Assembly (NCBI GenBank): GCA_028289465.1 | Contig: JANQPM010000119.1 | Coordinates: 1 to 64,000 of the forward strand | Direction of reading: 5' to 3' | Length of the DNA: 64,000 bases | Source: Lysobacterales bacterium | GTDB taxonomy: Bacteria > Pseudomonadota > Gammaproteobacteria > Xanthomonadales > SZUA-36 | Shown: piece after piece, positions 1-64,000 of the stretch | Numbering within the stretch: position 1 is the stretch's first letter | Layout: each line of letters starts with the position of its first letter | Made by a program: the position numbers and the translations under genes | Notes under the pieces: model-generated | Seen by the model: only the letters and a program-made list of their open reading frames with translations | Databases searched by the model: none | What the model was told of the DNA's origin: nothing

Positions 1-2
1 TT

Positions 3-92
3 GGGGGCGTGCGGTTGCGGTTTTCGTCCGCACGCGCTTAACCGTTCCGTCAGAAGGCTTCTTCGCTATCGCGAAACCGCCATCTGACTCCA
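3..92. repeat. Structured intergenic repeat, copy 1
   Basis: Two hairpins lie side by side. The first (7-35) pairs GCGTGCGG with CCGCACGC. The second (49-88) pairs GTCAGA with TCTGAC, then GGC with GCC, then TTCGC with GCGAA around a TATC loop, with a TTC/ACC internal loop. The first hairpin and its flanks recur almost exactly at 46037-46071, and the second architecture recurs three times between 45978 and 46253. I cannot name the family. It resembles REP-type elements in size and location. Confidence 0.7.
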
Positions 93-141
93 CCTGCACT
101 ACGAAGGACGTGGGTGCGGGACTCCTGATTTATTCGCATAT

Positions 142-175
142 AAAAAAAGCGCCGGGAGAATATCCCAGCGCTTTT
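142..175 (-). terminator. Rho-independent terminator
   Basis: On the minus strand a stem (AAAAGCGC-TGGGA paired with TCCCG-GCGCTTTT, five-base loop) runs into a T tract. It lies about 60 bases beyond the stop codon of the HAMP protein and fits termination of the minus-strand group at 234-2124. Confidence 0.8.
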
Positions 176-233
176 CCGGCGGCTTGCGACCGCCGCTGCT
201 ATTTCTGCTGCCGATTCAGACTTGGCACTCTGG

Positions 234-1061
234 TTATTCGGTGCGGAAATAGCGCTCCATCATTCCGTTTACGGTAATCCGCAGCCGTTCGATGCTTCTT
301 GCCATCGGCACAAATTCTTCCACCGGCCCTTCGGATACCTTGGATAGTTGCTTGCCCAATGAAACCTGTTCAATGGTCTCGCTGAGCCATTGAATGCTGT
401 TTTTGAGCTGCATCGGCACATAGAAAGCGGCGAACAGCAGAATAACGATAGTAACCAGGCCCAGAACCAAGGAGATTATGCTGGATAACAGCAATTCGCG
501 TTCCAGCTGACGGGCGGTGGTTTCAGCCCAGCCGACCTTGTTTTCGATGGTCTGTTCGAGTTCTCTGGTCGCTCTGTCCATTCGTCCCTGGGGGTCGGCA
601 AGGCGGGCTTCAAAAGCGGTCAGATCGTCAAGGGTGACTTCGTTCTCATGACTTGCAACATCGGCTGTGATTGCATGAAAGCTTTCCGTGTACTCGCCCA
701 CTGCCTGATTGAGATCGTTCATCTTCCGCGTTTCGGTATCGTTCATATCCAGTGCGGAGAGTACTTCGCGCATCGTTTCGTGGAACTGCTGTTCCTGGCT
801 GGACCACTTGCCCAATGCAATATTGCGGGATGCATCGTTGTGCAGGTTAACGAAGTATTCCAATTCATTAACGCGCAGCGAATACAGTTCTGCTTCAAGT
901 TTATGCAGCAGACGTATACCTGCTTCGGCCTCGATGCTGGCTTCCAGCTTCTTAGTGCCGTCCCAGGCGTCATAACTTAATGCCAATACGATCACCGCGA
1001 CGACGGCTGCAGTAGCCCACGACGACAATCGAATGGTTCTGGTTAGAGAATGTCTTTTCAT
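234..1061 (-). CDS. HAMP-domain membrane protein without output domain
   Basis: 275 aa. A short cytoplasmic N-terminus is followed by a membrane helix at about residues 13-31, a periplasmic helical region of about 155 residues (four-helix-bundle style, with long amphipathic helices), a second membrane helix at about 190-213, and a HAMP-like linker to about residue 268. The protein ends there. This is the front half of a chemoreceptor or sensor kinase, with no methyl-accepting, kinase or cyclase module after it. The region following the stop is a terminator, so there is no broken downstream domain within view. It probably acts as a membrane sensor working through a partner, or is a truncated receptor. 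It is the last gene of a minus-strand group with the two genes upstream. Confidence 0.75.
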   Translation of the reverse strand: MKRHSLTRTIRLSSWATAAVVAVIVLALSYDAWDGTKKLEASIEAEAGIRLLHKLEAELYSLRVNELEYFVNLHNDASRNIALGKWSSQEQQFHETMREVLSALDMNDTETRKMNDLNQAVGEYTESFHAITADVASHENEVTLDDLTAFEARLADPQGRMDRATRELEQTIENKVGWAETTARQLERELLLSSIISLVLGLVTIVILLFAAFYVPMQLKNSIQWLSETIEQVSLGKQLSKVSEGPVEEFVPMARSIERLRITVNGMMERYFRTE

Positions 1062-1110
1062 ATCGGAACCTCGGATTTGTTTCTACATGACTTAATAAAT
1101 ATGTGAGGGA

Positions 1111-1359
1111 TCAAATATTATTCGCTAGGAGCTCATTGCGAAGTTCATCAATGACTTCATCCCGGTTGATCGCGGTGGGAAGCAAGCCGTGCAACTGACG
1201 CAGCACGGACACGATATGTATTGACGAGAGCTTCTCGGTACCTTTTTCTTCGAGCGGTTTGATCACATCCCGAACCACCATATGAGCTAACGGACCCATG
1301 TGGATAAGGAGTCGAGATACCAATATGGACTCCAATCCCTTTAATTCATAATTTTCCAC
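1111..1359 (-). CDS. Small protein of unknown function (82 aa)
   Basis: Starts at GTG with a G-rich stretch about 8 bases upstream. The sequence is all-helical in character, without signal peptide or membrane segment. The part around LLIHMGPLAHMVVRDVIKPL recalls the small helical domain (DUF8082-like, from memory) found at the end of some bacterial signalling proteins, but I cannot confirm that. It sits 50 bases upstream of the HAMP protein in the same direction and could be its cytoplasmic partner; that is inference from position only. Confidence 0.55.
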   Translation of the reverse strand: MENYELKGLESILVSRLLIHMGPLAHMVVRDVIKPLEEKGTEKLSSIHIVSVLRQLHGLLPTAINRDEVIDELRNELLANNI

Positions 1360-1390
1360 TTGATAAACCCCTGTTCGAGTTTCAGGATTA

Positions 1391-1417
1391 CCGCGGCCCG
1401 GTGTGGCCGGACCGCGG
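1391..1417 (-). other. Strong intergenic stem-loop
   Basis: CCGCGG at both ends encloses a CCGG/CCGG inner pair with a short loop. No T run follows on the minus strand, so it is more likely an mRNA-stabilising or processing structure between the barrel gene and the 82-aa gene than a terminator. A smaller perfect hairpin (GCCTTA-TTG-TAAGGC) lies at 1437-1451, just after the barrel gene. Confidence 0.5.
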
Positions 1418-1467
1418 CGGGTGTTAGGTGAAGGTGGCCTTATTGTAAGGCTTCAGAAAACGCTTAG

Positions 1468-2124
1468 CTAGAAGCTGAAACGGGGGCCGAGGAAGAATTT
1501 GTTGTCGCTATCGACATGCGTTATTTCGATATACAGACCAACACGATCGTTAAGCTTGAACTGGCTAGCCAGAGACGCGCCTAACGACCCACCTTCCTCT
1601 TCAGCTTCGGTATAGCTCAGCAACAGTGAATATTCGAACCAACTGGCTGGTGCGCTGCGCCACCCGCTCTCGAAAACGTATAAACGCTCGTCGATAGAGT
1701 GTGGATCAGCGTGAGCCTCGGGGGGGGGTGTTTCGGTAATATTCCTATCGCCGATATATAAGCGATTGACAAATTCGGAGTGCGTGCCTACCGGGTGACT
1801 ATACCCGATACCGATTTGCCATTGTTCTTCGTCCTCATCAACAAAGCCACCAACATGATGAGCACCATCCGTACTGGCTTCACTATCCTTGGAGCCGCTT
1901 AGTTCTTCATAACTTGCAATTACATGCCAGTTATGATTAATCGCAAAGGAACCAAGAAGTTCAAATCCTTCCAAATCCGAATCACCCGTGGTCAGGTATC
2001 CAGCTTCCACATAGTTGTGCTTCAGTGGTGAATGGTGCCCATCATGTTGGGAGCCTCCATGCTGCTCTTCGGCCAGGGCGAGCGTGGACAAAGGCAGGAT
2101 GCTTAAAAGTAGTAAGTATTTCAT
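1468..2124 (-). CDS. Small outer-membrane beta-barrel protein
   Basis: 218 aa. A signal peptide (MKYLLLLSILPLSTLALA) is followed by a His/Gly-rich stretch (about residues 19-37) and then alternating polar and hydrophobic strands typical of a small barrel. It ends ...FFLGPRFSF, with the terminal Phe expected for Bam-dependent outer-membrane proteins. Strands such as NWHVIASYEEL and WQIGIGYSHPVG match the small porin-like family often annotated only as outer membrane protein. The His-rich segment could bind metal, which is a guess. It is probably the first gene of the minus-strand group. Confidence 0.75.
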   Translation of the reverse strand: MKYLLLLSILPLSTLALAEEQHGGSQHDGHHSPLKHNYVEAGYLTTGDSDLEGFELLGSFAINHNWHVIASYEELSGSKDSEASTDGAHHVGGFVDEDEEQWQIGIGYSHPVGTHSEFVNRLYIGDRNITETPPPEAHADPHSIDERLYVFESGWRSAPASWFEYSLLLSYTEAEEEGGSLGASLASQFKLNDRVGLYIEITHVDSDNKFFLGPRFSF

Positions 2125-2497
2125 TGTTTCATTTTCTGTGTTTTATCATTGGGGCACACTATGACTTTCCACGATGAAACGAGTATGATTTTTTTATTAA
2201 AAAACCATTAAAATCCTGACAAGCATTCATACTGCAGCCGCCGTTATTCCTAGCGACCAGGGTTTTGCTTTATTTTAAAAAAAGTAGTACAAGATAGTTT
2301 TTCGGGGCCGGGCTCCGGTTGAGGACGACGAGAAGTACCGGAAGCACCTTCGGGGGATAGTAAATGTCGGGGGAAATCGAATACCAGTCGAAAACCGCAG
2401 CGTGTTGTCTACCGGTTGACTTGCCGGAACGGGGACGCTGTCATATCAATGTTCGTCTGCTGGGCGTCTGTTAGCCGGACGGTATGAAGGGGTAGCA
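2125..2497. other. Divergent intergenic region
   Basis: 373 bases between divergent genes. The first 170 bases are AT-rich, with runs of T and A around 2190-2210 and 2270-2287, and probably hold the promoter of the barrel gene. The rest is GC-rich. A TTGACT hexamer at 2417-2422 is followed by TCATAT 19 bases later, a poor sigma-70 match for the plus-strand genes. I see no coding sequence or RNA gene. Confidence 0.4.
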
Positions 2498-3157
2498 GTG
2501 GGGTTGAATACCGTTCTTACTCTCAGGCCACTGGGCGATTTTCTCAGGTTCGACGGCCGTCTGCTGATCAGCGGTCTTCTCGTTGCCTATCTCACCAGCT
2601 ACTTATACGCTGCGCTTACCGCACCGCTGCCGTTGGAGTGGTGGCTGGACAATATTGTGGTGCTGGCGTTTTGGCTTGGTGCCTGGTGGTATCGCGACAG
2701 GGTATTTATCAGCGTCGTCAGCATGATTGCGATACTCGCTTTTCTGTTCATCCACCTTGTCGGCGCCTACTACGTTTATGAGAATGTGCCTGCCGGGGAG
2801 TGGTTCAAGCAATGGTTCGGCTGGCAAAGAAACCATTTCGACCGGCTGGCGCATTTTGCGTTCGGCCTGTGCTTCATCATGCCGCTGGCCGAGTGCCTGA
2901 AAAGCGGCCGCAAGCGACTGCCCGACTGGATCGTCCGCAGTTTTCCAGTTTCCCTGATAGTCGCGTTGAGCGCGGTTTACGAGATACTGGAGGCCATCGT
3001 GGCGGAGCTGGTCAGGCCGGAAGTCGGCGCGGCATTCCTCGGCGCGCAGGGGGATATCTGGGACGCCCAGGCCGACATGCTGGCCGCGTTGCTCGGATCG
3101 GTCGCCGGCTTGCTGCTTTTTTCCGTACTGACGCGCATCGCCGCGAATCGGAAGTAG
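2498..3157 (+). CDS. DUF2238 (YjdF-like) inner membrane protein
   Basis: 219 aa, GTG start behind a GGGG-rich stretch. There are about six hydrophobic helices. The central NHFDRLAHFAFGLCFIMPLAE segment and the following SLIVALSAVYEILEAIVAEL match the conserved D-R-x-x-H and E-x-x-E features of the DUF2238/YjdF family, whose function is unknown. The stop is 3 bases before the next small ORF, so it may lead the operon that continues to 9484, although its function has no obvious link to those enzymes. Confidence 0.8.
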   Translation: MGLNTVLTLRPLGDFLRFDGRLLISGLLVAYLTSYLYAALTAPLPLEWWLDNIVVLAFWLGAWWYRDRVFISVVSMIAILAFLFIHLVGAYYVYENVPAGEWFKQWFGWQRNHFDRLAHFAFGLCFIMPLAECLKSGRKRLPDWIVRSFPVSLIVALSAVYEILEAIVAELVRPEVGAAFLGAQGDIWDAQADMLAALLGSVAGLLLFSVLTRIAANRK

Positions 3158-3160
3158 GCC

Positions 3161-3220
3161 ATGACCGCCAGGCCCGAATATCCACACGTCCTTTTCAGCG
3201 ATCAACGGCTTTCCCGGTAA
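3161..3220 (+). CDS. Possible 19-aa coupled mini-ORF
   Basis: ATG three bases after the upstream stop, preceded by GGAAGTAGG, reads 19 codons to a TAA whose last base is the A of the next gene's ATG (TAATG). The peptide has no recognisable feature. The arrangement suggests a translational-coupling leader for the GNAT gene, which lacks a clear ribosome site of its own. It could also be chance. Confidence 0.3.
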   Translation: MTARPEYPHVLFSDQRLSR

Positions 3221-4374
3221 TGGCCTCGCTGTCTCTGCAAATCGTCGACACGGTGCAGGCCATCGAGCCGTCACTGTGGCGGCGGCTGGCGGCGGACGAC
3301 GATCCATTGTGGAGCTGGCAGTTTTTTGCACACATGGAATCCACCGGAGTCGGCCCTGACCGCTTCGAGTATTTGCTGGTTTACCGCCGCGGGGAACTGG
3401 CTGCGATCATGCCCGCATTTATGTTCCGCCACTATCCGCTGGAACTGAGCAGTGGGCCGCTGTGGATGGCCCTCAGCCGCCGAATACGTGGCTGGTGGCC
3501 CGGATTCTTCTCCATTCCGGTTTATTTCTGCGGTCATCCGATGGCGCAGGGCAGGCTGTTGCGGTCAGCGTCCGGCAGCGAACACGAGATTGCGTACATC
3601 CGACAGCAGGCGCGGGCCAGAGCCGACCTGCTGGGCTATAACTGGTTGGTATTTAAGGATTTCCGGCCCAGTGCGGTCAGCCGGGTCCTGGCCGACAAGC
3701 ATTGCCTCGGTATTCCGGCATTGCCGGATGCGGTTCTGGAGTTACCGGTGACGGATTTCGAGGCCTATTTACGGGCTATCAAACCCAAGGCCAGGCGCAA
3801 TATCCGCGCGAAACAACGGCACTTCGAGCGCCACAACGGGTTCTCGATGGACGTGCAGTCTTGGCCGGACGATCTGGCGGGCGCTGCGCGGCGGCTGTAT
3901 CTGCAGGTTCTGCGGCGGGCGCCGACCCGGCTGGATGTCTTGAGCGATGCGTTTTTTGACCACCTGTCGGCAGTGCCCGGCCTGCAGTTGAAGACGGTTA
4001 CCGTGCGCGAGGCCAAAAAACCGGTTGCGTTTGCGCTTTTTCTGTTTCACGGCACGCAGGGTTACTGCCTTCGGGTCGGGATGGACTACGAGCGGATAAA
4101 ATCGAGCATGGCGTATTTCGTCATGCACTACCAGGTCATCAAGCTGGCGATAGAAAACCGCTGCCGCCAGTTGAATTTCTGCCAGACCACCTACCACTTC
4201 AAGCGGGAACTGGGCTGCCGGATGATGCGGCAGGATTTCATCGTCAGCCATCGCAACCGGATGGTTCAGGCGCTGCTGCCACGGGTTCTGCCGAGTCTGT
4301 TTTCGCACTATCGCAAGCGCAACGGCTTCACCGGTGCTTATCATGATGGTGCCTACCATGATGCTGTCGCCTAA
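3220..4374 (+). CDS. FemAB/CelD-like GNAT-fold acyltransferase
   Basis: 384 aa. The open frame extends upstream, but homology-like sequence begins at MASLSLQIVD and this ATG overlaps the mini-ORF stop. The C-terminal half carries the double-GNAT signature of the Acetyltransf_6 (BioF2/CelD, FemAB-like) type: LRAIKPKARRNIRAKQRHFE, then VAFALFLFHGTQGYCLRVGMDYERIKSSMAYFVMHYQVIKLAIE, then LNFCQTTYHFKRELGC (shown as pieces). Such proteins move acyl or aminoacyl groups to lipids, polysaccharides or peptides. The end carries a 15-base tandem duplication (AYHDGAYHD) that also contains candidate start codons of the next gene. Substrate unknown; the setting suggests acylation of the product of the P450 genes. 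Confidence 0.75.
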   Translation: MASLSLQIVDTVQAIEPSLWRRLAADDDPLWSWQFFAHMESTGVGPDRFEYLLVYRRGELAAIMPAFMFRHYPLELSSGPLWMALSRRIRGWWPGFFSIPVYFCGHPMAQGRLLRSASGSEHEIAYIRQQARARADLLGYNWLVFKDFRPSAVSRVLADKHCLGIPALPDAVLELPVTDFEAYLRAIKPKARRNIRAKQRHFERHNGFSMDVQSWPDDLAGAARRLYLQVLRRAPTRLDVLSDAFFDHLSAVPGLQLKTVTVREAKKPVAFALFLFHGTQGYCLRVGMDYERIKSSMAYFVMHYQVIKLAIENRCRQLNFCQTTYHFKRELGCRMMRQDFIVSHRNRMVQALLPRVLPSLFSHYRKRNGFTGAYHDGAYHDAVA

Positions 4375-5740
4375 GCCCGTCGCCGTCAGCCGGTCGTGGC
4401 AGCGGATCCGGTTTCCGTGGTGGCGGCTGCTGGGTTCCGCCAGGGCCAACGACTGGGTGGAAGTACTGCAGCGCCACCGGCCTGCCGGCGGCGACTACCT
4501 GTGCTTCGGTCCGCCCGGTCCGGCGAAGATCTACATCGTCTGCAATCCGGATGCGATTCAGCGGATATTCGCTGACCAGTCCGGTCTGTATTGCCGAGGC
4601 GAACCCCGTTGGACGCCGCTGCGCCGGGTACTGGGCGATGGCCTGATCACCGCGGACGGCGAGCGGCATCGACGCAATCGGCGGGTATTGGCAAAGCTGT
4701 TCAAGGCAGACTGGCTGCAGCAGCAGGCACAGCATGTCCAGGTATTTACCGAGCAGTGGATCAGTCGCTGGCGCGAGGCCGCCGGCAGCACCGTGGATGT
4801 CCATGAGGAAATGATTCTGATCACGCTGAAATGCATCGGCAAAATGCTGTTCAATATCTCGTTTGAGGAAGAGCTGCGCTTCGGTCGAATCTTCAAGAAC
4901 CTCAATGCCCTGACCAACCGAATCGACGTCGCGGTGTTCAGCCTGGTGCCTTGGCTTCCGGTTCGAGTGAATCGGACGCTCAAACACGGGATTCGCGAAA
5001 TCGACGCGTACATCGGCCAGATGATTTGGCAGCACCGGGAACGGAACGCGCCGGCCGCCGCCGATGCACTGGACTATCTGCTGTCGGTTCAGGCCGAGGC
5101 CGGCTGGGACGACCGGCAATTGCGCGACGAATTGGTCACGCTGTTCGGTGCCGGGCACGAAAGCGTTGCAGCAGCGCTGACCTGGAGCTGGTACCTGCTG
5201 GATCGTTATCCGGACATTGCCGACCGGGTGCGCCGGGAAGCGGACCGGGTACTCACGCAGGACCGGCCGGCCTATGAACAACTGCAGCACCTGGTGTATA
5301 CCCGCCAGGTACTTCGCGAATCCATGCGGCTGTATCCGCCGGTCTGGTTCAACGGCCGCAAGACCACCCGGGCGACGGAGATCGACGGGCACCCGCTGCC
5401 GGCCGGCGCCCGGGTCTGGCTGCTGCCGTTTCTGGTTCACCGCGATCCGCGCTGGTTTCCGCAACCGACGGTCATGTGCCCGCAGCGCTTTGATCAATCC
5501 TCGAACCTCGCGTTTAACGCCAAAGCCTATTTCCCTTTCGGCAAAGGTGCGCGCATGTGTCTCGGGCATTTCTTCGCAGAAATGGAGGCAACCCTGATTC
5601 TGGCCGGCCTGGCCCGCCATTTTCGGCTGCATCGTACGAACCGGACAGAGCCCCGCCTGAACGCCGGCACCACGCTTTATCCGCGCGGCGGTATGCCGAT
5701 GACCGTGATGCCGCACCCGCAGGAAGCGCCATGCAGTTAA
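4334..5740 (+). CDS. Cytochrome P450 (first of tandem pair)
   Basis: Up to 468 aa. Several starts are possible (GTG 4334; ATG 4343, 4346, 4358, 4361), all overlapping the previous gene. The I-helix reads FGAGHESVAAALTW (Ser where Thr is usual in the oxygen-activating position), the K-helix ExxR is VLRESMRLYPPVW, and the haem loop is FPFGKGARMCLGHF with the axial Cys. There is no N-terminal membrane anchor, so it is a soluble bacterial P450. No ferredoxin or reductase gene lies nearby, so electrons must come from elsewhere. It shares layout and many motifs with the next gene and probably arose by duplication. Confidence 0.93.
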   Translation: MLIMMVPTMMLSPKPVAVSRSWQRIRFPWWRLLGSARANDWVEVLQRHRPAGGDYLCFGPPGPAKIYIVCNPDAIQRIFADQSGLYCRGEPRWTPLRRVLGDGLITADGERHRRNRRVLAKLFKADWLQQQAQHVQVFTEQWISRWREAAGSTVDVHEEMILITLKCIGKMLFNISFEEELRFGRIFKNLNALTNRIDVAVFSLVPWLPVRVNRTLKHGIREIDAYIGQMIWQHRERNAPAAADALDYLLSVQAEAGWDDRQLRDELVTLFGAGHESVAAALTWSWYLLDRYPDIADRVRREADRVLTQDRPAYEQLQHLVYTRQVLRESMRLYPPVWFNGRKTTRATEIDGHPLPAGARVWLLPFLVHRDPRWFPQPTVMCPQRFDQSSNLAFNAKAYFPFGKGARMCLGHFFAEMEATLILAGLARHFRLHRTNRTEPRLNAGTTLYPRGGMPMTVMPHPQEAPCS

Positions 5741-7134
5741 ATCAGGCAGATAAAAGCGTTTCCGCGCCAACCGGAGGCCGCCGCAGGTGGCGGACCTATT
5801 CGGTCGACTGGCGGCAATGCCTGCGGCATGGCCTTCGCGGTTCGCTGATTCAACAGCTCACCCGCGCCAAGCAGCAGCATGGCGACTATTTACGAATCCG
5901 TCTGTTCGGGCCGCTGGGGTTTTATGTACTGACCGATCCGGAAAGCATCGCCCATGTCATGGTCAAGAACCAGAAAAACTACATTCGCGGCGAACCGCCT
6001 TGGACCCATCTACGGCGCGGGCTGGGCAACGGTCTGGTCACCTCGGACGGGGACATCCACCGCGAGCACCGGAAAATCGTAATGCAGTGCTTTACACGCG
6101 CCAAGATTGCCGAATACGGGCGCTTCGTCGAGCAGGCGGTGGCGCACCTGCGCCAGGACTGGCAGTCTGTGGCAGGCCGGACCGCAGATGTGCATGAAGC
6201 GATGGTCTCGCATACGCTGTTGATCATTGGCCGGGTGCTGTTCGGGCTGGATTTATCCGACCAGGTGATCAGTCTGATGCGGGCCAGCCAGCAGGTAAAC
6301 CACGCTGCGACCACCATTGATCTAAGTCTGCTTGGCCGGGCCGGATTTATACCGACGCGGACGGTCAGACGCTTGAATCGAGCGGTTAAGCGCCTGGATG
6401 CGCTGCTCTACGGGATGATCCATGTCCGTCGGGCCGAGGGTGCCGACGGAGCCGATGTATTGTCCGCGCTGCTGCGCTGTCAGGCCGCCAACCAAGACAA
6501 CCCGAATTCACACCAGCGCCTGTCGGACAAAGACATCCGTGACGAACTGGCGACGCTGTTCGGCGCCGGGCATGAGACTTCAGCCTGCATGCTGAGCTGG
6601 ACCTGGTTGCTGCTTTCTCAGAATCCCAAGGTAAGGCAGCGCCTGCAGGCCGAACTAAAACGGGTTCTGAACGGCCGTGATCCCCGCGTGGAAGATGTAC
6701 CGAAACTGGTCTACACGGCTCAGGTATTGAAAGAATCCATGCGTATTTACCCGCCGGTATGGATCAACGGGCGGCAGGCGGTCGAGGAGGACTGGGTCAA
6801 CGGTCGCAGAGTTGCACCCGGCATGATGATGTGGATACCCTCCTATCTGGTCCACCACGACGCGCGCTGGTATCCGCAGCCCGAACGGTTCCTGCCGGAA
6901 CGTTTTCAGGACAACACGCCGTCCCCCACCGATTTTCGCTATTTTCCGTTCGGCGGCGGGTCGCGCCTTTGCGTCGGCGGCGGCTTTGCGATGATGGAAG
7001 GGATTCTGACGCTGGCCGGCGTGGCGCAGCATTTTAATCTGGGGTATGCCGGCAACCAGCCGGTCCAGCCGTATCCCCTGGTCAGTCTGACTCCGCGAGG
7101 CGGCATGCCGATGCGGATCGACGCGGTGAGCTGA
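5731..7134 (+). CDS. Cytochrome P450 (second of tandem pair)
   Basis: 467 aa from the ATG that overlaps the upstream stop by 10 bases; the open frame goes further back but only through the upstream gene. The I-helix is FGAGHETSACMLSW with the usual acid-Thr pair, ExxR is VLKESMRIYPPVW, and the haem loop is FPFGGGSRLCVGGGF. The YPPVW(F/I)NGR segment and the RGEPPWTHLRRGLGNGL region are shared with the first P450, which points to related substrates. Both probably hydroxylate a hydrophobic molecule shared with the di-iron enzyme and SDR downstream. Confidence 0.93.
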   Translation: MQLNQADKSVSAPTGGRRRWRTYSVDWRQCLRHGLRGSLIQQLTRAKQQHGDYLRIRLFGPLGFYVLTDPESIAHVMVKNQKNYIRGEPPWTHLRRGLGNGLVTSDGDIHREHRKIVMQCFTRAKIAEYGRFVEQAVAHLRQDWQSVAGRTADVHEAMVSHTLLIIGRVLFGLDLSDQVISLMRASQQVNHAATTIDLSLLGRAGFIPTRTVRRLNRAVKRLDALLYGMIHVRRAEGADGADVLSALLRCQAANQDNPNSHQRLSDKDIRDELATLFGAGHETSACMLSWTWLLLSQNPKVRQRLQAELKRVLNGRDPRVEDVPKLVYTAQVLKESMRIYPPVWINGRQAVEEDWVNGRRVAPGMMMWIPSYLVHHDARWYPQPERFLPERFQDNTPSPTDFRYFPFGGGSRLCVGGGFAMMEGILTLAGVAQHFNLGYAGNQPVQPYPLVSLTPRGGMPMRIDAVS

Positions 7135-7135
7135 T

Positions 7136-7981
7136 ATGCGATCCGATCACTGGTTAAACGGCAAAACGGCGGTGATTACCGGTGCTGCCGGCGGGCTGGG
7201 TCGGGCCCTGGCCGAGGCTGCGGCCGTCGCCGGGGCCAATGTAGAGCTGGTTGATATCGACCGAACCGGGCTGGAAACCACGGCAGCGCAGATCGGAAAA
7301 CGGGGTGGCCGGTGTCAATCGCTGGTTGCGGATCTGGGCTCCGTACGCGATATCGAACACCTGGCTGCCGCTGTCGCAGAGCGTCATCGCCAAGTGGATT
7401 TGTTGATCAATAATGCGGGCTTTTGCATCAGCGGCGATCTGCTCGCGCAGTCGCCCGAGGAAATCGAACGCATTACCCGGGTCAATCAGATGGCGGTGGT
7501 CTACGGTTGCCGCGCTTTCGCGCCGTTGCTGATGAAGTCGCGCCGGGCCCAGGTAGTCAACATTTCCAGTGCGCTGGGCTTGATTGGCGCTGCGTCGCAG
7601 ACCACCTACAGCATGACGAAATTTGCCGTTCGCGGTTTCAGCGAAGCCCTGCGCAGCGAATGGAGGGCGCTGGGTATCGGCGTGACCACGGTATTCCCAG
7701 GTGCAATCAATTCCAATATCGTGCGCAACACGGTTCAGGCCGAACCCCTGTCTGCGGCCGAGCAGCGTTTTGTGCAGCGCTACTTTGAGGTATGGGGCAT
7801 CAGCACCGCCAAAGCCGCCACGAAGATACTGCGCGGTGCGAGCCGCAATGCAGCAAGGGTGCGCATTACCTCAGAGGCCTTTTTGATCGACTGGGCTGCC
7901 CGGCTGATGCCGGGGGGCCTGCAATATCTGGCAGCCTGGTCGCGCGATGTCTATCGCCGGCGCTGGCGGGGGGCACGCTGA
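7136..7981 (+). CDS. Short-chain dehydrogenase/reductase
   Basis: 281 aa. Rossmann nucleotide site TGAAGGLG at about residue 16, NNAG at about 92, catalytic Ser in NISSALG, and YSMTK supplying Tyr and Lys. The Asp after the second strand (VDIDRTG) favours NAD(H) over NADP(H). The ATG follows the P450 stop by one base, so translation is coupled. In this setting it would oxidise an alcohol made by a P450 or reduce a ketone before methylation. The C-terminal 60 residues (VRITSEAFLIDWAARLMPGG) resemble SDRs acting on lipid or hydrophobic substrates. Confidence 0.92.
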   Translation: MRSDHWLNGKTAVITGAAGGLGRALAEAAAVAGANVELVDIDRTGLETTAAQIGKRGGRCQSLVADLGSVRDIEHLAAAVAERHRQVDLLINNAGFCISGDLLAQSPEEIERITRVNQMAVVYGCRAFAPLLMKSRRAQVVNISSALGLIGAASQTTYSMTKFAVRGFSEALRSEWRALGIGVTTVFPGAINSNIVRNTVQAEPLSAAEQRFVQRYFEVWGISTAKAATKILRGASRNAARVRITSEAFLIDWAARLMPGGLQYLAAWSRDVYRRRWRGAR

Positions 7982-7982
7982 T

Positions 7983-8648
7983 ATGAGGCCATCGGTCAGT
8001 ATCACCGAACCCGGCGCGACCTTGCATCCGCATTACAATCCGGCCGCACCACGCACTTTGGGAGCCGCATTCAGGCTGTTTGCCAGACAGCCATCGCCGC
8101 GCCGGCTGATGGTTGGCGCCGCGCTGGCGCTGCTGTGGCGTTTCTATCTCGGCCTGCCGGGTTGGGCCGATCTGGCGCTGGCCGCCGGTATCGTGATTTA
8201 CTGGCCACTGCAGGAATGGGCAGTGCACCGCTACCTGCTGCATATGAAACCCGTCACGGTGCGCGGCCGGTCCGTATTGCCGATTCAGGTACGAAACCAC
8301 CAACTGCATCATCGAGATCCGTGGCGCCTGGATGTGCTGTTCATCTATAAAGGGGCGTTCAAATACGCGTTGCCGGTGATTGTCGGCCTGTTCTGGCTAT
8401 TGACCAGGGACTGGCCGTTGACGGCCACCGGTGTCGGGGCGTATTTACTGGTGCTGCTGCGCTACGAATGGACCCATTACCTGACCCACACCCCGTATCA
8501 GCCGCGCAGCCGCTGGTATCGAAAACGTTATCTGAACCATCGGCGGCACCACTTTCTCGATGAGCAGCGCATGTTCGGCGTGACCGCGCTGGTTATGGAC
8601 AAGGCGCTCGGAACCGCCGGCTCGAAGCTTCGGCGGCCCGCTGACTGA
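7983..8648 (+). CDS. Fatty acid hydroxylase/sterol desaturase family protein
   Basis: 221 aa starting at the ATG one base after the SDR stop (a longer in-frame start at 7947 lies inside the SDR). Four histidine clusters of the membrane di-iron family are present: HRYLLH, HQLHH, HYLTH and HRRHH. Hydrophobic stretches flank them. Enzymes of this family hydroxylate or desaturate fatty acyl chains, sterols or carotenoids. HRRHHFLDEQRMFGVT near the end is typical of the fatty acid hydroxylase type. It is part of the coupled set with two P450s, so the pathway product is probably a multiply oxidised lipid or terpenoid. Confidence 0.88.
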   Translation: MRPSVSITEPGATLHPHYNPAAPRTLGAAFRLFARQPSPRRLMVGAALALLWRFYLGLPGWADLALAAGIVIYWPLQEWAVHRYLLHMKPVTVRGRSVLPIQVRNHQLHHRDPWRLDVLFIYKGAFKYALPVIVGLFWLLTRDWPLTATGVGAYLLVLLRYEWTHYLTHTPYQPRSRWYRKRYLNHRRHHFLDEQRMFGVTALVMDKALGTAGSKLRRPAD

Positions 8649-8650
8649 CC

Positions 8651-9484
8651 GTGTTGTTATCGCTGTACGACAAACTGGTAGACCGCCTGCTGCGCGTTAA
8701 GGGCTACCGCACCTGGGTCTGGCGCATCTGGTACCCGTATCTGACCCGGCTGACGCAGGACGCCGATATCACCTTTCTCAACTATGCGTTACAGCCGGCG
8801 CCTCCGCATCAGCCGCTGCAATTGCAGGAAAAAGACGAAGACGACCGGCTGTGTATCAATCTCTACCACCATGTGCTCGCCGGCCAGTCGATTGCCGGTC
8901 GCACGGTACTGGAAGTGAGCTGCGGCCACGGTGGCGGGGCTTCCTATTTGTGCCGCTACTGGCGCCCCGAGCTCTACGTTGCGGTGGACCTGAATCGCAA
9001 CGGCGTTGCATTTTGCGCCCGGCGCCACGATTGTGCCGGGCTTGAGTTCACTGTCGGCAACGCACAGGCGCTGCCGTTTCCGAAAGCGGTTTTCGACCGT
9101 ATCATCAATGTGGAGGCTTCCCACTGTTATGCCGATTTTCGCGGATTTCTGAAGCAGGTTTGGCAGAGGCTGCGGCCTGGCGGCTATTTCCTGTATGCCG
9201 ATTTCCGGCCGGAGAAAGAACTGCCGGACTGGGAACGGACGCTGACCGATACCGGATTTCGGATCGTGCGGCAGCAGGATATTACCGATTCGGTGGTTCA
9301 AGGCATGCGCGCCAACAGCCGAAGATACCGGCGGTTGATCAAGCGCTGTTTTCCGTTCGGGCTGCGCTGGCTGGCGCGTCTTTTCAGCGGTATCGAAGGT
9401 TCCCGAATCTATCATGCGATGAACCGGCGCGAGCTGGTTTACCGCTCCTACTGTCTGCTCAAGCCGCGACGCGCAGGTGATTAG
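8651..9484 (+). CDS. Methyltransferase, phthiotriolone-methyltransferase-like
   Basis: 277 aa, GTG start two bases after the previous stop. SAM motif I is VLEVSCGHGGGASYL, the acidic end of strand 2 is VAVDLNRNGV, and later motifs are INVEASHCY and LRPGGYFLYADFRP. These strings, the N-terminal WRIWYPYLTRL and the C-terminal SRIYHAM...YRSYCLLKP are recognisably those of the mycobacterial phthiotriolone/phenolphthiotriolone dimycocerosate methyltransferase (Rv2952 type), which O-methylates a hydroxyl on a long-chain lipid. I infer O-methylation of a lipid-like alcohol. Recall of the family is from memory, not a search. Confidence 0.85.
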   Translation: MLLSLYDKLVDRLLRVKGYRTWVWRIWYPYLTRLTQDADITFLNYALQPAPPHQPLQLQEKDEDDRLCINLYHHVLAGQSIAGRTVLEVSCGHGGGASYLCRYWRPELYVAVDLNRNGVAFCARRHDCAGLEFTVGNAQALPFPKAVFDRIINVEASHCYADFRGFLKQVWQRLRPGGYFLYADFRPEKELPDWERTLTDTGFRIVRQQDITDSVVQGMRANSRRYRRLIKRCFPFGLRWLARLFSGIEGSRIYHAMNRRELVYRSYCLLKPRRAGD

Positions 9485-9505
9485 CTACGGGTCAATGTTG
9501 ACGGT

Positions 9506-10759
9506 TCAATTTCTTAGGCGCTGCTGAATATCATCGAGCAGCCGTCCCCACGGTTTTAGTCGTTGCAGACTTTCGGGCAGTTCGTCGATCGCGTGCCTGG
9601 CCGACTCGATATCCTCGTAGACACCGTAAATCAGCGACAGCAGACGTTGTTCGTCGCGCTTGATTCGGTACATGGCCATTCGACCTTCGAGGCCATATCG
9701 GTCGATAAAATTCATAATGCCGATGGCATCGGTCATCACTGCGAGTTGAAGGGTATAGTGGTCCGGGTTCTGCTGCATGATCCAGTTTACGCCCTGTAGT
9801 GAGAACGGCGGTTTGCTGCCTGATTCGTTGCTGCCCGTCTCAAGACCACTCTTTCCTGGATTGCCCGGCTCAGCCAGTGCGACCGCACGGCTGCCGGCGG
9901 GCTTAACAGTTTCGCCGACCGGCACCGGTGCCGAATCCGGCGGACTGGTGGCCTCAGCGTCTGCCAACGGTGCGGGATCGGATAGCCTTGTGTTTTCGCC
10001 GGCTGCGACCCGTTCGGGAACGGGTGGCTTTGTAGTCTCGCCGGCTGCGATCGCCGCCGGCTCCGGCGGGGTTGCGACCGGTACGGGGCCGCCTGGCTTC
10101 GCAGTCTCGCTGGACGTTACCGATACCGAATCGGAGGGTATGTTTTGAGAATCGAAGATTTCCTTTGCCCGCCGGTGTCCGCGCTGGGCCGCCATCCGGT
10201 ACCAGCGCATGGCTTCGACCCGGTCCCTTTTCACGCCACGGCCCAGAAAGTAGTGCGTGCCCAGATTGTATTGCGCGCTGGGCAGGCCCTGGTCGGCTGC
10301 CTTACGCCACCAGCGGATCGCTTCCTGGTCGTTCACCGCAACACCGTTACCCCGGGCGTAAGCATTACCCAGATTGAATTGGGCGGCCGGCAGGCCTTGC
10401 AGGGCTGCCAATTGATACCAGTAAACTGACTGAATATAGTTCTGCTCGACGCCTTGTCCTCGTTCGTAGATCAAACCGACCCCGAACTGGGCACGGGCGT
10501 CGCCGGCTTCCGCCAGCGGCAACCAGTGGGTCAAAGCCTGCCGGTGATCGCCCGCGTCGAATGCCCGGCGTCCGTCGCTGAATCCGTCCGCGGACGCAGT
10601 GGCGGCCATGCACCAGAGCAGGAAGGCCATGCAGCCCAGCCAGCGCCGGCAGGTTTGCCGGGCACGGCGTTTGCCACAATTGCGTTTGATAGGATTACGC
10701 TTGATCGGGTCGCGTCTGATGAGGCCGTGCTCTATGGGATAACCGTGCAGGACCCTCAC
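9506..10759 (-). CDS. Sel1-repeat protein with C-terminal SPOR-like domain
   Basis: Up to 417 aa from GTG 10759, two bases after the radical SAM stop. The stretch before the signal peptide is odd (a 5-residue repeat PIKRN) and ATG 10630 (MAFLLWCMAATASA) could be the true start. Sel1 repeats follow (GDARAQFGVGLIYERGQGV, LPAAQFNLGNAYARGNGV, LPSAQYNLGTHYFLGRGV, HRRAKEIF), then a Pro/Ala/Gly-rich linker of about 110 residues with about five imperfect copies of a GETxKPPxP-type unit, then a SPOR-like fold (HYTLQLAVMT...RLLSLIYGVYEDIESARHAI). This predicts a periplasmic, peptidoglycan-associated scaffold. Its place at the end of the peptide-modification operon is unusual. Confidence 0.8.
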   Translation of the reverse strand: MRVLHGYPIEHGLIRRDPIKRNPIKRNCGKRRARQTCRRWLGCMAFLLWCMAATASADGFSDGRRAFDAGDHRQALTHWLPLAEAGDARAQFGVGLIYERGQGVEQNYIQSVYWYQLAALQGLPAAQFNLGNAYARGNGVAVNDQEAIRWWRKAADQGLPSAQYNLGTHYFLGRGVKRDRVEAMRWYRMAAQRGHRRAKEIFDSQNIPSDSVSVTSSETAKPGGPVPVATPPEPAAIAAGETTKPPVPERVAAGENTRLSDPAPLADAEATSPPDSAPVPVGETVKPAGSRAVALAEPGNPGKSGLETGSNESGSKPPFSLQGVNWIMQQNPDHYTLQLAVMTDAIGIMNFIDRYGLEGRMAMYRIKRDEQRLLSLIYGVYEDIESARHAIDELPESLQRLKPWGRLLDDIQQRLRN

Positions 10760-10761
10760 GG

Positions 10762-11925
10762 TCAGGAAGCGCTCTCGAATGTCCGGTCTTTCCCACGGTC
10801 TTTCTTGGCGCGCTTGAACAGCCGATCGTTGAGTTTTGCCTGCGGGTGTATGCTGAGCGCATCGCCGGTGACGAGCTCGGCAGTCCCCATGCAGTAGTTT
10901 TCCATTCCGTTGGCCAGCGCCTGGTCCCGGGCGGTAAAGGCCAGTTCGCGAATTGCCTTGAGCGCTTCAGCATGGTTCCAGATTCGATCGATCGAATGTT
11001 CATGAAGGTTGCCGACCAGCCGCCGGAATTGCACGCAGGGGTAGACATTGCCGAACGGGTCTATGGCCAGGTTGGTCGATCCGGCACCGCAGTTTTTCAG
11101 CCGGCGCCCGGTCTGTATGGCCTGGCCATGGTCCGATTTGGGGTCCGGGTTGCGGTCCGGGTCACGATTTGGGCTTTGTTCGAATGATGCGTTTTTGCCG
11201 ACAACATTGACGGTCAGCGTTTTTTCCTGCTGTGCGCGTGTCTTCTCCGCCGCGCGCATCGCATGCTGTATCGTCAGCCGGTACATGTTTTCAATGCCGG
11301 CCGGGCTCGCGGTCAGTTGCACCGGGCCGGTATCGCCGTTATCGCGGGGGGTGATGACCGGGTCGAACTGAATCGGGCAATCCAACTCGTCGGCCAACGC
11401 GAGCATGGCTTCCACTTCGTGCTCGTTGTAGCGGGTCAGCGCACTGTTGATTTTTACCCGCATGCCGAGCGACCGCAGGGTTCTAATGTTGCCGATCAGG
11501 CGCTTGAAACTGCCATTCTGCAAGGTTTGCCGGTCGTGGGTTTTCGCGCACGCGCCATGCAGGCTGGTCTCGATCTGCCACGGATCCACCTCGCGTTTCA
11601 GGCGTTCCGCATTGCGCCGGTTCAGCGGCAGCGCGTTGCTCTTAACGGTGATCGAGAAACCCTTGTCCCGGGCGTAGCTTGCGACCTCGTAGAAGTGTGG
11701 ATAGATCAACGGCTCGCCGCCGGTGAAGGAAACGCTGAGCGTACCCATCTGCACCAGATCGTCCAGCAATCGCCGGTAGTGTTCCGGCGTCAGGCGCTTG
11801 CCGGCCAGGTTCAGGTCGTTGTAACAGAACTGGCACTTGAGATTGCACTGATAGGTCAGCTCCAGCAGCACCGATACCAGATGGTTGCGCTCGCGCGCAC
11901 TGGCCATTAGCCGATGGAAGCTCAT
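10762..11925 (-). CDS. Radical SAM peptide-modifying enzyme candidate
   Basis: 387 aa. The SAM-cluster motif CNLKCQFC is at residues 27-34, followed by SFTGGEPL (GGE motif) and VKSNA. The C-terminal part has CGAGSTNLAIDPFGNVYPCV, a SPASM/twitch-like auxiliary region, with a further Cys in NYCMG. Between them is an expanded loop with a 12-base DNA repeat (NPDRNPDPKSD). The ATG overlaps the PqqD stop (ATGA). With a PqqD-like recognition protein, an HprK-like kinase, a peptidase, an exporter and a precursor-like ORF, the likely role is post-translational modification of a ribosomal peptide. Chemistry (thioether, C-C link, epimerisation) cannot be told from sequence. Confidence 0.85.
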   Translation of the reverse strand: MSFHRLMASARERNHLVSVLLELTYQCNLKCQFCYNDLNLAGKRLTPEHYRRLLDDLVQMGTLSVSFTGGEPLIYPHFYEVASYARDKGFSITVKSNALPLNRRNAERLKREVDPWQIETSLHGACAKTHDRQTLQNGSFKRLIGNIRTLRSLGMRVKINSALTRYNEHEVEAMLALADELDCPIQFDPVITPRDNGDTGPVQLTASPAGIENMYRLTIQHAMRAAEKTRAQQEKTLTVNVVGKNASFEQSPNRDPDRNPDPKSDHGQAIQTGRRLKNCGAGSTNLAIDPFGNVYPCVQFRRLVGNLHEHSIDRIWNHAEALKAIRELAFTARDQALANGMENYCMGTAELVTGDALSIHPQAKLNDRLFKRAKKDRGKDRTFESAS

Positions 11926-12206
11926 CGCTGCACAGCCTCGCCGCTGAGCAAGATACCCTCATCCGCCAGTTCGGCAACAAATGAACGGATATCGCGAACC
12001 AGCTCATTTTCGCTGACTGCATATTGCGGTTTCATGCGGTGGATGATCTGTGCAACCGAACGCTGCCCGTCGCACAGCTCGAGAAATGTCAGCCCCACCT
12101 CATTGATCACCATCACTTCGGCGCGGTCCTGGTGGATCAGCACGCCTTCGTCAAAGACGCGCCGAAAGCGAATTTTCGGTTCAAGCCGCCAAATCTGTTC
12201 CATCAT
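11922..12206 (-). CDS. PqqD-family peptide chaperone
   Basis: 94 aa from the double ATG at 12206/12203; a TTG at 12218 would add four residues, but the GAGAAG upstream is better placed for the ATG. The body matches the PqqD winged-helix fold: LEPKIRFRRVFDEGVLIHQD, then VMVINEVGLTFLELCDGQRSVAQIIHRM, then ELVRDIRSFVAELADEGIL (given in pieces). PqqD proteins (RiPP recognition elements) bind the leader of a precursor peptide and present it to the radical SAM enzyme encoded next. Its start lies 14 bases after the kinase stop and its stop overlaps the next start, so the order is clearly operonic. Confidence 0.88.
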   Translation of the reverse strand: MMEQIWRLEPKIRFRRVFDEGVLIHQDRAEVMVINEVGLTFLELCDGQRSVAQIIHRMKPQYAVSENELVRDIRSFVAELADEGILLSGEAVQR

Positions 12207-12219
12207 CTTACTTCTCAAC

Positions 12220-13125
12220 TTAGCAGATCAGGTCCAAGAAGTGCGCATCTTTGGAGAAATACAGGCGCCCGACAACCCCTGTATCAGCGACGGTTTGTAG
12301 CACATCCATCAGGCGTTCACGGCGCAGCGGGTCCTGGTTTACAAAAGGTGCGCTGCCCATCAGCAGGCTGACGGCTTCGGCTGGCGAGGCCACCGCGATG
12401 CGGTTTTCCCGGTCTTTTTGCAGCCGCAACAGCCGATGAACCGGATAGTTCAGGCCGGCGCCGGTGCTGTCGCCGACCGATCCGCAAAACGGCAGCTTCT
12501 CGGCGCGCCAGTTCCCGTTATGCGAAACCAGTGCGTTGATATCGTCGCTAAGCACCGGACAGCCCTGTGCCATTGCAAAACGGCTGGCCGTGGATTTTCC
12601 GGCCCCCGAGTGCCCGAACAGAATCGTGGCACCGCCGCCCTTGACGATCGCGGCGGAGTGCAGCAGGACCCCGCCTCGGTACAACAGGTCATAAGCGGTG
12701 ATCAGGCGCAGTGCGTTTTCCAGCATCCCGGCAAAATAGGGCCCGCCCTGCGGATCGCAGATCAAGTCCATGCCGAGGCGCTCCTCCAGATGTAGGATGC
12801 CGCTGCACCAGTCCGATGTATAGGCAACGGACTTCGCTTGAAAGTCCAGCGAAGAGGTCTCGTTCAGGTCGTGGCCCTGCGGCTCGGGCCGAGGCAGTTG
12901 TCCGGGGTCGGCAAGCTGAATCCGCAGCGCGTTGGCCGACGGGCCAGCCGGCAAATGCGGCAGCCGGTATTCGGCCAGTTTTGCCGGTACGGCGGCTTGC
13001 CAGGATTCCGGAATTCCGGAAATTCGGCAGGCCCGCCCTGCGAGTCGCAGGCACAGGTCGCCATTGACCGGCGCTGTTGTCCGAGCCGGGAAGTCAGTCG
13101 CAGACCTGGCGGGCAGCGGACTCAT
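12220..13125 (-). CDS. HprK-related serine kinase (HPr-rel type)
   Basis: 301 aa from the ATG that overlaps the peptidase stop (ATGA); the frame is open further upstream but that part is unlike the family. The C-terminal half holds the HPr kinase-like core: GVLLHSAAIVKGGGATILFG leading into the P-loop GHSGAGKST, then LSDDINALV. Stand-alone HprK-like proteins next to PqqD proteins are known in lasso peptide and HPr-rel gene sets, where some phosphorylate a precursor peptide on its last serine. No true HPr protein is encoded nearby. The precursor-like ORF at 13757 ends in Ser, which fits a peptide kinase role, but this is inference. Confidence 0.85.
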   Translation of the reverse strand: MSPLPARSATDFPARTTAPVNGDLCLRLAGRACRISGIPESWQAAVPAKLAEYRLPHLPAGPSANALRIQLADPGQLPRPEPQGHDLNETSSLDFQAKSVAYTSDWCSGILHLEERLGMDLICDPQGGPYFAGMLENALRLITAYDLLYRGGVLLHSAAIVKGGGATILFGHSGAGKSTASRFAMAQGCPVLSDDINALVSHNGNWRAEKLPFCGSVGDSTGAGLNYPVHRLLRLQKDRENRIAVASPAEAVSLLMGSAPFVNQDPLRRERLMDVLQTVADTGVVGRLYFSKDAHFLDLIC

Positions 13126-13562
13126 CCGCGCCTCAGCTTGCGGTATAGCAAATAACCGAACGCCTTGATGAATCGTACCGCGGCCCATGCGCGCCGGTAC
13201 AGGGGGTAACGCACGGGCACGCCGTCGATTGCGGTGACTTTGCCGAGAATTCTGTCGACGGAGAAAGGTGCATCCGGCCGCGCTTCGCGATCGGCCTGGG
13301 TAATAGCGATCCAGCCATGCCTGCCCGGAGAGAAGCCGAGCAGGCGATGGCTGACCATCCGCTGATCGCCGCGACCGAAAACGATAATATCGCCGGGCAG
13401 GTAAAAGCGCTGCCGGGCGAGCTGTACTCGACAGCCGTTGCGCAGCAGGTTTCCCATGCAGTTGCCGTTGACCTGTACGGTCAGGGGACCATCCTTGATC
13501 AGTTCGAAGGCGGCGTTGTAGAGCATCAGAGATAGCCAGTCGTATCCCAGCGGCACGAGCAT
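13122..13562 (-). CDS. S24/S26 signal-peptidase-like protein, Ser to Cys
   Basis: 146 aa. It follows the short S26 layout of the SipW/ER type: VQVNGNCMGNLLRNGCRVQL where VxGxSMxPxLxxGD is normal, then YLPGDIIVFGRGDQRMVSHRLLG with GD and the His that replaces Lys in this subgroup. The catalytic Ser is Cys (codon TGC on the minus strand, 13460-13458), and Pro of SMxP is Gly. Either it is a cysteine peptidase variant or it has lost catalysis and binds the precursor. It is the first gene of the minus-strand operon, and its stop overlaps the kinase start. No clear ribosome site is seen before the ATG. Confidence 0.75.
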   Translation of the reverse strand: MLVPLGYDWLSLMLYNAAFELIKDGPLTVQVNGNCMGNLLRNGCRVQLARQRFYLPGDIIVFGRGDQRMVSHRLLGFSPGRHGWIAITQADREARPDAPFSVDRILGKVTAIDGVPVRYPLYRRAWAAVRFIKAFGYLLYRKLRRG

Positions 13563-13674
13563 ACGCGAACGGGCGAGGCAAGAAAAGCGAGTAGCGGTGC
13601 CGCAACACCATGAACGGCTTTCCGATCTGACGTGAAAAGCGCTGGTCGATTCGGCCTGCTGGGTTTGTGGGAGC

Positions 13675-13702
13675 TTGTAAAATTTCCGCCTTTTAGCATA
13701 AT
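13675..13702 (+). promoter_or_regulatory. Possible sigma-70 promoter of precursor ORF
   Basis: TTGTAA and CATAAT are separated by 16 bases in an AT-rich stretch, about 55 bases before the precursor ATG. Four and five of six bases match consensus. No experimental support. Confidence 0.4.
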
Positions 13703-13756
13703 CTTATAAGGTCGGTGAGATATGCCAAGTTCACTTTCGTATAAATCGGGAGCGCG

Positions 13757-13990
13757 ATGAATACCAGCTCTGGGAACATAAACTCCGGGAAAACTGATTC
13801 AGGCTCAGATAGCGACCGCAAACAACCTGAAGATTCTTTAAAGCGGTATGAAAAACCGCGCATCGTCAGCCGCGAGCGGCTGGAGTCGGTTGCCGCGGTT
13901 TGCAGCGGACCCAATTCCAAGGAAACCGGTCAGTTCGACAGCACCGGCGTTACGCTATGCGGTGCCAATGGCGGCCAAATCAGGTCCTAA
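13757..13990 (+). CDS. Candidate RiPP precursor peptide
   Basis: 77 aa, ATG preceded by GGGAGCG. The N-terminal 25 residues are polar and low-complexity (15-base DNA repeat at 13766-13810). Then comes KRYEKPRIVSRERLESVAAVC, in which the Y-x-K-P-x-I...LE.VA..C pattern is the usual leader/core border of precursors found next to PqqD and radical SAM genes. The rest is small and polar with two Cys in total (at about 49 and 68), Gly/Asn rich, ending GGQIRS. It lies alone on the plus strand, between the exporter and the peptidase, convergent with the exporter. The last residue Ser is a possible target of the HprK-like kinase. No exact family is recognised. Confidence 0.7.
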   Translation: MNTSSGNINSGKTDSGSDSDRKQPEDSLKRYEKPRIVSRERLESVAAVCSGPNSKETGQFDSTGVTLCGANGGQIRS

Positions 13991-14029
13991 CCCTAATCAG
14001 ACCTTGCCCGCATACCGGTCACAAGGAGT

Positions 14030-15706
14030 TTAGTCACCGATCACCTCGTCTTGCACCAGACGCCCCGCTTCCAGCCTCAGCAGGCGGTTCAGGTGTTTAA
14101 TCACTTTGTCGCTGTGAGTGACCACAATGACGGTCTTCTCGGCGTATTCCTGTTCCAGCATGCGTAAGAATTCCGCCTGTGCCGTGTCGTCCAGCATTCG
14201 CGTGGGTTCGTCGAACAACACGAGTTGAGACGACGGACGCAGCAGAGCACGGGCCAGAATAATCCGCTGTATCTGTCCTCCGGAAAGCTTCAGGCCCTGC
14301 GCGCCGGCGAGCGTGTCATAGCCGTCCGGCAAGGATCGGACCATTGCGTCCACGCCGGCTTTCCGGGCGCATTCCATGACGGCGTCCTGTTCCGCGCCGA
14401 GGTTCCCGTAGCGGATGTTCTCCAGAATGCTCCGGTTCCCGAGCAACGGGTTTTGCGGGACCAGGGTGATGTGCTCGCGCAGCAAACGCCGGTCCAGCCG
14501 AGACCAGTCCTGGTCATTCCAGAACAGCATGCCGGGCGCGATTCGGTCCATACCCAGCATCAGGTTGATCAGCGTGGTTTTACCGGCTCCGTTGGGGCCG
14601 GTCAGGGCTATTTTCTCGCCGTGGCGGATCGTCAAATTGATATCCTGCAGCACCGGGTTGCCCGGTCGGTAGCCAAAGTTCAAACGCTGCACTTCGATAC
14701 GGCGCAGCGGCCGGGCGGGCGCCGCCGCGTCGCCGGTATCGGTTTCCTTCGGCTGGTTAAGAAAGTCTGATAGCCGGTCGGCGGCGGCGACCCCTTGCCG
14801 GCCCTGGCCGATCAGATTGGCGAGCTGACCGAGCTGACGCAATAGCAGTAGTGCGAAAACGGCTGCAGGCAGCATCGTTTCCAGGCGCACGGATTGTGCT
14901 CGGACCTGCCGATACAACAGCCACGCAGCGATCCCGAACAGCAGAATACCGGCGATCTGTGTCATTGAAGCCAGCCACAAGCGCTGCATGCGTTCCCGCC
15001 TGCTGCCGCTGACGATAGCCTGTTGCAGCCCGCGGTAGCGCGATCGGAAAAAGTCGCCCAGGCCGTAAGCCTTTACCGTGCCGATCTGCAACAGACTGCT
15101 TTCCACCAGGCTGTGAGCCAGCGCATGTTGATCCAGCAACTGCCGGGCGGTGGTGTGGAAGCGGCGGCTGGCCCGCCACAGCAGCAGGCCTGCTGCCGTA
15201 ATCAGCAGTAAAGCGCCCGGTGCGGCCGACGGATAGTAGTGAAACAGTCCCGCCGTTGCACCGAGCAAAAAGGCCGCCGTGGTCACCAAGGATGGCAGTA
15301 CGCCGGTGAAAAGCTGGCTCGCGCGGTAAGTATCCATTGCCATTGCAGCCAGCAGTTTTGCCGGACTCCGCGCCCGGTGCACGGACATTTCGGCCTCCAG
15401 TGCATGCCGGTATTGCAGCAGGCGGAATTCAGCGTTCAAACGATCGCTGATACGTGCCGACCATTCATTGGCGAACGCATGCAGGGCCAGCGAGACCAGC
15501 AGCATACCAAGCACTACCGGCAGCGTGATTTTGACGTCCGCTGCAGACGCCTGTAGCTGCGCTACCAGGTAACCCAGCAGTACCGGAATGCTCAAGGTTG
15601 CCACGACAGCGAGAACCGCAACCGCGGACGCACCGAACAACGGCCGCAACCCGCGGCGGACAATTGCCGAAAGCGAGGGGTGCCATCGCTTAAACAAGTG
15701 ATTCAC
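14030..15706 (-). CDS. ABC transporter, fused permease and ATPase
   Basis: 558 aa, GTG start. About six membrane helices fill residues 20-300, then an ATPase domain: Walker A TGPNGAGKTT, Q-loop in VPQNPLLG, signature LSGGQ, Walker B QLVLFDEPT, and the switch His in VVTHSDK. There is no C39 peptidase domain. By its place beside the precursor and modification genes it is the likely exporter of the modified peptide, or gives self-immunity. It is separated from the peptidase-kinase operon by the plus-strand precursor ORF, so it needs its own promoter upstream of 15706. Confidence 0.88.
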   Translation of the reverse strand: MNHLFKRWHPSLSAIVRRGLRPLFGASAVAVLAVVATLSIPVLLGYLVAQLQASAADVKITLPVVLGMLLVSLALHAFANEWSARISDRLNAEFRLLQYRHALEAEMSVHRARSPAKLLAAMAMDTYRASQLFTGVLPSLVTTAAFLLGATAGLFHYYPSAAPGALLLITAAGLLLWRASRRFHTTARQLLDQHALAHSLVESSLLQIGTVKAYGLGDFFRSRYRGLQQAIVSGSRRERMQRLWLASMTQIAGILLFGIAAWLLYRQVRAQSVRLETMLPAAVFALLLLRQLGQLANLIGQGRQGVAAADRLSDFLNQPKETDTGDAAAPARPLRRIEVQRLNFGYRPGNPVLQDINLTIRHGEKIALTGPNGAGKTTLINLMLGMDRIAPGMLFWNDQDWSRLDRRLLREHITLVPQNPLLGNRSILENIRYGNLGAEQDAVMECARKAGVDAMVRSLPDGYDTLAGAQGLKLSGGQIQRIILARALLRPSSQLVLFDEPTRMLDDTAQAEFLRMLEQEYAEKTVIVVTHSDKVIKHLNRLLRLEAGRLVQDEVIGD

Positions 15707-15854
15707 CTACAGAAAATGCCGGCCGTTCCGGCAAGCGGTCAGAGGCGAAATATGAACGACTGTTTCCATCAGACAATCAATGTGTTAGCGGATGTTTATT
15801 GCTATACTTATCCACTTCATCATAAAGGCTGAGAAACCAACAGGCTAACTAAGC

Positions 15855-17933
15855 ATGGTGAAATACTCAATTCTAGTGCTGATGGTGAGCGCCATCAGTT
15901 CGGGAGTGTCGGCTCAGGACAATAGCTACAGGGATGTTGAGTATGATCTTAGGCAAGGTCTGGAGCTGCGAGAAGTTGCGCGACGGGCACACGCCAATGC
16001 CGAGGGGTATTGGGATGAAAAACCGCCGTCAGATTATTCCGGAACCGATTATCCTGGAACCGACCAAAACTTGTCCGCCTATGAAGCCGTAGACGAAATC
16101 TACAACCGGGCACGGGCTGCCCAGGGCAACCCGAAGCTGGATTCTCAAGCCTTGGACATTATTCATGTCGCAACCAGCGTCATCGATGCGTGGCCGCAGT
16201 GCGAAGACAGCTATGGCGCCATCAAGCGGGCCGTCGAAATAATGCCCCGCCGCGCCCCCGAACTGGTCGCGCAGGTTGCGGCCAACGGCAATTGCAAGTG
16301 CTCCGGCGCCGGGCTGTGGCCGCCGCAGCGGATCGAAACCCGAATGCGTTCGGATTTACGTCATGCATTGCTGGATGTACCGTCCGCCTGCGCCTGCTCG
16401 CAGACCGCCATGCTGGCCGGAGTTGCCGGCCTGCCTGAGAACGACGCTTACGCCGATGCCGCGACGGATGAAGAGCGCACCAACATCGCCAATGCGATGG
16501 CTGAACGCGTTCAGGAGATCGTCAACCAGACAATATCGGAGCAAAGCCGGAACGGCTGGGAATGCGCCTGCGTGGACATCAATATCGCGTCAACGATGCA
16601 GGCGATCGGCGCGGAAGGCCTGCAAGAGAGCGTATATACGAATCTGGCAGAGAAATATGCTAAAGCAGGCGGCGCCAGCCTGGTCGTGGATTCCTTTGGC
16701 GTTGTCGGCTGGTATCCGGATTTAGCCTGGGGCAAGGAGAGCTATATAAGCCGGGACAATGTGCTGCGCCGCAATGCGTCCGTTTACCGGGGTGACCGTC
16801 TGGTTCTCGATCCGTTCACGCCACGTACCGAATTCTACGGCCTTGAGGATGGCTCCTATGAGGGTTTCGGCCAGCATCAGATAACGTCGACCCAGATACC
16901 GACCGACATCATTATTTCCGAATACGCGGAAGGCTGGAATCAGAAATCGCTGGCTTTGCCTGAGGGCCAGCGGGACCCTGACGAGCGCAATCGCGCCATC
17001 GAGATTTACAACGGTTCGGGCAAGCCCATTGACCTGGGGCAGCGCCAGTATTTTGTCGAGATCTATGGAAAACCGGGTAAGCCTGGGCCGGTGTTGGCAG
17101 CGACCGGTACCAATGACACCGGTTCGGCTGAAGAGACAAGCCTGGTTAAAAACCGCGTGACCCTGGATTCGATAACGACATTTAAGCTGGACAGCTATGA
17201 ATTATCAGCCGATGCCAAAACGGCATTGGATGGACTGGCCGCTACGCTGGGCTCGGTGGAGCTGGCCAGTGAAATACTGGTGGTTGGGCACACCTGTTCC
17301 CTGGCTTCGGACGAATACAATGCCGTGCTGTCGGAAAATCGTGCCCGTTCGGTACGTGACTATCTGGTCGCAAGAGGCATCGACCCGGCCCGGCTTCGTA
17401 TTGAGGGACGCGGCGAAAGCGAGCCGGCTTTTTCCAACGCCACCGAGGAGTCGAGGCGCCGCAACCGCCGGGTTGAAGTCGATTTCGTGACTCAGCAGGA
17501 AGTCCGGCATGAGGTGCTTGCCGATGCACCGACCCCGGTAAGCGGCTGGGAGGCCGACTCGGTAGTCGTTGCCACTGACGAAGTCGGATACGGCAGTGCC
17601 GATACGCCGCGTCAGGTACTCACGCTGACCGGTGTTGTGGAACCGGGAAAAACCTTGGTCATTGCGTACAGCAAGTCGGATGACGCGCTGATCGAGCAAG
17701 CCGACATAGTGACGGACAAGCTGAACTTCGGGCCTAATGAATCATTGGCGATGCGCCGCGACGGCAATCCGACCATGTGCGAAGCCAGCGGGTACGCTTT
17801 CGTTAAGGACTACGACATCGACAGCGTCAGAAACCTGCAGCCCAGCCCGCCGTTTGTACCGGTTACCGGACCAATCACCGCGGATCCGGGTAAAACCGGG
17901 CCCAGAGGCGGCGACAAGGCCAGCCCCAACTGA
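15855..17933 (+). CDS. Secreted OmpA-domain protein with split lamin-tail-like domain
   Basis: 692 aa with signal peptide (MVKYSILVLMVSAISSGVSAQ). Residues about 20-330 are a helical, Cys-containing region (CKCSGAG, CACSQT, CACVD) that I do not recognise. At about 352-415 a lamin-tail-like start appears (IIISEYAEG...NRAIEIYNGSGKPIDLG). An OmpA peptidoglycan-binding domain occupies about 435-541 (VGHTCSLASDEYN, LSENRARSVRDYLVARGI, RRRNRRVEVDF). The other half of the lamin-tail-like fold appears to resume at about 560-640 (RQVLTLTGVVEPGKTLVIAY, LNFGPNESLAMRRDG). Probably an envelope protein tethering an extracellular or periplasmic domain to peptidoglycan. A 15-base tandem duplication sits at 16032-16061. 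It follows its own AT-rich upstream region. Confidence 0.75.
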   Translation: MVKYSILVLMVSAISSGVSAQDNSYRDVEYDLRQGLELREVARRAHANAEGYWDEKPPSDYSGTDYPGTDQNLSAYEAVDEIYNRARAAQGNPKLDSQALDIIHVATSVIDAWPQCEDSYGAIKRAVEIMPRRAPELVAQVAANGNCKCSGAGLWPPQRIETRMRSDLRHALLDVPSACACSQTAMLAGVAGLPENDAYADAATDEERTNIANAMAERVQEIVNQTISEQSRNGWECACVDINIASTMQAIGAEGLQESVYTNLAEKYAKAGGASLVVDSFGVVGWYPDLAWGKESYISRDNVLRRNASVYRGDRLVLDPFTPRTEFYGLEDGSYEGFGQHQITSTQIPTDIIISEYAEGWNQKSLALPEGQRDPDERNRAIEIYNGSGKPIDLGQRQYFVEIYGKPGKPGPVLAATGTNDTGSAEETSLVKNRVTLDSITTFKLDSYELSADAKTALDGLAATLGSVELASEILVVGHTCSLASDEYNAVLSENRARSVRDYLVARGIDPARLRIEGRGESEPAFSNATEESRRRNRRVEVDFVTQQEVRHEVLADAPTPVSGWEADSVVVATDEVGYGSADTPRQVLTLTGVVEPGKTLVIAYSKSDDALIEQADIVTDKLNFGPNESLAMRRDGNPTMCEASGYAFVKDYDIDSVRNLQPSPPFVPVTGPITADPGKTGPRGGDKASPN

Positions 17934-18161
17934 CAGTGTCAAACCTCCCGGCGGATATAAGTACACAATCTATACGCCCAGTGGAGGACAAGAATCCCGG
18001 ACCGGCAGTGCTGAGCAAATTCATATTTCGAATCTGGGTGGCTGCAGCTAATCACAAGGTCCGTATAGCTGCATTTTTGACTTGCGACTTTGCCATACAA
18101 ACTTTTGGAAACTGCTGGATAGGCATCATTTAGCATTTCTCCCTCCTCTTTTAGTGAGGGT

Positions 18162-19754
18162 TTATGCGCCTGACCAATAAGTCGGCGAGCCCAGTCCCAC
18201 TGGCAGCCCAAACCCGAAGACCCAGACAAAGAATAATATCGTCCAGCAGATAAAGTAGAAGATCGAGTACGGCAACATCGTGGCGATCAGGGTGCCGATC
18301 CCCAGTTTCTTGTCATAGCGGCTGGCCCAGGCCAGGATCAGGCCGAAATAGCTCATCATCGGCGTGATAATGTTGGTGGAGGAATCGCCGATACGGTAAG
18401 CAGCCTGGATCACTTCGGGTGAGTAACCCAGTAGCATCAGCATCGGCACAAAAATGGGTGCGGTGACCGCCCACTGGGCAGAAGCTGATCCCAGGCTTAG
18501 GTTGACCAGCCCACAAATCATGATGAAGAAAAGGAATACGATCGGGCCGGTCAGGCCAATGGATTTCAGCAAATCAGCGCCCGTGATCGCGGTGATCAGC
18601 CCGAGATTGGTCCAGCCGAAGAACGCGACAAACTGGGCCGCGAAGAAAATCAGCACCATATATAAGCCCAAGGTAGACATGGCGGATGCCATGCCGTCGA
18701 CCACATCCCGGTCGTTCTTGATGGTACCGGCGGTGCGACCATAGGCAAATCCGGTGACCAGGAAAAAAATGAATATCCACGCCACGATAGAACGGAAAAA
18801 CGGCGTGGACGAGGACAGGAAACCCTGCCCTGCACTGGCCGGGTCTCGCAATACGCCTGATTCCGGCACCACCAGGAATGCAATCAAGGCAAGAATAGCC
18901 ACCAGAGCCACACCCGCGCTGACCAATCCCTTTTTCTCAGTCGAACTTAGCCGCTGCATCTGTCTGCCATCAAGGATGGCCGGGTCAGCACGCGAGTCGT
19001 CGTATTCACCGAGCTTGGGCTCAACGATGAAGATCGTGACCAGCGAACCCACGACCGTGATCATGAACGTACTGACGATCATAAAGAACCAGTTGGCAGT
19101 GGCATATACCTCGTAGCTGGGATCCAGCAGTCGTGCCGCTTCCTGTGTGATGCCGGCCAGCAGCGGGTCGATGGTGCCGAGGAACAGGTTGGCTGAGTAA
19201 CCCCCGGAAACACCGGCAAACGCCGCGGCCATGCCGGCCAAGGGATGCCGCCCCAGGGCGAGAAAAATAGCGCCCGCCAGCGGTACCAGCACCACGTACC
19301 CCATTTCAGAAGCGGTATTGGAAATGACACCAGCAAACACGACAGCCACGGTGACCAGGTGCTTAGGCGCATTCATCACGATGCCTCGCACCATGGCCGA
19401 CAGCATGCCGGATTTCTCTGCCACGCCCACGCCCAGCATGGCCACCAGCACCACGCCCAGTGGTGCAAAGTTGACATAATTTGAGACCAGGTTGCCCAGG
19501 ATTCGACGCACGCCCTCAGCATTGAGCAGACTCACCGCCTCGATCATCGTGCCGGCGGCAACCCCTGGCCTGGGGTCTTCCACGGCAACGCCCAGCCAGC
19601 CAAACAGGCCGGAAACCAGTACCATCGCGAATGCCAGCAGCGCAAATAGCGTTACTGGATGCGGCAACAGGTTGCCCAGGAATTCAACAACATCAAGAAA
19701 TCGAGCGAATAGGTTTCGTTTCGCCGTTTTCGCCGGCTGAGAAGGATTACTCAA
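18162..19754 (-). CDS. AbgT family transporter
   Basis: 530 aa with about 11-13 hydrophobic helices. Family features are the N-terminal FLDVVEFLGNLLPHPVTLFALLAF region, NYVNFAPLGVVLVAMLGVGVAEKSG and GFAYGRTAGTIKNDRDVVDGM (given in pieces). AbgT proteins import p-aminobenzoyl-glutamate or export sulfonamide-type compounds, driven by ion gradients. Length is normal. It converges with the OmpA gene across a 228-base gap with only a weak hairpin (CCCTC/GAGGG near 18140). Substrate cannot be assigned. Confidence 0.92.
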   Translation of the reverse strand: MSNPSQPAKTAKRNLFARFLDVVEFLGNLLPHPVTLFALLAFAMVLVSGLFGWLGVAVEDPRPGVAAGTMIEAVSLLNAEGVRRILGNLVSNYVNFAPLGVVLVAMLGVGVAEKSGMLSAMVRGIVMNAPKHLVTVAVVFAGVISNTASEMGYVVLVPLAGAIFLALGRHPLAGMAAAFAGVSGGYSANLFLGTIDPLLAGITQEAARLLDPSYEVYATANWFFMIVSTFMITVVGSLVTIFIVEPKLGEYDDSRADPAILDGRQMQRLSSTEKKGLVSAGVALVAILALIAFLVVPESGVLRDPASAGQGFLSSSTPFFRSIVAWIFIFFLVTGFAYGRTAGTIKNDRDVVDGMASAMSTLGLYMVLIFFAAQFVAFFGWTNLGLITAITGADLLKSIGLTGPIVFLFFIMICGLVNLSLGSASAQWAVTAPIFVPMLMLLGYSPEVIQAAYRIGDSSTNIITPMMSYFGLILAWASRYDKKLGIGTLIATMLPYSIFYFICWTILFFVWVFGFGLPVGLGSPTYWSGA

Positions 19755-20021
19755 AATGAGACTCGCTCTTTTAGGCCAATTGACCGCAAGGATGATAGCA
19801 AACCTGGCGAGTTCTAGTTAGGCTGCAGAAAGGAATCAAGTCCGATTTCATCATTCCACCTATAACCGGGTAAACGTAAAATCTAGGGCAGGTCCGTATT
19901 AATTTATTCGTCGCGGGGATTGATCATTACAGTCTCACCGTCGCGTATGTGGCGCAAGACACTCTGAAGTTGGGTTCACAACCGCGAGCTATTCACAAAT
20001 AATTATTTTAAAAAGAATTAT
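19755..20021. other. Intergenic region upstream of AbgT gene
   Basis: Mixed composition, becoming AT-rich toward 20020, where AATAATT and AATTATT form an imperfect palindrome next to the tRNA fragment. It presumably holds the AbgT promoter on the minus strand. I see no gene in it and no integrase. Confidence 0.4.
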
Positions 20022-20066
20022 TGGCGCCCCGGGCAGGACTCGAACCTGCAACCTTCCGTTTAGGAG
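20022..20066 (-). pseudogene. 3' fragment of tRNA-Arg(CCU), probable att scar
   Basis: Read on the minus strand this is CTCCTAA (anticodon loop, anticodon CCU), the 3' anticodon stem ACGGA, AGGTT, the T arm GCAGG-TTCGAGT-CCTGC, a 3' acceptor strand CCGGGGC, a discriminator base and an encoded CCA. The 5' half of the tRNA is absent: the bases before the anticodon loop form G/C-rich sequence that cannot pair with the stem or acceptor. Fragments cut at the anticodon loop are what tyrosine-recombinase integration into a tRNA gene leaves at the far end of an island. It lies right before the polysaccharide cluster. Confidence 0.75.
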
Positions 20067-20121
20067 GAGGTGGGGGTGGGGCTCCTTTGTTTCTGAGGCG
20101 GCAGTCCTTGCACTGACTGTT

Positions 20122-20136
20122 GTTCAACGGTTGAAC
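20122..20136. promoter_or_regulatory. Perfect palindrome upstream of rfaH-like gene
   Basis: GTTCAAC-G-GTTGAAC, a 15-base perfect inverted repeat 34 bases before the chosen start. It has the size of an operator half-site pair. The MarR-EPS regulator encoded nearby is one possible ligand; nothing in the sequence proves it. Confidence 0.4.
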
Positions 20137-20170
20137 ATATCATATGATGCCGCTTGACAAGGGCGCTGAA

Positions 20171-20692
20171 ATGGCAAAATCGATGGACTTTTCCCGTGGC
20201 GAAAAATGGTTTGTGGTATTCACCAAACCCCGCCAAGAACAGTTGGCGCTTAGCCACCTTGAACGACAGGGCTATCACTGCTTCCTGCCGCAGGCGGTCA
20301 ATCCGCAGCAGCGACGGCGGCGGCGGATTGAACCGTTGTTTCCCCGCTATTTATTTTTACGAGCGGATCCCGGGCGCCAAAACCTGGCTCCGGTCGGCAG
20401 TTCCAGAGGCGTGACCGGTCTGGTGCGTTTCGGGAATGCGCTGGCGACCTTATCCGCATCGATCGTTCGCGCGATCCAGTCGCGCGTTGATCCCGATTCC
20501 GGGCTGGTGCAGTTACACCCCGCCGATATCAGGCCCGGAGATGAAGTTGAGGTCTTTGCCGGCCCGTTCTGTGGCGTGAAAGGAATCGTCCAGGAATTTA
20601 TCGCTGAAAAACGCGCCACGCTGCTGATGAGGATGCTGGGCAGGGAGGCGCGCGTTGCAGTGAACGCTGATCAGGTTCGTACAACCTGTTAG
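20171..20692 (+). CDS. rfaH: RfaH-like transcription antiterminator
   Basis: 173 aa from the ATG with AAGGGC 8 bases upstream (an ATG at 20144 would add nine residues). The N-terminal NGN domain follows RfaH more than NusG: WFVVFTKPRQEQLALSHLERQGYHCF (in pieces), EPLFPRYLFLRAD, SSRGVTGLVRFG. The C-terminal KOW domain reads IRPGDEVEVFAGPFCGVKGIV...MLGREARVAV. RfaH is recruited to RNA polymerase paused at an ops element and suppresses Rho-dependent termination in long sugar operons. An exact ops element lies 45 bases after this gene, so the protein very likely controls the operon it heads. Confidence 0.9.
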   Translation: MAKSMDFSRGEKWFVVFTKPRQEQLALSHLERQGYHCFLPQAVNPQQRRRRRIEPLFPRYLFLRADPGRQNLAPVGSSRGVTGLVRFGNALATLSASIVRAIQSRVDPDSGLVQLHPADIRPGDEVEVFAGPFCGVKGIVQEFIAEKRATLLMRMLGREARVAVNADQVRTTC

Positions 20693-20716
20693 GCAGCCGG
20701 CGCGTTGAATATGCGT

Positions 20717-20748
20717 CGCACACCGGTGCGCTGCAGGGCGGTAGCGTG
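20717..20748 (+). promoter_or_regulatory. JUMPstart-like hairpin plus ops element
   Basis: The 12-base string GGCGGTAGCGTG at 20737-20748 is identical to the E. coli ops element that pauses RNA polymerase and recruits RfaH. It is preceded by a hairpin at 20717-20730 (CGCAC-ACCG-GTGCG), as in the JUMPstart leader of O-antigen operons. It lies between the rfaH-like gene and the MarR-EPS gene, inside what would be the leader of the main polysaccharide operon. Confidence 0.85.
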
Positions 20749-20829
20749 CCCGAATCCGGGTAAGTTCGAAAACGCAGCACCGGGTCATTCGCCAACCCCG
20801 GTGGTTATTAGGTCCGGCGGTTATTAGGT

Positions 20830-21162
20830 ATGGATCAAGGAACACATCTTCGACTGCTGCAATATCTGGAAGCCCACCCGCAGGTGAGCCAGCGCGAGCT
20901 GGCCAAGCATCTCGGCATCAGTCTGGGCAAAGCAAATTACTGCATCAATGCGTTAATCGCGAAAGGCCTGGTTAAAGTTCAGAATTTCACCAGCAGTACA
21001 AACAAGCGGTCCTATTTGTACTTGCTGACACCAGCCGGCATTAGTGCGAAGACCACCATCGCAATGAAATTTCTGCAGCGAAAAATGCAGGAATACGAAG
21101 CGCTCAAACGGGAAATACAGGAGTTGCAGCGTGAGGTCCGGCACAACCGGGACCGGGCTTGA
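20830..21162 (+). CDS. MarR family EPS-associated transcriptional regulator
   Basis: 110 aa. A winged helix-turn-helix (LLQYLEAHPQVSQRELAKHLGISLGKANYCINALIAKGLVKV, here in full only as positions 8-49) is followed by a C-terminal coiled coil (RKMQEYEALKREIQELQREV). This is the compact MarR-EPS family found at the head of exopolysaccharide clusters in beta- and gammaproteobacteria. A 16-base duplication (CCGGTGGTTATTAGGT, then CCGGCGGTTATTAGGT) ends directly at the ATG and so shapes its ribosome binding region. Target sites are unknown. Confidence 0.88.
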   Translation: MDQGTHLRLLQYLEAHPQVSQRELAKHLGISLGKANYCINALIAKGLVKVQNFTSSTNKRSYLYLLTPAGISAKTTIAMKFLQRKMQEYEALKREIQELQREVRHNRDRA

Positions 21163-21315
21163 CAGAATGTTCACTGCTGACCGGAATAATAGCAACGGAA
21201 ATCATAGGCGCGCGAACAACGGTTCCGGAAAACCTGATTCCGGAAAAGTGGATTCTGAACATCATATTGCGACAACCTGGGCTGGCCGCCTTGCAACGAG
21301 CGGCTGGATAAGACA

Positions 21316-22617
21316 ATGAATACGGACCGCATCAATTTACCGAAACTGGACCGGAACGAGGTTACCATCGGCATTCTCGGCATGGGTTATGTCGGTTTGC
21401 CGCTGGCAGTTGAGTTTGCGAAACGATACCGGACCGTCGGTTTCGACATCGACCCGTCAAGGATCGGTGAACTCACTGATGGTAAAGACCGCACGATGGA
21501 AGTCAGCACCGAAGAGCTGACACGCGGTGACGGTCTGAAGTTTACAGCCGATGCAGCCGATCTTGCGGCCGCCAATGTCTTTATCGTAACCGTTCCGACG
21601 CCGATCGACGCGCATAGGCGTCCGGATCTGGAACCGCTGGAGAAAGCCTGCCATACCGTTGGCGAAGTGCTGAAAGCCGGCAGCATCGTAATATTCGAGT
21701 CCACTGTCTTCCCCGGCGCAACAGAAGAAGTGTGCGTGCCGATTGTCGCCAGCACATCGGGACTGCGGTTCAATATCGACTTTTTTGCCGGATACAGTCC
21801 GGAGCGGATCAACCCGGGCGATAAACAGCACCGTTTGACGACGATCAAGAAAGTCACTTCCGGTTCGACACCGGAAGCGGCGGAGTTTGTCGATCGCCTG
21901 TATCAGACGATTGTCAGCGCCGGCACTCATAAGACCAGCAGCATCAGGGTGGCCGAGGCGGCCAAAGTGATTGAGAACACTCAGCGGGATGTCAATATCG
22001 CGCTGGTCAACGAGCTCGCGATGCTGTTCAACCGGCTGAACCTGGATACCGAGGAAATACTGGAGGCCGCCGGCACCAAATGGAACTTCCTTCCGTTTCG
22101 TCCCGGTCTGGTCGGCGGGCATTGCATCGGTGTCGATCCTTACTACCTGACTTACAAAGCGCAGCAGCTCGGCTATCATCCGGAAGTCATTCTGGCCGGC
22201 CGCAGGATCAATGACGGAATGGGCGCTTACGTTGCGCAGCAGGTCGTAGCCTTGATGCTGAAACGCCAGATTCATATCAGCGGCGCGCGCGTACTGGTAC
22301 TGGGTCTGACCTTCAAGGAAAACTGCCCGGATCTGAGAAATACCAAGGTCATTGATGTCGTCAACGAGTTTCGTGCGCTGCAAGCCGAGGTGGATGTGTA
22401 CGACCCGTGGGTAGACAGCGAGGAAGCACAGCGCGAATACGGGCTGACGATCCGCACACCGGAACCCGGCGCTTACGATGCCATCATCGTTGCCGTATCC
22501 CATCGGCAATTCGAGCAACTGGGTATAGACCGGCTGCGCGCCTACGGCAAGCCGGTCCATGTACTGTACGATGTCAAATACCTGTTCCCGGCCCCGGTGG
22601 CGGACGGGCGGCTTTAG
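21316..22617 (+). CDS. tviB: UDP-N-acetylhexosamine 6-dehydrogenase (TviB/WbpA-like)
   Basis: 433 aa. NAD site [17 protein letters not shown] at about residue 17, the central helix region, and the catalytic Cys in [17 protein letters not shown]. The whole reads as the TviB/WbpA type that oxidises UDP-GlcNAc or UDP-GalNAc at C6 to the uronic acid, using two NAD+. It pairs with the TviC-like epimerase that follows, as in Vi antigen and Pseudomonas O6, predicting UDP-GalNAcA (or GlcNAcA) as one building block. An uncoded stretch of 153 bases before it contains a 15-base tandem duplication (21221-21259). Confidence 0.88.
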
Positions 22618-22688
22618 CACGTTTATTTTTTAACAAGTTTATTTTTCTTGGGTTTATCTTTTAATCGGGTTTGTAGAGAACGACCGCC

Positions 22689-23771
22689 TTGGCTTCCAAA
22701 TATAACCATCTTCGGCAGCGCTTAAAGGACAAGCCGGCAATCTGGCTGGTAACCGGCGTCGCCGGTTTTATCGGTTCCAATTTGCTGGAAACCCTGCTCG
22801 GCCTGGACCAGCAGGTGGTCGGTCTGGACAACTTTTCGACCGGACACCCGCGGAATCTCGATGACGTGCGCGCAGCAGTCGAACCGGATCAGTGGGGGCG
22901 GTTCAGTTTTATCGAAGGCGATATTCGGAATCTGGTGACCTGTCAGCGGGCCTGCAGCGGAACGGACTATATCCTGCATCAGGCGGCGCTGGGTTCGGTG
23001 CCGCGCTCGGTAAAAGATCCGATAGCGACCAATCAGGCCAATATCGACGGCTTTTTGAATATGCTGGTTGCAGCGCGCGATGCAAAGGTCAGGCGCCTGG
23101 TCTATGCGGCCTCTAGCTCCACCTACGGCGACCATCCGGATTTACCGAAGGTCGAAAACAAAATCGGCCGGCCGCTTTCCCCGTATGCGGTCACCAAGCT
23201 GGTCAATGAACTGTATGCCGATGTTTTCGCCCGCGTTTACGGCCTGAGTACCATCGGCCTGCGCTACTTCAACGTTTTCGGTCCGCGCCAGGATCCGAAA
23301 GGTGCCTATGCCGCGGTTATCCCGAGATGGATTGCGGCAATGGCCAGCGGCACAACCGCATATATCAACGGCGACGGCAGGACCACCCGCGATTTCTGTT
23401 TTATTGAGAATTGCGTGCAGGCCAATCTTCTTGCGGCGCTAAGCGGAGAAGACAGTGCCAATCAGGTCTACAATATCGCCTGCGGCGAGCAGATCACGCT
23501 CAACGAGCTGTTTGCATTGATTCGGGATAGCCTGGTTCCAAATTTTCCCGACGCAAAATATATCAATCCGACCCACCGCGAATTCAGAGTCGGTGATGTA
23601 CGCCACTCGCTGGCCGATATTCAAAAAGCTGCAGCCAATCTTGAATATCAGCCGGAATATTCGGTGCGGGACGGCGTCCGCTTATTGACGGCATGGTATG
23701 CGGATAAAGCGGATTTCGAAGGCGCAAACGGTGCGGGCGTAGGCACCAGGGACCGGCTGACCAGGTCCTGA
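22689..23771 (+). CDS. tviC: UDP-GlcNAc(A) 4-epimerase (TviC/WbpP-like)
   Basis: 360 aa, TTG start; no better start fits because the conserved N-terminus begins at once. Motifs are [15 protein letters not shown] (Rossmann, GxxGxxG), [16 protein letters not shown], and SPYAVTK supplying Tyr and Lys. The extra N-terminal 17 residues ([19 protein letters not shown]) are characteristic of the WbpP/TviC group, which interconverts UDP-GlcNAc(A) and UDP-GalNAc(A). It is separated from tviB by an AT-rich gap of 71 bases made of three imperfect GTTTATTTTT-type copies (22621-22668). Confidence 0.88.
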
Positions 23772-23778
23772 TACCCGT

Positions 23779-24747
23779 ATGCCGAATCGCAAAAGCACCA
23801 ACAGCGAAGCAAGCCGGGCAAGCACCGAAATACTGGTCGACGCAGTATTTCGGAATCGGCCAAGGCGGCAGCACCTGGAACTGATGGCGGACGAGGCGGT
23901 CTGGAAGGAGCTCGATCATCATCAGTCGCTGGCCACGCTGGCTTTTCAGTTTGAGAACATCGAACCCGGCACCGATGCGCAGCGGCGGATTCGCCAGCGC
24001 CTGAAAGCGCTGGTCATCAAATACGCCGGCCAGCAGATGGTCTGGGCGGAGGGCCTCGAACGGATTGAACAGGCGCTTGCCGACAGGTCCATACGGTTTT
24101 TGTACCTGAAAGGATGGGCTGCCGCGCAGACCGTCTATCCGCAGCCGTGGATGCGCATGATGACCGATGTCGATATCTTCGTGGATCCGGCGCGCCTGGA
24201 CGATGCACTGGACGTTCTGCATGTTCTCGGCTACCGGAACTACTTTCCGCCCAGAGGCAGAATCACCCGCAGCCAGTATATGTATGCCAAAGCCCTGAAA
24301 CCCGGGGTGGACCTGGTGATCGACCTGCATTTCCGAATCAGCAACCACCCGCGGTACTGGGCCGTATTTGATTTCGACCGGGTATGGACAGACCGGCAGC
24401 AACGGCGTGGACTGACCCGTCTGTCCGACCGCGAGTTCCTGTTTCATGCCAATAACCACGCATCGCTAAAAGGTATCGTGGATTCCGTCTTTCAGGAGAT
24501 GGCGGATTGGTTCTTCCTTTGCCCGGCACGGCCAAGTGAGCCGGCCCGGTACCTGGATTTTTTGCAACCGAAACTGCAGCAGCTCACCGACCGGCGCCGC
24601 AGCGTTACCCCGCAATTGCTGTTCGGCAGCTACAACAAGGCAAAACACCGGGTGTTCCTGGACCGCTTTTCTTCGCTGCCCAATAACCGTACCCGGTTTC
24701 TGTACCTCAAGGAACTGGTCTTCGGCGGCCGACCGAGGCAGCAGTAG
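23779..24747 (+). CDS. Nucleotidyltransferase family protein (NTP_transf_5)
   Basis: 322 aa. The key stretch FLYLKGWAAAQTVYPQPWMRMMTDVDIFVDPARLDDA (about residues 111-150; K-G at the start and D-x-D-x-F-V at the end) is that of the uncharacterised nucleotidyltransferase family PF14907, and NNHASLKG lies further on. No substrate is known for the family, which is seen in exopolysaccharide and HPr-rel loci. Here it is 8 bases after the epimerase in the same operon. It may activate a sugar or modify a protein of the assembly machine. Confidence 0.8.
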   Translation: MPNRKSTNSEASRASTEILVDAVFRNRPRRQHLELMADEAVWKELDHHQSLATLAFQFENIEPGTDAQRRIRQRLKALVIKYAGQQMVWAEGLERIEQALADRSIRFLYLKGWAAAQTVYPQPWMRMMTDVDIFVDPARLDDALDVLHVLGYRNYFPPRGRITRSQYMYAKALKPGVDLVIDLHFRISNHPRYWAVFDFDRVWTDRQQRRGLTRLSDREFLFHANNHASLKGIVDSVFQEMADWFFLCPARPSEPARYLDFLQPKLQQLTDRRRSVTPQLLFGSYNKAKHRVFLDRFSSLPNNRTRFLYLKELVFGGRPRQQ

Positions 24748-24772
24748 CCGACCGGTTGAGCCGTTGCAAACG

Positions 24773-25687
24773 ATGGAATCTAGTATCAGGCCCAATGGGT
24801 TCGAGCGGCTGGCTTTACGGGCGGTAAGGTTTATCGGCCACCAGAACTGGTTTCGGCTGGGTATCAGAAGACGGCTGGTGCAGTGGCTGTTCAATCCCAT
24901 GACGATGTCAGCCTGGGAGTTCGAGACGCCGTTTTTCTCGCTGCGCTATCGCGGCTGCTTCGATAGCGTGATCGACTGGTGCGTGTACTTTTTCGGCAGT
25001 TTTGCAACGCAGGAATTGAAGCTGCTGAAAACGCTGGCGTCTGACGTCGAGGCACCGGTGTTTTGGGATATCGGCGCGAACACCGGCCAGCACACGTTAT
25101 TCATGTCGCAGTACTGTGCCGATGTGTATGCGTTTGAACCCTACGAACGGGTGCGCGAGCGGATGACAACAAATCTGGACCTGAATCAAATTCAAAACGT
25201 TACTGTATTACCGTTCGGGCTTGGAGAGCGGCGTGAAACGGCCGAGTACTTCGCGCCGGATACGCGCAACCTTGGTACCGGATCGTTTTTCGCCGACCAC
25301 AGCGATGCCAATGTGCCATCCGCAGCGCTCAATATTGAAAACGGCGATGCGGCACGGGCAAACAGTGGGCTGGCAGCCCCCGATATCATCAAACTGGATG
25401 TCGAGGGTTTTGAGATTTCCGTATTGCGCGGCTTGAGGAAAACGTTGCAGGAAGCCCGGCCGTCGATATTGATGGAAATTACCAATACGACGCTGAACCA
25501 ACTGGGCGAAGGGAATTCGCTGCCGGACCTTTTTCCTTATCCGCATCGCATTTATATCGTTGAGCCTAAAAAGCCGATATTTCCGATGCTGAATTCCGAC
25601 GAAGTCCTGCTGATGCCGTTTGCGGGTATTACCGACGCCAGAACCAGTAAGTACATCGTTGTAGAGCCCGACCGCGACAGTGCCTGA
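24773..25687 (+). CDS. FkbM family methyltransferase
   Basis: 304 aa from ATG 24773; the open frame upstream overlaps the previous gene. SAM motif VFWDIGANTGQHTLFM, then VYAFEPYERVRERM, GTGSFF, and the FkbM signature DIIKLDVEGFEISVLRGL. Such enzymes O-methylate sugars or polyketides. In this cluster it would add a methyl ether to a polysaccharide residue. The N-terminal 80 residues are an extension typical of membrane- or glycan-associated members. Confidence 0.87.
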   Translation: MESSIRPNGFERLALRAVRFIGHQNWFRLGIRRRLVQWLFNPMTMSAWEFETPFFSLRYRGCFDSVIDWCVYFFGSFATQELKLLKTLASDVEAPVFWDIGANTGQHTLFMSQYCADVYAFEPYERVRERMTTNLDLNQIQNVTVLPFGLGERRETAEYFAPDTRNLGTGSFFADHSDANVPSAALNIENGDAARANSGLAAPDIIKLDVEGFEISVLRGLRKTLQEARPSILMEITNTTLNQLGEGNSLPDLFPYPHRIYIVEPKKPIFPMLNSDEVLLMPFAGITDARTSKYIVVEPDRDSA

Positions 25688-25826
25688 GACCCTGAATTCA
25701 ACCACCATAGGCAACCCTATGAGTTTATTGGGTTCGCCCCCCGGTAGGCGTTTCGGTCATATACGCCGGGAGTCAGAGGTTGGCTGTGTCATTCATTTAT
25801 TAATCAGATGAGGAGCGTTTGAGGCC

Positions 25827-26774
25827 ATGCCGGAATCGAACCAGAAGTTCTTTGCACATCCCGCTGCAATTATCGAATGCAACGATACCGCGGTTGGCGC
25901 CGGTACGCGAATCTGGGCCAATACGCACATATTGCCAGGCGCGGTTATTGGGGAGGACTGCAATGTTTGCGATTTTGTGTTTATCGAAAATGATGTGGTA
26001 ATAGGCGATAGGGTAACCATCAAGTCCGGCGTTCAATTATGGGATGGAATCCGAATCGAAGATGAGGTGTTTATCGGCCCGAATGCAACGTTCACTAACG
26101 ATAGGTTTCCACGCAGTAAAAAATACCCTGCGGAGTTTCCGAGAACCGTGCTAAAGAAGGGTTCGTCTATCGGAGCGAATGCGACCGTGCTTCCCGGTTT
26201 GACTATCGGTGCCAGCGCGATGGTTGGCGCTGGTGCCGTTGTTACACGGGACGTTCCGGCAAATGCCATTGTGGCGGGAAACCCGGCGGTTATTACCGGT
26301 TACGTGGATGCCAAACAGCAGACGGTAGATTTGGATGCGTCTACCGATCTCACGCAGGCAATGGAGGTCGAAGGCGTTTTTGTTCGCCGCCTCAAGTATG
26401 TCAATGATTTGCGCGGCGATCTTTCCGTAATGGATGTGCAAAAAGAAATCCCGTTTGAAGTGCAGCGTATCTTCTGGGTCTACGATGTGCCGAATGAAAG
26501 GATTAGAGGTTCGCATGTACATCGGGTATTGGAAGAGTTTCTGATTTGCGTCAAAGGCTCGGTCACGGTCGTTGTCGACGACGGTTCTAGCCGCAAGGAG
26601 ATTGTATTGAATGATCCTTCTACAGGGCTTTACCTGCCGCCAAAAATCTGGCGAACACTGTATCGGTATTCAGCCGATGCGGTTTTACTGGTACTGGCAT
26701 CGCATGAATACGACGCGAATGACTACATCAGGGACTACGAAACATTTTTGTCTATGATTGCCGAACCCCGATGA
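25827..26774 (+). CDS. WxcM-like fused N-acetyltransferase and sugar 3,4-ketoisomerase
   Basis: 315 aa with two enzymes in one chain. Residues 1-155 are a left-handed beta-helix acetyltransferase (repeats such as [34 protein letters not shown]). Residues about 175-310 are the cupin ketoisomerase of the FdtA/QdtA type ([40 protein letters not shown]). The same fusion is WxcM of Xanthomonas. It turns dTDP-4-keto-6-deoxyglucose into the 3-keto sugar and later acetylates the 3-amino product made by the next gene's enzyme, giving Fuc3NAc or Qui3NAc. Ribosome site GAGG precedes the ATG. Confidence 0.88.
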
Positions 26775-27871
26775 ACCGCATTCCGTTCTTTAATTTACGA
26801 GAAATGCATCGTGAGGTTCAGGCAGAATTGGAAAATGCCTACCGCAGTGTTTTCGGCTCCGATCATTTCATCCTGGGTCAGGAAACCGAGTTATTCGAAT
26901 CCGAGTTCGGGACATATTGCGGAGCTGACCACTGTGTCGGCGTTGCTTCAGGGATAGACGCCATTAGGCTGACGTTAGAAGCCTGCCAAATTGGTCCCGG
27001 AGATGAGGTTCTGGTGCCTTCGCATACGTTTATTGCGACATGGCTAGCGGTATCGCAGGCTGGTGCCACGCCGGTTCCGGTCGAACCGGATATTACAACT
27101 TGCAACATCGACGCAGGCTTGATTGAAGCGGCGATAACGGAAAAAACCAAGGCGGTCATTCCTGTCCATCTTTACGGTCAGCCGGCGGATATGGATCCGA
27201 TAATGGCTATTGCCAAAGCATACAGCCTGGTTGTCATCGAAGATGCGGCCCAGGCCCACGGCGCTAGATACAAGGGCTGCCGGGTTGGGTCACTGGCGCA
27301 TGCAGCGGCATTTAGTTTTTATCCGGCCAAGAATCTGGGAGCGCTGGGCGACGGCGGGGCGGTTACCACCGATGATGCAGGAATCGCAGATCGGTTGAGG
27401 CTGCTGCGCAACTATGGCTCGAAGGCGAAATACCGCCACGAGATCCCAGGCCACAATAGCCGGCTTGATGAGCTGCAGGCTGCATTTCTGAGGGTAAAGC
27501 TGGCAAAACTGGATACGTGGAATCAGCGCCGCAGGGATATCGCGGATCAATATTCTGAAAAGCTGGACGGCGCGAATGGTCTGGTGCTTCCCCGCTTCCC
27601 CGATACGGTGGAGCCAGTATGGCATCTGTACACTATTCGACATGCTCTGCGCGACGAATTGCAGCAATACTTGAAAGAGAAACAAATCGGTACGTTGATT
27701 CACTATCCCGTTCCACCGCACCGTTCAGATATATACCGACCGACCAGCGGTAAGGACTTGCCATTAGCTGACGAGATTGCACGCTCCACCTTGAGTTTGC
27801 CGATGGGACCGGATTTGCAAACCGGCCAGATTGCCCATGTCTGCAGTCAAATTCTTGAATTCTTGAAATAG
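26771..27871 (+). CDS. DegT/DnrJ/EryC1 sugar aminotransferase (FdtB/QdtB-like)
   Basis: 366 aa, ATG overlapping the WxcM stop (ATGA). The PLP lysine is in [15 protein letters not shown] and the ring-stacking Asp region in [12 protein letters not shown]. Paired with the ketoisomerase-acetyltransferase it fits 3-amino-3,6-dideoxyhexose formation on dTDP. Enzymes for the dTDP-4-keto-6-deoxyglucose precursor (RmlA, RmlB) are not in this window and must lie elsewhere. Its last 25 bases overlap the 3' end of the opposing glycosyltransferase gene. Confidence 0.88.
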
Positions 27872-28815
27872 GCGTCCAGCAGCACAGAAGCCATCTTTGA
27901 TGGCAAAAACGACACGAACAGCGCGGCAGCCCGTTTTGGTGCCAGATAATACCCTGGCCTGGCCCGAAAGCCGGCCCATAAGGCTTTCCGGGCCATCCCG
28001 AAATCACGCCGAAGATTAAGGAATTCCATTCCCTTGAGGCAATGTAGTCGAGCCATGACGAAACTGCGGTGTTTCGATATGTTCGGCGGCAGGTTCTCCG
28101 ATTCGAAAAACTCGGACCAGAAACGTAGATTGTCGCGATACATTTTAGATGTGTTTTTACCGATATTCTGTGGGTGGTCACGCATTACGCCCACAACCTG
28201 TTCGACGAAATCGTATTTAAAAGCGGTTGCAATCCGCAGATAAATCGCTTCGCCTTCAGCCACATATCCGGTATGAAAACGGAATTGGTCAAAGCATTTT
28301 CTGCGAAATAGCGGAGTGATCGGGTAAACGAAGTTTCCCTTCAGGATAAGTTGTTCCAAGATGTCCCCGCGATGGAGCTCGGAATCAATAATCCTGGTTT
28401 CATCGCGATCCGGAAAATACCTGGCGCCGCGGCCATAGACAGCACCGTATTCGCTGCCCAGCGTGCGGAATTTCTCGATCTGAAGTTGTGTTTTTTCCGG
28501 TAGATACCAATCGTCCGATGGCAGTAACGAAATGAAATCGCCGCGAGCCAGATCCAGAGCCTGGTTAAGCACTTGTCCCTGACCCTTGTTTTGCCTGTTG
28601 AGAATAATCTTGAGATTATCTCGCTCCGGAAAGGACTTAAGCACCCCGTGCGTATCGTCACGGGAGCCATCGTCAACGACAATAACTTCGACATTTTCAT
28701 AAGTCTGACCGAGCGCACTCCTAATGGACTTCTCAATAAACTGAGAGTGGTTAAACGATGGAATCAGTATGGAAACCAGAGGCAACGATAAGTCAGGCAT
28801 GATTCTGTCGCGCAT
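27847..28815 (-). CDS. Glycosyltransferase family 2, inverted within operon
   Basis: 322 aa (or from Met at 28800, MPDLSLP). GT-A fold: [34 protein letters not shown], and the metal-binding SDD in [13 protein letters not shown]. It transfers one sugar from a nucleotide sugar to the growing repeat unit. It is the only minus-strand gene in a 30-kb plus-strand operon. Its start lies only 11 bases from the start of the divergent acyltransferase, and its end overlaps the aminotransferase end, so no normal promoter space exists on either side. Confidence 0.87.
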
Positions 28816-28826
28816 GAGCAGCCAGC

Positions 28827-29387
28827 ATGATTAGACAATTAATGCGATTCAACTACAAGGCCATTCTGCGAATTTCTGCGCGATTGTCGAGAATTCGGTT
28901 TTTCTTTCGGCGCTGGCAATTCGAAAGCTCTGGGAAAGGCTGCCGAATGGCAGGCCACGTCCGGGTTTCTCCGCATCTGGAAGTCATTTTGGGGGACAAT
29001 GTAGTACTACGCAGACGGGTGACGTTAAGCGGTCGCGGGAAGCTCGTCATTGGGGACAATACCACTCTAAATGAGGGCGTGATTATTGCGGCCTACGAGT
29101 CTGTCACCATCGGCAACGACTGCCTGTTTGCACCACGCGCCTACGTGTTGGACGTGGATCATCGGTTTGACAGGTCCGGGGTCCCGGCTTCCCGGCAGGG
29201 TTATGTCACATCTGAAGTCCGCATAGCGGATGGCTCATGGATTGGCGCCAATGCTGTGATTACACGCGGCGTTCAATTGGGAGAGAGCTGTATAGTCGGA
29301 GCGAACTCGGTAGTGACCCGGTCGTTTCGATCCGGCAGCGTTATTGGCGGTGTTCCGGCGAGATCAATTCGGGATCGTTCCGATTAA
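28827..29387 (+). CDS. Left-handed beta-helix acyltransferase
   Basis: 186 aa. Hexapeptide repeats run through the centre (LEVILGDNVVLRRRV, LVIGDNTTLNEGVIIA, VTIGNDCLFAPRAYVLD, WIGANAVITRGVQLGESCIVGANSVV in pieces), ending with IGGVPARSIRDR. The DVDHRF segment carries the catalytic His of the WbbJ/maltose O-acetyltransferase group. Probably an O- or N-acetyltransferase for a polysaccharide sugar. The next gene overlaps its end by up to 44 bases. Confidence 0.85.
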   Translation: MIRQLMRFNYKAILRISARLSRIRFFFRRWQFESSGKGCRMAGHVRVSPHLEVILGDNVVLRRRVTLSGRGKLVIGDNTTLNEGVIIAAYESVTIGNDCLFAPRAYVLDVDHRFDRSGVPASRQGYVTSEVRIADGSWIGANAVITRGVQLGESCIVGANSVVTRSFRSGSVIGGVPARSIRDRSD

Positions 29388-30816
29388 CCAGAAGTTCAAG
29401 AAAGGCGTGATCGGTCTTGCGGGCGCTTCTGTCGTAGCCGGTGTTGCATTGGCCGCAAAGGGCAAAATGGCCGCGGTTCTTTTGGGGCTTTCCGGCGTAG
29501 CAGTGTTGGCGCAGGCCAATAATTTACTGGGCATATCGCGGATCTTGGGTCTGATGGGGATGCACGATGGTATCGTCAGACACCTATCGAGACGAATGGT
29601 CGATAATCCTGCGTCGGCGGCATCGCAATTTGCGACTGTATTGCTGGCCGGTACGCTGTTCGGCGGGCTGGTGGCTGTCCTTTTTTATACCGCAAAGGAG
29701 CAGTTGCTTGCGCTCTCTTTCAGCCAAACGGTCGGTGTGGAAGTCCTGGTCGTTATTGCGGCATTGATTCCGTGTCTGGTGATCAGCCAGATAATGCTTG
29801 CTTTCATTTCCAGTATCGCTGACCCGAAGTGGCTTGCTGCGTTCAAGACAGTGCCCGAGTTCGCATCGGTCGCCGTATTCTGGCCGCTGGCGTTTTCGTA
29901 TGGGGTAGTTGGTGCGCTGCTGGCCACAGCAGTACTTTATTTTGCCAAGATACTGATCGGTTGCTGCCTGCTGGCTAAGTTTCTTACAAAGCACAGGCTT
30001 CGATTATCCCACCTCAGTTTTGAGAGGCGCTATATCTCCGAAAATATGGGTTTCGGGCTGACTGCGCTTATTACGACATTGAGCGCAGCACTAATGTATA
30101 CGGTTTTGTTGAAAGCAATCTTCTCAATCAAGGGAGAAGCTGCCGCTGGTGCGTTCTCAACAGTATGGCGTCTGGGTACGGTGTATTTCGCAATGCTGTT
30201 TTCATCCGTGGGCAGCTATTTGTTTCCAAGACTGGCGCAGGTCAGTACAGCGAAGCTGCTGAATATCGAGTTGAATCAGGCCTTGATCGTCTATCAGAAA
30301 CTGGCAATTTTTGTGTTGTCTGCTATGGCCATTGCGCCAGCTTTGCTGCTGGAAATTTTGTTTAGTTCCGAGTTTGCCATGGCGGCCGGAATCTTACTGG
30401 CCTTTCTGCCCGGTGAGCTGTTCCGCATATCGACGGACTGCGTTGCGATGACGGTACTGGCTAATAAACACCTGCGCGCCTATTCGGTCGCGTATATTAT
30501 CTGGGCGGCAGTTTTTCTTGGCGGTGCGTTTCTGCTTCTGGAGCCATTTGGCATTCTCGGCGCTGCTATCTGGTACTCACTTTCCCGCGCTGCTTATTTT
30601 TTCGGTTTCATATCGTTTTGTGCAGTACGGTTCGAAATTCGGGTGGCTGTGAAGCCATTGGCCCAGCTTGGCCTGGGTGCGGCCCTGCTGTTCGCGGTAT
30701 TTGCCATTTTTCATAGCGGCCATCATCAGACCTCAGCATTGCTGGCCGGCGTGTTTACGATGATTTGGGGTATGGTGTTCATCACGCCGGCAATCTTGCG
30801 GTTTGGTCGTCGGTAA
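29344..30816 (+). CDS. Polysaccharide flippase (Wzx-like)
   Basis: Up to 490 aa with about 12-14 membrane helices, MOP/MATE-type flippase that moves lipid-linked repeat units across the inner membrane. The start is unclear: TTG 29344 or GTG 29350 give a short polar lead before KFKKGVIGLAGASVVAGVAL, where family members usually begin; the next GTG (29407) would cut into that. LLGISRILGLMGMHDGIVRHLSRRM and GAFSTVWRLGTVYFAMLFSSVGSYLFPRLAQV (in pieces) are typical. Base composition is lower in GC than in the surrounding genes. Confidence 0.83.
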   Translation: MAVFRRDQFGIVPINQKFKKGVIGLAGASVVAGVALAAKGKMAAVLLGLSGVAVLAQANNLLGISRILGLMGMHDGIVRHLSRRMVDNPASAASQFATVLLAGTLFGGLVAVLFYTAKEQLLALSFSQTVGVEVLVVIAALIPCLVISQIMLAFISSIADPKWLAAFKTVPEFASVAVFWPLAFSYGVVGALLATAVLYFAKILIGCCLLAKFLTKHRLRLSHLSFERRYISENMGFGLTALITTLSAALMYTVLLKAIFSIKGEAAAGAFSTVWRLGTVYFAMLFSSVGSYLFPRLAQVSTAKLLNIELNQALIVYQKLAIFVLSAMAIAPALLLEILFSSEFAMAAGILLAFLPGELFRISTDCVAMTVLANKHLRAYSVAYIIWAAVFLGGAFLLLEPFGILGAAIWYSLSRAAYFFGFISFCAVRFEIRVAVKPLAQLGLGAALLFAVFAIFHSGHHQTSALLAGVFTMIWGMVFITPAILRFGRR

Positions 30817-30841
30817 ACTGCAATTGCGGAAACCATAGACG

Positions 30842-31432
30842 ATGACCAGACTTAGACATATCTACCGGTCGCTGCGCTCCAGGCTGCGGCAGCTCGTTAT
30901 TCGCGTGCGGTTTTCCGGCGTTCGCTTCGGTCGGCATGTGGTTATCGACAGCGGCGTTCGCATTCGAGCCTCAGGTAATGGAACCGTATCCATCGGCGAC
31001 CACGTCTTTATCGGAAGAGGTTCGCTGGTTATCGCCAAACGCGGCACTATTCAGATTGGCGATCATACCCATCTGTCACATGGTCTGACGCTGGTCTGCC
31101 AAAGCGCGGTCGCCATCGGCGAGAATGGCCTGGTCGGCGAATACGTGACCATCAGAGATCAGAATCATGGTATCGCGCCGGGCAAACCTTACCGGCTTCA
31201 GCCGGCCAGGACCGAAGCTATCCAAATCGGGGAGAACGTATGGATCGGCGCTCATTCTTCGGTACTTGCCGGCTCCAGGATCGGGCGCGACTGCGTGGTT
31301 GGTGCGAACTCGGTTGTCAGGGGCGAACTGGAACCGGGCTGTGTCTACGCCGGCCAACCTGCCGGCAAGGTTAAAACCATAAGGTCAAATGACCCAAAGC
31401 CGAATGACCCAAAGCCGAATGACACGAAATAG
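30842..31432 (+). CDS. Left-handed beta-helix acyltransferase (second)
   Basis: 196 aa. Hexapeptide repeats (GTVSIGDHVFIGRGSLVIA, GTIQIGDHTHLSHGLTLV, AVAIGENGLVGEYVTI) and RDQNHGI with the family His, then IGENVWIGAHSSVLAGSRIG and VYAGQPAGKVKTI. Likely a sugar O-acetyltransferase. The last 13 residues (NDPKPNDPKPNDTK) are encoded by a 15-base unit repeated three times (31388-31432), an added tail with no obvious function. Confidence 0.85.
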   Translation: MTRLRHIYRSLRSRLRQLVIRVRFSGVRFGRHVVIDSGVRIRASGNGTVSIGDHVFIGRGSLVIAKRGTIQIGDHTHLSHGLTLVCQSAVAIGENGLVGEYVTIRDQNHGIAPGKPYRLQPARTEAIQIGENVWIGAHSSVLAGSRIGRDCVVGANSVVRGELEPGCVYAGQPAGKVKTIRSNDPKPNDPKPNDTK

Positions 31433-31459
31433 CGGTACTTCGTCCGTTAGAACGCAGCG

Positions 31460-33352
31460 ATGAGCGCGGTCCCGTCCGACGCCCCACGGTATATCCCGGA
31501 GATTGACGGGCTGCGGGCCTGCGCGGTGATAGCGGTTTTACTGTTTCACTTTTTCCCGGCAGTCGCGCCTGGCGGATTTATCGGCGTTGATATCTTCTTT
31601 GTGATTTCCGGTTTTGTGATCTCGCGGTCGTTCCTGTTTCCGCTGGTTGAGGGTAAGCGCACGCTGACGGCGTTCTATATCAGGAGAGTCCGCCGCCTCG
31701 CGCCGGCCTATTTTCTGGTCATCGTTGCGACCACCGTTGGTGCAGCACTGGTGCTGGAACCGAGGCTGCTGAAGAATTTCAGTCAGTCGCTGGCGGCCCA
31801 GCCCGTCTATTTGCAGAATTTTATCTTCTGGATGCAGGGCGAGTACTTCGACAACGCGGTCACCAAACCGCTTTTGCACACCTGGAGCCTGGCCGTCGAA
31901 GAGCAGTTTTATCTGCTCTTTGGTTTATTGGTTCTGATGGTCAGAAAGGTCAGGGCGCTACTGGTACCGATGTTGTTGATTGCGTCGGTTCTGTCCGTTG
32001 CGCTCGGAATCTGGTTGTTATCGAAATCACCGAAAACCAGTTTCTATTTTATTCCGACCAGAATCTGGGAGTTCGGCCTCGGGTTTGCCGCCTTTTTCCT
32101 GTCGCGAACATTTCTTATCCGTATTCGAAGGCCGCTTTCAGATGTGCTGCTGATCGTATCGCTGGGCGCACTGCTGTTGACGGTGGCGGCTTTTGGCGAA
32201 GACGATCCGTTTCCGGGAATCCAGGCCTATTCCGCCTGTTTGGTCACCGCGTTGTTGCTTTGGGTTTTCAGCGGCGAAAAACCGCTCGGCGGCAATCTGC
32301 TGACAGTAGCGCCAATGCGCTATTTCGGGAAGTTGTCCTATTCGCTTTATTTATGGCACTGGCCGCTGATCGCGCTGGTCAGTATCGAGCTCGGCAGAAG
32401 GCCTACAGCGATAGAAGCAGTCTGGCTGATGGCGCTGTCTGTGCTCTTGTCCGATCTGACTTACCGTTATATCGAGGATCCGGTTCGAAAAAGCCGAAAA
32501 TTGCCCGGTGACAAAAGGCTGGTGAACCAATATATCGGTGTGTCGGCGGCGGTCTTCCTGGCAGCCGCTGCACTAATCGCCTCCAAGGGCTGGGTCTATC
32601 GTTATTCCGAACCGATTCGCCAACTGCACCTGACATCCATGGAGAAAACCCGGTATCGCTGTAGCCGGTGGTTTCGAATCCGGTATCCGTCATCGGAAAT
32701 ATGCGCGCGAAACGCTGTCGATGATCGCGGCGGTATTCTGGTTCTTGGCGATTCGCACGCCGACCAGCTGGACGATTCCCTGGCAGCACTTGGCGAGCGA
32801 TATAACCGCGCGGTGTACTTAACCGTCAGGTCTTGCGATATTAACCAATATGGCAGCGACGAATATTGCAGTGACGAGATTCTGGACCGAATTGTCGCCC
32901 AGGCCCTGGAGCGAAAGATAAGCCTGGTCATTGCAACATCGTTCTGGAAAGAGAAAACGCTGGTGTTCGACGACTTCTCCAGAAACGCGTCGAAGTTCGT
33001 CAATGCCGGGCTGCAAATGGCATTCTCCGAAGTGATTCCGCATGGCGATTTCTTCGACCCACGCCAGCGTGCGGCTTTGATTTCAAATGGGGGGTTCCAG
33101 GCTGGCGCTACCTTCCCGGTACAGGATTACCGGAGCGTGGTCGGCGTCCAGCGAACGATCTTCGGCAGCCTGCACCGGCAATTCGGACCGGCTGTGGAAA
33201 TACTGAAACCCGCGAAGTTTCTCTGCGATGATGCCGCCTGCGATTTTTCCACCGACGGGCTTCCGAACTATGTCGATACCAATCATCTGAGCAAAGTCGG
33301 AATCGGCAGAATACTGCCGATGTATGAGGCGCTTTTTAAGCGCTCGAAATGA
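31460..33352 (+). CDS. OafA-type acyltransferase with SGNH domain
   Basis: 630 aa. The N-terminal acyltransferase-3 domain has about ten membrane helices: YIPEIDGLRACAVIAVLLFHFF with the conserved D-G-R and His, FIGVDIFFVISGFVISRSFLF, and TWSLAVEEQFYLLF. The C-terminal part (from about residue 420) is an SGNH esterase-like domain: ILVLGDSHADQLDD and the Asp/His block DTNHLSKVG. These proteins O-acetylate polysaccharides in the periplasm. Its TGA stop is in frame with the following glycosyltransferase gene. Confidence 0.92.
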   Translation: MSAVPSDAPRYIPEIDGLRACAVIAVLLFHFFPAVAPGGFIGVDIFFVISGFVISRSFLFPLVEGKRTLTAFYIRRVRRLAPAYFLVIVATTVGAALVLEPRLLKNFSQSLAAQPVYLQNFIFWMQGEYFDNAVTKPLLHTWSLAVEEQFYLLFGLLVLMVRKVRALLVPMLLIASVLSVALGIWLLSKSPKTSFYFIPTRIWEFGLGFAAFFLSRTFLIRIRRPLSDVLLIVSLGALLLTVAAFGEDDPFPGIQAYSACLVTALLLWVFSGEKPLGGNLLTVAPMRYFGKLSYSLYLWHWPLIALVSIELGRRPTAIEAVWLMALSVLLSDLTYRYIEDPVRKSRKLPGDKRLVNQYIGVSAAVFLAAAALIASKGWVYRYSEPIRQLHLTSMEKTRYRCSRWFRIRYPSSEICARNAVDDRGGILVLGDSHADQLDDSLAALGERYNRAVYLTVRSCDINQYGSDEYCSDEILDRIVAQALERKISLVIATSFWKEKTLVFDDFSRNASKFVNAGLQMAFSEVIPHGDFFDPRQRAALISNGGFQAGATFPVQDYRSVVGVQRTIFGSLHRQFGPAVEILKPAKFLCDDAACDFSTDGLPNYVDTNHLSKVGIGRILPMYEALFKRSK

Positions 33353-33373
33353 TCCGGTAAAGGCCTTAAAGCA

Positions 33374-34504
33374 CTGAAAGTACTTCATATCAACGACAGT
33401 CTCGCGCGCGGTGGAACCGAGACGTCGATTATTGAACTGTACGGCGGCCTGAAACGGCATGGCGCCGATATCAGATTGCTGGTGTTGACAGGACCTGTCG
33501 AACTACCGTCGAAGTTGGCGGGAAAGCCTCCCGATATCGTCAATTCGGACATTGTCAACTTGAATGCACACCCGCGGCAGCATCTGCTGACGTGCGTTGC
33601 GAGGCTCAGGCGGGCGCTCGACGAGATTCAGCCGCAGATTGTCCATGTTCACTCGTTTTTCGGTGTGCTGTCGGGCAGTCTCGCGACGATCGGTAGAAAC
33701 GCGCCAAGCATGGTCGCCTCGTTGCGGAACCTGGGATATGAGGCATGGCCGGCGAATACGCTGTACCGGAAATTTCGCAAGCGGGTGCACGGCTATCTGC
33801 TGCGCAGAACCGACTACGTTGCCGCAGTCAGCCGGGCGGTCGCCGAACACTATTTGAGTCATTTGCGGGTCGGCACCGACCGGATCATTCCCGATTCATT
33901 GCCGCTCGCTGTCAACGAGATTGCAACGGCACCTCATGCAGAACGCCGAACCGCGTCGATCCGGGTCGCTCTGCCCGGGCGGATCGTGCGCGAGAAAGGA
34001 CATCGCTCCGCGCTGGTCGCGGTTCATTCCCTGATCAGGGACGGCATGAATATTCGGCTGGATATTTTAGGCGGCGGGCCGCTTGAGTCGTCCGTCAAGG
34101 CGCAAAGCGCCGATCTGGGGATTGCCGAATTCGTTACGTTCAACGGTGTCATGGATCACCGGGCGCTGTTAACGCGGCTGTCGCAGGCGGATATTTGCAT
34201 TATTCCGTCACTTCATGAAGGTTTCGGTATTGTTGCGCTGGAGGCGATGGCTTTGGGGATACCGGTGATTTCCAGCAAGGTCGGGGGGCTGTCGGAAATT
34301 GTCGAACATGGAACTACCGGTCTGCAGGTATCGCCGGGAAACCCGGCAGAGCTGGCCCGGGCGATCGAACGGTTGGCGAACGATCCCGAAATGATGAGCA
34401 GGTTGACAAACGCCGCTTTCAAAAGCGTTAAACGACAATACTCGATGGATGCCATCGCGCCGGTCTGGCTGAACGTTTACGAACAACTCACGTATCAGCG
34501 GTAA
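33374..34504 (+). CDS. Glycosyltransferase family 4, probable CTG start
   Basis: 376 aa if started at CTG 33374. The reading frame after the OafA stop runs SGKGLKA-LKVLHINDSLARGGTETSIIE, which is the standard first strand and Gly-rich loop of GT4 enzymes, but contains no ATG, GTG or TTG. AAAGG at 33359-33363 stands 10 bases before the CTG. The first ordinary start, TTG 33476, would delete 34 residues of the Rossmann fold. Later features are LPGRIVREKGHRSAL, LDILGGGPLESS and the EX7E motif HEGFGIVALEAM. It adds a sugar to the lipid-linked repeat unit. Confidence 0.82.
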   Translation: MKVLHINDSLARGGTETSIIELYGGLKRHGADIRLLVLTGPVELPSKLAGKPPDIVNSDIVNLNAHPRQHLLTCVARLRRALDEIQPQIVHVHSFFGVLSGSLATIGRNAPSMVASLRNLGYEAWPANTLYRKFRKRVHGYLLRRTDYVAAVSRAVAEHYLSHLRVGTDRIIPDSLPLAVNEIATAPHAERRTASIRVALPGRIVREKGHRSALVAVHSLIRDGMNIRLDILGGGPLESSVKAQSADLGIAEFVTFNGVMDHRALLTRLSQADICIIPSLHEGFGIVALEAMALGIPVISSKVGGLSEIVEHGTTGLQVSPGNPAELARAIERLANDPEMMSRLTNAAFKSVKRQYSMDAIAPVWLNVYEQLTYQR

Positions 34505-34567
34505 GCAATGACTGAATTTCCGTCTCCAGTCTCAATCCCACGCGCTAAATCCGCATCGTTAATCTGA

Positions 34568-35662
34568 ATGCGGGTCTTGGTCCTGACAAAGTATCCCGAA
34601 GACGGCGCCAGCAGTCGCTATTGCGTGCTTCAATATCTGCCGTGGCTCAGGGAAGCCGGTTTCGAATGTGATTCCTTCCCGCTGTATTCCAATGCGCTGT
34701 TTCGCGATTTGCTGATGCCGGGTAAACGGCTGATCAAGCTGGTGCGCGTGGTATTGGCATGCCTGCGACGAATCCGGGTGGTGCTTTTCTCCGGAAGATA
34801 CGATGTCGTGCTGATGCACCGCGAGGCGCTGCCGATCGGCCCGCCCGTACTGGAAAAGCTGATTCGACGGCGCGGAATGCCGATCGTATTCACTTACGAC
34901 GACGCGCTGTTCATTTTCAAATCCAACAAGGTGGACAGTTTTTCCGACCGCTTTAAGCGGCCGGAAAAATATACCGAAATATTTAGAACGGTCGATTGCG
35001 TTGTCGCAGCGAATCCCTGGCTGCGTGACAAGGCGGCCGAATACTGCGCCGACGCCCGCTATTTGCCGGCCGCCGAAGACTTGAACCGGTTTACGCCCAA
35101 GCGATACTCAAAAAGCGGTACGGGGGGCGCTGTGGTCCTAGGGTGGATCGGTTCACCCAGCACAGAGCGCTATCTTGGCCTGATCGGCAGGCCGCTGGTG
35201 GAAATATCGAAAAAGTACCCCGGCGTGGTTTTACGGGTGGTCGGAGGGCACGATTTTCAGCTTGCCGGCATTCCGGTCGAGCATTGCGAATGGCGCCTGG
35301 ATGCGGAAGTGGATCTGCTCCACTCCTTTGATATCGGCCTGATGCCGTTGCCGGATGAGGAATGGTCCAACGGCAAATCCGGCGGCAAGGCACGGACCTA
35401 TATGGCGGCCGCTCTGCCCAGCGTCTGCAGCCGTATCGGTTTTAACAACCGGCTTATCGCAGATCGGAAAACCGGATATTTGGTGCAGACCGAACAGGAG
35501 TGGTTCGATGCGCTGGATGCTCTGGTCGGTGACGGCAGCCTGCGTCGCCGCATCGGTCTGACGGCCCGCGAGTATATTGAGGAGAACTTGTCAATCGAAA
35601 TCATCGCCCCGCAGCTAAGAGATATTCTTCGGGAAGCGCCAAAACGGAACGGACGGCATTGA
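34568..35662 (+). CDS. Glycosyltransferase (GT-B, family 4-like)
   Basis: 364 aa. MRVLVLTKYPEDGASSRYCVLQYLPWL starts a GT-B N-domain; the C-domain has VVLGWIGSPSTERYLGLIGRPLVEI and WSNGKSGGKARTYMAAALPSV (in pieces), where the usual EX7E pair is replaced by a K-x-x-x-Y-M-A-A pattern seen in a GT4 subgroup. Its stop overlaps the TTG start of the next transferase (TTGA), so the two are co-translated. Donor sugar unknown. Confidence 0.85.
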   Translation: MRVLVLTKYPEDGASSRYCVLQYLPWLREAGFECDSFPLYSNALFRDLLMPGKRLIKLVRVVLACLRRIRVVLFSGRYDVVLMHREALPIGPPVLEKLIRRRGMPIVFTYDDALFIFKSNKVDSFSDRFKRPEKYTEIFRTVDCVVAANPWLRDKAAEYCADARYLPAAEDLNRFTPKRYSKSGTGGAVVLGWIGSPSTERYLGLIGRPLVEISKKYPGVVLRVVGGHDFQLAGIPVEHCEWRLDAEVDLLHSFDIGLMPLPDEEWSNGKSGGKARTYMAAALPSVCSRIGFNNRLIADRKTGYLVQTEQEWFDALDALVGDGSLRRRIGLTAREYIEENLSIEIIAPQLRDILREAPKRNGRH

Positions 35663-36846
35663 GAGTCGGTTACATCAGCCTTAACAGTATCGAAGAGCCT
35701 TTGGTCCAGTCTCAGGTTCTGTCCTACATCAAAGGACTTGCAGCGCGCGGTGTCGACTACTGGCTGTTAACCTTTGAACCCGAAGCACCCGATGAAGGGC
35801 GGCAGCGCCGGATTCAGGCCGAACTGCAGTCATTCGGCATTCAATGGTATTGGACTGAATATCCACGCAGGCGATCGGCAATGGCTTTTCTATCGGCCTT
35901 GAATAGCGCGACCCGGAAGGTCTTCGACCTGCTTGCAGAGACGCCGACGGATATCCTTCATGCGCGCAGTTTGCTTCCAGCCATTATCGCCCGCCGGGTA
36001 TCCAGAAGAACCGGGGTTCCGTTTATCTTTGACGTTCGAGGGTTCTGGGCGGCGGAAAAAGCCTACAAGCGCCGGCTGCCGCTGGCGTTTTTGAGTTGGC
36101 GGATTTTGGATCGCTACGAACGGAAACTGATGAAAGACAGCCACGGTATCGTCGTGCTGAGCGAAGCGGCGGGCCGGCTGCTCAGAAAATGGGACGCTCG
36201 GCGTGGCACTCAGAAGCCGCTGGAGGTCATCCCGACCTGCGTCAATACCACCCGTTTCAGACCGGGTCCGCGCCGAACCGAGGCGCGGGCCGTCAGACTG
36301 GTCTACATCGGTTCGCTTGGGCCGGGCTACCTTCCGGTCGAAACCATGCGCTTCGCCAAACTCGCTGAAAGCGTGTTTGAATCGGTCGAACTGCTGATCC
36401 TGTCTCGAACCGAAGATACCGTGATTCGGCAGGCCGCGGCAGCGGCCGGCCTGAACCCGGATTCGTATACTTCGCTTGCCGTTCCGTTTGACGAAATACC
36501 GGCCCGCCTGGAGAGCTGCGATGCCGGCATCTGTTTTATCGCGCCGCATTATTCCAAGATTGCGTCCTGTCCGACCAAGCTTGGCGAATATCTCTCGGCT
36601 GGACTGCCGGTCGTCGCCAACGATGGCATCGGCGATATCGGAGAAATCATTCGGTCGAATAACGTCGGCTACGCTGTGGATAACTTTGGCGAACACGAAC
36701 TGTCCAACGCTGCCGGTGCCATCAAGGCACTGTTAGCCGACCCGGATAAAACCCGGCGTTGCGTGGCGCTGGCAAACCGCGTCTTTTCGCTGGAAAACGG
36801 TATCGACTCATATCATCGGCTCTACGACGCTGTTGCCAACACCTGA
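35659..36846 (+). CDS. Glycosyltransferase (GT-B, family 4-like)
   Basis: 395 aa, TTG start overlapping the previous stop. MRVGYISLNSIEEPLVQSQVLSY is an N-domain of the kind that binds acceptor; RRTGVPFIFDVRGFWAAEKAY and IASCPTKLGEYLSAGLPVVANDGIGDIGEII (in pieces) place the donor site with a T-K-x-x-E-Y motif. It is one of five glycosyltransferases in the cluster, which with the WecA-like initiator suggests a repeat unit of about five or six sugars. Confidence 0.86.
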   Translation: MRVGYISLNSIEEPLVQSQVLSYIKGLAARGVDYWLLTFEPEAPDEGRQRRIQAELQSFGIQWYWTEYPRRRSAMAFLSALNSATRKVFDLLAETPTDILHARSLLPAIIARRVSRRTGVPFIFDVRGFWAAEKAYKRRLPLAFLSWRILDRYERKLMKDSHGIVVLSEAAGRLLRKWDARRGTQKPLEVIPTCVNTTRFRPGPRRTEARAVRLVYIGSLGPGYLPVETMRFAKLAESVFESVELLILSRTEDTVIRQAAAAAGLNPDSYTSLAVPFDEIPARLESCDAGICFIAPHYSKIASCPTKLGEYLSAGLPVVANDGIGDIGEIIRSNNVGYAVDNFGEHELSNAAGAIKALLADPDKTRRCVALANRVFSLENGIDSYHRLYDAVANT

Positions 36847-36862
36847 GGAGTAAAAAGCCAAA

Positions 36863-38014
36863 ATGAGCGGAATTCATTTGTTTGTGCCGAATTTTCGGAC
36901 CAAAGAATGTCTGGAAGAGATTCGCATCTGTCTGGACAAGGGCTGGACCGGTCTCGGGTTCAAAACCCTGGAGATGGAGAAAGCCTGGAGCGAATATACG
37001 GGCCTTCCTCATGCGCACTTTCTGAATTCGGCAACCGCCGGCCTGCACCTGGCCGTTCGCTTGCTGAAAGACGCGGATGGCTGGAAAGACGGCGATGAGG
37101 TTATCACGTCGCCGCTGACCTTCGTGTCGACCAACCATGCCATTCTGTATGAAAATCTGAAGCCGGTATTTGCCGACGTGGACGAGTATTTGTGCCTGTC
37201 TCCCGAATCGGTAGAGAGCCGGCTAAGCGATAGAACGCGAGCGGTGATGTTTGTCGGCATGGGTGGCAACACCGGCAGTCTGGATCGGATCGCACAGCTC
37301 TGCCGGGACAAAAATATCCGGTTGATTCTGGACGCCGCCCATATGGCGGGAACCCGTTTTGAAGGCAAACATGTCGGTGCGGAATCCGATGCCGCGGTGT
37401 TTAGCTTTCAGGCGGTAAAAAACCTGCCGAGCGCAGACTCGGGAATGATCTGCTTTGCCGATCAGGCGCTGGACCGGGCGGTCAGGAAATGGACCTGGCT
37501 GGGGATCAATAAGGACACTTATACTCGAACCCATGACCAAAGTGCGTATAAATGGCAATACGAAGTCGAACATCCGGGGTTCAAATACCACGGCAATTCC
37601 ATCATGGCAGCCATGGCTCTTGTCGGTCTGAGATACCTGGACCAGGACAACGCGCGGCGGCGGGAAATTTGCCAATGGTACGATGAAGCGCTTTCGCAGC
37701 ATTCGGGAATCGAACGGATACCCACAGCGCCGAATTGCGAGTCATCGCGGCATCTCTATCAGATCGCGGTCGACAAACGCGACGAGGTAATGCTGGCGAT
37801 GAACGAGAAAGGGGTGTATCCGGGCGTGCATTACAGAACCAACTGCGAATATCTCGTCTACCGCGATTATCGCGTCGAATGCCCGCAGGCAACCCGGTAC
37901 AGCGATTCGCTGATTTCATTGCCGCTTCATCTGGGTTTGTCAAAAAAAGACGTTAGCCATGTGGCAAAATCGTTGATGAATATCGTTACCTTGCAGCGTG
38001 GATTGCCGGCTTGA
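36863..38014 (+). CDS. DegT/DnrJ/EryC1 sugar aminotransferase (second)
   Basis: 383 aa, ATG with GAGG about 15 bases upstream. The PLP lysine is in VFSFQAVKNLPSADSG and the Asp/His block in LILDAAHMAGTRFEGK. It forms an amino sugar different from that of the FdtB-like enzyme. A GNAT gene follows at once, so the pair probably makes an N-acetylated 4-amino-4,6-dideoxyhexose or similar sugar; the exact product is inference. The stop overlaps a possible TTG start of the GNAT gene. Confidence 0.87.
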   Translation: MSGIHLFVPNFRTKECLEEIRICLDKGWTGLGFKTLEMEKAWSEYTGLPHAHFLNSATAGLHLAVRLLKDADGWKDGDEVITSPLTFVSTNHAILYENLKPVFADVDEYLCLSPESVESRLSDRTRAVMFVGMGGNTGSLDRIAQLCRDKNIRLILDAAHMAGTRFEGKHVGAESDAAVFSFQAVKNLPSADSGMICFADQALDRAVRKWTWLGINKDTYTRTHDQSAYKWQYEVEHPGFKYHGNSIMAAMALVGLRYLDQDNARRREICQWYDEALSQHSGIERIPTAPNCESSRHLYQIAVDKRDEVMLAMNEKGVYPGVHYRTNCEYLVYRDYRVECPQATRYSDSLISLPLHLGLSKKDVSHVAKSLMNIVTLQRGLPA

Positions 38015-38040
38015 GCAACAGTTCCGAAAGAAAATCAGCA

Positions 38041-38556
38041 ATGAAAAGAAAAGTTTTACCCATTAAAGGGGACCGTTGTCTGCTGAGGCTTCTCACCGAA
38101 GACGATCTTGACCTGACCCGCGCGTGGCGAAACAAGGACCGGATTCGGCAGCGGTTTTTTTATTCGAAGAAAATATCGGATCGGGACCACCGGAATTGGT
38201 TCGACGGATATCTGGCCCGGAATGACGATTACGTGTTTATCATTGTCGACATTGATAGTGGCCGGCCCGTCGGGCAGGTTGCGCTGTATTCGATCGACAC
38301 GGAAGCTGGTTCCGCGGAGTTTGGCCGACTGATGATCGGCGACGATGCGGCATTGGGCCATGGTTACGCTTTGGAGGCTTCCGCGCTGATTTTGAATTTC
38401 GGCTTTGAGGAGCTTGGGCTGACGCGCATATTTCTGGAGGTTTTCGCAGATAACCCAAGCGCTGTTCGACTCTATCGCCGGCTTGGCTTTGGCGTTGACA
38501 ACGAGCGGGACGGCATTTTGCACTTCAGCATCAACCGGACGCCGCGGTGTGGCTGA
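38041..38556 (+). CDS. GNAT family N-acetyltransferase
   Basis: 171 aa from ATG 38041 (TTG 38011 would overlap the previous stop and add ten residues). GNAT core: LLRLLTEDDLDLTRAWRN, then GRPVGQVALYSIDT, FGRLMIGDDAALGHGYALEASALILNFGFEELGLTRIFLEV (pieces), NPSAVRLYRRLGFG. The layout is that of RimJ/RimL-like sugar acetyltransferases (for example WecD/PseH types) acting on UDP- or dTDP-amino sugars. Coupled to the aminotransferase upstream. Confidence 0.85.
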   Translation: MKRKVLPIKGDRCLLRLLTEDDLDLTRAWRNKDRIRQRFFYSKKISDRDHRNWFDGYLARNDDYVFIIVDIDSGRPVGQVALYSIDTEAGSAEFGRLMIGDDAALGHGYALEASALILNFGFEELGLTRIFLEVFADNPSAVRLYRRLGFGVDNERDGILHFSINRTPRCG

Positions 38557-38616
38557 ATTCACCCATGAAACGCTGGTATGGTGTGTTGAAGAAACCCGGA
38601 GTATTCGGGCCATAGC

Positions 38617-39876
38617 ATGAGTGTTTTCAACCCGATGCTGGAAAACGCAAAGCATGCGGTATCTGCACGGGCCCATCTGCTGCGCGGCCGGTCGGAGCGC
38701 CTTTGGCTTGTCAAGCTCATGCTGCTTGCGTGGGCAGTTCGGTTGGCCGTGGTATTGGTGTTCAACGCGACGGGCGCAATTCGGTCGCTTGGACTGTCAT
38801 CAGATTCCTTTTATTACGACCGCATAGGAAAAATCATTGCCGAGAAACTCCGCTATGGAATGGCGGTTACCTCTCCGCCATGGATAGATGACGGCTGGTT
38901 TCGCTTTACTGGACTGATTTACTACTGGTTGGGCGATTCTTCCTTCTGGATACAACTGATCAATATCACGCTCAGCACGCTGACGGTGCTGTTCGCGTAC
39001 ATTATGGCGTTCAAGGCATACAGGGATCGCAATATCGCCCGCCTGACCGCGGTATTCGTTGCGTTTTTCCCGTCGTTTATCTACTGGTCCTGCATGATGT
39101 TGAAGGACCCGGCCGGCCTGGCCGCGATTACCATGATTACCGCTGCGCTGGTCAGCCTCAGGCAGAGAGTTCAGCCTCAGTGGATACTGTTTTTGGCGGT
39201 CGGCCTGCTGATCTATCTCGGCATTCGCCAATACCTTTTTTTAGTCATACTGCTTTTGATCCCGGTCGCGCTGGTTCTGTTTTCATCGCACCGGCTGACT
39301 TCCAGTCTCGGCTCGCTCGCGCTCGCCTTGGGCGCTGTCAGCGTTATTACCCATCAACTGGGCTACGGATTTCTGGGGCTGGAAGAGATAGGGAAATCGC
39401 ATTACTTCGACGTTGAGTATATTAACTCGACACGGGTCAATATCGGCGACCACGGATCCGGTGCTATTTTTGAGAACCCGGAGGACGTATTGTGGGGCCG
39501 GGGGGCGTGGGAGAACCTCAAGGCAGCGGGCATCGCGGTTTATTTCTTTTTCGTATCACTGGACCTGACGGAAATTCGCAGCCTGCGGCAGATTATGGCA
39601 TTGCCGGAGGTGTTGCTGTTCCTTAGCGTTGTTCCAGCCTTGTTCCGGGGCACCTGGCTGACATTCAAACAGTACCGCTCCACCGCATGGCCGCTGTTGG
39701 TGTTCGGGTTTGCGGTCGTTGCGGTCTATGGATCTGCAACAACCAATCTGGGTGCGCTGTTCAGATGGAGAATGCAGGCGCTGCCGATGTTTCTGTCGAT
39801 GATCGCGTTAGGAATTGTAACCGTCAGGCGCGGTTGGATTTGGGACCTCGGTAAGCGATTCGGGGTGGTCCGCTGA
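38617..39876 (+). CDS. Polytopic membrane protein, GT39-like
   Basis: 419 aa with about ten hydrophobic helices. A periplasmic loop after helix 1 holds SLGLSSDSFYYDRIGKIIAE, like the catalytic-loop Asp region of GT-C enzymes (ArnT, PMT), and SFIYWSCMMLKDP resembles the PFxxxWSxMxxxEP-like stretch of that group. A role as polymerase or as lipid-dependent sugar transferase is possible. It is not clearly Wzy, and the O-antigen ligase-like gene at 44143 is the better polymerase candidate. Confidence 0.7.
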   Translation: MSVFNPMLENAKHAVSARAHLLRGRSERLWLVKLMLLAWAVRLAVVLVFNATGAIRSLGLSSDSFYYDRIGKIIAEKLRYGMAVTSPPWIDDGWFRFTGLIYYWLGDSSFWIQLINITLSTLTVLFAYIMAFKAYRDRNIARLTAVFVAFFPSFIYWSCMMLKDPAGLAAITMITAALVSLRQRVQPQWILFLAVGLLIYLGIRQYLFLVILLLIPVALVLFSSHRLTSSLGSLALALGAVSVITHQLGYGFLGLEEIGKSHYFDVEYINSTRVNIGDHGSGAIFENPEDVLWGRGAWENLKAAGIAVYFFFVSLDLTEIRSLRQIMALPEVLLFLSVVPALFRGTWLTFKQYRSTAWPLLVFGFAVVAVYGSATTNLGALFRWRMQALPMFLSMIALGIVTVRRGWIWDLGKRFGVVR

Positions 39877-41042
39877 CTGGCAAAGCGGTCTGCGTACTGG
39901 GTTTGTCGCCGACCGGACTCTATGTCGTTCGGGAGGCCGCGGCCGCATCAATGCGTGTGTACGGGTATTCGGACGCCCGGGAATGCGCAAATGCGTCGCG
40001 CTATCTGGCAAACCGGTCGGATTCCATGGTGGCGCCGGGCCGGGCGCTGGATCAGCGGCTGGCATCGTTGTCCAGGCGATATCCCGGTTTACTGGTTATC
40101 CCGACCACCGACAGGCATGTGGAGTATCTGTCGCGTTCGGCCTGGGCGAGCGCCAATGCGAACAAAATGGCCGGTTGCTATTCATCCGGTGCTGCACTGC
40201 GGGCATTGGACAAGGAGAGCCTTTCGGGCTGGGCCGTGCATGCCGGCATTTCACAGCCTCGGGCGCTCAGCGCCGCAGCGATCCGGTCGGAAATGGCGAG
40301 TCTCGAGTTCCCGCTGCTACTCAAGCCGCGGTCGATTCACCGGCACAGAAACTGGCTGAAAGGCCGTAAGTTATTCGTCTGCAAAAACCTGCGGCAACTG
40401 GAGCGGCGTCTCGACGATACGAGGATCGTCGCCGACGAGTGGACGGTTCAAGAGCTGATCCCGGGGCCGGAGTCGGAAATCGTGGTCGTTGCAGCTTATC
40501 GAAACCGCAGCGGCGCGGTTCACACCTTTTCGGCGCGCAAACTGCGCCAGTATCCGCCCGGTTTCGGGTCGGCGTCGCTGCTGGTGTCACATCGGGATGC
40601 AAAGGCGGCCGATGCGGCGGCGGCATTACTGCAGGCGGCAGAGTTCAATGGCATTGCGGGTATCGAGTTCAAGCGCGATCCGCGCGATGGCAAACTCAAG
40701 CTCATTGAGATGAATCCGCGGCCTTCGCTGTGGTTTTCATCCGCAACCGGCTGCGGCGAGTATCTGGTTCATCGCCAGTTGGAGGATTTCGGGCTGATCG
40801 AAACCTCGAAGCGGTCCGGTCCCGGCCGCGTCGATCGGGTACTGTGGCGGTACGGATTCAAGGACTGGTATTCGGCGATATTTTATAAGTTTAAAAGGGT
40901 GACCGGGCTGCCCAATCCAGACAGTACGGTGGGTAGGGGCTATCGCAAAACCTGGGCCATCTGGGACCGCAGGGACAAAGCGCCTTTTTTCGCCGAATTG
41001 ATGCAATATGCCAGAAAGGCGATCCAGCGTGTCCTGCGGTAA
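39873..41042 (+). CDS. ATP-grasp ligase, probable CTG start
   Basis: 389 aa if started at CTG 39873, which overlaps the previous stop (CTGA), the same geometry as the ATGA and TTGA junctions elsewhere in this operon. The encoded L-TGKAVCVLGLSPTGLYVVREA is a natural first strand; no ATG, GTG or TTG occurs until TTG 39903, inside it. ATP-grasp features are FPLLLKPRSIHRHRNW, TVQELIPGPESEIVVVAAY, and the metal site GIEFKRDPRDGKLKLIEMNPRPSLW (in pieces). The carboxylate-amine ligase type could join an amino acid to an amino sugar of the polysaccharide. Confidence 0.78.
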   Translation: MTGKAVCVLGLSPTGLYVVREAAAASMRVYGYSDARECANASRYLANRSDSMVAPGRALDQRLASLSRRYPGLLVIPTTDRHVEYLSRSAWASANANKMAGCYSSGAALRALDKESLSGWAVHAGISQPRALSAAAIRSEMASLEFPLLLKPRSIHRHRNWLKGRKLFVCKNLRQLERRLDDTRIVADEWTVQELIPGPESEIVVVAAYRNRSGAVHTFSARKLRQYPPGFGSASLLVSHRDAKAADAAAALLQAAEFNGIAGIEFKRDPRDGKLKLIEMNPRPSLWFSSATGCGEYLVHRQLEDFGLIETSKRSGPGRVDRVLWRYGFKDWYSAIFYKFKRVTGLPNPDSTVGRGYRKTWAIWDRRDKAPFFAELMQYARKAIQRVLR

Positions 41043-41874
41043 GCAAGTCATCGTCAACGCCGACGATTACGGCCTGAGCAGCGGCGCCAATAACGCGATT
41101 GCGTCACTGCTCAATCGCCGGCGTATTAAGTCGGCGACGTTGATGGTTAACGGGCCGGCATTCAGGCAGGCGGCAGATTTGCATGCGTCCAGAGAATGCC
41201 GGTGGTTTATCGGGCTGCATTTCAACCTGACGCAGTTTCGGGCCGTTTCGCCCGATCTTATCGAATCGTCGCTGACCGATCGCAACGGCAATTTTCTCGG
41301 CCGTGGGCGGCTGTTCCGGCGCTGGTGCCAGGGCCGGCTCGATCCGAATCTGATTGAAACCGAACTGCGCGCCCAGTTGCAATCCGCGCGGGCCAGCGGC
41401 TTTGAGGTTTCGCATGTCGACTCGCACCAGCACGCGCATTGCATACCCGCTGTTTTCCGTGCCATTTGCCGCGTTGCGGCCGAACAGGGCTTGCCGGTCC
41501 GCCATGTGAATCCCGATCCGGCAGTCAGGCCGCGCTCCATTCGGCGGCGCTTGCAAAACGCCGTGCTGAGGGTGCTGGCCAGGGCCAGTCTTCGAGCTTG
41601 TTCGGACCGGCTGCCGGGCAATCAGACCTTGCTTTCGATCTTCGCTTCGAACAGCCGTCCATCGGTCGAGGCGTATCGGGAGATGATCGAATCGAGCGCA
41701 TCGAACTGCGTGGAACTGATGGTGCATCCCGCCTGCGAGGATAAGGGTCACCGCGCGGTAACCGGCATTGCCGATGTCAGCGAAATGGACTGGCAGGTGC
41801 TGAACTCTGACGCGTGGTCGGCATTGTTGGCATCCGGCCATTACGATTTTATCGCCTATCCGGAGGTCAGATGA
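41029..41874 (+). CDS. ChbG/HpnK-type carbohydrate deacetylase
   Basis: 281 aa from GTG 41029, which has AAAGG nine bases upstream; ATG 41008 is possible but has no ribosome site. Metal-binding motifs of the YdjC family are present: VNADDYGLSSGANNAI and HVDSHQHAHCIPAV, plus IGLHFNLT and ELMVHPACED. These enzymes remove N-acetyl groups from sugars or lipids. Coming right after the ATP-grasp ligase, it may free the amine to which an amino acid is joined, an attractive but unproven link. Confidence 0.86.
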   Translation: MSCGKQVIVNADDYGLSSGANNAIASLLNRRRIKSATLMVNGPAFRQAADLHASRECRWFIGLHFNLTQFRAVSPDLIESSLTDRNGNFLGRGRLFRRWCQGRLDPNLIETELRAQLQSARASGFEVSHVDSHQHAHCIPAVFRAICRVAAEQGLPVRHVNPDPAVRPRSIRRRLQNAVLRVLARASLRACSDRLPGNQTLLSIFASNSRPSVEAYREMIESSASNCVELMVHPACEDKGHRAVTGIADVSEMDWQVLNSDAWSALLASGHYDFIAYPEVR

Positions 41875-43025
41875 CCCGCGTAGATTCGACGGTTGCCGGC
41901 ATGCGCATCGCGCTTTGCGCAAACACCGATTGGTATCTCGCAAATTTTCGCCTGGATCTGGCTTGCGCTATGCAGTGCGGCGGCGCGACGGTCCATTGCA
42001 TCGCACCGAACGGCAAGTATCTGAAAGCGCTGGCCGCGCAGGGCTTCGAGACCCATGCGCTAAACATGGGGCAGCGCAGCTATTCGGTGGCGGACAATCG
42101 GAAAACGCTGAAACACTTAACCCGGCTCTATCGGGAAATACAGCCCGACCTGGTGCATCATTTTACGCCGCGCTGCGTGGTGCTGGGTTCGATGGCGGCG
42201 GGTAAAGCCGGTGTACCCTATGTGGTGAACGCACTGACCGGGCTGGGGCATGTCTTTACCTCCGGCAGCCTGAAATCCCGGCTGGCCAGACCGGTATTGA
42301 GACGGTTGCTGAAAAAGCAGTTAAGGGGTGACCGGCGGGCAGTCATTTTTCAGAACGACGCTGATATGCAGGAGTTGCTGAATACCGGGGCAGTCGATCG
42401 GGAGCGCTGCTACCTGATCCGGGGTTCGGGCGTTGATCCGGAGAAATTCCGCGCCGCTTCCGGCGAGCGCGGCGATGATCAAATTCGAGTGCTTTTTGCG
42501 TCTCGCCTGATTGCAGAGAAAGGTGTGCATGAACTGGTCGATGCGATGGGCGAAGTCGTTCAATCGCACCCCAGGGCCGTGCTGTGGATAGCCGGTGCGC
42601 CTTATGCGCAGAACCCGACTTCGTTGACCGAAAGCGATCTGCAGCGTCTGCGAACGTTGCCGTGGTTGACATTGCTCGGCCATGTCGACGATATGCCGGG
42701 ACTGCTGCGCGAAGTGGATATCGTCGCATTGCCGTCCTACCGTGAAGGCACGCCGAAAATCTTGTTAGAAGCCGCGTCCTCCTCGCTGCCGATTGTCGCA
42801 ACCGATATCCCCGGCTGCCGGGGTGTGGTTGACCATGCGAGGAGCGGCTTTTTGGTACCGCCCGGGAATCGCCGGGAATTGGCCGGAGCCATTGTCAGGC
42901 TCTGTGCAGATCGCGGCCTGCGTGCTTCGATGGGCCAATACGGAAGAAAAATCGTTCAAACGCAATTTACCAGCGAAGCTGTCATCGGCAAGACGCTCAA
43001 AGTCTACCGAGACCTGACGGGTTGA
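41871..43025 (+). CDS. Glycosyltransferase family 4
   Basis: 384 aa from ATG 41871, behind GGAGG and overlapping the deacetylase stop (ATGA). MRIALCANTDWYLANFRLDLA begins the N-domain; LVHHFTPRCVVLGSMAAGKAGVPYVVNALTGLGHVFTSG (in pieces) is the typical PglA/CapM region; donor site YREGTPKILLEAA has the EX7E pair. CapM/PglA-like enzymes often add the second sugar to the undecaprenyl-linked primer made by a WecA or PglC-type enzyme; the WecA-like gene follows directly. Confidence 0.9.
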   Translation: MTRVDSTVAGMRIALCANTDWYLANFRLDLACAMQCGGATVHCIAPNGKYLKALAAQGFETHALNMGQRSYSVADNRKTLKHLTRLYREIQPDLVHHFTPRCVVLGSMAAGKAGVPYVVNALTGLGHVFTSGSLKSRLARPVLRRLLKKQLRGDRRAVIFQNDADMQELLNTGAVDRERCYLIRGSGVDPEKFRAASGERGDDQIRVLFASRLIAEKGVHELVDAMGEVVQSHPRAVLWIAGAPYAQNPTSLTESDLQRLRTLPWLTLLGHVDDMPGLLREVDIVALPSYREGTPKILLEAASSSLPIVATDIPGCRGVVDHARSGFLVPPGNRRELAGAIVRLCADRGLRASMGQYGRKIVQTQFTSEAVIGKTLKVYRDLTG

Positions 43026-43087
43026 TCCGCAGTCCGGCTCGCTCATTCCGGCCCGTACCGGTAACTGACGCGGTAAGATAACGAACT

Positions 43088-44146
43088 ATGGTATCAATGA
43101 CGGCGATCTCTATTGCGCTGATGATGGCGGCTGGCGTCCTGGTCACGTTAATTTTGCTGCCGGTCGCGGCCTCGGTTGGCCTGGTCGATCATCCCGATGA
43201 GCGAAAAGTCCATTCCGGCCGGATTCCGCTGGTCGGTGGAATTGCCATTTTTGCGACCGCGTTGGTGTGTGCGGTTTTCGCAACCGCGTTCGATACCGAG
43301 ACCCGCTTGTTCTTTCTGGCCTCTGGCATCGTGCTGGCAGCCGGTATCATAGATGACCGCTGGGGACTGACGCCACGATCGCGCTTTATCGCGCAATCGG
43401 CGGCGGTGCTGGTAATGATTCTGGTTGCCGGATTAGTGCTGGAGAACTTCGGCAATCTTTTTCTCGACCGTTTGTTCAGTCTGGGTCTGCTCGCCATACC
43501 GATCACTGTTTTCAGCGCACTGGGCGTGATTAATGCGTTCAATATGGTCGATGGTATCGACGGGCTGTCCGGCACCATATTCATTATCGCTGCGCTGGCT
43601 ATGATCGTTCTGATCGCCGGTGCCGATCACCCGAATGCCCAGAATCTGCTCGGCATCTACGTTGCAGCGACCTTCGGTTTTCTGGTGTTGAACGCCCGCT
43701 GGCCCTGGCTGAAAAGCGCCAAGGTATACCTCGGTGACTCCGGATCCGCATTGCTGGGGTTCGTGCTGGCCTGGTATTTCGTTGATCTCAGTCAGGGCGA
43801 TCAGCGGATATTCGCGCCGATTACCGCGGTATGGCTGGTGGCCGTACCGCTTCTGGATACGTTTTTTCTGATCATTAAGCGGGTCAGGGAGCGAAAATCG
43901 CCTTTTGGCGCCGACCGGCACCATCTCCATCACGCGTTTTTGAGGGCGGGGTTTTCGGTGCGGCAGACCTGGCTGTCGATCGGACTGCTGGCCGTGCTGC
44001 TGGCCGGCTTCGGCGTGTTTTCGGAATGGGTCGGCTGGCCAGAATATTGGCGATTCTACCTGTTTATTTTGCTGTCCTCGGTCTACAACTATACGATGCG
44101 CAGAGTATGGCTGCGCCGGCGCTTTCTTGGCCGCGCGATGAAATGA
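43088..44146 (+). CDS. WecA-like initiating phosphoglycosyltransferase
   Basis: 352 aa with about ten membrane helices. All four MraY/WecA motifs are seen: GIIDDRWGLTPRSR (DDxxD region), VINAFNMVDGIDGLSG, YLGDSGSALLGF and the His motif RHHLHHAFL. It transfers a sugar-1-phosphate (GlcNAc or GalNAc type) from UDP to undecaprenyl phosphate, starting the repeat unit. No EpsE/WbaP-type transferase is present in the cluster, so this is the probable initiator. Confidence 0.9.
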   Translation: MVSMTAISIALMMAAGVLVTLILLPVAASVGLVDHPDERKVHSGRIPLVGGIAIFATALVCAVFATAFDTETRLFFLASGIVLAAGIIDDRWGLTPRSRFIAQSAAVLVMILVAGLVLENFGNLFLDRLFSLGLLAIPITVFSALGVINAFNMVDGIDGLSGTIFIIAALAMIVLIAGADHPNAQNLLGIYVAATFGFLVLNARWPWLKSAKVYLGDSGSALLGFVLAWYFVDLSQGDQRIFAPITAVWLVAVPLLDTFFLIIKRVRERKSPFGADRHHLHHAFLRAGFSVRQTWLSIGLLAVLLAGFGVFSEWVGWPEYWRFYLFILLSSVYNYTMRRVWLRRRFLGRAMK

Positions 44147-45555
44147 ACCTCAGGCCTTACGACCCCGAACGATACTCCCGCATGCTGTTCTATGCCTATC
44201 TGGCCGTGCTGTTCTGCCTGCCGATTCCGCTGGGCAGCAACCGGCCGCTGTGGTGGGGTGCGGCCACCGCAATCTTCAGTGTACTGACCGCGCTATGGAT
44301 CTTCGCATGGCTTAACGGCAAAGTCCGCGTTCCCGGTGCATTGCGTCGCGGCCGATGGGTGATCGGTCTGCTGCTCGCCTTTAACGTCTGGCTGGCGCTG
44401 GCGCTGCTGCCCGTCTGGCGCCTTGGTGAATCGTTTTCGTCCGGGCTGGCGCATCCGGCCTATTTGTCGGTGCCGGCCTATCTGTCGGTGGATACCGCCG
44501 CGACGCAGGATGCGCTGATTCGTTCGGTCGGCCTGTTGCTGATTGTGGTACTGACGCTGTGCCTGGTTCGGTCGACACGGCGCCTGAAACTGCTACTTGC
44601 TACCGTGACGATAGCCGGCCTGCTGCAGGCGGTCTACGGCAGTCTAATGGTATTGAACGGGGCCGATTTCGGCTTTGCCGACGTTAAGCAGTTTGGCAAG
44701 GGAATGGCGACCGGAACCTATATCAACCGCAATCATTATGCCAACCTGCTGGTGTTGTCCCTCAGTGCCGGTATCGGTCTTCTGATCGGTCGCATACAAC
44801 TGCAGCGGTATCCTAACTGGCGCGTCAGAATCCGGCACTGGTTGCGGGCGGCATTGGGGAGGAAGGCCCGGCTCAGAATCTACCTGGCGATCCTGGTCAT
44901 TGCGCTGGTGCTGACCCGGTCCAGAATGGGCAATGCTTCGTTTTTTCTGGCGCTGCTGATTACCGGTCTGTTGGCGCTGTACCATATGCGCCGCATGAAC
45001 CGGCCGCTGCTGATTCTGATCGTCAGCCTGGTGGTGGTCGATATCTTTTTGGTCGGGACCTGGTTCGGCGTCGACCGGGTTGTGGACCGGCTGCAGAAAA
45101 CCGTGGTCGTTAGCGAGCAGCAATGGGTGCTACGCGACCGCGTCCGTCTGGAAGCGAATCGGGAGAGCCTGCAAATGATTCATCAGGCACCGGTCGCCGG
45201 CACGGGCGGGGGCAGTTTTTATACGGTTTTTCCGGGCTTCAGAAGCGTGGATCAGGAATTTTTCGACCACGCGCACAATGACTACCTGCAATGGACGGTT
45301 GAGTATGGCATCGTCGGTTTGCTGCTGATTGCGGCGTGGTTGTTTCTCGTGTTCAGAAAAGCGTTGCGGCAGTTGAATCATCCGGCACGGCAGTGGCGAT
45401 TTGCAGCGGCTTTCGCCACGGTGATGGCCATCACTGCCGGCATGATTCACGCCGCTGTGGACTTTAATCTGCAGATTTTCGCCAATGCCGCTTATCTGGT
45501 GGTATTGTGCAGCCTTCCTTATTGTCTGCCACCTGGACGGCCACGCAGCCGTTAA
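44143..45555 (+). CDS. O-antigen polymerase/ligase family protein
   Basis: 470 aa from ATG 44143, overlapping the previous stop (ATGA). About 11-12 hydrophobic helices, with a large periplasmic loop that contains the Wzy_C signature: VAGTGGGSFYTVFPGF and FFDHAHNDYLQWTVEYGIVGLLL (in pieces). In a cluster with Wzx, Wza and Wzc homologues and without lipid A genes it is likely the repeat-unit polymerase. An 18-base tandem duplication (44455-44490) repeats the residues PAYLSV in the loop between helices. Confidence 0.85.
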   Translation: MNLRPYDPERYSRMLFYAYLAVLFCLPIPLGSNRPLWWGAATAIFSVLTALWIFAWLNGKVRVPGALRRGRWVIGLLLAFNVWLALALLPVWRLGESFSSGLAHPAYLSVPAYLSVDTAATQDALIRSVGLLLIVVLTLCLVRSTRRLKLLLATVTIAGLLQAVYGSLMVLNGADFGFADVKQFGKGMATGTYINRNHYANLLVLSLSAGIGLLIGRIQLQRYPNWRVRIRHWLRAALGRKARLRIYLAILVIALVLTRSRMGNASFFLALLITGLLALYHMRRMNRPLLILIVSLVVVDIFLVGTWFGVDRVVDRLQKTVVVSEQQWVLRDRVRLEANRESLQMIHQAPVAGTGGGSFYTVFPGFRSVDQEFFDHAHNDYLQWTVEYGIVGLLLIAAWLFLVFRKALRQLNHPARQWRFAAAFATVMAITAGMIHAAVDFNLQIFANAAYLVVLCSLPYCLPPGRPRSR

Positions 45556-45689
45556 GTCGCGACACCGGGTTGCTTATTGCAGGAGCTACTTATTGTCGGG
45601 GTAATATTGTCCAGCTTACCGGTTGTCCGATGTTGTGCCCGCCCACGCATGGTTTTACCGCTAGAGCGTCGTTCGGCATTGCCAAAAGA

Positions 45690-45718
45690 TTGATAAATCT
45701 GTTGTAAGTTGTTAAATT
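45690..45718 (+). promoter_or_regulatory. Possible promoter of export-gene block
   Basis: TTGATA and TAAATT are separated by exactly 17 bases in AT-rich sequence about 135 bases after the polymerase gene. It would start a transcript with a 600-base leader for the barrel-Wza-Wzc genes. Confidence 0.45.
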
Positions 45719-45977
45719 CGCGCCAAGTTTATCTGTTATGCGGTAAATGTGCGCGTATGGTTACCGTATGACCAAGACCTTTTTTTAGGAGGTCTCATTT
45801 GGCTTGGCCCGGAAACACGGAAGCTTCCCCTGTGGGTAACTAAGAGTGCCCGGCTTCTACGCCGGACATACCGGTATTAGGAGCCGCAGGCGACCCGCCG
45901 AGCCCGGTTGGGTGAGCGGGCAACGCGAGCGGCACCAGAGGGGCCGCGTTAGTTGCACCCTGTAGCCTCGACCGGAC

Positions 45978-46012
45978 AGTCTGGCGGTTTTCCGAAGGAA
46001 AGAAGCCAGACT
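45978..46012 (-). repeat. Structured intergenic repeat, inverted copy
   Basis: On the minus strand it reads AGTCTGGC, TTC, TTTCC, loop TTC, GGAAA, ACC, GCCAGACT: the same GGC-TTC-stem-loop-stem-ACC-GCC scheme as copy 1, with a different but fully paired inner stem (TTTCC/GGAAA) and outer stem. Confidence 0.65.
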
Positions 46013-46036
46013 GGGAAGTCCAAAATGGATAACTTT

Positions 46037-46120
46037 GGGGCGTGCGGTTGCGGTTTTCGTCCGCACGCGCTTGACGGCTGCGCCAGAAGGCTTCTTCACT
46101 ATCGTGAAACCGCAGCGCAG
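46037..46120 (+). repeat. Structured intergenic repeat, copy 2
   Basis: The first hairpin (46040-46068) is identical to that at 7-35, including loop. The second (46078-46120) keeps GGCTTC and AAACCGC, but the inner stem is TTCAC/GTGAA instead of TTCGC/GCGAA and the outer stem is CTGCGC/GCGCAG instead of GTCAGA/TCTGAC. Changes on one side are matched on the other. Confidence 0.7.
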
Positions 46121-46185
46121 GTGACTTGGTCGGCGGTCTTGCCAGCGGCAAAGAAGCCGGCCAGCAGGCACCGTTAAGCACGTCT

Positions 46186-46265
46186 GGTTTCGCCTGCACG
46201 CGCTTAATGGTTCCGTCAGAAGGCTTCTTCGCTTAGCGAAACCGCCATCTGACTCCACCTACGCT
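46186..46265 (+). repeat. Structured intergenic repeat, copy 3
   Basis: The hairpin at 46215-46253 repeats GTCAGA/TCTGAC, GGC/GCC and TTCGC/GCGAA with a three-base loop (TTA). The following TGACTCCACCT and ACGAA strings match copy 1 (86-105). It lies about 60 bases before the barrel gene. Confidence 0.7.
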
Positions 46266-46321
46266 ACGAAAGAAGCGGGCGCGAGACTTCATTATATAAT
46301 TAGCCCTTTTATCGGAGCCGT

Positions 46322-47641
46322 TTGTTGAAATTGAAACTCAACCAATTGAGTTTAGCTTGTGTATTGGCACTAACCGGCAATGTGTCACTATCCGTTTCAG
46401 CAAAACAAGAGCCGGTCGATATGGTTCCCTCGCGGAACGCCGGCAGCGCTTCCGGTGTGCAAGAAAATCAGGCCCCGATAGATCCATGGGCTCCGCCGGC
46501 CGCGAAAGACGAGGACGAGGTTGGCGAGAAGGTCAAAAACCGCCATATTTCTTTGCTGGGCACCACTATCCTGCCAACCATCGGTATAGACTTCGGCTAC
46601 GACGACAATCTAACCCTGTCCAACAGCCAGCAGATTGATTCCACGTTTACTGTCATCTCACCCGGCCTGCGGGTTGAAATTCCAGGCAATCGCTCGTTCC
46701 TCGCCGTATCTTACGAGGGTGAATTAGGCGCATATCATGACAGCTCGCTTGATGATTTCGACGACCACAAGTTTCGTGCCGAGTACCGCTATGACCCGAC
46801 CGCCCGAACCGGTATCGACATGTATGCCGAATACCGGAAGGCGCATGATCAGCGGGGTACGGGAGCCCGTCAGGGTGATCAAGGTCTGATCGACCTTGAG
46901 CCGGACGAGTACGACGCTTTCGGCTTTGGCGGCCGCTGGGCATACGGTGCGGTCGGTGCGCAGGGCCGCATTGAGCTGGAAGCCGGAAAAGTCGACCTGG
47001 AATATCAGAACAATCGCGAATTTACCCGGTTTCGCGATCGTGAAGATCTGTTTTGGGGTGGAACGTTCTACTGGCGCATTGCACCGAAAACTTCGGCCCT
47101 GGTTCAATATCAATGGGCTGATATTGATTATGACAGCATCGGGCTGGACAGCGAAGAAACCCGTTATCTGGTCGGTGTGACCTGGGAAGCCACCGCGAAA
47201 ACCAGCGGGACCGTTAAATTCGGTCGGCTCGACAAGGACTTTGACGATCCGGCCCGCGAGGACTACAACGGCGCTACCTGGGAGGCCGAGATTAGCTGGA
47301 GCCCAAAAACCTACTCTGTATTTACGCTGGCCGCATCGCGGGAAACGGATGAAACCGACGGTTTCGGCGACTTTGTTCTGCGTGAGGACGTTACGCTGGC
47401 TTGGCGGCATAACTGGTCTGATCGTTTTCGCACCGTAGTTGATATCGGTATTGGCGATGATGACCATCGGTCCAACATTCGAAAGGATGATTTGTTTTTC
47501 TGGGGTTTGGCTGCGCGCTGGCAGTTTAACCGCTACTTCCAGCTCGGCGCGGGAGTCAAGTATTTCGAACGCGATTCCGTGCAGCAGGAGTTCGATTTTG
47601 ACAGGTATCTTTACCTGATCTCGCTGGAAGGTTCCTATTAG
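46322..47641 (+). CDS. Outer-membrane beta-barrel protein (BBP2-like)
   Basis: 439 aa, TTG start (46322 or 46325) behind GGAG. Signal peptide to about residue 27 (LACVLALTGNVSLSVSA), a short Pro-rich linker, then about 16 amphipathic strands, many ending with aromatic residues (IGIDFGYDDNLTLSN, FLAVSYEGELGAYHDS, SALVQYQWADIDYDS, FQLGAGVKYFERDS) and a final LISLEGSY. This is the outer membrane barrel family that accompanies Wza-like proteins in exopolysaccharide loci, probably part of the secretion pore. First gene of the export block. Confidence 0.83.
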   Translation: MLKLKLNQLSLACVLALTGNVSLSVSAKQEPVDMVPSRNAGSASGVQENQAPIDPWAPPAAKDEDEVGEKVKNRHISLLGTTILPTIGIDFGYDDNLTLSNSQQIDSTFTVISPGLRVEIPGNRSFLAVSYEGELGAYHDSSLDDFDDHKFRAEYRYDPTARTGIDMYAEYRKAHDQRGTGARQGDQGLIDLEPDEYDAFGFGGRWAYGAVGAQGRIELEAGKVDLEYQNNREFTRFRDREDLFWGGTFYWRIAPKTSALVQYQWADIDYDSIGLDSEETRYLVGVTWEATAKTSGTVKFGRLDKDFDDPAREDYNGATWEAEISWSPKTYSVFTLAASRETDETDGFGDFVLREDVTLAWRHNWSDRFRTVVDIGIGDDDHRSNIRKDDLFFWGLAARWQFNRYFQLGAGVKYFERDSVQQEFDFDRYLYLISLEGSY

Positions 47642-47726
47642 CGCCCCTACCTCTGTATCCGAACGCGAACTGTCTGCCCGGCGGTATGTCTACTGTTAAC
47701 CACGACTCGGGCAACGATGCTAGTAT

Positions 47727-48281
47727 ATGTCGATGAATAAATCATGCGTTAGAGGCTTGCTGCTACTGGTTTTGTGCGGGCTCGGCACGGCCGGATCGGC
47801 ACAGGAAGCGACTCTCGAAGAAAGAGCCTACCAGCTCGGTGCCGGCGATGTGATCAAGGTGACGGTCTATGGAGAAGACGACCTGACCCAGGAGTTGCAT
47901 GTCAGCGAGGATGGCCCAGTCACTTACGCCTTTGTCGGCCAGTTTATTCTGTCCGGCAAGTCCGTTGCGCAAGTTGAATCGGAAATCACTTCGCGCCTGC
48001 TCGGCGATTATCTGATTAATCCACAGGTCAGCGTCACCATGTTCGAATATCGGCCGTTTTTTATTACCGGGGAGGTGGTCACACCGGGAAGCTATCCTTA
48101 CCAGCCCGGGCTGACGGTGCGCCAGGCCATATCCATTGCCGGCGGGCTTAAGGAACGGGCGTCCTCGCGCAAATGGTTTGTGGTTCCGTCCGGCGGGACC
48201 GAACTGGACCGCCGTCGCGTGCAGGAAGATGATCCGGTTGGCCCGGGCGATACCATCAGCGTGGAACAGAGCTTCTTCTAG
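47727..48281 (+). CDS. Polysaccharide export protein (Wza-like)
   Basis: 184 aa with signal peptide (SCVRGLLLLVLCGLGTAGSA). Poly_export domain YQLGAGDVIKVTVYGEDDLTQEL...VGQFILSGKSVAQVESEI, then an SLBB-like region FFITGEVVTPGSYPYQPGLTVRQAISIAGGL (in pieces). It is about half the length of Wza: no C-terminal amphipathic membrane helix and no lipobox Cys at the cleavage site, so it is a short periplasmic type that probably works with the separate barrel upstream. Confidence 0.88.
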   Translation: MSMNKSCVRGLLLLVLCGLGTAGSAQEATLEERAYQLGAGDVIKVTVYGEDDLTQELHVSEDGPVTYAFVGQFILSGKSVAQVESEITSRLLGDYLINPQVSVTMFEYRPFFITGEVVTPGSYPYQPGLTVRQAISIAGGLKERASSRKWFVVPSGGTELDRRRVQEDDPVGPGDTISVEQSFF

Positions 48282-48292
48282 ATGGCGCCGGG

Positions 48293-50545
48293 ATGAAGAA
48301 CACACCGCCGGAATATCGTCCGGACAGCGAATATCAGACCAGCGGCCTGGATCTGCGCGAATACCTCAGGGTCCTGTTTAACTACAAGTCAGGCATTGTC
48401 GGGCTGGCTATTATCGCCGGGCTACTGGGTTTGTATGCGGCCTACAAGGTCACGCCGATCTATCGTTCTTCGGCAACCCTGCAGATAGAGCGGGAAGCGA
48501 CGCCGGCGCTGGGTTCGGCGTATCTGTATCCGATTCAAAACTGGGAGTTCTACCAGACGCAGTATCAATTGCTGCGCTCCTGGGGCGTTGCCGAACTGGC
48601 GGCCGAAGACCTGGGGCTGTTCGATGCAATGGATAGTGCGGCCCAGCCCGCAGCGGCCGCAAAATCGTCTTTCCTTAACTGGCGCCGGCTGATTCCCGAC
48701 GCGCTTGGCAAGCCGCCGCGTGAGATCGGACCGGAGGAGCGCCGTAACAACATCATTGCCGGCGTTCAGGCAGCCATTACCGTGAATCCGGTCGAGAACA
48801 GCGAACTGGTCAGTATTTCCGTAGACAATCCCGATCCGCAGCGCGCTGCGGATACTGCCAATGCGGTCGCGAAGTCTTATATCAACTTCTTAAAGGACCG
48901 CGCGCTGGCGGACATCACCAATAATCAGAGCTGGTATGTCTCCCGGCTGGATCAGGCGAAAGCCGATCTCGAAGACGCGGAAAGCAAATACCAGGCGTTC
49001 TTGGACAAAGAAGGAATTCTGACCGATGCCGAGGGAGCTGATGCGGTGCGCACACAGCGCCTGCAGCTGGCCATGTCCGGCCGTGAACAGGCGCGCCTGG
49101 ACCGGCTTGCAGTGGAAAGTCTGTATCGCCAGATTCAGTCCGTGCGGTCTGGCGGCGCCGGGTCGCTGGAGACCATTACCGAACTCGAATCCCGGGGCAT
49201 CGTCCGGGAACTGAAAAGCAACGTCGGTCAGGCCCGTCAGCAGGTGAATGAACTATCCCTTCGCTATGGACCCAAGCATCGGCGCATGATAGCGGCCAAT
49301 TCGCAATTGGAGACCGACCGCCAGCTCTACCAGGAAGAACTGGACAAGGCGGCCGACAGCGTCGTTGCGGACTTTGAGAGGGCCCGGCAGGCGGAACTCT
49401 CCTTTTCCGATCAGTTGGCGGAAGCCGAAACCGATTTGCGGCAGCTAAACCGCCAGCAGGCGGAGTTGACGCGCTTGCAGGACGGCGTCAAATCGGCCCG
49501 TGCGCTGTTTGATCAACTGCAATCCGGCGAGAGAACCGCCGGGCTTCTGGAAGGAGGCGAACAGAAAGTCAATGCCGGCGTTATCGAAGCCGCGCGCCCC
49601 GGATTGTCTCCGGTGCGCCCGAATAAGCAGCGCATGGTGTTGGCATGGGCGTTTTCCGGTCTGGCTCTGGGTGTTGCGCTGGCTTTCCTGCTTGATCATT
49701 TGGATAACACGTTTAAAGGCTCCGAAGATGTCGAGCGCCGGCTGGCACTGCCGGTACTCGGCCTGTTACCCCAGCTCAAACTGAATAAGAGCGAGACGCT
49801 GGCGCCGATGAGCCAGTTCACCGAGAAATCCAGGTCGGCGTTTTCCGAAGCCGTCAGGACGGTCAGGACCGGCGTGATGCTGTCCACGCTGGACAATGAG
49901 CAGTCGGTAATCGTCGTCACCTCGTCGGTGCCCGGAGAAGGAAAAACCACGCTGGCCATCAATCTGGCCCATTCCATCGGGCAGATGAAGAGAACCGTAT
50001 TGATTGATGCCGACATGCGCCGGCCGATGGTGCATAAGGCCAAGTCCATTGAGAAAGTGCATCCGGGCTTGTCGTCGCTGATCGCCGGCGAGGTCAGCCT
50101 GGAGCAGGTGATTGACCGTCAGCAGGGCGAAGAGCTGCATATCATTCATGCGGGAGTCATCCCGCCCAATCCGCTGGAACTGCTGTCTTCCAAACGGTTC
50201 AAGGATCTGATTAAGCATCTGAAGTCACTGTACGATGTGGTTGTGATCGATTCGACGCCCACGCTTGCGGTCAGTGACGCGCTGGTGGTGTCGCAGTTGG
50301 CCGACGCGGTGTTGTATGTGATTCGCGCCGATGCGACGCCTTATCAGGCGGCCGAACAGGGCGCGAAGCGCCTGCGGCGCGCCGATGTGCCGCTGTTGGG
50401 CGTGGTACTCAACCAGGTGGCTGCGTCGGGCAAAGGCTATTACGGCAAGTACCGCAAATATGGCCGCTACTATCGTTATGGCCGGTATGGCTACTACGGC
50501 GATCAGTACCACGAGTACTACGGGGTCAACGAAAAAGCTTCCTAA
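48293..50545 (+). CDS. Wzc-like chain-length regulator and tyrosine autokinase
   Basis: 750 aa. Wzz domain with membrane helices at about residues 32-50 and 447-465, long periplasmic coiled coils in between (residues 200-400), then a BY-kinase domain: Walker A SSVPGEGKTTLAINL, Walker A' VLIDADMRRP, Walker B VVVIDSTPTL. The tail is tyrosine-rich (GYYGKYRKYGRYYRYGRYGY and more), the autophosphorylation cluster. It controls polymerisation and export. The ATG follows the Wza-like stop by 11 bases and the matching phosphatase is next. Confidence 0.92.
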   Translation: MKNTPPEYRPDSEYQTSGLDLREYLRVLFNYKSGIVGLAIIAGLLGLYAAYKVTPIYRSSATLQIEREATPALGSAYLYPIQNWEFYQTQYQLLRSWGVAELAAEDLGLFDAMDSAAQPAAAAKSSFLNWRRLIPDALGKPPREIGPEERRNNIIAGVQAAITVNPVENSELVSISVDNPDPQRAADTANAVAKSYINFLKDRALADITNNQSWYVSRLDQAKADLEDAESKYQAFLDKEGILTDAEGADAVRTQRLQLAMSGREQARLDRLAVESLYRQIQSVRSGGAGSLETITELESRGIVRELKSNVGQARQQVNELSLRYGPKHRRMIAANSQLETDRQLYQEELDKAADSVVADFERARQAELSFSDQLAEAETDLRQLNRQQAELTRLQDGVKSARALFDQLQSGERTAGLLEGGEQKVNAGVIEAARPGLSPVRPNKQRMVLAWAFSGLALGVALAFLLDHLDNTFKGSEDVERRLALPVLGLLPQLKLNKSETLAPMSQFTEKSRSAFSEAVRTVRTGVMLSTLDNEQSVIVVTSSVPGEGKTTLAINLAHSIGQMKRTVLIDADMRRPMVHKAKSIEKVHPGLSSLIAGEVSLEQVIDRQQGEELHIIHAGVIPPNPLELLSSKRFKDLIKHLKSLYDVVVIDSTPTLAVSDALVVSQLADAVLYVIRADATPYQAAEQGAKRLRRADVPLLGVVLNQVAASGKGYYGKYRKYGRYYRYGRYGYYGDQYHEYYGVNEKAS

Positions 50546-50592
50546 GGCCGGTCCCGATTCCGGTTGAATCCGGTCGACGATATAATTTTCCG

Positions 50593-51366
50593 ATGATTGA
50601 TCTTCACTGCCATATGTTGCCGGCGGTAGACGACGGTGCCCGGAACCTCGACGATGCATTGGCACTGGCCACGGCTGCGGTGGGCAACGGCATCGAGAAA
50701 TGCGTGCTCACTCCGCATATGCATGAAGGGCGCTACGACAACACCGCCAAATCGCTGAAAGGCCATTTTGATGCGTTTCGCGACACACTGGCCCGGCATG
50801 AGCTTGATCTGCAGCTGGGGCTGGCTGCGGAAGTGCGTATCGGGATCGAAGTGCTGATCTGGCTGGAGGCCGGTCTGGTGCCGTTTCTCGGGGACTATCA
50901 AGGCAAACCGGTGTTGCTGCTGGAGCTGCCGCATGGGCAGATACCGCCGGGCAGCGATAAGTTGACGCGCCGTTTGATAGACCAGGGCATTCAGCCGATG
51001 ATCGCCCATCCGGAGCGCAACAAGTACGTGATTCGTGACTTGTCGGCGATTTACCCGTTCGTGGAAATGGGCTGCCTGCTGCAGGTAACCGCCGGTTCCG
51101 TCGTCGGCCAGTTCGGGCCTTACGCCCGGGAACGGGCGGCTGAGCTGCTGGAGCGCGGCTGGGTGACCATTCTGGCTACCGACGCTCATTCCATCGATTG
51201 GCGGCCGCCGAATCTCGCCGAGGGGCGGATGGCCGCGGCCGAAATCGTCGGCGAGGCTGAGAGCTGGGAACTGGTCAGGCATCGGCCCGAACAGATCGCA
51301 GCAATGCATTTTGGAGGCCCGGGGCCCGGTCCGTCAGACACTGCCGGCACCGAACCGCCCGGCTGA
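50593..51366 (+). CDS. Tyrosine-protein phosphatase (CpsB/CapC, PHP type)
   Basis: 257 aa. Metal-binding PHP motifs: MIDLHCHMLPAVDDGA at the N-terminus, LTPHMHEGRY, IAHPERNKYV, and ATDAHSIDWRPP. These manganese-dependent enzymes remove phosphate from the tyrosine tail of the kinase encoded just upstream, resetting the export cycle. The C-terminal 20 residues are Gly/Pro-rich (GGPGPGPSDTAGTEPPG), an extension not needed for the fold. Confidence 0.9.
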   Translation: MIDLHCHMLPAVDDGARNLDDALALATAAVGNGIEKCVLTPHMHEGRYDNTAKSLKGHFDAFRDTLARHELDLQLGLAAEVRIGIEVLIWLEAGLVPFLGDYQGKPVLLLELPHGQIPPGSDKLTRRLIDQGIQPMIAHPERNKYVIRDLSAIYPFVEMGCLLQVTAGSVVGQFGPYARERAAELLERGWVTILATDAHSIDWRPPNLAEGRMAAAEIVGEAESWELVRHRPEQIAAMHFGGPGPGPSDTAGTEPPG

Positions 51367-51369
51367 GCG

Positions 51370-52068
51370 ATGCCGAAACCGCTGATCGCGATACCATTGA
51401 TCCTGTTACTGGCCGCACTGGCGCTGTGGGCCGCAATGCGCGCATGGGCCAGCGTGCAATTCTGGCAGGCCGATGAAGCTGTGTCCGGCATTATCGCTAC
51501 CGGTGATCCCGACTACGAACTGCTGCAGGACGCGCAACAGCGTGTGGATGCCGCATTGCGGTTTTTTTCCGGCAACCCGGATTTGCAGGATATCCGAGGC
51601 CAGATTGCCGAGCTGTCCGCGGACCGGCCCGGCATTTCCCTGCAGGAGCGCAAACGGCTGCTGGAGGATGCCGCCGATAGCTACCGCGCGGCGATTGCCG
51701 AACGTCCTTTATGGCCATACAGTTGGGCGAATCTGATGACCGTGAAGGACAAACAGGGCCTCATCGACCGCGAATACCGTCAGGCTTTGAATCAGTGTGC
51801 GGCACTTGGACCGTGGGAGCCTGCGGTGCAGCAACAGATGATTCGCAGCGGACTGAAGAGATGGAGCCTGCTCAGCGTCGGGGATCGGGAGCGCATTCTG
51901 GCCGCGATGGATCGTGCGCTGCGAATTCAGCCGGGGAAATTGCTCGACATTGCCCGGCGTTTTAACCGTCCGGACCTGTTTTGCAGCCGTTATCTTCGCC
52001 AGCCGAAAGCCGAACGGTCTCACGGTCAGGTTGAACGGTACTGCAATGATTTCACGGGTCGTGAATAG
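51370..52068 (+). CDS. VpsP-like polysaccharide biosynthesis protein
   Basis: 232 aa, ATG three bases after the phosphatase stop. One N-terminal membrane helix (LIAIPLILLLAALALWAAM) is followed by a periplasmic helical, TPR-like domain (LEDAADSYRAAIAERPLWPYSWANLMTVK, shown in part). The pattern matches what I recall of VpsP-type proteins found after Wzc genes. Function not known in detail; probably an accessory of the export complex. Confidence 0.7.
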   Translation: MPKPLIAIPLILLLAALALWAAMRAWASVQFWQADEAVSGIIATGDPDYELLQDAQQRVDAALRFFSGNPDLQDIRGQIAELSADRPGISLQERKRLLEDAADSYRAAIAERPLWPYSWANLMTVKDKQGLIDREYRQALNQCAALGPWEPAVQQQMIRSGLKRWSLLSVGDRERILAAMDRALRIQPGKLLDIARRFNRPDLFCSRYLRQPKAERSHGQVERYCNDFTGRE

Positions 52069-52718
52069 TCGTGGGTACGGCCGTTCCGGTGCGCTCAACC
52101 GACCAATCCGCCCGGATACCGGCTGCAGCAGTAATCCAGCCTTCGCTTTCCAAATTCCAGTAACAGCCGCGCGCGGCGGTTGATCTGTTACGCCGGCGTT
52201 GATATTGCTGCGATGTGTTTTAGCGACTACCCATGGGCCGGGCAGTAGTGCTTTCATTTCTTCCGGGTGCCCGGGTCGGCGTTCAAGGGTGCTATCACGC
52301 TATCGCCAAACCGCGTATTCGCAACTAATTTCCGGGCCCGGCGGGCGTTTGACTTCCATAACTTTAGAGGGTTAGGCTAATTTGGCATTGGTCTCTGGCA
52401 ACTTAGGGCCCAATGATGCGAAGTAACCATGGCGGCTTCTCTTCATTGGCAGCCGCTCATTTTGTTGTTGCGATTATCGCGCAGCAGGGCGGAAAAGCCG
52501 TGATATTGCCCATCTTCCATGGGTAAGAAGGGGGGATCAGAAAGGAGGGTGTCTGCGATCTGACGCGTCCGGCAAACCGGCGCGGCGGTATGCGGTCTGC
52601 GACGCATCAATAGCAGGAAATCAGTATTGTTAGAAGCAGGTATCCTCAAAATACCTGTTATCGAGTTACCCGGTAGCGATGACCACGGGTGGTTATCGAA
52701 GACTCGAAAGAGGTGAGC
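52069..52718 (+). other. Leader region of the C25 peptidase gene
   Basis: About 650 bases with no convincing gene. It contains a sequence related to the repeat-hairpin core (CGCTATCGCCAAACCGCG at 52289-52315 region), a GCGGCT/AGCCGC hairpin (52432-52456), a CCCAT/ATGGG hairpin near 52511-52525, a perfect CAGGTAT/ATACCTG hairpin (52637-52657) and an ops-like string. AGAGGTGAG precedes the peptidase ATG as ribosome site. Confidence 0.5.
52637..52681 (+). promoter_or_regulatory. Degenerate hairpin plus ops-like site
   Basis: A hairpin (CAGGTAT-7 bases-ATACCTG) is followed 14 bases later by CGGTAGCGATG, which keeps the GGTAGCG core of the exact ops element at 20737 but differs on both sides. The order hairpin then ops core copies the JUMPstart layout. 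Weak alone. Confidence 0.35.
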
Positions 52719-55700
52719 ATGATAAGACGTCGACTAGCGGTTAGTAATACGGCAGCTTGTTGGCTGAAACGTGGCAGCAGGATACTTGAGCCGCGAATAA
52801 GCAGATGGTCCGGCGCGGTTTTAGCGGTACTGCTGGCGACCTGTTTTGCATCCGGTGCGATGGCCAGTATCACGCCGATCGCCACGACCACGGCTGACTC
52901 TGCCGGTGAAGCGTCCAGTACGGTAACCGTTGCACGGCCGGCCGGCGTGGTCGCCGGCGATGTGTTGGTCGCATCGCTGGTGCTCGAGTCAAATGGCGAA
53001 AGCGTCAACGTGCCCAGTGGCTGGACCCTGGTCGGAGAGACCGATGTTCATTTCGCGATGGCGGTGATGTACCGTATAGCGGGTGCGAGCGAGCCGGCCA
53101 ATTATACGTTCACTTTTTCCGATGACGCTGAAAACATCGGGTCCATTACAGCTTACCGGGGTGTGGATAACACCAACCCGATCGGGGCAACGGCTGTCGA
53201 TACGAACGGCGGTACGTCCATGCTGGTCATGTCTTCGCTGACGACTACGACGTCCAATGCCTATGTGGTACGGTCGGTCGCGTCTGATAACAATGCCGGT
53301 TATACGCCGCCTGCCGGTTATACCGAGCGGGTCGACACCGACAGCGGCGGCAGCTTGTCACATGGCTATGCGGATCGAGAAATGGCAACGGCCGGCGCGA
53401 CCGGAACAGAAACCTATACCTATGGCCAGAGCCAGCCATTTATTGGTATATCGCTGGTTTTGAATTGCGCCCCGACCGCCGATTGGGATGATGCACCGAA
53501 CAGTTACGGCACCCTGGAGTCAGCCAACGGCCCGAGGCATACAACCAGCGCTTCGCTGTTTATCGGCTCATCCGTCGACGCCGATGCCGATGGTCAGCCG
53601 ACCTCGGCCGCCGACGGCGACGGCGCTGACGATGACGGCGCGACGTTTGCCGCGATCGGTCCGGGTAATGCAGCGGCGAGCGGTGTTACCAACACCTATG
53701 CCTTAAGTGTTGAAGTCACCAACAGTACCGGCGGCGATGCGATGCTGTCGGGCTGGATGGATTTGGACTGCAACGGCACGTTTGAAGCCGGTGAGCGGGC
53801 CACAGGCTGTTTCAAGTCAGCCGGTGCCAGCAATTGCAGCCCGACCGACAGCCGTGGTGCGGTCATTCCGACCGGCGCCACGCCGTCCAGCGGCAAAGGC
53901 GTGCTGTACTGGGACGGCGGGAATGCTGGTGCGCCGCTGATCAGCCAGATCCTCGCGGACAATACCTGCGCCAACGACACGAACGGCAATCCGGTGACAT
54001 TCGCCCGGTTGCGTTTAACCACGGACGCATCGTTCTTCAGCTTAAGTTCGCCGTCACCGCTGGGTTCGGCCGGCGATGGCGAGGTCGAGGGTTTTCAGGT
54101 ACCAATCGCTGCGAGTACTACGCCTGCTGTTATCGGCGAGGTTCAGGCCCAAGCATTCCAGGATGGCACGGTTTTCTCGTGGCTGACCGCATCGGAGACA
54201 GATGTAGCGGCATTCCGGGTGGAACGACGGACGGCCGCCGGCGATTGGCAGGTGGTGCATAGCGAGCCGTGGCTGCCGGCGCTGCTGAGTTTGCAGGGTG
54301 GGCGCTACCAGGTCCGCGATGCTACCGCAGTAGCCGGTCAACGCTATCACTATCGCGTGATCGAACAAAGCGGGGACGGCCGCCGCCAAAGCTATGGGCC
54401 GTATACCGTAACGGTCGGTGAGCAGACCGGCAAAGCGGTGCTGACCAATGGCTATCGCTCCGAGGCGCGTTGGGACATCGACCGGACCGCGGCACTGGCC
54501 GAAGCCCGTGAACTGGCAGCCCGGCGGCCATTCAAAGACCAAATACAGACGCTGGGCAAAGACTCAGGCATTCAGTTGCGGTCGGTGGCGGTAAGCCGGC
54601 CGAAGCAACTGAAACTGAGGGTTCAGGCAAGTGGCTTGTATGCGCTGCCGCTATCGACCCTGGCTAACGAATTCGGTTTTTCGGCGCGGACGGTGCGCTC
54701 CTGGCAACGGCGCGGTCTGCTGTCCCTGCAGACCGGCGGTCAGGAAGTGGCCTGGCGTGCAGATAGTAAAGGAACACTGTATTTCTACGGCGAAGCGATT
54801 GACAGCTTGTTCAGTGAGGAGCGGACCTATTGGCTGACGCGCCAGCGGCGTGGCTTGAAGATGAAGACCCTGACGGTGCACCGCGGCCGGCCGGTCAACG
54901 AGTCGTTTATCGCGAGCCGGCATGACGAACAGGATAACTTTGCATTCCTGTCGGCGACCGGTGATCCGCGATCGGATTACTGGTTCCGCGAGGCGCTGAA
55001 TACCACGGCAGCGAACCGGACCAAGGTGTTTGAGGTTGCAGCACCGGGCGCGAACAGCGCCGATGGCAGCTTGTCGTTGAACCTGTGGGGCGGGTTCGAT
55101 GCGACCCATGTGGTGGATGTGAAGGTAAACGGCGAAGCGGCTGGTACGGTTCGCTTTAGGGGCCGCCGAAGCCACCAGGCAAGCCTGGGTTTGCCGGCAT
55201 CGGCGTTCGGTGGAGAGACCCTGTCGGTGGAACTGACATTGCAGGATAGTCCGGGCAGGGGGTTTGATTTTATTCTGCTGGACAGTTTCGATCTGGACTA
55301 CCGGCGGTCCTATCGCGCGGATCAGGGAACATTGCGGTACTCGGCCGAGGCCGATACGAAAGTGGTGGGTTTTACCAGCCGGGTAATTAGAACCCTGGAT
55401 ATTACCGACCCTCGCCGGCCGGCATGGGTCAAGGGCGGTGCGCGCTGGAAACAAAAGACCGGCGAGTACGCGTTCCGTGGCAAACTGCCGCTCGGTGAAT
55501 ACCTGAGCACGGATCAGTTGTTGTCGCCGAGTCAGATCATCGCGGATGTGCCATCAACACTGAAGGCCGGCAATAACCGGGCGGACTACGTGATCATTAC
55601 CCATGCGGCCTTGCGCGACGGCGCCGAGGCGCTGGCCGATTACCGGTCTCGGGACCTCCGAACGCTGGTGGTCGATGTGCAGGATATTTACGACGAGTTT

Positions 55701-56567
55701 GCCCATGGTCTGGCGGACCCGGGAGCGATCCAGGCGTTTATTCGACAGAGCCAGCGCTGGCAGCGGAAGCCGCGCTATGTGGTCCTGGTCGGTGGCGGTA
55801 ATTTCGACTACCGGAATATTCTGGGGACCGGAACCAACTGGGTGAGTCCGCTGATGTGGGGCGGCGTGAACGGTCTGTATGCCAGTGATACCCTGCTGGG
55901 TGATGTGGACGGTGACGGCGTGCCGGAAGTCGCGGTGGGGCGCGTACCGGCACAGAGTACGGCCGAGGTGCTGTCATATGTCGACAAGGCCGTGGCCTAT
56001 GAGTCGAATGCGGTATCGCTGCCGACCCTGTTGCTGGCCGATAATGCGGACCAGGGTGGCGATTTCGGCTTCTCGACGGATGTGATCGGTCAGCAGGTAT
56101 TCGGTCCATCCGAGCAAGTGCACCTGCAGCACGATGCAGCCGCGACCAAGGCCGATCTGCTAAATTATTTGGATAGCGGCATCAGGCTGCTGAACTACGT
56201 GGGTCACGGCGGCATCGACCGGCTGACCAGCGAAGGCGTGCTGCTGAACCGGGATGCGGACGGTCTGAACAACGGACATACGCCGGTATTCGTCGGTTTG
56301 TCATGCATCATTAATAACTTCTCGGTACCGGCATTTGAGAGCCTCGGTACGCGGCTGGTAAACCGTGCCGGCGGCGGTATGGTCGCAGCCTGGGCCGCGT
56401 CGGGCGAATCGTTCAACGGGTCGGCAACGCGTCTCGGAATCCGTTTCCACGAAGAGTACACAGTGCGACCGCGGCTCGGCGATGCGATCGTCCATGCATT
56501 CAAGCAGGAGCCGGTGCTGTCATCGGTTTATACTTTGTTGGGTGACCCCGCCTTAGTGGTTCAGTGA
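52719..56567 (+). CDS. Large secreted C25 (gingipain-like) peptidase
   Basis: 1282 aa from ATG 52719. An N-terminal stretch is followed by a membrane or signal segment (WSGAVLAVLLATCFASGAMA, about residues 32-51). Then come a beta-sandwich region, a GEVED-like region at about 245-460 (DADADGQPTSAADGDGADDDGA, shown split: acidic Asp repeats, then GWMDLDCNGTFEAGER), a fibronectin-like part at about 475-560, and a long beta-rich middle. The C25 domain is at about 955-1280 (YVIITHAAL, KPRYVVLVGGG) with catalytic His in NYVGHGG and Cys in GLSCIINNF, ending LLGDPALVV. No sorting tail of the type IX system is seen, and it lies outside Bacteroidetes. Its place after the export genes suggests a role at the cell surface matrix. 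Confidence 0.82.
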   Translation: MIRRRLAVSNTAACWLKRGSRILEPRISRWSGAVLAVLLATCFASGAMASITPIATTTADSAGEASSTVTVARPAGVVAGDVLVASLVLESNGESVNVPSGWTLVGETDVHFAMAVMYRIAGASEPANYTFTFSDDAENIGSITAYRGVDNTNPIGATAVDTNGGTSMLVMSSLTTTTSNAYVVRSVASDNNAGYTPPAGYTERVDTDSGGSLSHGYADREMATAGATGTETYTYGQSQPFIGISLVLNCAPTADWDDAPNSYGTLESANGPRHTTSASLFIGSSVDADADGQPTSAADGDGADDDGATFAAIGPGNAAASGVTNTYALSVEVTNSTGGDAMLSGWMDLDCNGTFEAGERATGCFKSAGASNCSPTDSRGAVIPTGATPSSGKGVLYWDGGNAGAPLISQILADNTCANDTNGNPVTFARLRLTTDASFFSLSSPSPLGSAGDGEVEGFQVPIAASTTPAVIGEVQAQAFQDGTVFSWLTASETDVAAFRVERRTAAGDWQVVHSEPWLPALLSLQGGRYQVRDATAVAGQRYHYRVIEQSGDGRRQSYGPYTVTVGEQTGKAVLTNGYRSEARWDIDRTAALAEARELAARRPFKDQIQTLGKDSGIQLRSVAVSRPKQLKLRVQASGLYALPLSTLANEFGFSARTVRSWQRRGLLSLQTGGQEVAWRADSKGTLYFYGEAIDSLFSEERTYWLTRQRRGLKMKTLTVHRGRPVNESFIASRHDEQDNFAFLSATGDPRSDYWFREALNTTAANRTKVFEVAAPGANSADGSLSLNLWGGFDATHVVDVKVNGEAAGTVRFRGRRSHQASLGLPASAFGGETLSVELTLQDSPGRGFDFILLDSFDLDYRRSYRADQGTLRYSAEADTKVVGFTSRVIRTLDITDPRRPAWVKGGARWKQKTGEYAFRGKLPLGEYLSTDQLLSPSQIIADVPSTLKAGNNRADYVIITHAALRDGAEALADYRSRDLRTLVVDVQDIYDEFAHGLADPGAIQAFIRQSQRWQRKPRYVVLVGGGNFDYRNILGTGTNWVSPLMWGGVNGLYASDTLLGDVDGDGVPEVAVGRVPAQSTAEVLSYVDKAVAYESNAVSLPTLLLADNADQGGDFGFSTDVIGQQVFGPSEQVHLQHDAAATKADLLNYLDSGIRLLNYVGHGGIDRLTSEGVLLNRDADGLNNGHTPVFVGLSCIINNFSVPAFESLGTRLVNRAGGGMVAAWAASGESFNGSATRLGIRFHEEYTVRPRLGDAIVHAFKQEPVLSSVYTLLGDPALVVQ

Positions 56568-56621
56568 CCGCTTAAGGCTTCTTGCACCCTGTTGGGGCAA
56601 ACTGCTTTGTGCTGTCTTTTC

Positions 56622-56691
56622 CTGTAGGAGCGCCTTTAGGCGCGAAACCGGCTCTTATCCAGGAATTTCGCGCCTAGAAGCGCTCCTACGG
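56622..56691. repeat. REP-type palindrome pair
   Basis: CTGTAGGAGCGCCTTTAGGC (56622-56641) and its inverted partner (TTTCGCGCCTAGAAGCGCTCCTAC, 56666-56689, written here only by its positions and ends) form a large imperfect hairpin. The 5' GTAG tetranucleotide is the mark of REP elements mobilised by RAYT transposases. It sits between two convergent genes and may also act as terminator. Confidence 0.8.
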
Positions 56692-56706
56692 CGGCGGGCC
56701 ACAGAT

Positions 56707-57594
56707 TCAATCTTCCAATTCGTCGACGGTTTTCGGCCAGTCGTTTTTCAGCAGGCGCGATAGTGCGCGATCGGCCAGCAGCCGGCCCTCGTTCTGGCAA
56801 TGGGCGCAGTAGTTGGTTTCATTTGATTTATAGCGGATGCGTTGTATCGGTTTGCCGCAGTCGATGCAGGGTTGCCGGTATTTCCCGTGAACGGCCATGC
56901 CGGGTCGGAATGCGGTCACTTTGTCCGGAAAGCGGTCACCGGCTTCTTCGCGCAGGCGCTGTGTCCACTCGGCAATCACGCTTTGCGCCGCCTGGTAGAG
57001 CCGTTTGATCTCTTTTGCTTGCAATCGCTGGCTTTGCCGCATCGGAGACAGACGCGCACGAAACAGTATTTCATCGGAGTACGCGTTGCCGATGCCGCGA
57101 ATAATTCGCTGGTCGGTCAGCGCTCGTTTCAGCGTGTGGTTGTTTTGCGTCATGGCGCGCCGGAATTCGTCGGCTGAACACGCCAGGACTTCCAGTCCGG
57201 CGGGTAGTTGGGAATCGAGGTCCGCCGATTTCAGCACATGCAATGACGCCCCCCGCTTGCTGCCGGCTTCGGTCAACACCAGGCTGCCGCTGGAAAAGTC
57301 AAATACAGCCAGCGGGCCTTTCGGGCCTGGCTGCGGGGGCTTGCTGGTCCGCCATTTCAGACGTCCGGCAATCATCAGATGCAGCACCAGCCAGAGTTCG
57401 TTATCCAGGCCGATTGCAATGCGCTTGGCCAGCCGGCGGACCGCCGTGACTGTCCGGCCTTCGGCGCTGCTGATCGCCGGGTCGACGGTACGCAGCAGAA
57501 ACGGGCTGCCGAGGCGTACCGCGGTCAGCCGGGCGCCGACGATACGTTGTTCCAACGCTTCCCGGTAAACGGTGATATCGGGTTGTTCGGGCAT
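56707..57594 (-). CDS. Fpg/Nei family DNA glycosylase
   Basis: 295 aa from ATG 57594, giving MPEQPDITVYREALEQRI with the catalytic Pro2-Glu3 once Met is removed. The helix-two-turn-helix region is ALTDQRIIRGIGNAYSDEILFRARLSP (in pieces). The C-terminal zinc finger reads CIDCGKPIQRIRY...YCAHCQ. It excises oxidised bases and cuts the abasic site. PEQPD rather than PELPE at the start and LEVLACSADEF in the middle set it apart from classic MutM, so it may be an Nei-like or plant-Fpg-like subgroup. Confidence 0.88.
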   Translation of the reverse strand: MPEQPDITVYREALEQRIVGARLTAVRLGSPFLLRTVDPAISSAEGRTVTAVRRLAKRIAIGLDNELWLVLHLMIAGRLKWRTSKPPQPGPKGPLAVFDFSSGSLVLTEAGSKRGASLHVLKSADLDSQLPAGLEVLACSADEFRRAMTQNNHTLKRALTDQRIIRGIGNAYSDEILFRARLSPMRQSQRLQAKEIKRLYQAAQSVIAEWTQRLREEAGDRFPDKVTAFRPGMAVHGKYRQPCIDCGKPIQRIRYKSNETNYCAHCQNEGRLLADRALSRLLKNDWPKTVDELED

Positions 57595-57673
57595 GTTCTT
57601 GCCGCGGTGATCCGCTTGTCGGCAGCAGTTTACCCTAACCGCGGGCCAGTCGGTCCCGGCCCGCGATTGCCGC

Positions 57674-60217
57674 TTAGTTGAGGTTGGTACGGTCGACCAG
57701 TTGGCTGAAGAACAACGCATTGGCCAGCAGACGCTGTGTACCCCACCAGTAGCCCCGAAAGCTGGGGTTGTTCGCAATACGGACAATCAGACCGGCGCCG
57801 TGCCTTTCGGCGATCACCGCCGGTTGGCCTTTGACTTCGTCCAGCCGGTCTTCGCCGATAAAGCCGGATAGCAGCGGTTCCGCGTGGTAGGCCACGACAG
57901 TGGCGTAGGCGTTTTCCGACGGTTCAAGCAATACAGTGCCGTTACGGAACAGCGGCAGTTCCTTGCGCTGAAATCCGAAACCCAGCGGATGGCTGAGGTC
58001 GATATCGCTGCGCACGATGGCGCCGCCGATCACGCGCTGCGCCTGATCGTTTTCGAACTCGCCATAGGGCCGCCGCTGGCTGTCTTCCTGCTGTTCGTCA
58101 TCCACCGCTGCTTCGTGCTCGTCTTTCTGCGTTTTGGGCGCGTACAGCGATTCCGCCCAGACCGCGGCATTTTTAGTTGCGATCAACACGCCGCCCTGAT
58201 TGATCCACTGTTCGATCTTCGGCCGCAGTTTCGAGCCCGCAGCTTCATATGCGCCATTGACCATGATCAGATGGGTGTAATCGTTCAGCGGCAGACTTCG
58301 AAGCTGTCGGCCTTCGACCATCACTGGCGGCAGTCCGATGCGGGTGTCCAGAAAGTGCCAGATTTCGCCGGCTTCGTAGCCGTTTACGCCGTTCCCGACC
58401 CACAGCAGAGGTCTGACCGGTTCAAGCGCGCGTACTTTGTTTGAGCCGAGGTCGCGCCCGGTGGCTGTCAGTCCGGTGGAGATGCCATGTACCTCGATGC
58501 GATGGGTTTCGCTGGCCTGTCGCAGAATCTCATAAGCCCGGTCCAGTTCCGCGTCGGTCATTCGGCCGGTGGGTACGATCAGGCCGCCGCGTTTCAGACG
58601 CAGCGATCCCTGCGGGGTTTTCAGGTCCAGATCAACTTTGCTGGCCCGTACCGGGATTTCAGCGCGCAGCAGCGTTGTCAGTACCGCGGCGGTGGCCTGG
58701 TCCTCCCAGCGCAGTGCCCAGCCGACCAGGCCCTCGGGGTCGGGAACCCCGGCAATCCTCGGAGCTGCACTGCTGCCGGTCGACGGCGCCCGGCCGACTG
58801 CCGCGTAGGGCAGGTTGAACGCCAGGGGCAGGGTCCAGGTGGATACATCGTAGAAGGTCTCATCGACGAATTCGGTACGGGTTTCCATCAGCGCCTGAAG
58901 CAGGCCGTACTGGTCCTGTGCGTTGGAAATAAACCAGGATTTCCCGGCCGGGAATTCGGTGCCGTCCGTGGTGACGCTTTTGCTTAGCGGAGCAGCTTCG
59001 ATCTGGTGCAGCCGCAGAATCTCAAGGAAGGCCTGCATCCTGGTCGGGTCGTTGTCGTCGCCGACCAGCCAGCCGGCGTTGCGGTCGCGGCTGCGGCGCT
59101 GATTCATCTGCCGGTCAAAGCTCTGCTGGTAGGCATGCAGGCGATCTTTGAGCGACCACGCACCGCGCAGGGTGGACAAGGAGGTCGTCAAGTGGTTTTC
59201 TACCGCAAGCTTAAACGGCAGCGGTCCATTGGGCGTATCCATCAGGTGTCCGCGGGCCGAGGGCTGTTCGAACAGAATGCCGATGCTGCCGTTGATGTCC
59301 GGATAGGTTGAGCCCTTGCCATAGTAATAATCGTCGAATCGCTCTTCGGTGAAATAAAGCTGTCCGGTCCGGTCCAGGGCGGCCGCGTGAAATTCGGCCA
59401 GTGCATCGGTCAATTCGAAGTTCAACTTTGGTGTCAGCGGATTTTCCCGTTCCGGAACGCCCGGCTGGAAGAAGTAGTTTTCATTGCTGCCCTGCTCGTG
59501 AAAGTCCGTCAGCACATGCGGCCGCCAGTGGTGGTACTGCGGAATACGTGCACGCGACTCCGGGTGTTGCAGCAGCAGCCAGTCGCGATTCAGGTCATAC
59601 CAGTAGTGGTTGGTTCTGCCGCGCGGCCAGGCCTCATTGTGTTCGCGGTTACGCGGATCGTCGATCACATGTTTGCTTTTATGCGAGTTTACCCAGCTCG
59701 CAAAGCGGTTCAGGCCGTCAGGGTTGATGCTGGGTTCGATCAGAATGATAGTGTTGTCGAGCAGGGTCTGCACCCATGGGTCCTGGCTGGCCGCGAGGTA
59801 GTAGGCGAACAGCAGGCTGGCATTGCTGCCGCTGGCCTCGTTGCCGTGCACGCTGTAGCCCATCCACAGTACCAGTGGTCCTTCGCTGCCCTGGGATTGC
59901 AGGTGGCGCTGTCTGAGTGATTCCAGCCGAGTCTGGTTTTCGGCCGAGGTGACCGTCATCAGAACCAGTGGCCGCCGCTCGTGCGTGTGGCCGGTGATCT
60001 GCATGGAAAAGCGCGGTGATTGCTGCGCCAGGATTTCCATATACCGGACCAACTGGTCGTGGCGTACGTGCCAGTCGCCGACCTCCCAGCCGAGGACCGA
60101 TTCCGGAGTGGGGATGGCCGGATTCAGCGCCGCGTTCTCAGGCAGATATTCGGCGCTTGATTTGGCGGCAGCCGCCGTGGCGAAAAATAAACTTAACAAA
60201 ACGACAATGCAGCGCAT
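57674..60217 (-). CDS. M14 family zinc carboxypeptidase, secreted
   Basis: 847 aa from ATG 60217, which gives a clean signal peptide (MRCIVVLLSLFFATAAAA); the frame is open to 60304. The M14 zinc motif HxxE is in MGYSVHGNEASGSNASLLF, with RTNHYWYDLNRDWL and VLTDFHEQG (third ligand region) further on. The C-terminal 300 residues include a glutamine-amidotransferase-like segment (LIMVNGAYEAAGSKLRPKIEQWI, in pieces), common in this long M14 group. It is probably periplasmic and acts on peptides or peptidoglycan. Confidence 0.9.
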   Translation of the reverse strand: MRCIVVLLSLFFATAAAAKSSAEYLPENAALNPAIPTPESVLGWEVGDWHVRHDQLVRYMEILAQQSPRFSMQITGHTHERRPLVLMTVTSAENQTRLESLRQRHLQSQGSEGPLVLWMGYSVHGNEASGSNASLLFAYYLAASQDPWVQTLLDNTIILIEPSINPDGLNRFASWVNSHKSKHVIDDPRNREHNEAWPRGRTNHYWYDLNRDWLLLQHPESRARIPQYHHWRPHVLTDFHEQGSNENYFFQPGVPERENPLTPKLNFELTDALAEFHAAALDRTGQLYFTEERFDDYYYGKGSTYPDINGSIGILFEQPSARGHLMDTPNGPLPFKLAVENHLTTSLSTLRGAWSLKDRLHAYQQSFDRQMNQRRSRDRNAGWLVGDDNDPTRMQAFLEILRLHQIEAAPLSKSVTTDGTEFPAGKSWFISNAQDQYGLLQALMETRTEFVDETFYDVSTWTLPLAFNLPYAAVGRAPSTGSSAAPRIAGVPDPEGLVGWALRWEDQATAAVLTTLLRAEIPVRASKVDLDLKTPQGSLRLKRGGLIVPTGRMTDAELDRAYEILRQASETHRIEVHGISTGLTATGRDLGSNKVRALEPVRPLLWVGNGVNGYEAGEIWHFLDTRIGLPPVMVEGRQLRSLPLNDYTHLIMVNGAYEAAGSKLRPKIEQWINQGGVLIATKNAAVWAESLYAPKTQKDEHEAAVDDEQQEDSQRRPYGEFENDQAQRVIGGAIVRSDIDLSHPLGFGFQRKELPLFRNGTVLLEPSENAYATVVAYHAEPLLSGFIGEDRLDEVKGQPAVIAERHGAGLIVRIANNPSFRGYWWGTQRLLANALFFSQLVDRTNLN

Positions 60218-60356
60218 GGGTGTTTTCCAATCTTCTACGGACAAACAAATGCGCGTATTGTAGCCCAGCGGTACAATGAATGCCTGGTAAAGTGATTTCG
60301 GCATGATCCTTTGCGTTCAGCCGGTCAGAAAAAACAGTGAAAGCAGGACTTCATAG

Positions 60357-61460
60357 ATGAATCACCGAAACAGCATGCTATTCGTACTGACCTTGTGTTG
60401 CTCGATCGCGGCCTGCGCCGACGAGTCAAAACTGGATACCATTCGCCTTCCTGACGGATTTTCTATTTCCGTCTATCATGACGGTATCGACGATGCGCGT
60501 CAGATGGCTTTAGGCACTGAGGGTACGCTGTTTGTCGGCAACCGCAGAAAAGACAAGGTTTATGCGTTGCGCGATGAAGACCGGGATCATGTGGCCGACA
60601 AGATATACGTTATCGATGACGGATTGGCCATGCCGTCAGGGCTTGCGTTTCGGGATGGTGCGCTCTATGTTGCCGCGCTGAACCGTATCCTGCGCTACGA
60701 CGATATCGAAAACCGGCTGTCGAATCCGCCGGAACCGGTGGTGGTCAGCGACGCATTCCCGTCGGACACCCATCACGGTTGGAAATATCTCGGCTTCGGC
60801 CCGGACGGCAAGCTCTATGTGCCGGTCGGTGCGCCGTGCAATATCTGTGACCAGCCGGAGTATATGAAGATCAGGCGCATGAATCCGGACGGCAGCGAGC
60901 TGGAAGACTATGCGTTGGGGGTGCGCAACAGTGTCGGCATGGCATGGCATCCGCAAACCGGTGAGCTGTGGTTTACCGACAACGGGCGCGACTGGCTGGG
61001 TGACGATCTGCCATCCTGCGAATTGAATCATGCGCCTCGCCAGGGCATGCATTTCGGCTACCCTTATTGTCACCAGGGCGATTTGCCCGACCCGGAGTTC
61101 GGCCGTGGCCGGGACTGCGCGGATTACGTCGCACCTGCGGTGAATCTGGGTCCGCATGTCGCACCGCTGGGTCTGAAGTTCTACGCCGGCGATATGTTCC
61201 CTAAGGCCTACCACAATCAGTTGTTTATTGCTGAACACGGTTCCTGGAACCGCAGTGAAAAAATCGGCTACCGCATCAAGCTGGTGACCTTCAACACGGA
61301 CGGCAGTGTGCGCGATCAGCAGGTGTTTGCTGAAGGATGGCTGCAGGGCGAAGAGGCCTGGGGGCGGCCCAATGACCTGCTGGTCATGCCGGACGGTTCA
61401 ATGTTGGTTTCCGATGACGGCGCCGATGCGATATATCGAATTACCTATAGCGGAGAATAG
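60357..61460 (+). CDS. Sorbosone dehydrogenase-like beta-propeller lipoprotein
   Basis: 367 aa. Signal peptide ending in a likely lipobox (CSIAAC) so the protein may be a lipoprotein. The body is a six-bladed propeller of the PQQ-dependent sugar dehydrogenase superfamily: SDTHHGWKYLGFGPDGKLYVPVGAPCNIC (in pieces), GVRNSVGMAWHPQTGELWFTDNGRDWLGDD, FIAEHGSWNRSEKIGYRI. Oxidises sugars or aldoses with PQQ if cofactor is present; no PQQ synthesis genes lie in this window. Followed within 3 bases by the PEBP gene. Confidence 0.88.
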   Translation: MNHRNSMLFVLTLCCSIAACADESKLDTIRLPDGFSISVYHDGIDDARQMALGTEGTLFVGNRRKDKVYALRDEDRDHVADKIYVIDDGLAMPSGLAFRDGALYVAALNRILRYDDIENRLSNPPEPVVVSDAFPSDTHHGWKYLGFGPDGKLYVPVGAPCNICDQPEYMKIRRMNPDGSELEDYALGVRNSVGMAWHPQTGELWFTDNGRDWLGDDLPSCELNHAPRQGMHFGYPYCHQGDLPDPEFGRGRDCADYVAPAVNLGPHVAPLGLKFYAGDMFPKAYHNQLFIAEHGSWNRSEKIGYRIKLVTFNTDGSVRDQQVFAEGWLQGEEAWGRPNDLLVMPDGSMLVSDDGADAIYRITYSGE

Positions 61461-61463
61461 GCG

Positions 61464-62096
61464 GTGAAACTGTATTCAAACGATCTGCAGGATGGCATGC
61501 CTATCGACCCTCGGTTTGCATTCGGCCGTATGGACAGGGCTAATCATATGGCACTGTCAGACAACCGGAATCCGCATCTGGCGTGGCGGGATGCACCCGC
61601 AGCAACCGAGTCTTTCGCGCTGCTGTGCATGGATCCCGATGTGCCTGCCACGGCCGGCGATGTGAATCAAGAAGGCAAGCTACTGCCGGTGGATATGCCG
61701 CGCTGCGATTTCTGCCATTGGGCCTTGGTCGACATACCGCCGGGTTTGACCGAAATAGAAGCCGGTAGCTGCAGCCACGGAGTGACTGCCGGCGGCAAGT
61801 CCAACCCTGCAGGGCCGGCCGGCAGCCGGCAGGGCATCAACGACTACACCGGCTTTATGGCCGGTTCGGATATGGCTGGCGACTACTACGGCTATGATGG
61901 TCCGTGCCCGCCGTGGAACGATCTGCGATTGCACCATTACATCTTCACCCTGTATGCGTTGGATGTGCCGGGCCTGGATCTGGCCGATGGTTTCACCGGC
62001 CATGATGTGATCGCGGCGCTTCAGGGACGTGTGCTGGCCAAGGCCAGCATCGTTGGCACCTATACTCTGAATCCCGACGTTTCCGATAGCGTCTGA
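61464..62096 (+). CDS. YbhB/YbcL-type PEBP family protein
   Basis: 210 aa, GTG start with GGCG upstream, four codons after the preceding stop region. PEBP features: NPHLAWRDAPAATESFALLCMDPDVP, the CHWALVDIP loop, YGYDGPCPPWNDLRLHHYIFTLYALDVP (in pieces). It carries an insert around SNPAGPAGSRQGINDYTGFMAG. No signal peptide. Function of bacterial members is unclear (ligand binding). Confidence 0.87.
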   Translation: MKLYSNDLQDGMPIDPRFAFGRMDRANHMALSDNRNPHLAWRDAPAATESFALLCMDPDVPATAGDVNQEGKLLPVDMPRCDFCHWALVDIPPGLTEIEAGSCSHGVTAGGKSNPAGPAGSRQGINDYTGFMAGSDMAGDYYGYDGPCPPWNDLRLHHYIFTLYALDVPGLDLADGFTGHDVIAALQGRVLAKASIVGTYTLNPDVSDSV

Positions 62097-62117
62097 TTCG
62101 GCGGCCCGGGGCTTTCA

Positions 62118-62909
62118 ATGACCTTGCTTCAACTGCTGGTTCTGGCGCTGATCCAGGGTCTGACCGAATTCTTGCCGGTTTCGAGTTCCGCCCATCTGAT
62201 TCTCGGGAGCCGGGCTTTCGGCTGGCCTGATCAGGGCCTGGCCTTCGATGTCGCGACACACCTCGGCACGCTGCTGGCGGTACTGTGGTATTTTCGGCGC
62301 GATCTGGCGGCGATGGGTTCGGCCGTGCTGTCCGCGCGGCACGGGGATGCGCAATCCCGCCGGCTGGCCTGGCTGCTGGTTCTGGCCAGTATTCCGGCAC
62401 TGGTGGTCGGGGCGCTGGCGGCGGACTGGGTTGAAGCCGGCCTACGCAGTCCGGTGGTGATTGCAGTCGCAACCATCTTGTTTGGAATCGTGCTGTGGCT
62501 GGCCGACCGGTATGGTGCCCGGCGCTGGGAAGTGAGCGATATCGGACTGCGCCCGGCGCTGCTGATCGGCCTGGCCCAGGTATTGGCACTGATTCCGGGA
62601 ACGTCGCGTTCCGGGATTACCATTACCGCCGGCCGTGCACTGGGCTTGAAGGCGCCGGCTGCCGCACGGTTTTCCTTTTTATTGTCGATTCCGATTATCG
62701 CGGCGGCCGGCGGGCACGGTCTGTTGCGGGTGCTTCAGGGAGACGCCGGTATCGCTTTGCAGCCTTTCCTTTTGGCCGCGGCAATTTCCGCGCTTACCGC
62801 GTTGGCCTGTATTCATGTGTTCCTGCAACTGCTGGAACGCATCGGCCTGACGCCGTTTGTGATCTATCGGCTGCTGCTTGGCACGGTATTGCTCTGGCTG
62901 GTGCTGTAG
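62118..62909 (+). CDS. uppP: Undecaprenyl-diphosphatase
   Basis: 263 aa with eight hydrophobic helices. BacA signature: LIQGLTEFLPVSSSAHLIL, and LIPGTSRSGITITAG with the catalytic Arg and Ser. It recycles undecaprenyl pyrophosphate released by cell wall and polysaccharide polymerisation, so it serves the Wzx/Wzy system of this window as well as peptidoglycan. Confers bacitracin tolerance in other bacteria. Confidence 0.95.
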   Translation: MTLLQLLVLALIQGLTEFLPVSSSAHLILGSRAFGWPDQGLAFDVATHLGTLLAVLWYFRRDLAAMGSAVLSARHGDAQSRRLAWLLVLASIPALVVGALAADWVEAGLRSPVVIAVATILFGIVLWLADRYGARRWEVSDIGLRPALLIGLAQVLALIPGTSRSGITITAGRALGLKAPAAARFSFLLSIPIIAAAGGHGLLRVLQGDAGIALQPFLLAAAISALTALACIHVFLQLLERIGLTPFVIYRLLLGTVLLWLVL

Positions 62910-62970
62910 CGCGGCCGCCGCACAGAAAACGGCATTCAGCGTAAGCCGTGCGCCCATGTCTTTGTTGCGC

Positions 62971-62988
62971 CTGTAGGAGCGCCTTTAG
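62971..62988 (+). repeat. REP half-unit
   Basis: CTGTAGGAGCGCCTTTAG is identical to the left arm of the REP palindrome at 56622, without the partner arm. Confidence 0.7.
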
Positions 62989-63020
62989 CAGTCGGCACAA
63001 TGTACACTGGGCGGTTCTTA

Positions 63021-63069
63021 TGCACAAAAATAGAGCGATTTCATATCCGTTGTGTGCCATAATTGTGCA
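63021..63069 (+). promoter_or_regulatory. glnA: Tandem NtrC-like enhancer sites
   Basis: The 17-mers at 63021-63037 and 63053-63069 match the TGCAC-N7-GTGCA type NtrC site at 12 and 14 of 17 positions (the second reads TGTGCCATAATTGTGCA). They are 32 bases apart (three helical turns) and about 150 bases before the sigma-54 promoter, the usual enhancer layout for glnA. Confidence 0.6.
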
Positions 63070-63199
63070 CGACGGCCTGGACAGGTCGCGGTGATCGATA
63101 CGGTAACCTTAAAGGTCGTTTTCTGCAGCTAATTTCGATTTAAAAGTTGATAATTGCAGTCTTTTTCAGAGTAACAGAACGGACCGGTGTGCGTACGGT

Positions 63200-63215
63200 T
63201 GGCATGAGTTGTGCA
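63200..63215 (+). promoter_or_regulatory. glnA: Sigma-54 promoter of glnA
   Basis: TGGCATG-AGTT-GTGCA has GG and GC elements exactly 10 bases apart, as RpoN promoters need. It lies 46 bases before the start codon. Confidence 0.75.
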
Positions 63216-63261
63216 TAGTTTTAGTGTTTCATTATTTCGCAATCCGTAAGTGAGGAATTCC

Positions 63262-64000
63262 ATGACTGCCGACGCCGTACTCAAACATATTCGTGACGAA
63301 GCATTTGATTTCGTCGACCTGAGGTTCTGCGACACCCTGGGTAAAGAACAACATGTCAGCCTGCCCACCGGGGTCGTTGATGACGATCTGTTTGAAGAAG
63401 GGAAAATGTTCGATGGATCGTCGATATCAGGCTGGAAGGGGATCAATGAATCGGACATGGTCTTGATGCCGGATATCGACAGTGCGGTCGAAGACCCGTT
63501 TTCCGAGCATAAGACGCTGATTTTGCGCTGTGATGTGCTCGAGCCGAATACCATGGAAGGCTACAGCCGCTGTCCGCGCAGTCTGGCCAAGCGCGCGGAA
63601 GCTTACCTGAAGGCCAGCGGCGTTGCGGACCAGGCGTTCTTCGGACCTGAGCCGGAATTTTTCGTTTTCGACGATGTTCGATGGGATGTGTCGATGAAAG
63701 GAGCCGGGTACCGCATCGACAGCCAGGAAGCGGCCTGGAATACCAACCGGCGTTACGAGGACGGCAATACCGGGCATCGGCCTGGAGTCAAGGGCGGTTA
63801 CTTCCCGGTGCCTCCGGTCGATTCGCTGTCCGACCTGCGTGCGACCATCTGCAAAGTGCTGGCCGACCTGGGCGTACCGGTGGAAGTCCATCACCATGAG
63901 GTGGCAACCGCCGGCCAGTGTGAAATCGGGACCCGTTTCAATACCTTGACGCGCAAGGCTGATGAGTTGTTGCTGCTGAAATACGCCGTACACAATACCG
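63262..64000 (+). CDS. glnA: Glutamine synthetase type I, 5' part
   Basis: First 246 codons, cut by the window end. ATG preceded by [27 protein letters not shown], then [13 protein letters not shown], and [20 protein letters not shown] are the beta-grasp and catalytic motifs of GSI, making glutamine from glutamate, ammonia and ATP. The sigma-54 and NtrC-like signals upstream mean nitrogen-limited induction. The adenylylation site Tyr would lie beyond the window. Confidence 0.97.

Follow-up and report, generated by a model that had tools for sequence, protein, structure and literature searches.

We find that the 64,000-nucleotide stretch of a Lysobacterales genome analysed here (hereafter the window; contig JANQPM010000119.1, positions 1 to 64,000) carries a RiPP cassette in which a 77-aa precursor ORF stands beside genes for a Cys-type S26-like peptidase, an HprK-like kinase, a PqqD-type protein and a radical SAM enzyme, and that in homologous loci of several phyla the precursor gene mostly lies directly downstream of a gene for a secreted C25 peptidase. 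The most fitting classification of the cassette is a new radical-SAM RiPP variant that has tailoring of the lasso type. We believe, with a probability of roughly 0.6 for the scheme as a whole, that the peptide is modified with the help of PqqD and the radical SAM enzyme, phosphorylated on a Ser, relieved of its leader, exported, and finally acts together with the C25 peptidase. Each catalytic step and the order of the steps we infer from knowledge of the enzyme families combined with conserved motifs (this applies to modification, phosphorylation, leader removal and export), and the joint action with C25 from gene linkage. The cassette adds a radical SAM peptide family with a very strict core signature from little-studied phyla, and it would unite lasso-type C-terminal Ser phosphorylation with radical SAM chemistry, which have hitherto been separate.

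On the minus strand, the genes are transcribed in the order S26-like peptidase, kinase, PqqD, radical SAM and Sel1-SPOR, with the 77-aa ORF divergent from the peptidase gene and a minus-strand ABC exporter gene beyond it (Table 1). When the ORFs were rechecked, all coordinates and frames given by an earlier sequence-only reading of this DNA proved correct, as did its ATGA overlaps between the kinase and peptidase genes and between the PqqD and radical SAM genes. Its gap of 14 bases between kinase and PqqD is about right, the distance being 13-16 bases with an ATG start and about 1 base with an upstream TTG, and its 2-base gap from radical SAM to Sel1-SPOR is true given a GTG start of the latter.

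Table 1. Positions of the cassette genes and of further genes discussed in the text, with the evidence for each assignment.
Feature	Position in window	Strand	Evidence
Sel1-SPOR gene	10759-9506	-	Pfam: Sel1 3e-33; SPOR 0.003, under its cut-off
Radical SAM/SPASM maturase gene	11925-10762	-	Pfam: PF04055 1e-21; SPASM 3.5e-9
PqqD gene	12218-11922	-	Pfam: PF05402 1.6e-14
HprK/PEPCK-fold kinase gene	13125-12220	-	H156, K177, D194, D195; fold search
S26-like peptidase gene	13562-13122	-	Cys at nucleophile (GNCM), conserved His (SHR)
RiPP precursor ORF, 77 aa	13757-13990	+	26-member family beside homologous maturases
ABC exporter without peptidase domain	15706-14030	-	PF00005/PF00664; ABC 3e-27
OmpA/lamin-tail-domain secreted protein	15855-17933	+	PF00691
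NTP_transf_5 nucleotidyltransferase	23779-24747	+	PF14907 7e-27
Secreted C25 (gingipain/PorU-like) peptidase	52689-56567	+	PF01364 6e-62; cassette C25 profile score 464

First, the proposal that the 77-aa ORF encodes the precursor is borne out by homologues that stand beside homologous radical SAM genes in several phyla. A profile of the small ORF has members in 23 loci (E<=4e-12), every one of them next to a radical SAM gene, with the next-best unrelated score at 0.03, and in the genome searched the precursor is present as a single copy at E<=1e-6. For the close precursor pair from loci L022 and L023, the only informative one of three computed, dN/dS is 0.26. A chance frame beside unrelated enzymes might be suspected from the shortness of the ORF and from its position in the window on the strand opposite to the maturases; however, this idea is refuted by the homologous ORFs adjoining maturases in several phyla, because of which we regard the ORF as a real gene and give a chance origin a negligible probability. 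In the window, the leader ends in ...YEKPRIVSRERLESVAAV and the core is CSGPNSKETGQFDSTGVTLCGANGGQIRS, with two Cys, one Lys and a terminal Ser. When cores are counted from the first Cys to the C-terminus, all 26 precursors have exactly two Cys, exactly one Lys between them and Ser as the last residue. The residue before the Lys is usually Gly, Ala or Ser and the one after it is often small, and the Cys-Lys and Lys-Cys spacings differ widely, giving loops of 9-18 residues. The leader motif [YW]xxPx[ILVMF] occurs in 24 of the 26 precursors and has the spacing of the lasso YxxPxL motif, and as in lasso systems it is accompanied by a separate PqqD-type protein; YxxPxL is the motif that lasso B1 (PqqD-type) proteins require (PMC10368454). 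A search of NCBIfam with 23 family members gave no match at E<=1. The features generally expected of a RiPP locus, namely modifying enzymes and, genetically linked to them, a precursor whose leader and core are conserved, are all present.

Second, the leader and core are matched by enzymes that could act on them. The PqqD gene is the sole one in the genome and its product is predicted to be a leader-binding RRE, which would hold the leader via YxxPx(I/L) and thereby offer the core to the maturase. Exactly six Cys are invariant in the radical SAM enzyme across 22 homologues, arranged as CX3CX2C plus three at positions 279, 297 and 345; we read this as the pattern of one Twitch-like auxiliary cluster, without the CX2CX5CX3C stretch of a complete SPASM domain. 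This enzyme would modify the C...K...C segment, most likely by introducing a cross-link via one or both Cys; against a cross-link it can be said that a loop range of 9-18 residues is unusual for a fixed thioether, and a simple disulfide loop also fits. A radical SAM maturase working on a Cys-bearing core is also found in sactipeptide and ranthipeptide systems (AlbA, StsB, PapB), but our enzyme stays far below the cut-offs for these maturases (67.9 of 850 for AlbA, 93.2 of 625 for StsB and 69.5 of 340 for PapB), and the cassette differs from them by its three auxiliary Cys (Twitch-like) instead of a full SPASM domain, by the separate PqqD and by the kinase. In two loci, a tandem pair of PqqD-type genes lies between the kinase and radical SAM genes (L022:1713-2317 and L023:8759-9364).

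Third, the cassette encodes a kinase and a peptidase that have no Pfam match above cut-off, and for both we used AlphaFold models built with the homologues collected in this analysis. The kinase model (pLDDT 87.6) matches PEPCK/HprK structures with E-values from 5e-7 to 6e-4, and His156, Lys177 and Asp194 are present in 17/17 sequences, all of which have Asp or Glu at residue 195. Precedents for C-terminal Ser phosphorylation are the kinases PadeK and ThcoK, of which PadeK has the lasso precursor PadeA as its substrate. Mutation has shown that the His-Lys-Asp-Asp motif is essential in lasso kinases that add a phosphate to the C-terminal Ser hydroxyl of their precursor, and this Ser is extremely conserved in lasso clusters bearing such a kinase (PMC9266682). 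Both the motif in the kinase and the terminal Ser in the substrate are found in our family, the invariant Ser being what such a function predicts. The kinase is thus probably a C-terminal Ser kinase and would phosphorylate the Ser side chain as PadeK does on PadeA.

The best NCBIfam relative of the kinase is ScmC, which 14 of the 17 kinase members match, and SynChlorMet (ScmC-ScmF) likewise brings together an HprK-like ScmC relative, a PqqD homologue and radical SAM enzymes. Moreover, the YxxPx(L/I) leader, the separate PqqD and the HprK-like kinase with its His-Lys-Asp-Asp motif are shared with lasso clusters that bear a tailoring kinase and a nucleotidyltransferase, such as those of paeninodin, pseudomycoidin and BsfA, as are the C-terminal Ser and, in some loci, NTP_transf_5. 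Taken on their own, these likenesses would suit a form of SynChlorMet or a lasso variant that has lost its cyclase. However, the SynChlorMet model list holds two radical SAM enzymes as opposed to one in our cassette, and the scores for ScmC (32.5 of 125), ScmD (26.9 of 100), ScmE (65 of 400) and ScmF (71.6 of 400) are all far under their cut-offs. As for the lasso option, the whole genome (95% complete) gave no match to the lasso B2 leader protease (Transglut_core3, PF13471), Pfam detected no asparagine-synthetase-like cyclase among the window's cassette genes, and the precursor is without an NCBIfam match; features that set the cassette apart from lasso clusters are its radical SAM enzyme, its Cys-type S26 peptidase and a core with two Cys and one Lys. 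We therefore consider either origin improbable. The HPr-rel-A system is likewise distant, with 24.5 of the 200 bits set for HprK_rel_A. The claim of the sequence-only reading that no described class fits thus holds, the precursor lying outside curated families and the enzymes far under the cut-offs of the named classes. A search of the open-access literature yielded no description of a radical SAM enzyme, an HPr kinase, PqqD and a RiPP together, and no paper on SynChlorMet. By analogy, our variant may work much as the tailoring part does in those lasso pathways that have a kinase.

The AlphaFold model of the S26-like peptidase (pLDDT 89.4) matches signal peptidase and LexA structures at E 2e-4, in agreement with an S26/S24 fold. 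At the nucleophile of the GxSM position, 12 of the 13 homologues have Cys and the one from L029 has Ser, and a His-Arg pair is invariant in all 13 sequences; because of this combination the protein is likely a Cys-His peptidase. It is probably the leader peptidase of the cassette and would cut off the leader, presumably near the first Cys, before the modified peptide would be exported. The natural Ser-to-Cys exchange within an S26 peptidase is of interest for itself. In several loci with sufficient flank (L034, L048) an S26 gene was not seen. At L024:1-778, an extra S26-like peptidase gene and a second kinase gene cut by the contig end lie beside the cassette as a duplicated tailoring pair.

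The set of small ORF, PqqD, radical SAM enzyme, HprK-like kinase and Cys-type S26 peptidase, which the sequence-only reading had singled out as a RiPP cassette, was recovered in about 23 other loci. The kinase search among relatives led to a homologous locus in genome G018 (contig C54), where precursor, kinase, PqqD and radical SAM genes form a single run, and a class-wide search together with a radical SAM alignment scan of 84,980 genomes added more than 20 loci. The hosts belong to the Gammaproteobacteria (Thiolapillus, Competibacter, Sedimenticola, Thiodictyon and Thiocapsa), Acidobacteriota (including Thermoanaerobaculia) and Myxococcota, with one record labelled Deltaproteobacteria. Homologous loci that lack the small ORF or keep the genes apart had been named as evidence that would speak against the cassette, and it withstood this check: the small ORF adjoins the radical SAM gene on every contig that extends far enough, and at L039 and L043, which are without it, the radical SAM gene is close to the contig end. 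The cassette is rare, as a radical SAM gene at E<=1e-60 was found in 3 of 250 genomes of the window's order, including a more distant sibling type in G536, and in 1 of 398 genomes of a phylum sample. Its patchy spread suggests horizontal transfer. Sibling cassettes with a radical SAM enzyme, PqqD and an HprK-like kinase but different precursors were observed at L130:10331-12108, L047:2489-6501 and L048:693-3399; these precursors, among them ACGKVSTTQNSCRTNQKNS and AACGKTIGWPNAQCATAPGS, likewise combine a YxxP leader with a terminal Ser, and our precursor family may belong to a wider group.

Fourth, the most frequent extra gene at the homologous loci encodes a C25 peptidase. In 17 of 22 testable cases this gene immediately precedes the precursor gene in the same orientation, its end being a few to about 200 bases away, and L034 has two consecutive C25-precursor pairs. 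The encoded peptidases are about 1,000-1,860 aa long when complete, and their catalytic His and Cys dyad is conserved. The C25 gene of the window is separated from the precursor by 39 kb and lies at the distant end of the exopolysaccharide locus; its product groups with the cassette C25 proteins in a tree and is 42% identical to the C25 peptidase of L032. The partner peptidases share the C25 domain and the His-Cys dyad with PorU and the gingipains; in contrast to these, they are large secreted proteins of non-Bacteroidota whose genes directly precede that of a RiPP precursor. The genome has two more C25 genes, and no second precursor was found near either of them. Within the window's order, C25 occurs in 35 of 101 genomes as opposed to 2 of 101 for the precursor, and C25 genes in general were rejected as precursor carriers, because the surroundings of 29 further C25 genes from the order contained no member of the family. 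The linkage is one-way, from cassette to C25, because most C25 genes of the order stand without a precursor. It suggests that both products act jointly, and our search of the open-access literature found no description of C25 linked to such precursors. Neither C25 nor the invariant C-terminal Ser, the core of one Lys and two Cys or the single NTP_transf_5 gene had figured in the sequence-only reading. The linkage provides a testable functional hint of a kind that is absent for most orphan RiPP clusters.

How the peptide and the peptidase would work together can be read in several ways. The mature peptide could be a dedicated inhibitor or regulator of C25, the loop Lys entering the specificity pocket as in small loop inhibitors. 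In line with this, the single Lys within the Cys-Cys loop in 26/26 precursors has its preferred small neighbours, the genes are directly adjacent at most testable loci and paired one-to-one in L034, and family C25 includes Lys-gingipain. However, the closest solved relative of the window's C25 peptidase is the sortase PorU (E 2e-12), with the gingipains ranking behind, and the alignment to gingipains used to compare pocket residues is weak. In addition, the window's C25 gene is not adjacent to the precursor, and the one conserved Lys could equally well contact a protease or be what the radical SAM enzyme modifies; we consider a dedicated inhibitor or regulator unlikely. The PorU match would rather agree with a C25 peptidase that processes or couples the peptide, either by cutting at the Lys after export or by a PorU-sortase-like joining to a surface polymer, for example the neighbouring polysaccharide, given that two related genomes have the cassette within or next to an exopolysaccharide locus. 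This we judge on balance rather unlikely, since a leader peptidase candidate is already part of the cassette, polysaccharide surroundings were not seen for most loci outside this family, and there is no known acceptor. In our preferred scheme, the peptide would act outside the cell with the C25 peptidase that is encoded upstream in most relatives. Against the scheme count the 39-kb distance in the window, the C25 genes of relatives that lack the cassette, and the loci in which no S26 gene was seen. We tentatively add, as a possibility that we ourselves doubt, that the radical-SAM-modified and C-terminally phosphorylated peptide is a dedicated partner of the secreted gingipain/PorU-like peptidase, be it as inhibitor, activator or surface-coupled substrate, with the Lys of the Cys-Cys loop as contact residue. 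If this were true, the RiPP class would be defined through its protease partner. A C25 gene also stands directly before a lasso-type cluster with an asparagine-synthetase cyclase, a precursor with a LPYTAPLLSELGELRDIT leader, an HprK-like kinase and PqqD (L165:1-5756, on contig C5 of G052), and C25 may accompany kinase-bearing lasso clusters as well.

Finally, the neighbouring genes were compared across relatives. The Sel1-SPOR gene, which had been counted as a component, adjoins the cassette solely in the window and G018; outside these sister loci it was found only in exopolysaccharide loci of relatives without the cassette. In G005 and G006, it lies alongside metallophosphatase, O-antigen-ligase-like and Wzc-like genes, and kinase and precursor searches detected no cassette in either genome. 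We therefore reject its membership in the cassette and regard it as a mere neighbour that is part of the exopolysaccharide locus. Assignment of the ABC exporter to the cassette is weakly supported, with moderately similar exporters recurring only at G018:C106 and around some further loci; the gene is not constant across the cassette family, and the window's protein is possibly a peptide exporter, going by its sequence. NTP_transf_5 is present as a single copy in the genome, and the same family, which is presumably also that of PsmN, occurs beside the cassette in L022, L023 and L042. The nucleotidyltransferase PsmN of lasso clusters acts on phosphorylated Ser (PMC9266682), and the NTP_transf_5 gene could possibly, though this is uncertain, serve further tailoring of the phosphorylated Ser.

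Window and G018 alike have the cassette within or next to a polysaccharide locus with NusG/RfaH-like and MarR-like genes. The window's exopolysaccharide locus is large (20144-52068) and, along with these regulators, has sugar dehydrogenase, epimerase and Wza/Wzc-type export genes. A second cassette in G018 (L129:4647-6796, on contig C106) looks decayed: the N-terminal part of its radical SAM gene is missing and the remainder overlaps the precursor, PqqD and kinase were not seen, and a C25 fragment adjoins an HTH ORF. Pieces homologous to the OmpA/lamin-tail protein, with 38-41% identity, lie beside this second cassette, and the protein may belong to the locus in this lineage only. On the other side of the window's cassette, a run of genes at 4334-9484 encodes two cytochrome-P450-like proteins, a short-chain-dehydrogenase-like protein, a fatty acid hydroxylase-like protein and a methyltransferase, the P450 and dehydrogenase calls having been made by reading the translations. 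The methyltransferase is near the dimycocerosate methyltransferase model (304 bits, cut-off 300), and the run is possibly a lipid or natural-product cluster.

Follow-up and report, generated by a model that had tools for sequence, protein, structure and literature searches.

A REP-like family of self-nesting mobile hairpins in a Lysobacterales genome and its relatives

Palindromic repeats and the place of the new family among them

REP-like palindromes occur in many bacterial genomes, where their origin and spread are debated and where families without a linked transposase are unexplained. A modular layout is known from the BOX elements of Streptococcus pneumoniae, composed of boxA-(boxB)n-boxC with fixed ends and variable inner copies; as for insertion into palindromes, IS1397 is a gene-bearing insertion sequence that targets those of REPs. 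Regarding movement, TnpA_REP recognises one folded strand through its tag and stem irregularities and cleaves it at a C-containing dinucleotide (PMC8266576), and REPINs provide a second analogy for movement as a single strand (PMC3116915). Di Nocera 2013 reported 24 GTAG and 4 CGTC families, the CGTC ones without a transposase, and, for A. variabilis, T. roseum and H. neapolitanus, REP dimers enclosed in longer palindromes; the principle of a palindrome within a palindrome is therefore not new (PMC3733652).

The locus considered here belongs to the window, the whole stretch of 64,000 nt that was analysed, and it contains two repeats, named GGAG-element and H. Like REP, BIME and REPIN sequences with their RAYT, these are short, palindromic, non-coding, intergenic and present in high copy, with a tag beside an irregular hairpin, inverted dimers and no target duplication; unlike them, the GGAG-element has the tag GGAG in place of GTAG or GTGG, no RAYT found beside it, and a length of up to 556 bp with nested modules, and some of its carriers are without a detectable RAYT. 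The resemblance to the CGTC REPs of Di Nocera 2013 consists in REP families without a dedicated transposase and in REPs held in palindromes; however, that work describes one REP family per palindrome type per species, whereas H occupies several unrelated palindrome families, and itself, in many genera. Compared with BOX in layout, H modules alternate in orientation and lie in a hairpin tip, whereas the inner BOX modules are in tandem. ISPpu9 also takes REP palindromes as insertion targets, but it bears genes, whereas H is 66 bp long and has none. The word GGAG is absent from the main texts of the REP literature searched for it, and one 66-bp unit found in many palindrome families and in itself, with a ladder of empty and filled sites, is undescribed in the searchable literature, most subscription papers excepted. 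The evidence set out below supports well a real family of self-nesting mobile hairpins that is REP-like.

The GGAG-element in the window and across genomes

The first-pass annotation had described a family of four hairpins with compensating changes, at 49-88, 45978-46012, 46078-46120 and 46215-46253, one of them inverted. The sequences match this description and the hairpins are real, but they are modules of one dispersed element and not four free-standing copies (Table 1). Two covariance models were searched against the window: R1, made from 36 hairpin units that include some of the own genome, which renders its matches in the window partly circular, marks the four places and a fifth one, 46123-46167 (+), with E 3e-6; R2, made from other genomes only and serving as an independent check, finds three units at full length (E 5e-7 to 4e-6) and the core of hairpin unit 1 (3e-4). 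More than one copy is inverted, given that three units are on the - strand and two on the + strand.

Table 1. Features of the two GGAG-elements in the window, with matches of the covariance models R1 and R2; earlier coordinates are in parentheses.
Feature	Coordinates	Strand	Details
GGAG-element copy, 411 bp	45880-46290	+	5' end GGAGCCGCAGGCGACCCGCC; 3' end GCGGGCGCGAGACTTC (usual form in other copies GAGACTCCTT)
Hairpin unit 1 (45978-46012)	45974-46016	+	R1 E 1.5e-9; R2 core only, E 3e-4
5' arm of the GGAG-element's 3' hairpin, GCGGTTTTCGTCC	46050-46062	+	comparison with empty-tip copies
H unit in hairpin tip (46078-46120)	46080-46123	-	inner stem TTCAC/GTGAA; R1 E 2.3e-7
H unit, opposite orientation, core 46123-46167	46112-46185	+	inner stem (T)CTTGCC/GGCAAA; R1 E 3e-6, R2 E 7e-7
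H unit, core 46213-46255 (46215-46253)	46196-46267	-	inner stem TTCGC/GCGAA; R1 E 2.4e-8, R2 E 5e-7
3' arm of the GGAG-element's 3' hairpin, CGAAAGAAGC	46267-46276	+	three H units between arms, insert 202 nt
H unit (49-88) in second GGAG-element	30-102	-	R1 47-90 E 1.8e-9; R2 E 4e-6

The complete element is non-coding and lies between an O-antigen-ligase-like ORF that ends at 45555 and an outer-membrane-type ORF (46322-47641); against dinucleotide shuffles, its fold has a z of -4.5 as DNA, and of -5.9 and -6.4 as RNA. Hairpin unit 1 has the outer stem AGTCTGGC/GCCAGACT, the internal loop GGT/GAA and the inner stem TTTCC/GGAAA. The GCGGTTTTCGTCC-type 5' arm is followed directly by the 3' arm GGACGAAAGAAGC in 13 other copies (L022, L023, L129 and L137 among them). 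The adjacent hairpin GCGTGCGG/CCGCACGC noted before is present as well, but it is made by this 5' arm together with inserted modules. Positions 1-120 are the 3' part of another GGAG-element, severed by the contig start; many contigs of this genome begin or end inside such elements, so that the copy counts are probably low estimates, and the repeats of GGAG-element and H account for assembly breaks at many of their sites.

In the own genome (2.95 Mb), a pattern for the GGAG-element 5' end matched at about 123 places and the reversed control pattern at none, and blastn with the window region gave at least 65 matches, many at contig ends; several genera of the same family have matches to the 5'-end pattern too. 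The copies share their ends and measure 41, 86, 113, 140, 197 and so on up to 556 bp, the minimal one being GGAGCCGCAGGCGACCCGCCGGAGCGGGCGCGAGACTCCTT; their boundaries are GGAG...CTCC/CTTC, aligned copies reading GGAG...CTCC, and the ends are unchanged in forms of 58 and 138 bp from relatives. Compensatory pairs are present in the 138/140-bp core too. Dozens of solitary copies of the 3' unit CCGCAGGCGGGAGCAGGGAAGCGAGACTCC differ in their 5' ends, as though they had been truncated there (L240-L254; G003, G004, G011, G014).

The GGAG-element copies are intergenic and, with genes called by a simple ORF rule, the 3' end is at most 11 nt from the stop codon of a convergent right-hand gene in 17 of 38 cases. 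A C stands at -4 of GGAG in 29 of 44 own copies and in 25 of 31 from relatives, and no pair of flanks of the GGAG-element copies rose clearly above shuffles as a target-site duplication. In G014 the element immediately adjoins a gene's stop codon; at the corresponding junction, G004 from the same genus has only a short spacer without the element, and G011 carries an element in inverted orientation. The element is hence present and absent at one orthologous site, where the spacers are too diverged to offer an exact empty site, and it is mobile on the evolutionary time scale. As a separate observation, the 5' part of 58-bp elements reads as the C-terminus of a protein (L068 5404-5462 in G020; L044 in G004), with a stop codon that the element itself provides (GAAGDPLNPVG-stop in G020).

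As for class membership, the repeat agrees with REP and REPIN sequences in being a short, dispersed, intergenic palindrome at high copy, with about 123 5' ends between genes. Nearly all copies, own ones and those of relatives alike, have GGAG as their tag, and not GTAG, GTGG or GYRG; the ends read GGAG...CTCC, without the tag of a CGTC REP; within the partial assemblies no cognate RAYT flanked by the same repeat was found; and the fixed-length target-site duplication of DDE-type MITEs is lacking. Integron attC sites (conserved GTTRRRY/RYYYAAC cores), suggested by the GTTAAGC of some own units, are rejected, as this core varies to GTCAAGC or GTTTAGC and is absent in relatives. Rfam, queried with the window and with 20 plus 7 loci, matched no element above the gathering cut-off, sX9, ar14 and CcsR1 being sub-threshold. 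The sX9 match (a Xanthomonas sRNA) reaches 24-31 bits, versus a cut-off of 44, beside hairpin repeats of G044 (L039 1639-1703, L045, L328), and a related palindromic repeat may be the ancestor of sX9.

The H unit: conserved pairing, strand bias and nesting

The hairpin core is GC-GG[T/C]-stem-loop-stem-GAA-GC, and own-genome loci yielded at least 99 different cores. Their inner stems vary (TTCGC/GCGAA, TTGCGC/GCGCAA, TTTGCC/GGCAAA, TTTCC/GGAAA, TTCAC/GTGAA and TTTCGTCC/GGACGAAA); the extraction demanded four inner pairs and left the outer stem free of selection, and this outer stem, though unselected, shows covariation at most of its positions outside the fixed GC. Aligning the surroundings of the units defines H, of about 66 nt, as N-GCAGGCAATG.AG-stem-TGCGGTTT-stem-loop-stem-AAGAAGCG-stem-GGAATGCCGT[C/A]GC-N'-CGT, or, in short form, AAGAAGC on the 3' side of the inner stem and a 3' end GGAATGCCGT.GC.CGT. 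Nearly all copies with recognisable ends are 66-68 nt long; the exceptions are L290 (65 nt) and the nested L298, where the script put the 5' end inside the unit.

The proposal that the paired changes reflect selection on the fold is supported, covariation being far above the shuffled and slid-partner controls. In alignment A2 (36 hairpin units), 87.3% of cells pair versus 64.1% after shuffling, and covariation is 0.542 versus 0.171, slid partners giving at most 0.115; in alignment A3 (34 H units from relatives) the corresponding values are 96.4% versus 79.8% and 0.459 versus 0.148, with the shuffle controls of both alignments leaving the kinship among units in place. Two-sided changes affect 14 of the 22 pairs of A3, and partners slid by 1-3 columns pair at most 49%; its two outermost helices, which lie outside the search model, are 100% and 94.8% paired, and all four Watson-Crick kinds occur at the pair N-N'. 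It should be noted that part of this conservation could be due to palindrome-correcting DNA processes rather than to function. On the strand with GGT/GAA, G.T mismatches outnumber A.C by 56:5 in A3 and 45:10 in A2, so that the constraint is on the fold of this one strand; the complementary strand would show A.C.

Such a bias, as tolerance of G.U over A.C, also suits a transcribed RNA, and one alternative takes the hairpins mainly as transcribed RNA under selection (a 3'-UTR stabiliser, an attenuator or terminator, or a family of sRNAs) with dispersal as an incidental matter; the position at gene ends, the very stable RNA folds and the weak below-threshold resemblance to sX9 point the same way. 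However, the units occur in both orientations, within one element and relative to genes, and about 100 copies per genome together with insertion into REPs fit mobile DNA, which leaves a principally RNA-based explanation quite improbable.

Regarding distribution, the R1 search gave 102 or more units for the own genome, and at least 17 of 61 genomes had units, two other families of the order included. Among 369 genomes sampled evenly across the class, R2 had matches in the own genome and four others only; H is sparse, yet not confined to its own order.

The hosts of H in other genomes are GTAG-type REPs, the GGAG-element, long inverted repeats (L292, L306, L307 and L330) and, in L298, a further H. 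For hosts whose palindrome is also known without an insert, H is placed immediately 3' of a small GC..GC hairpin, and its excision restores the host: a GTAG-1 REP, ATCGCGGCTAAAGC^CGCTCCTAC, in L310 (with small differences in L281 and L311); a GTAG REP, CGCCCGCAAGC^GGCCTCCTAC, in the remote genome G375 (L340), with an intact partner alongside; the GGAG 3' unit, GGGAAGC^GAGACTCC, in L319 and also in L301, L302, L304, L305, L312, L313 and others; and the GGAG core hairpin, GAGCAAAGC^GAGCGGTACC, in L303. The left flank of H ends in AG plus a single base, which is paired to a base of H; in hosts of the GGAG type, the base that precedes H is in many cases A or T, not C, so that a perfectly clean junction is found mainly where N=C. 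Of the GGAG-elements in the own genome, 13 have nothing in the tip of their 3' hairpin (TTTCGTCC-TGC-GGACGAAA on the - strand); in others the insert at this tip measures 70, 137 or about 202 nt, equal to one, two or three units of ~66 bp.

Movement and the enzyme behind it

The hairpins are probably modules of a non-autonomous, gene-less and self-nesting mobile DNA family of the REP/REPIN kind, moved in trans as folded single strands. At a first level, the GGAG-element is a REPIN-like palindrome whose ends are fixed and which enters intergenic sites, often right beside a stop codon; at a second level, H, an irregular hairpin of ~66 bp with conserved internal loops, would enter other hairpins at their tips, on the 3' side of a small GC..GC hairpin. 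Its targets would comprise the GGAG-element, GTAG-type REPs and H itself, and hairpins would then grow by stacking. Both repeats would travel as folded single-stranded DNA, handled in trans by a putative hairpin-recognising nuclease or transposase, whose chemistry may be HUH/Y1-like by analogy with REP and TnpA_REP. Single-strand transposition appears the likeliest route because no target duplication was found, the distance to a fixed base is constant (C at -4 of GGAG; AG. before H), and the mismatched internal loops of the stem are conserved. Searches of the own genome and its relatives found no mobilising enzyme, about 70 own-genome loci, in partial assemblies broken at these repeats, included no gene-bearing copy, such as an autonomous transposon sharing its terminal inverted repeats with a DDE-type MITE would be, and orphan half-sites of H led to no gene-bearing version.

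The strongest competitor is an ordinary REP/REPIN family moved by RAYT (TnpA_REP), with GGAG as a variant of GTAG and H as another REP-like hairpin of the same enzyme. It would account for the tag with an inverted hairpin, the intergenic position near gene ends, the absence of target duplication and the stem mismatches, all REP-like traits (PMC3733652, PMC8266576, PMC3116915). The Pfam Y1_Tnp search of the own genome gave no match; a RAYT-protein query retrieved two RAYT-like genes there, L122 (G000:C63) and L127 (G000:C22), both cut by contig ends, and Y1 proteins exist in G014 and G020. However, the own RAYT-like genes are flanked by GTGGATGTCC-type repeats and not by the GGAG-element, the RAYT of G014 is flanked by GTAGGAGCG REPs, the partial assemblies of the carriers G003, G016 and G026 have no detectable Y1, RAYT or TIRYT-type protein, and the tag is GGAG, not GTAG; overall, this explanation is unlikely. 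The missing RAYTs may have been lost after the spread, or their genes may be absent from the incomplete assemblies.

The linked transposase that the first-pass annotation proposed to look for was searched, and none tracks with the hairpin family. Loss of pairing in genome-wide copies, or a known REP or MITE family with a transposase that matches, had been named beforehand as grounds against the proposal; instead, the copies stay paired throughout the genome, and no such family matches.

Palindromes are prone to slippage and template-switching events, and tandem unit arrays (L007, L013) recall them, but palindromes that grew by such replication errors, owe their 'compensatory' changes to gene conversion from one arm to the other and lack dedicated mobility are a highly improbable source of an H that keeps a near-constant 66-68 nt and the same loop sequences across families, and that occurs in unrelated host palindromes and in distant Gammaproteobacteria. 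Within the preferred reading of a mobile family, insertion next to hairpins could alternatively occur by template switching at replication, without a transposase.

More tentatively, H might represent a distinct class of mobile DNA, a gene-less hairpin of 66 bp that transposes into the tips of folded, GC-ending hairpins of varied sequence. If so, genome palindromes would grow by insertion of hairpin on hairpin, through an enzyme that reads single-strand structure and that, if found, would recognise DNA by the shape of a hairpin. The clear ends, the empty and filled sites, the countable insertion ladder and the strong covariation make insertion into hairpins testable.

Other repeats accompany the family. 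The REP units at 56622 had been set aside as no explanation of the hairpins, and they are indeed a separate family, RAYT-linked in two relatives: window 56622-56690 contains GTAGGAGCGCCTTTAGGCGCGAA and its inverse, which are GTAG-1-type REPs, and this type flanks a RAYT gene in G014 (L069) and G005 (L074). After the own RAYT-like genes L122 and L127, repeated GTGGGTGTCCTAT / GTGGATGTCCTATA motifs form a third repeat family. Finally, plasmids and phages yielded no DNA similar to the elements, and one viral contig (L220, IMG/VR UViG_3300017791_000178, 2698-2718) has an exact match to the 5'-end pattern of the GGAG-element.
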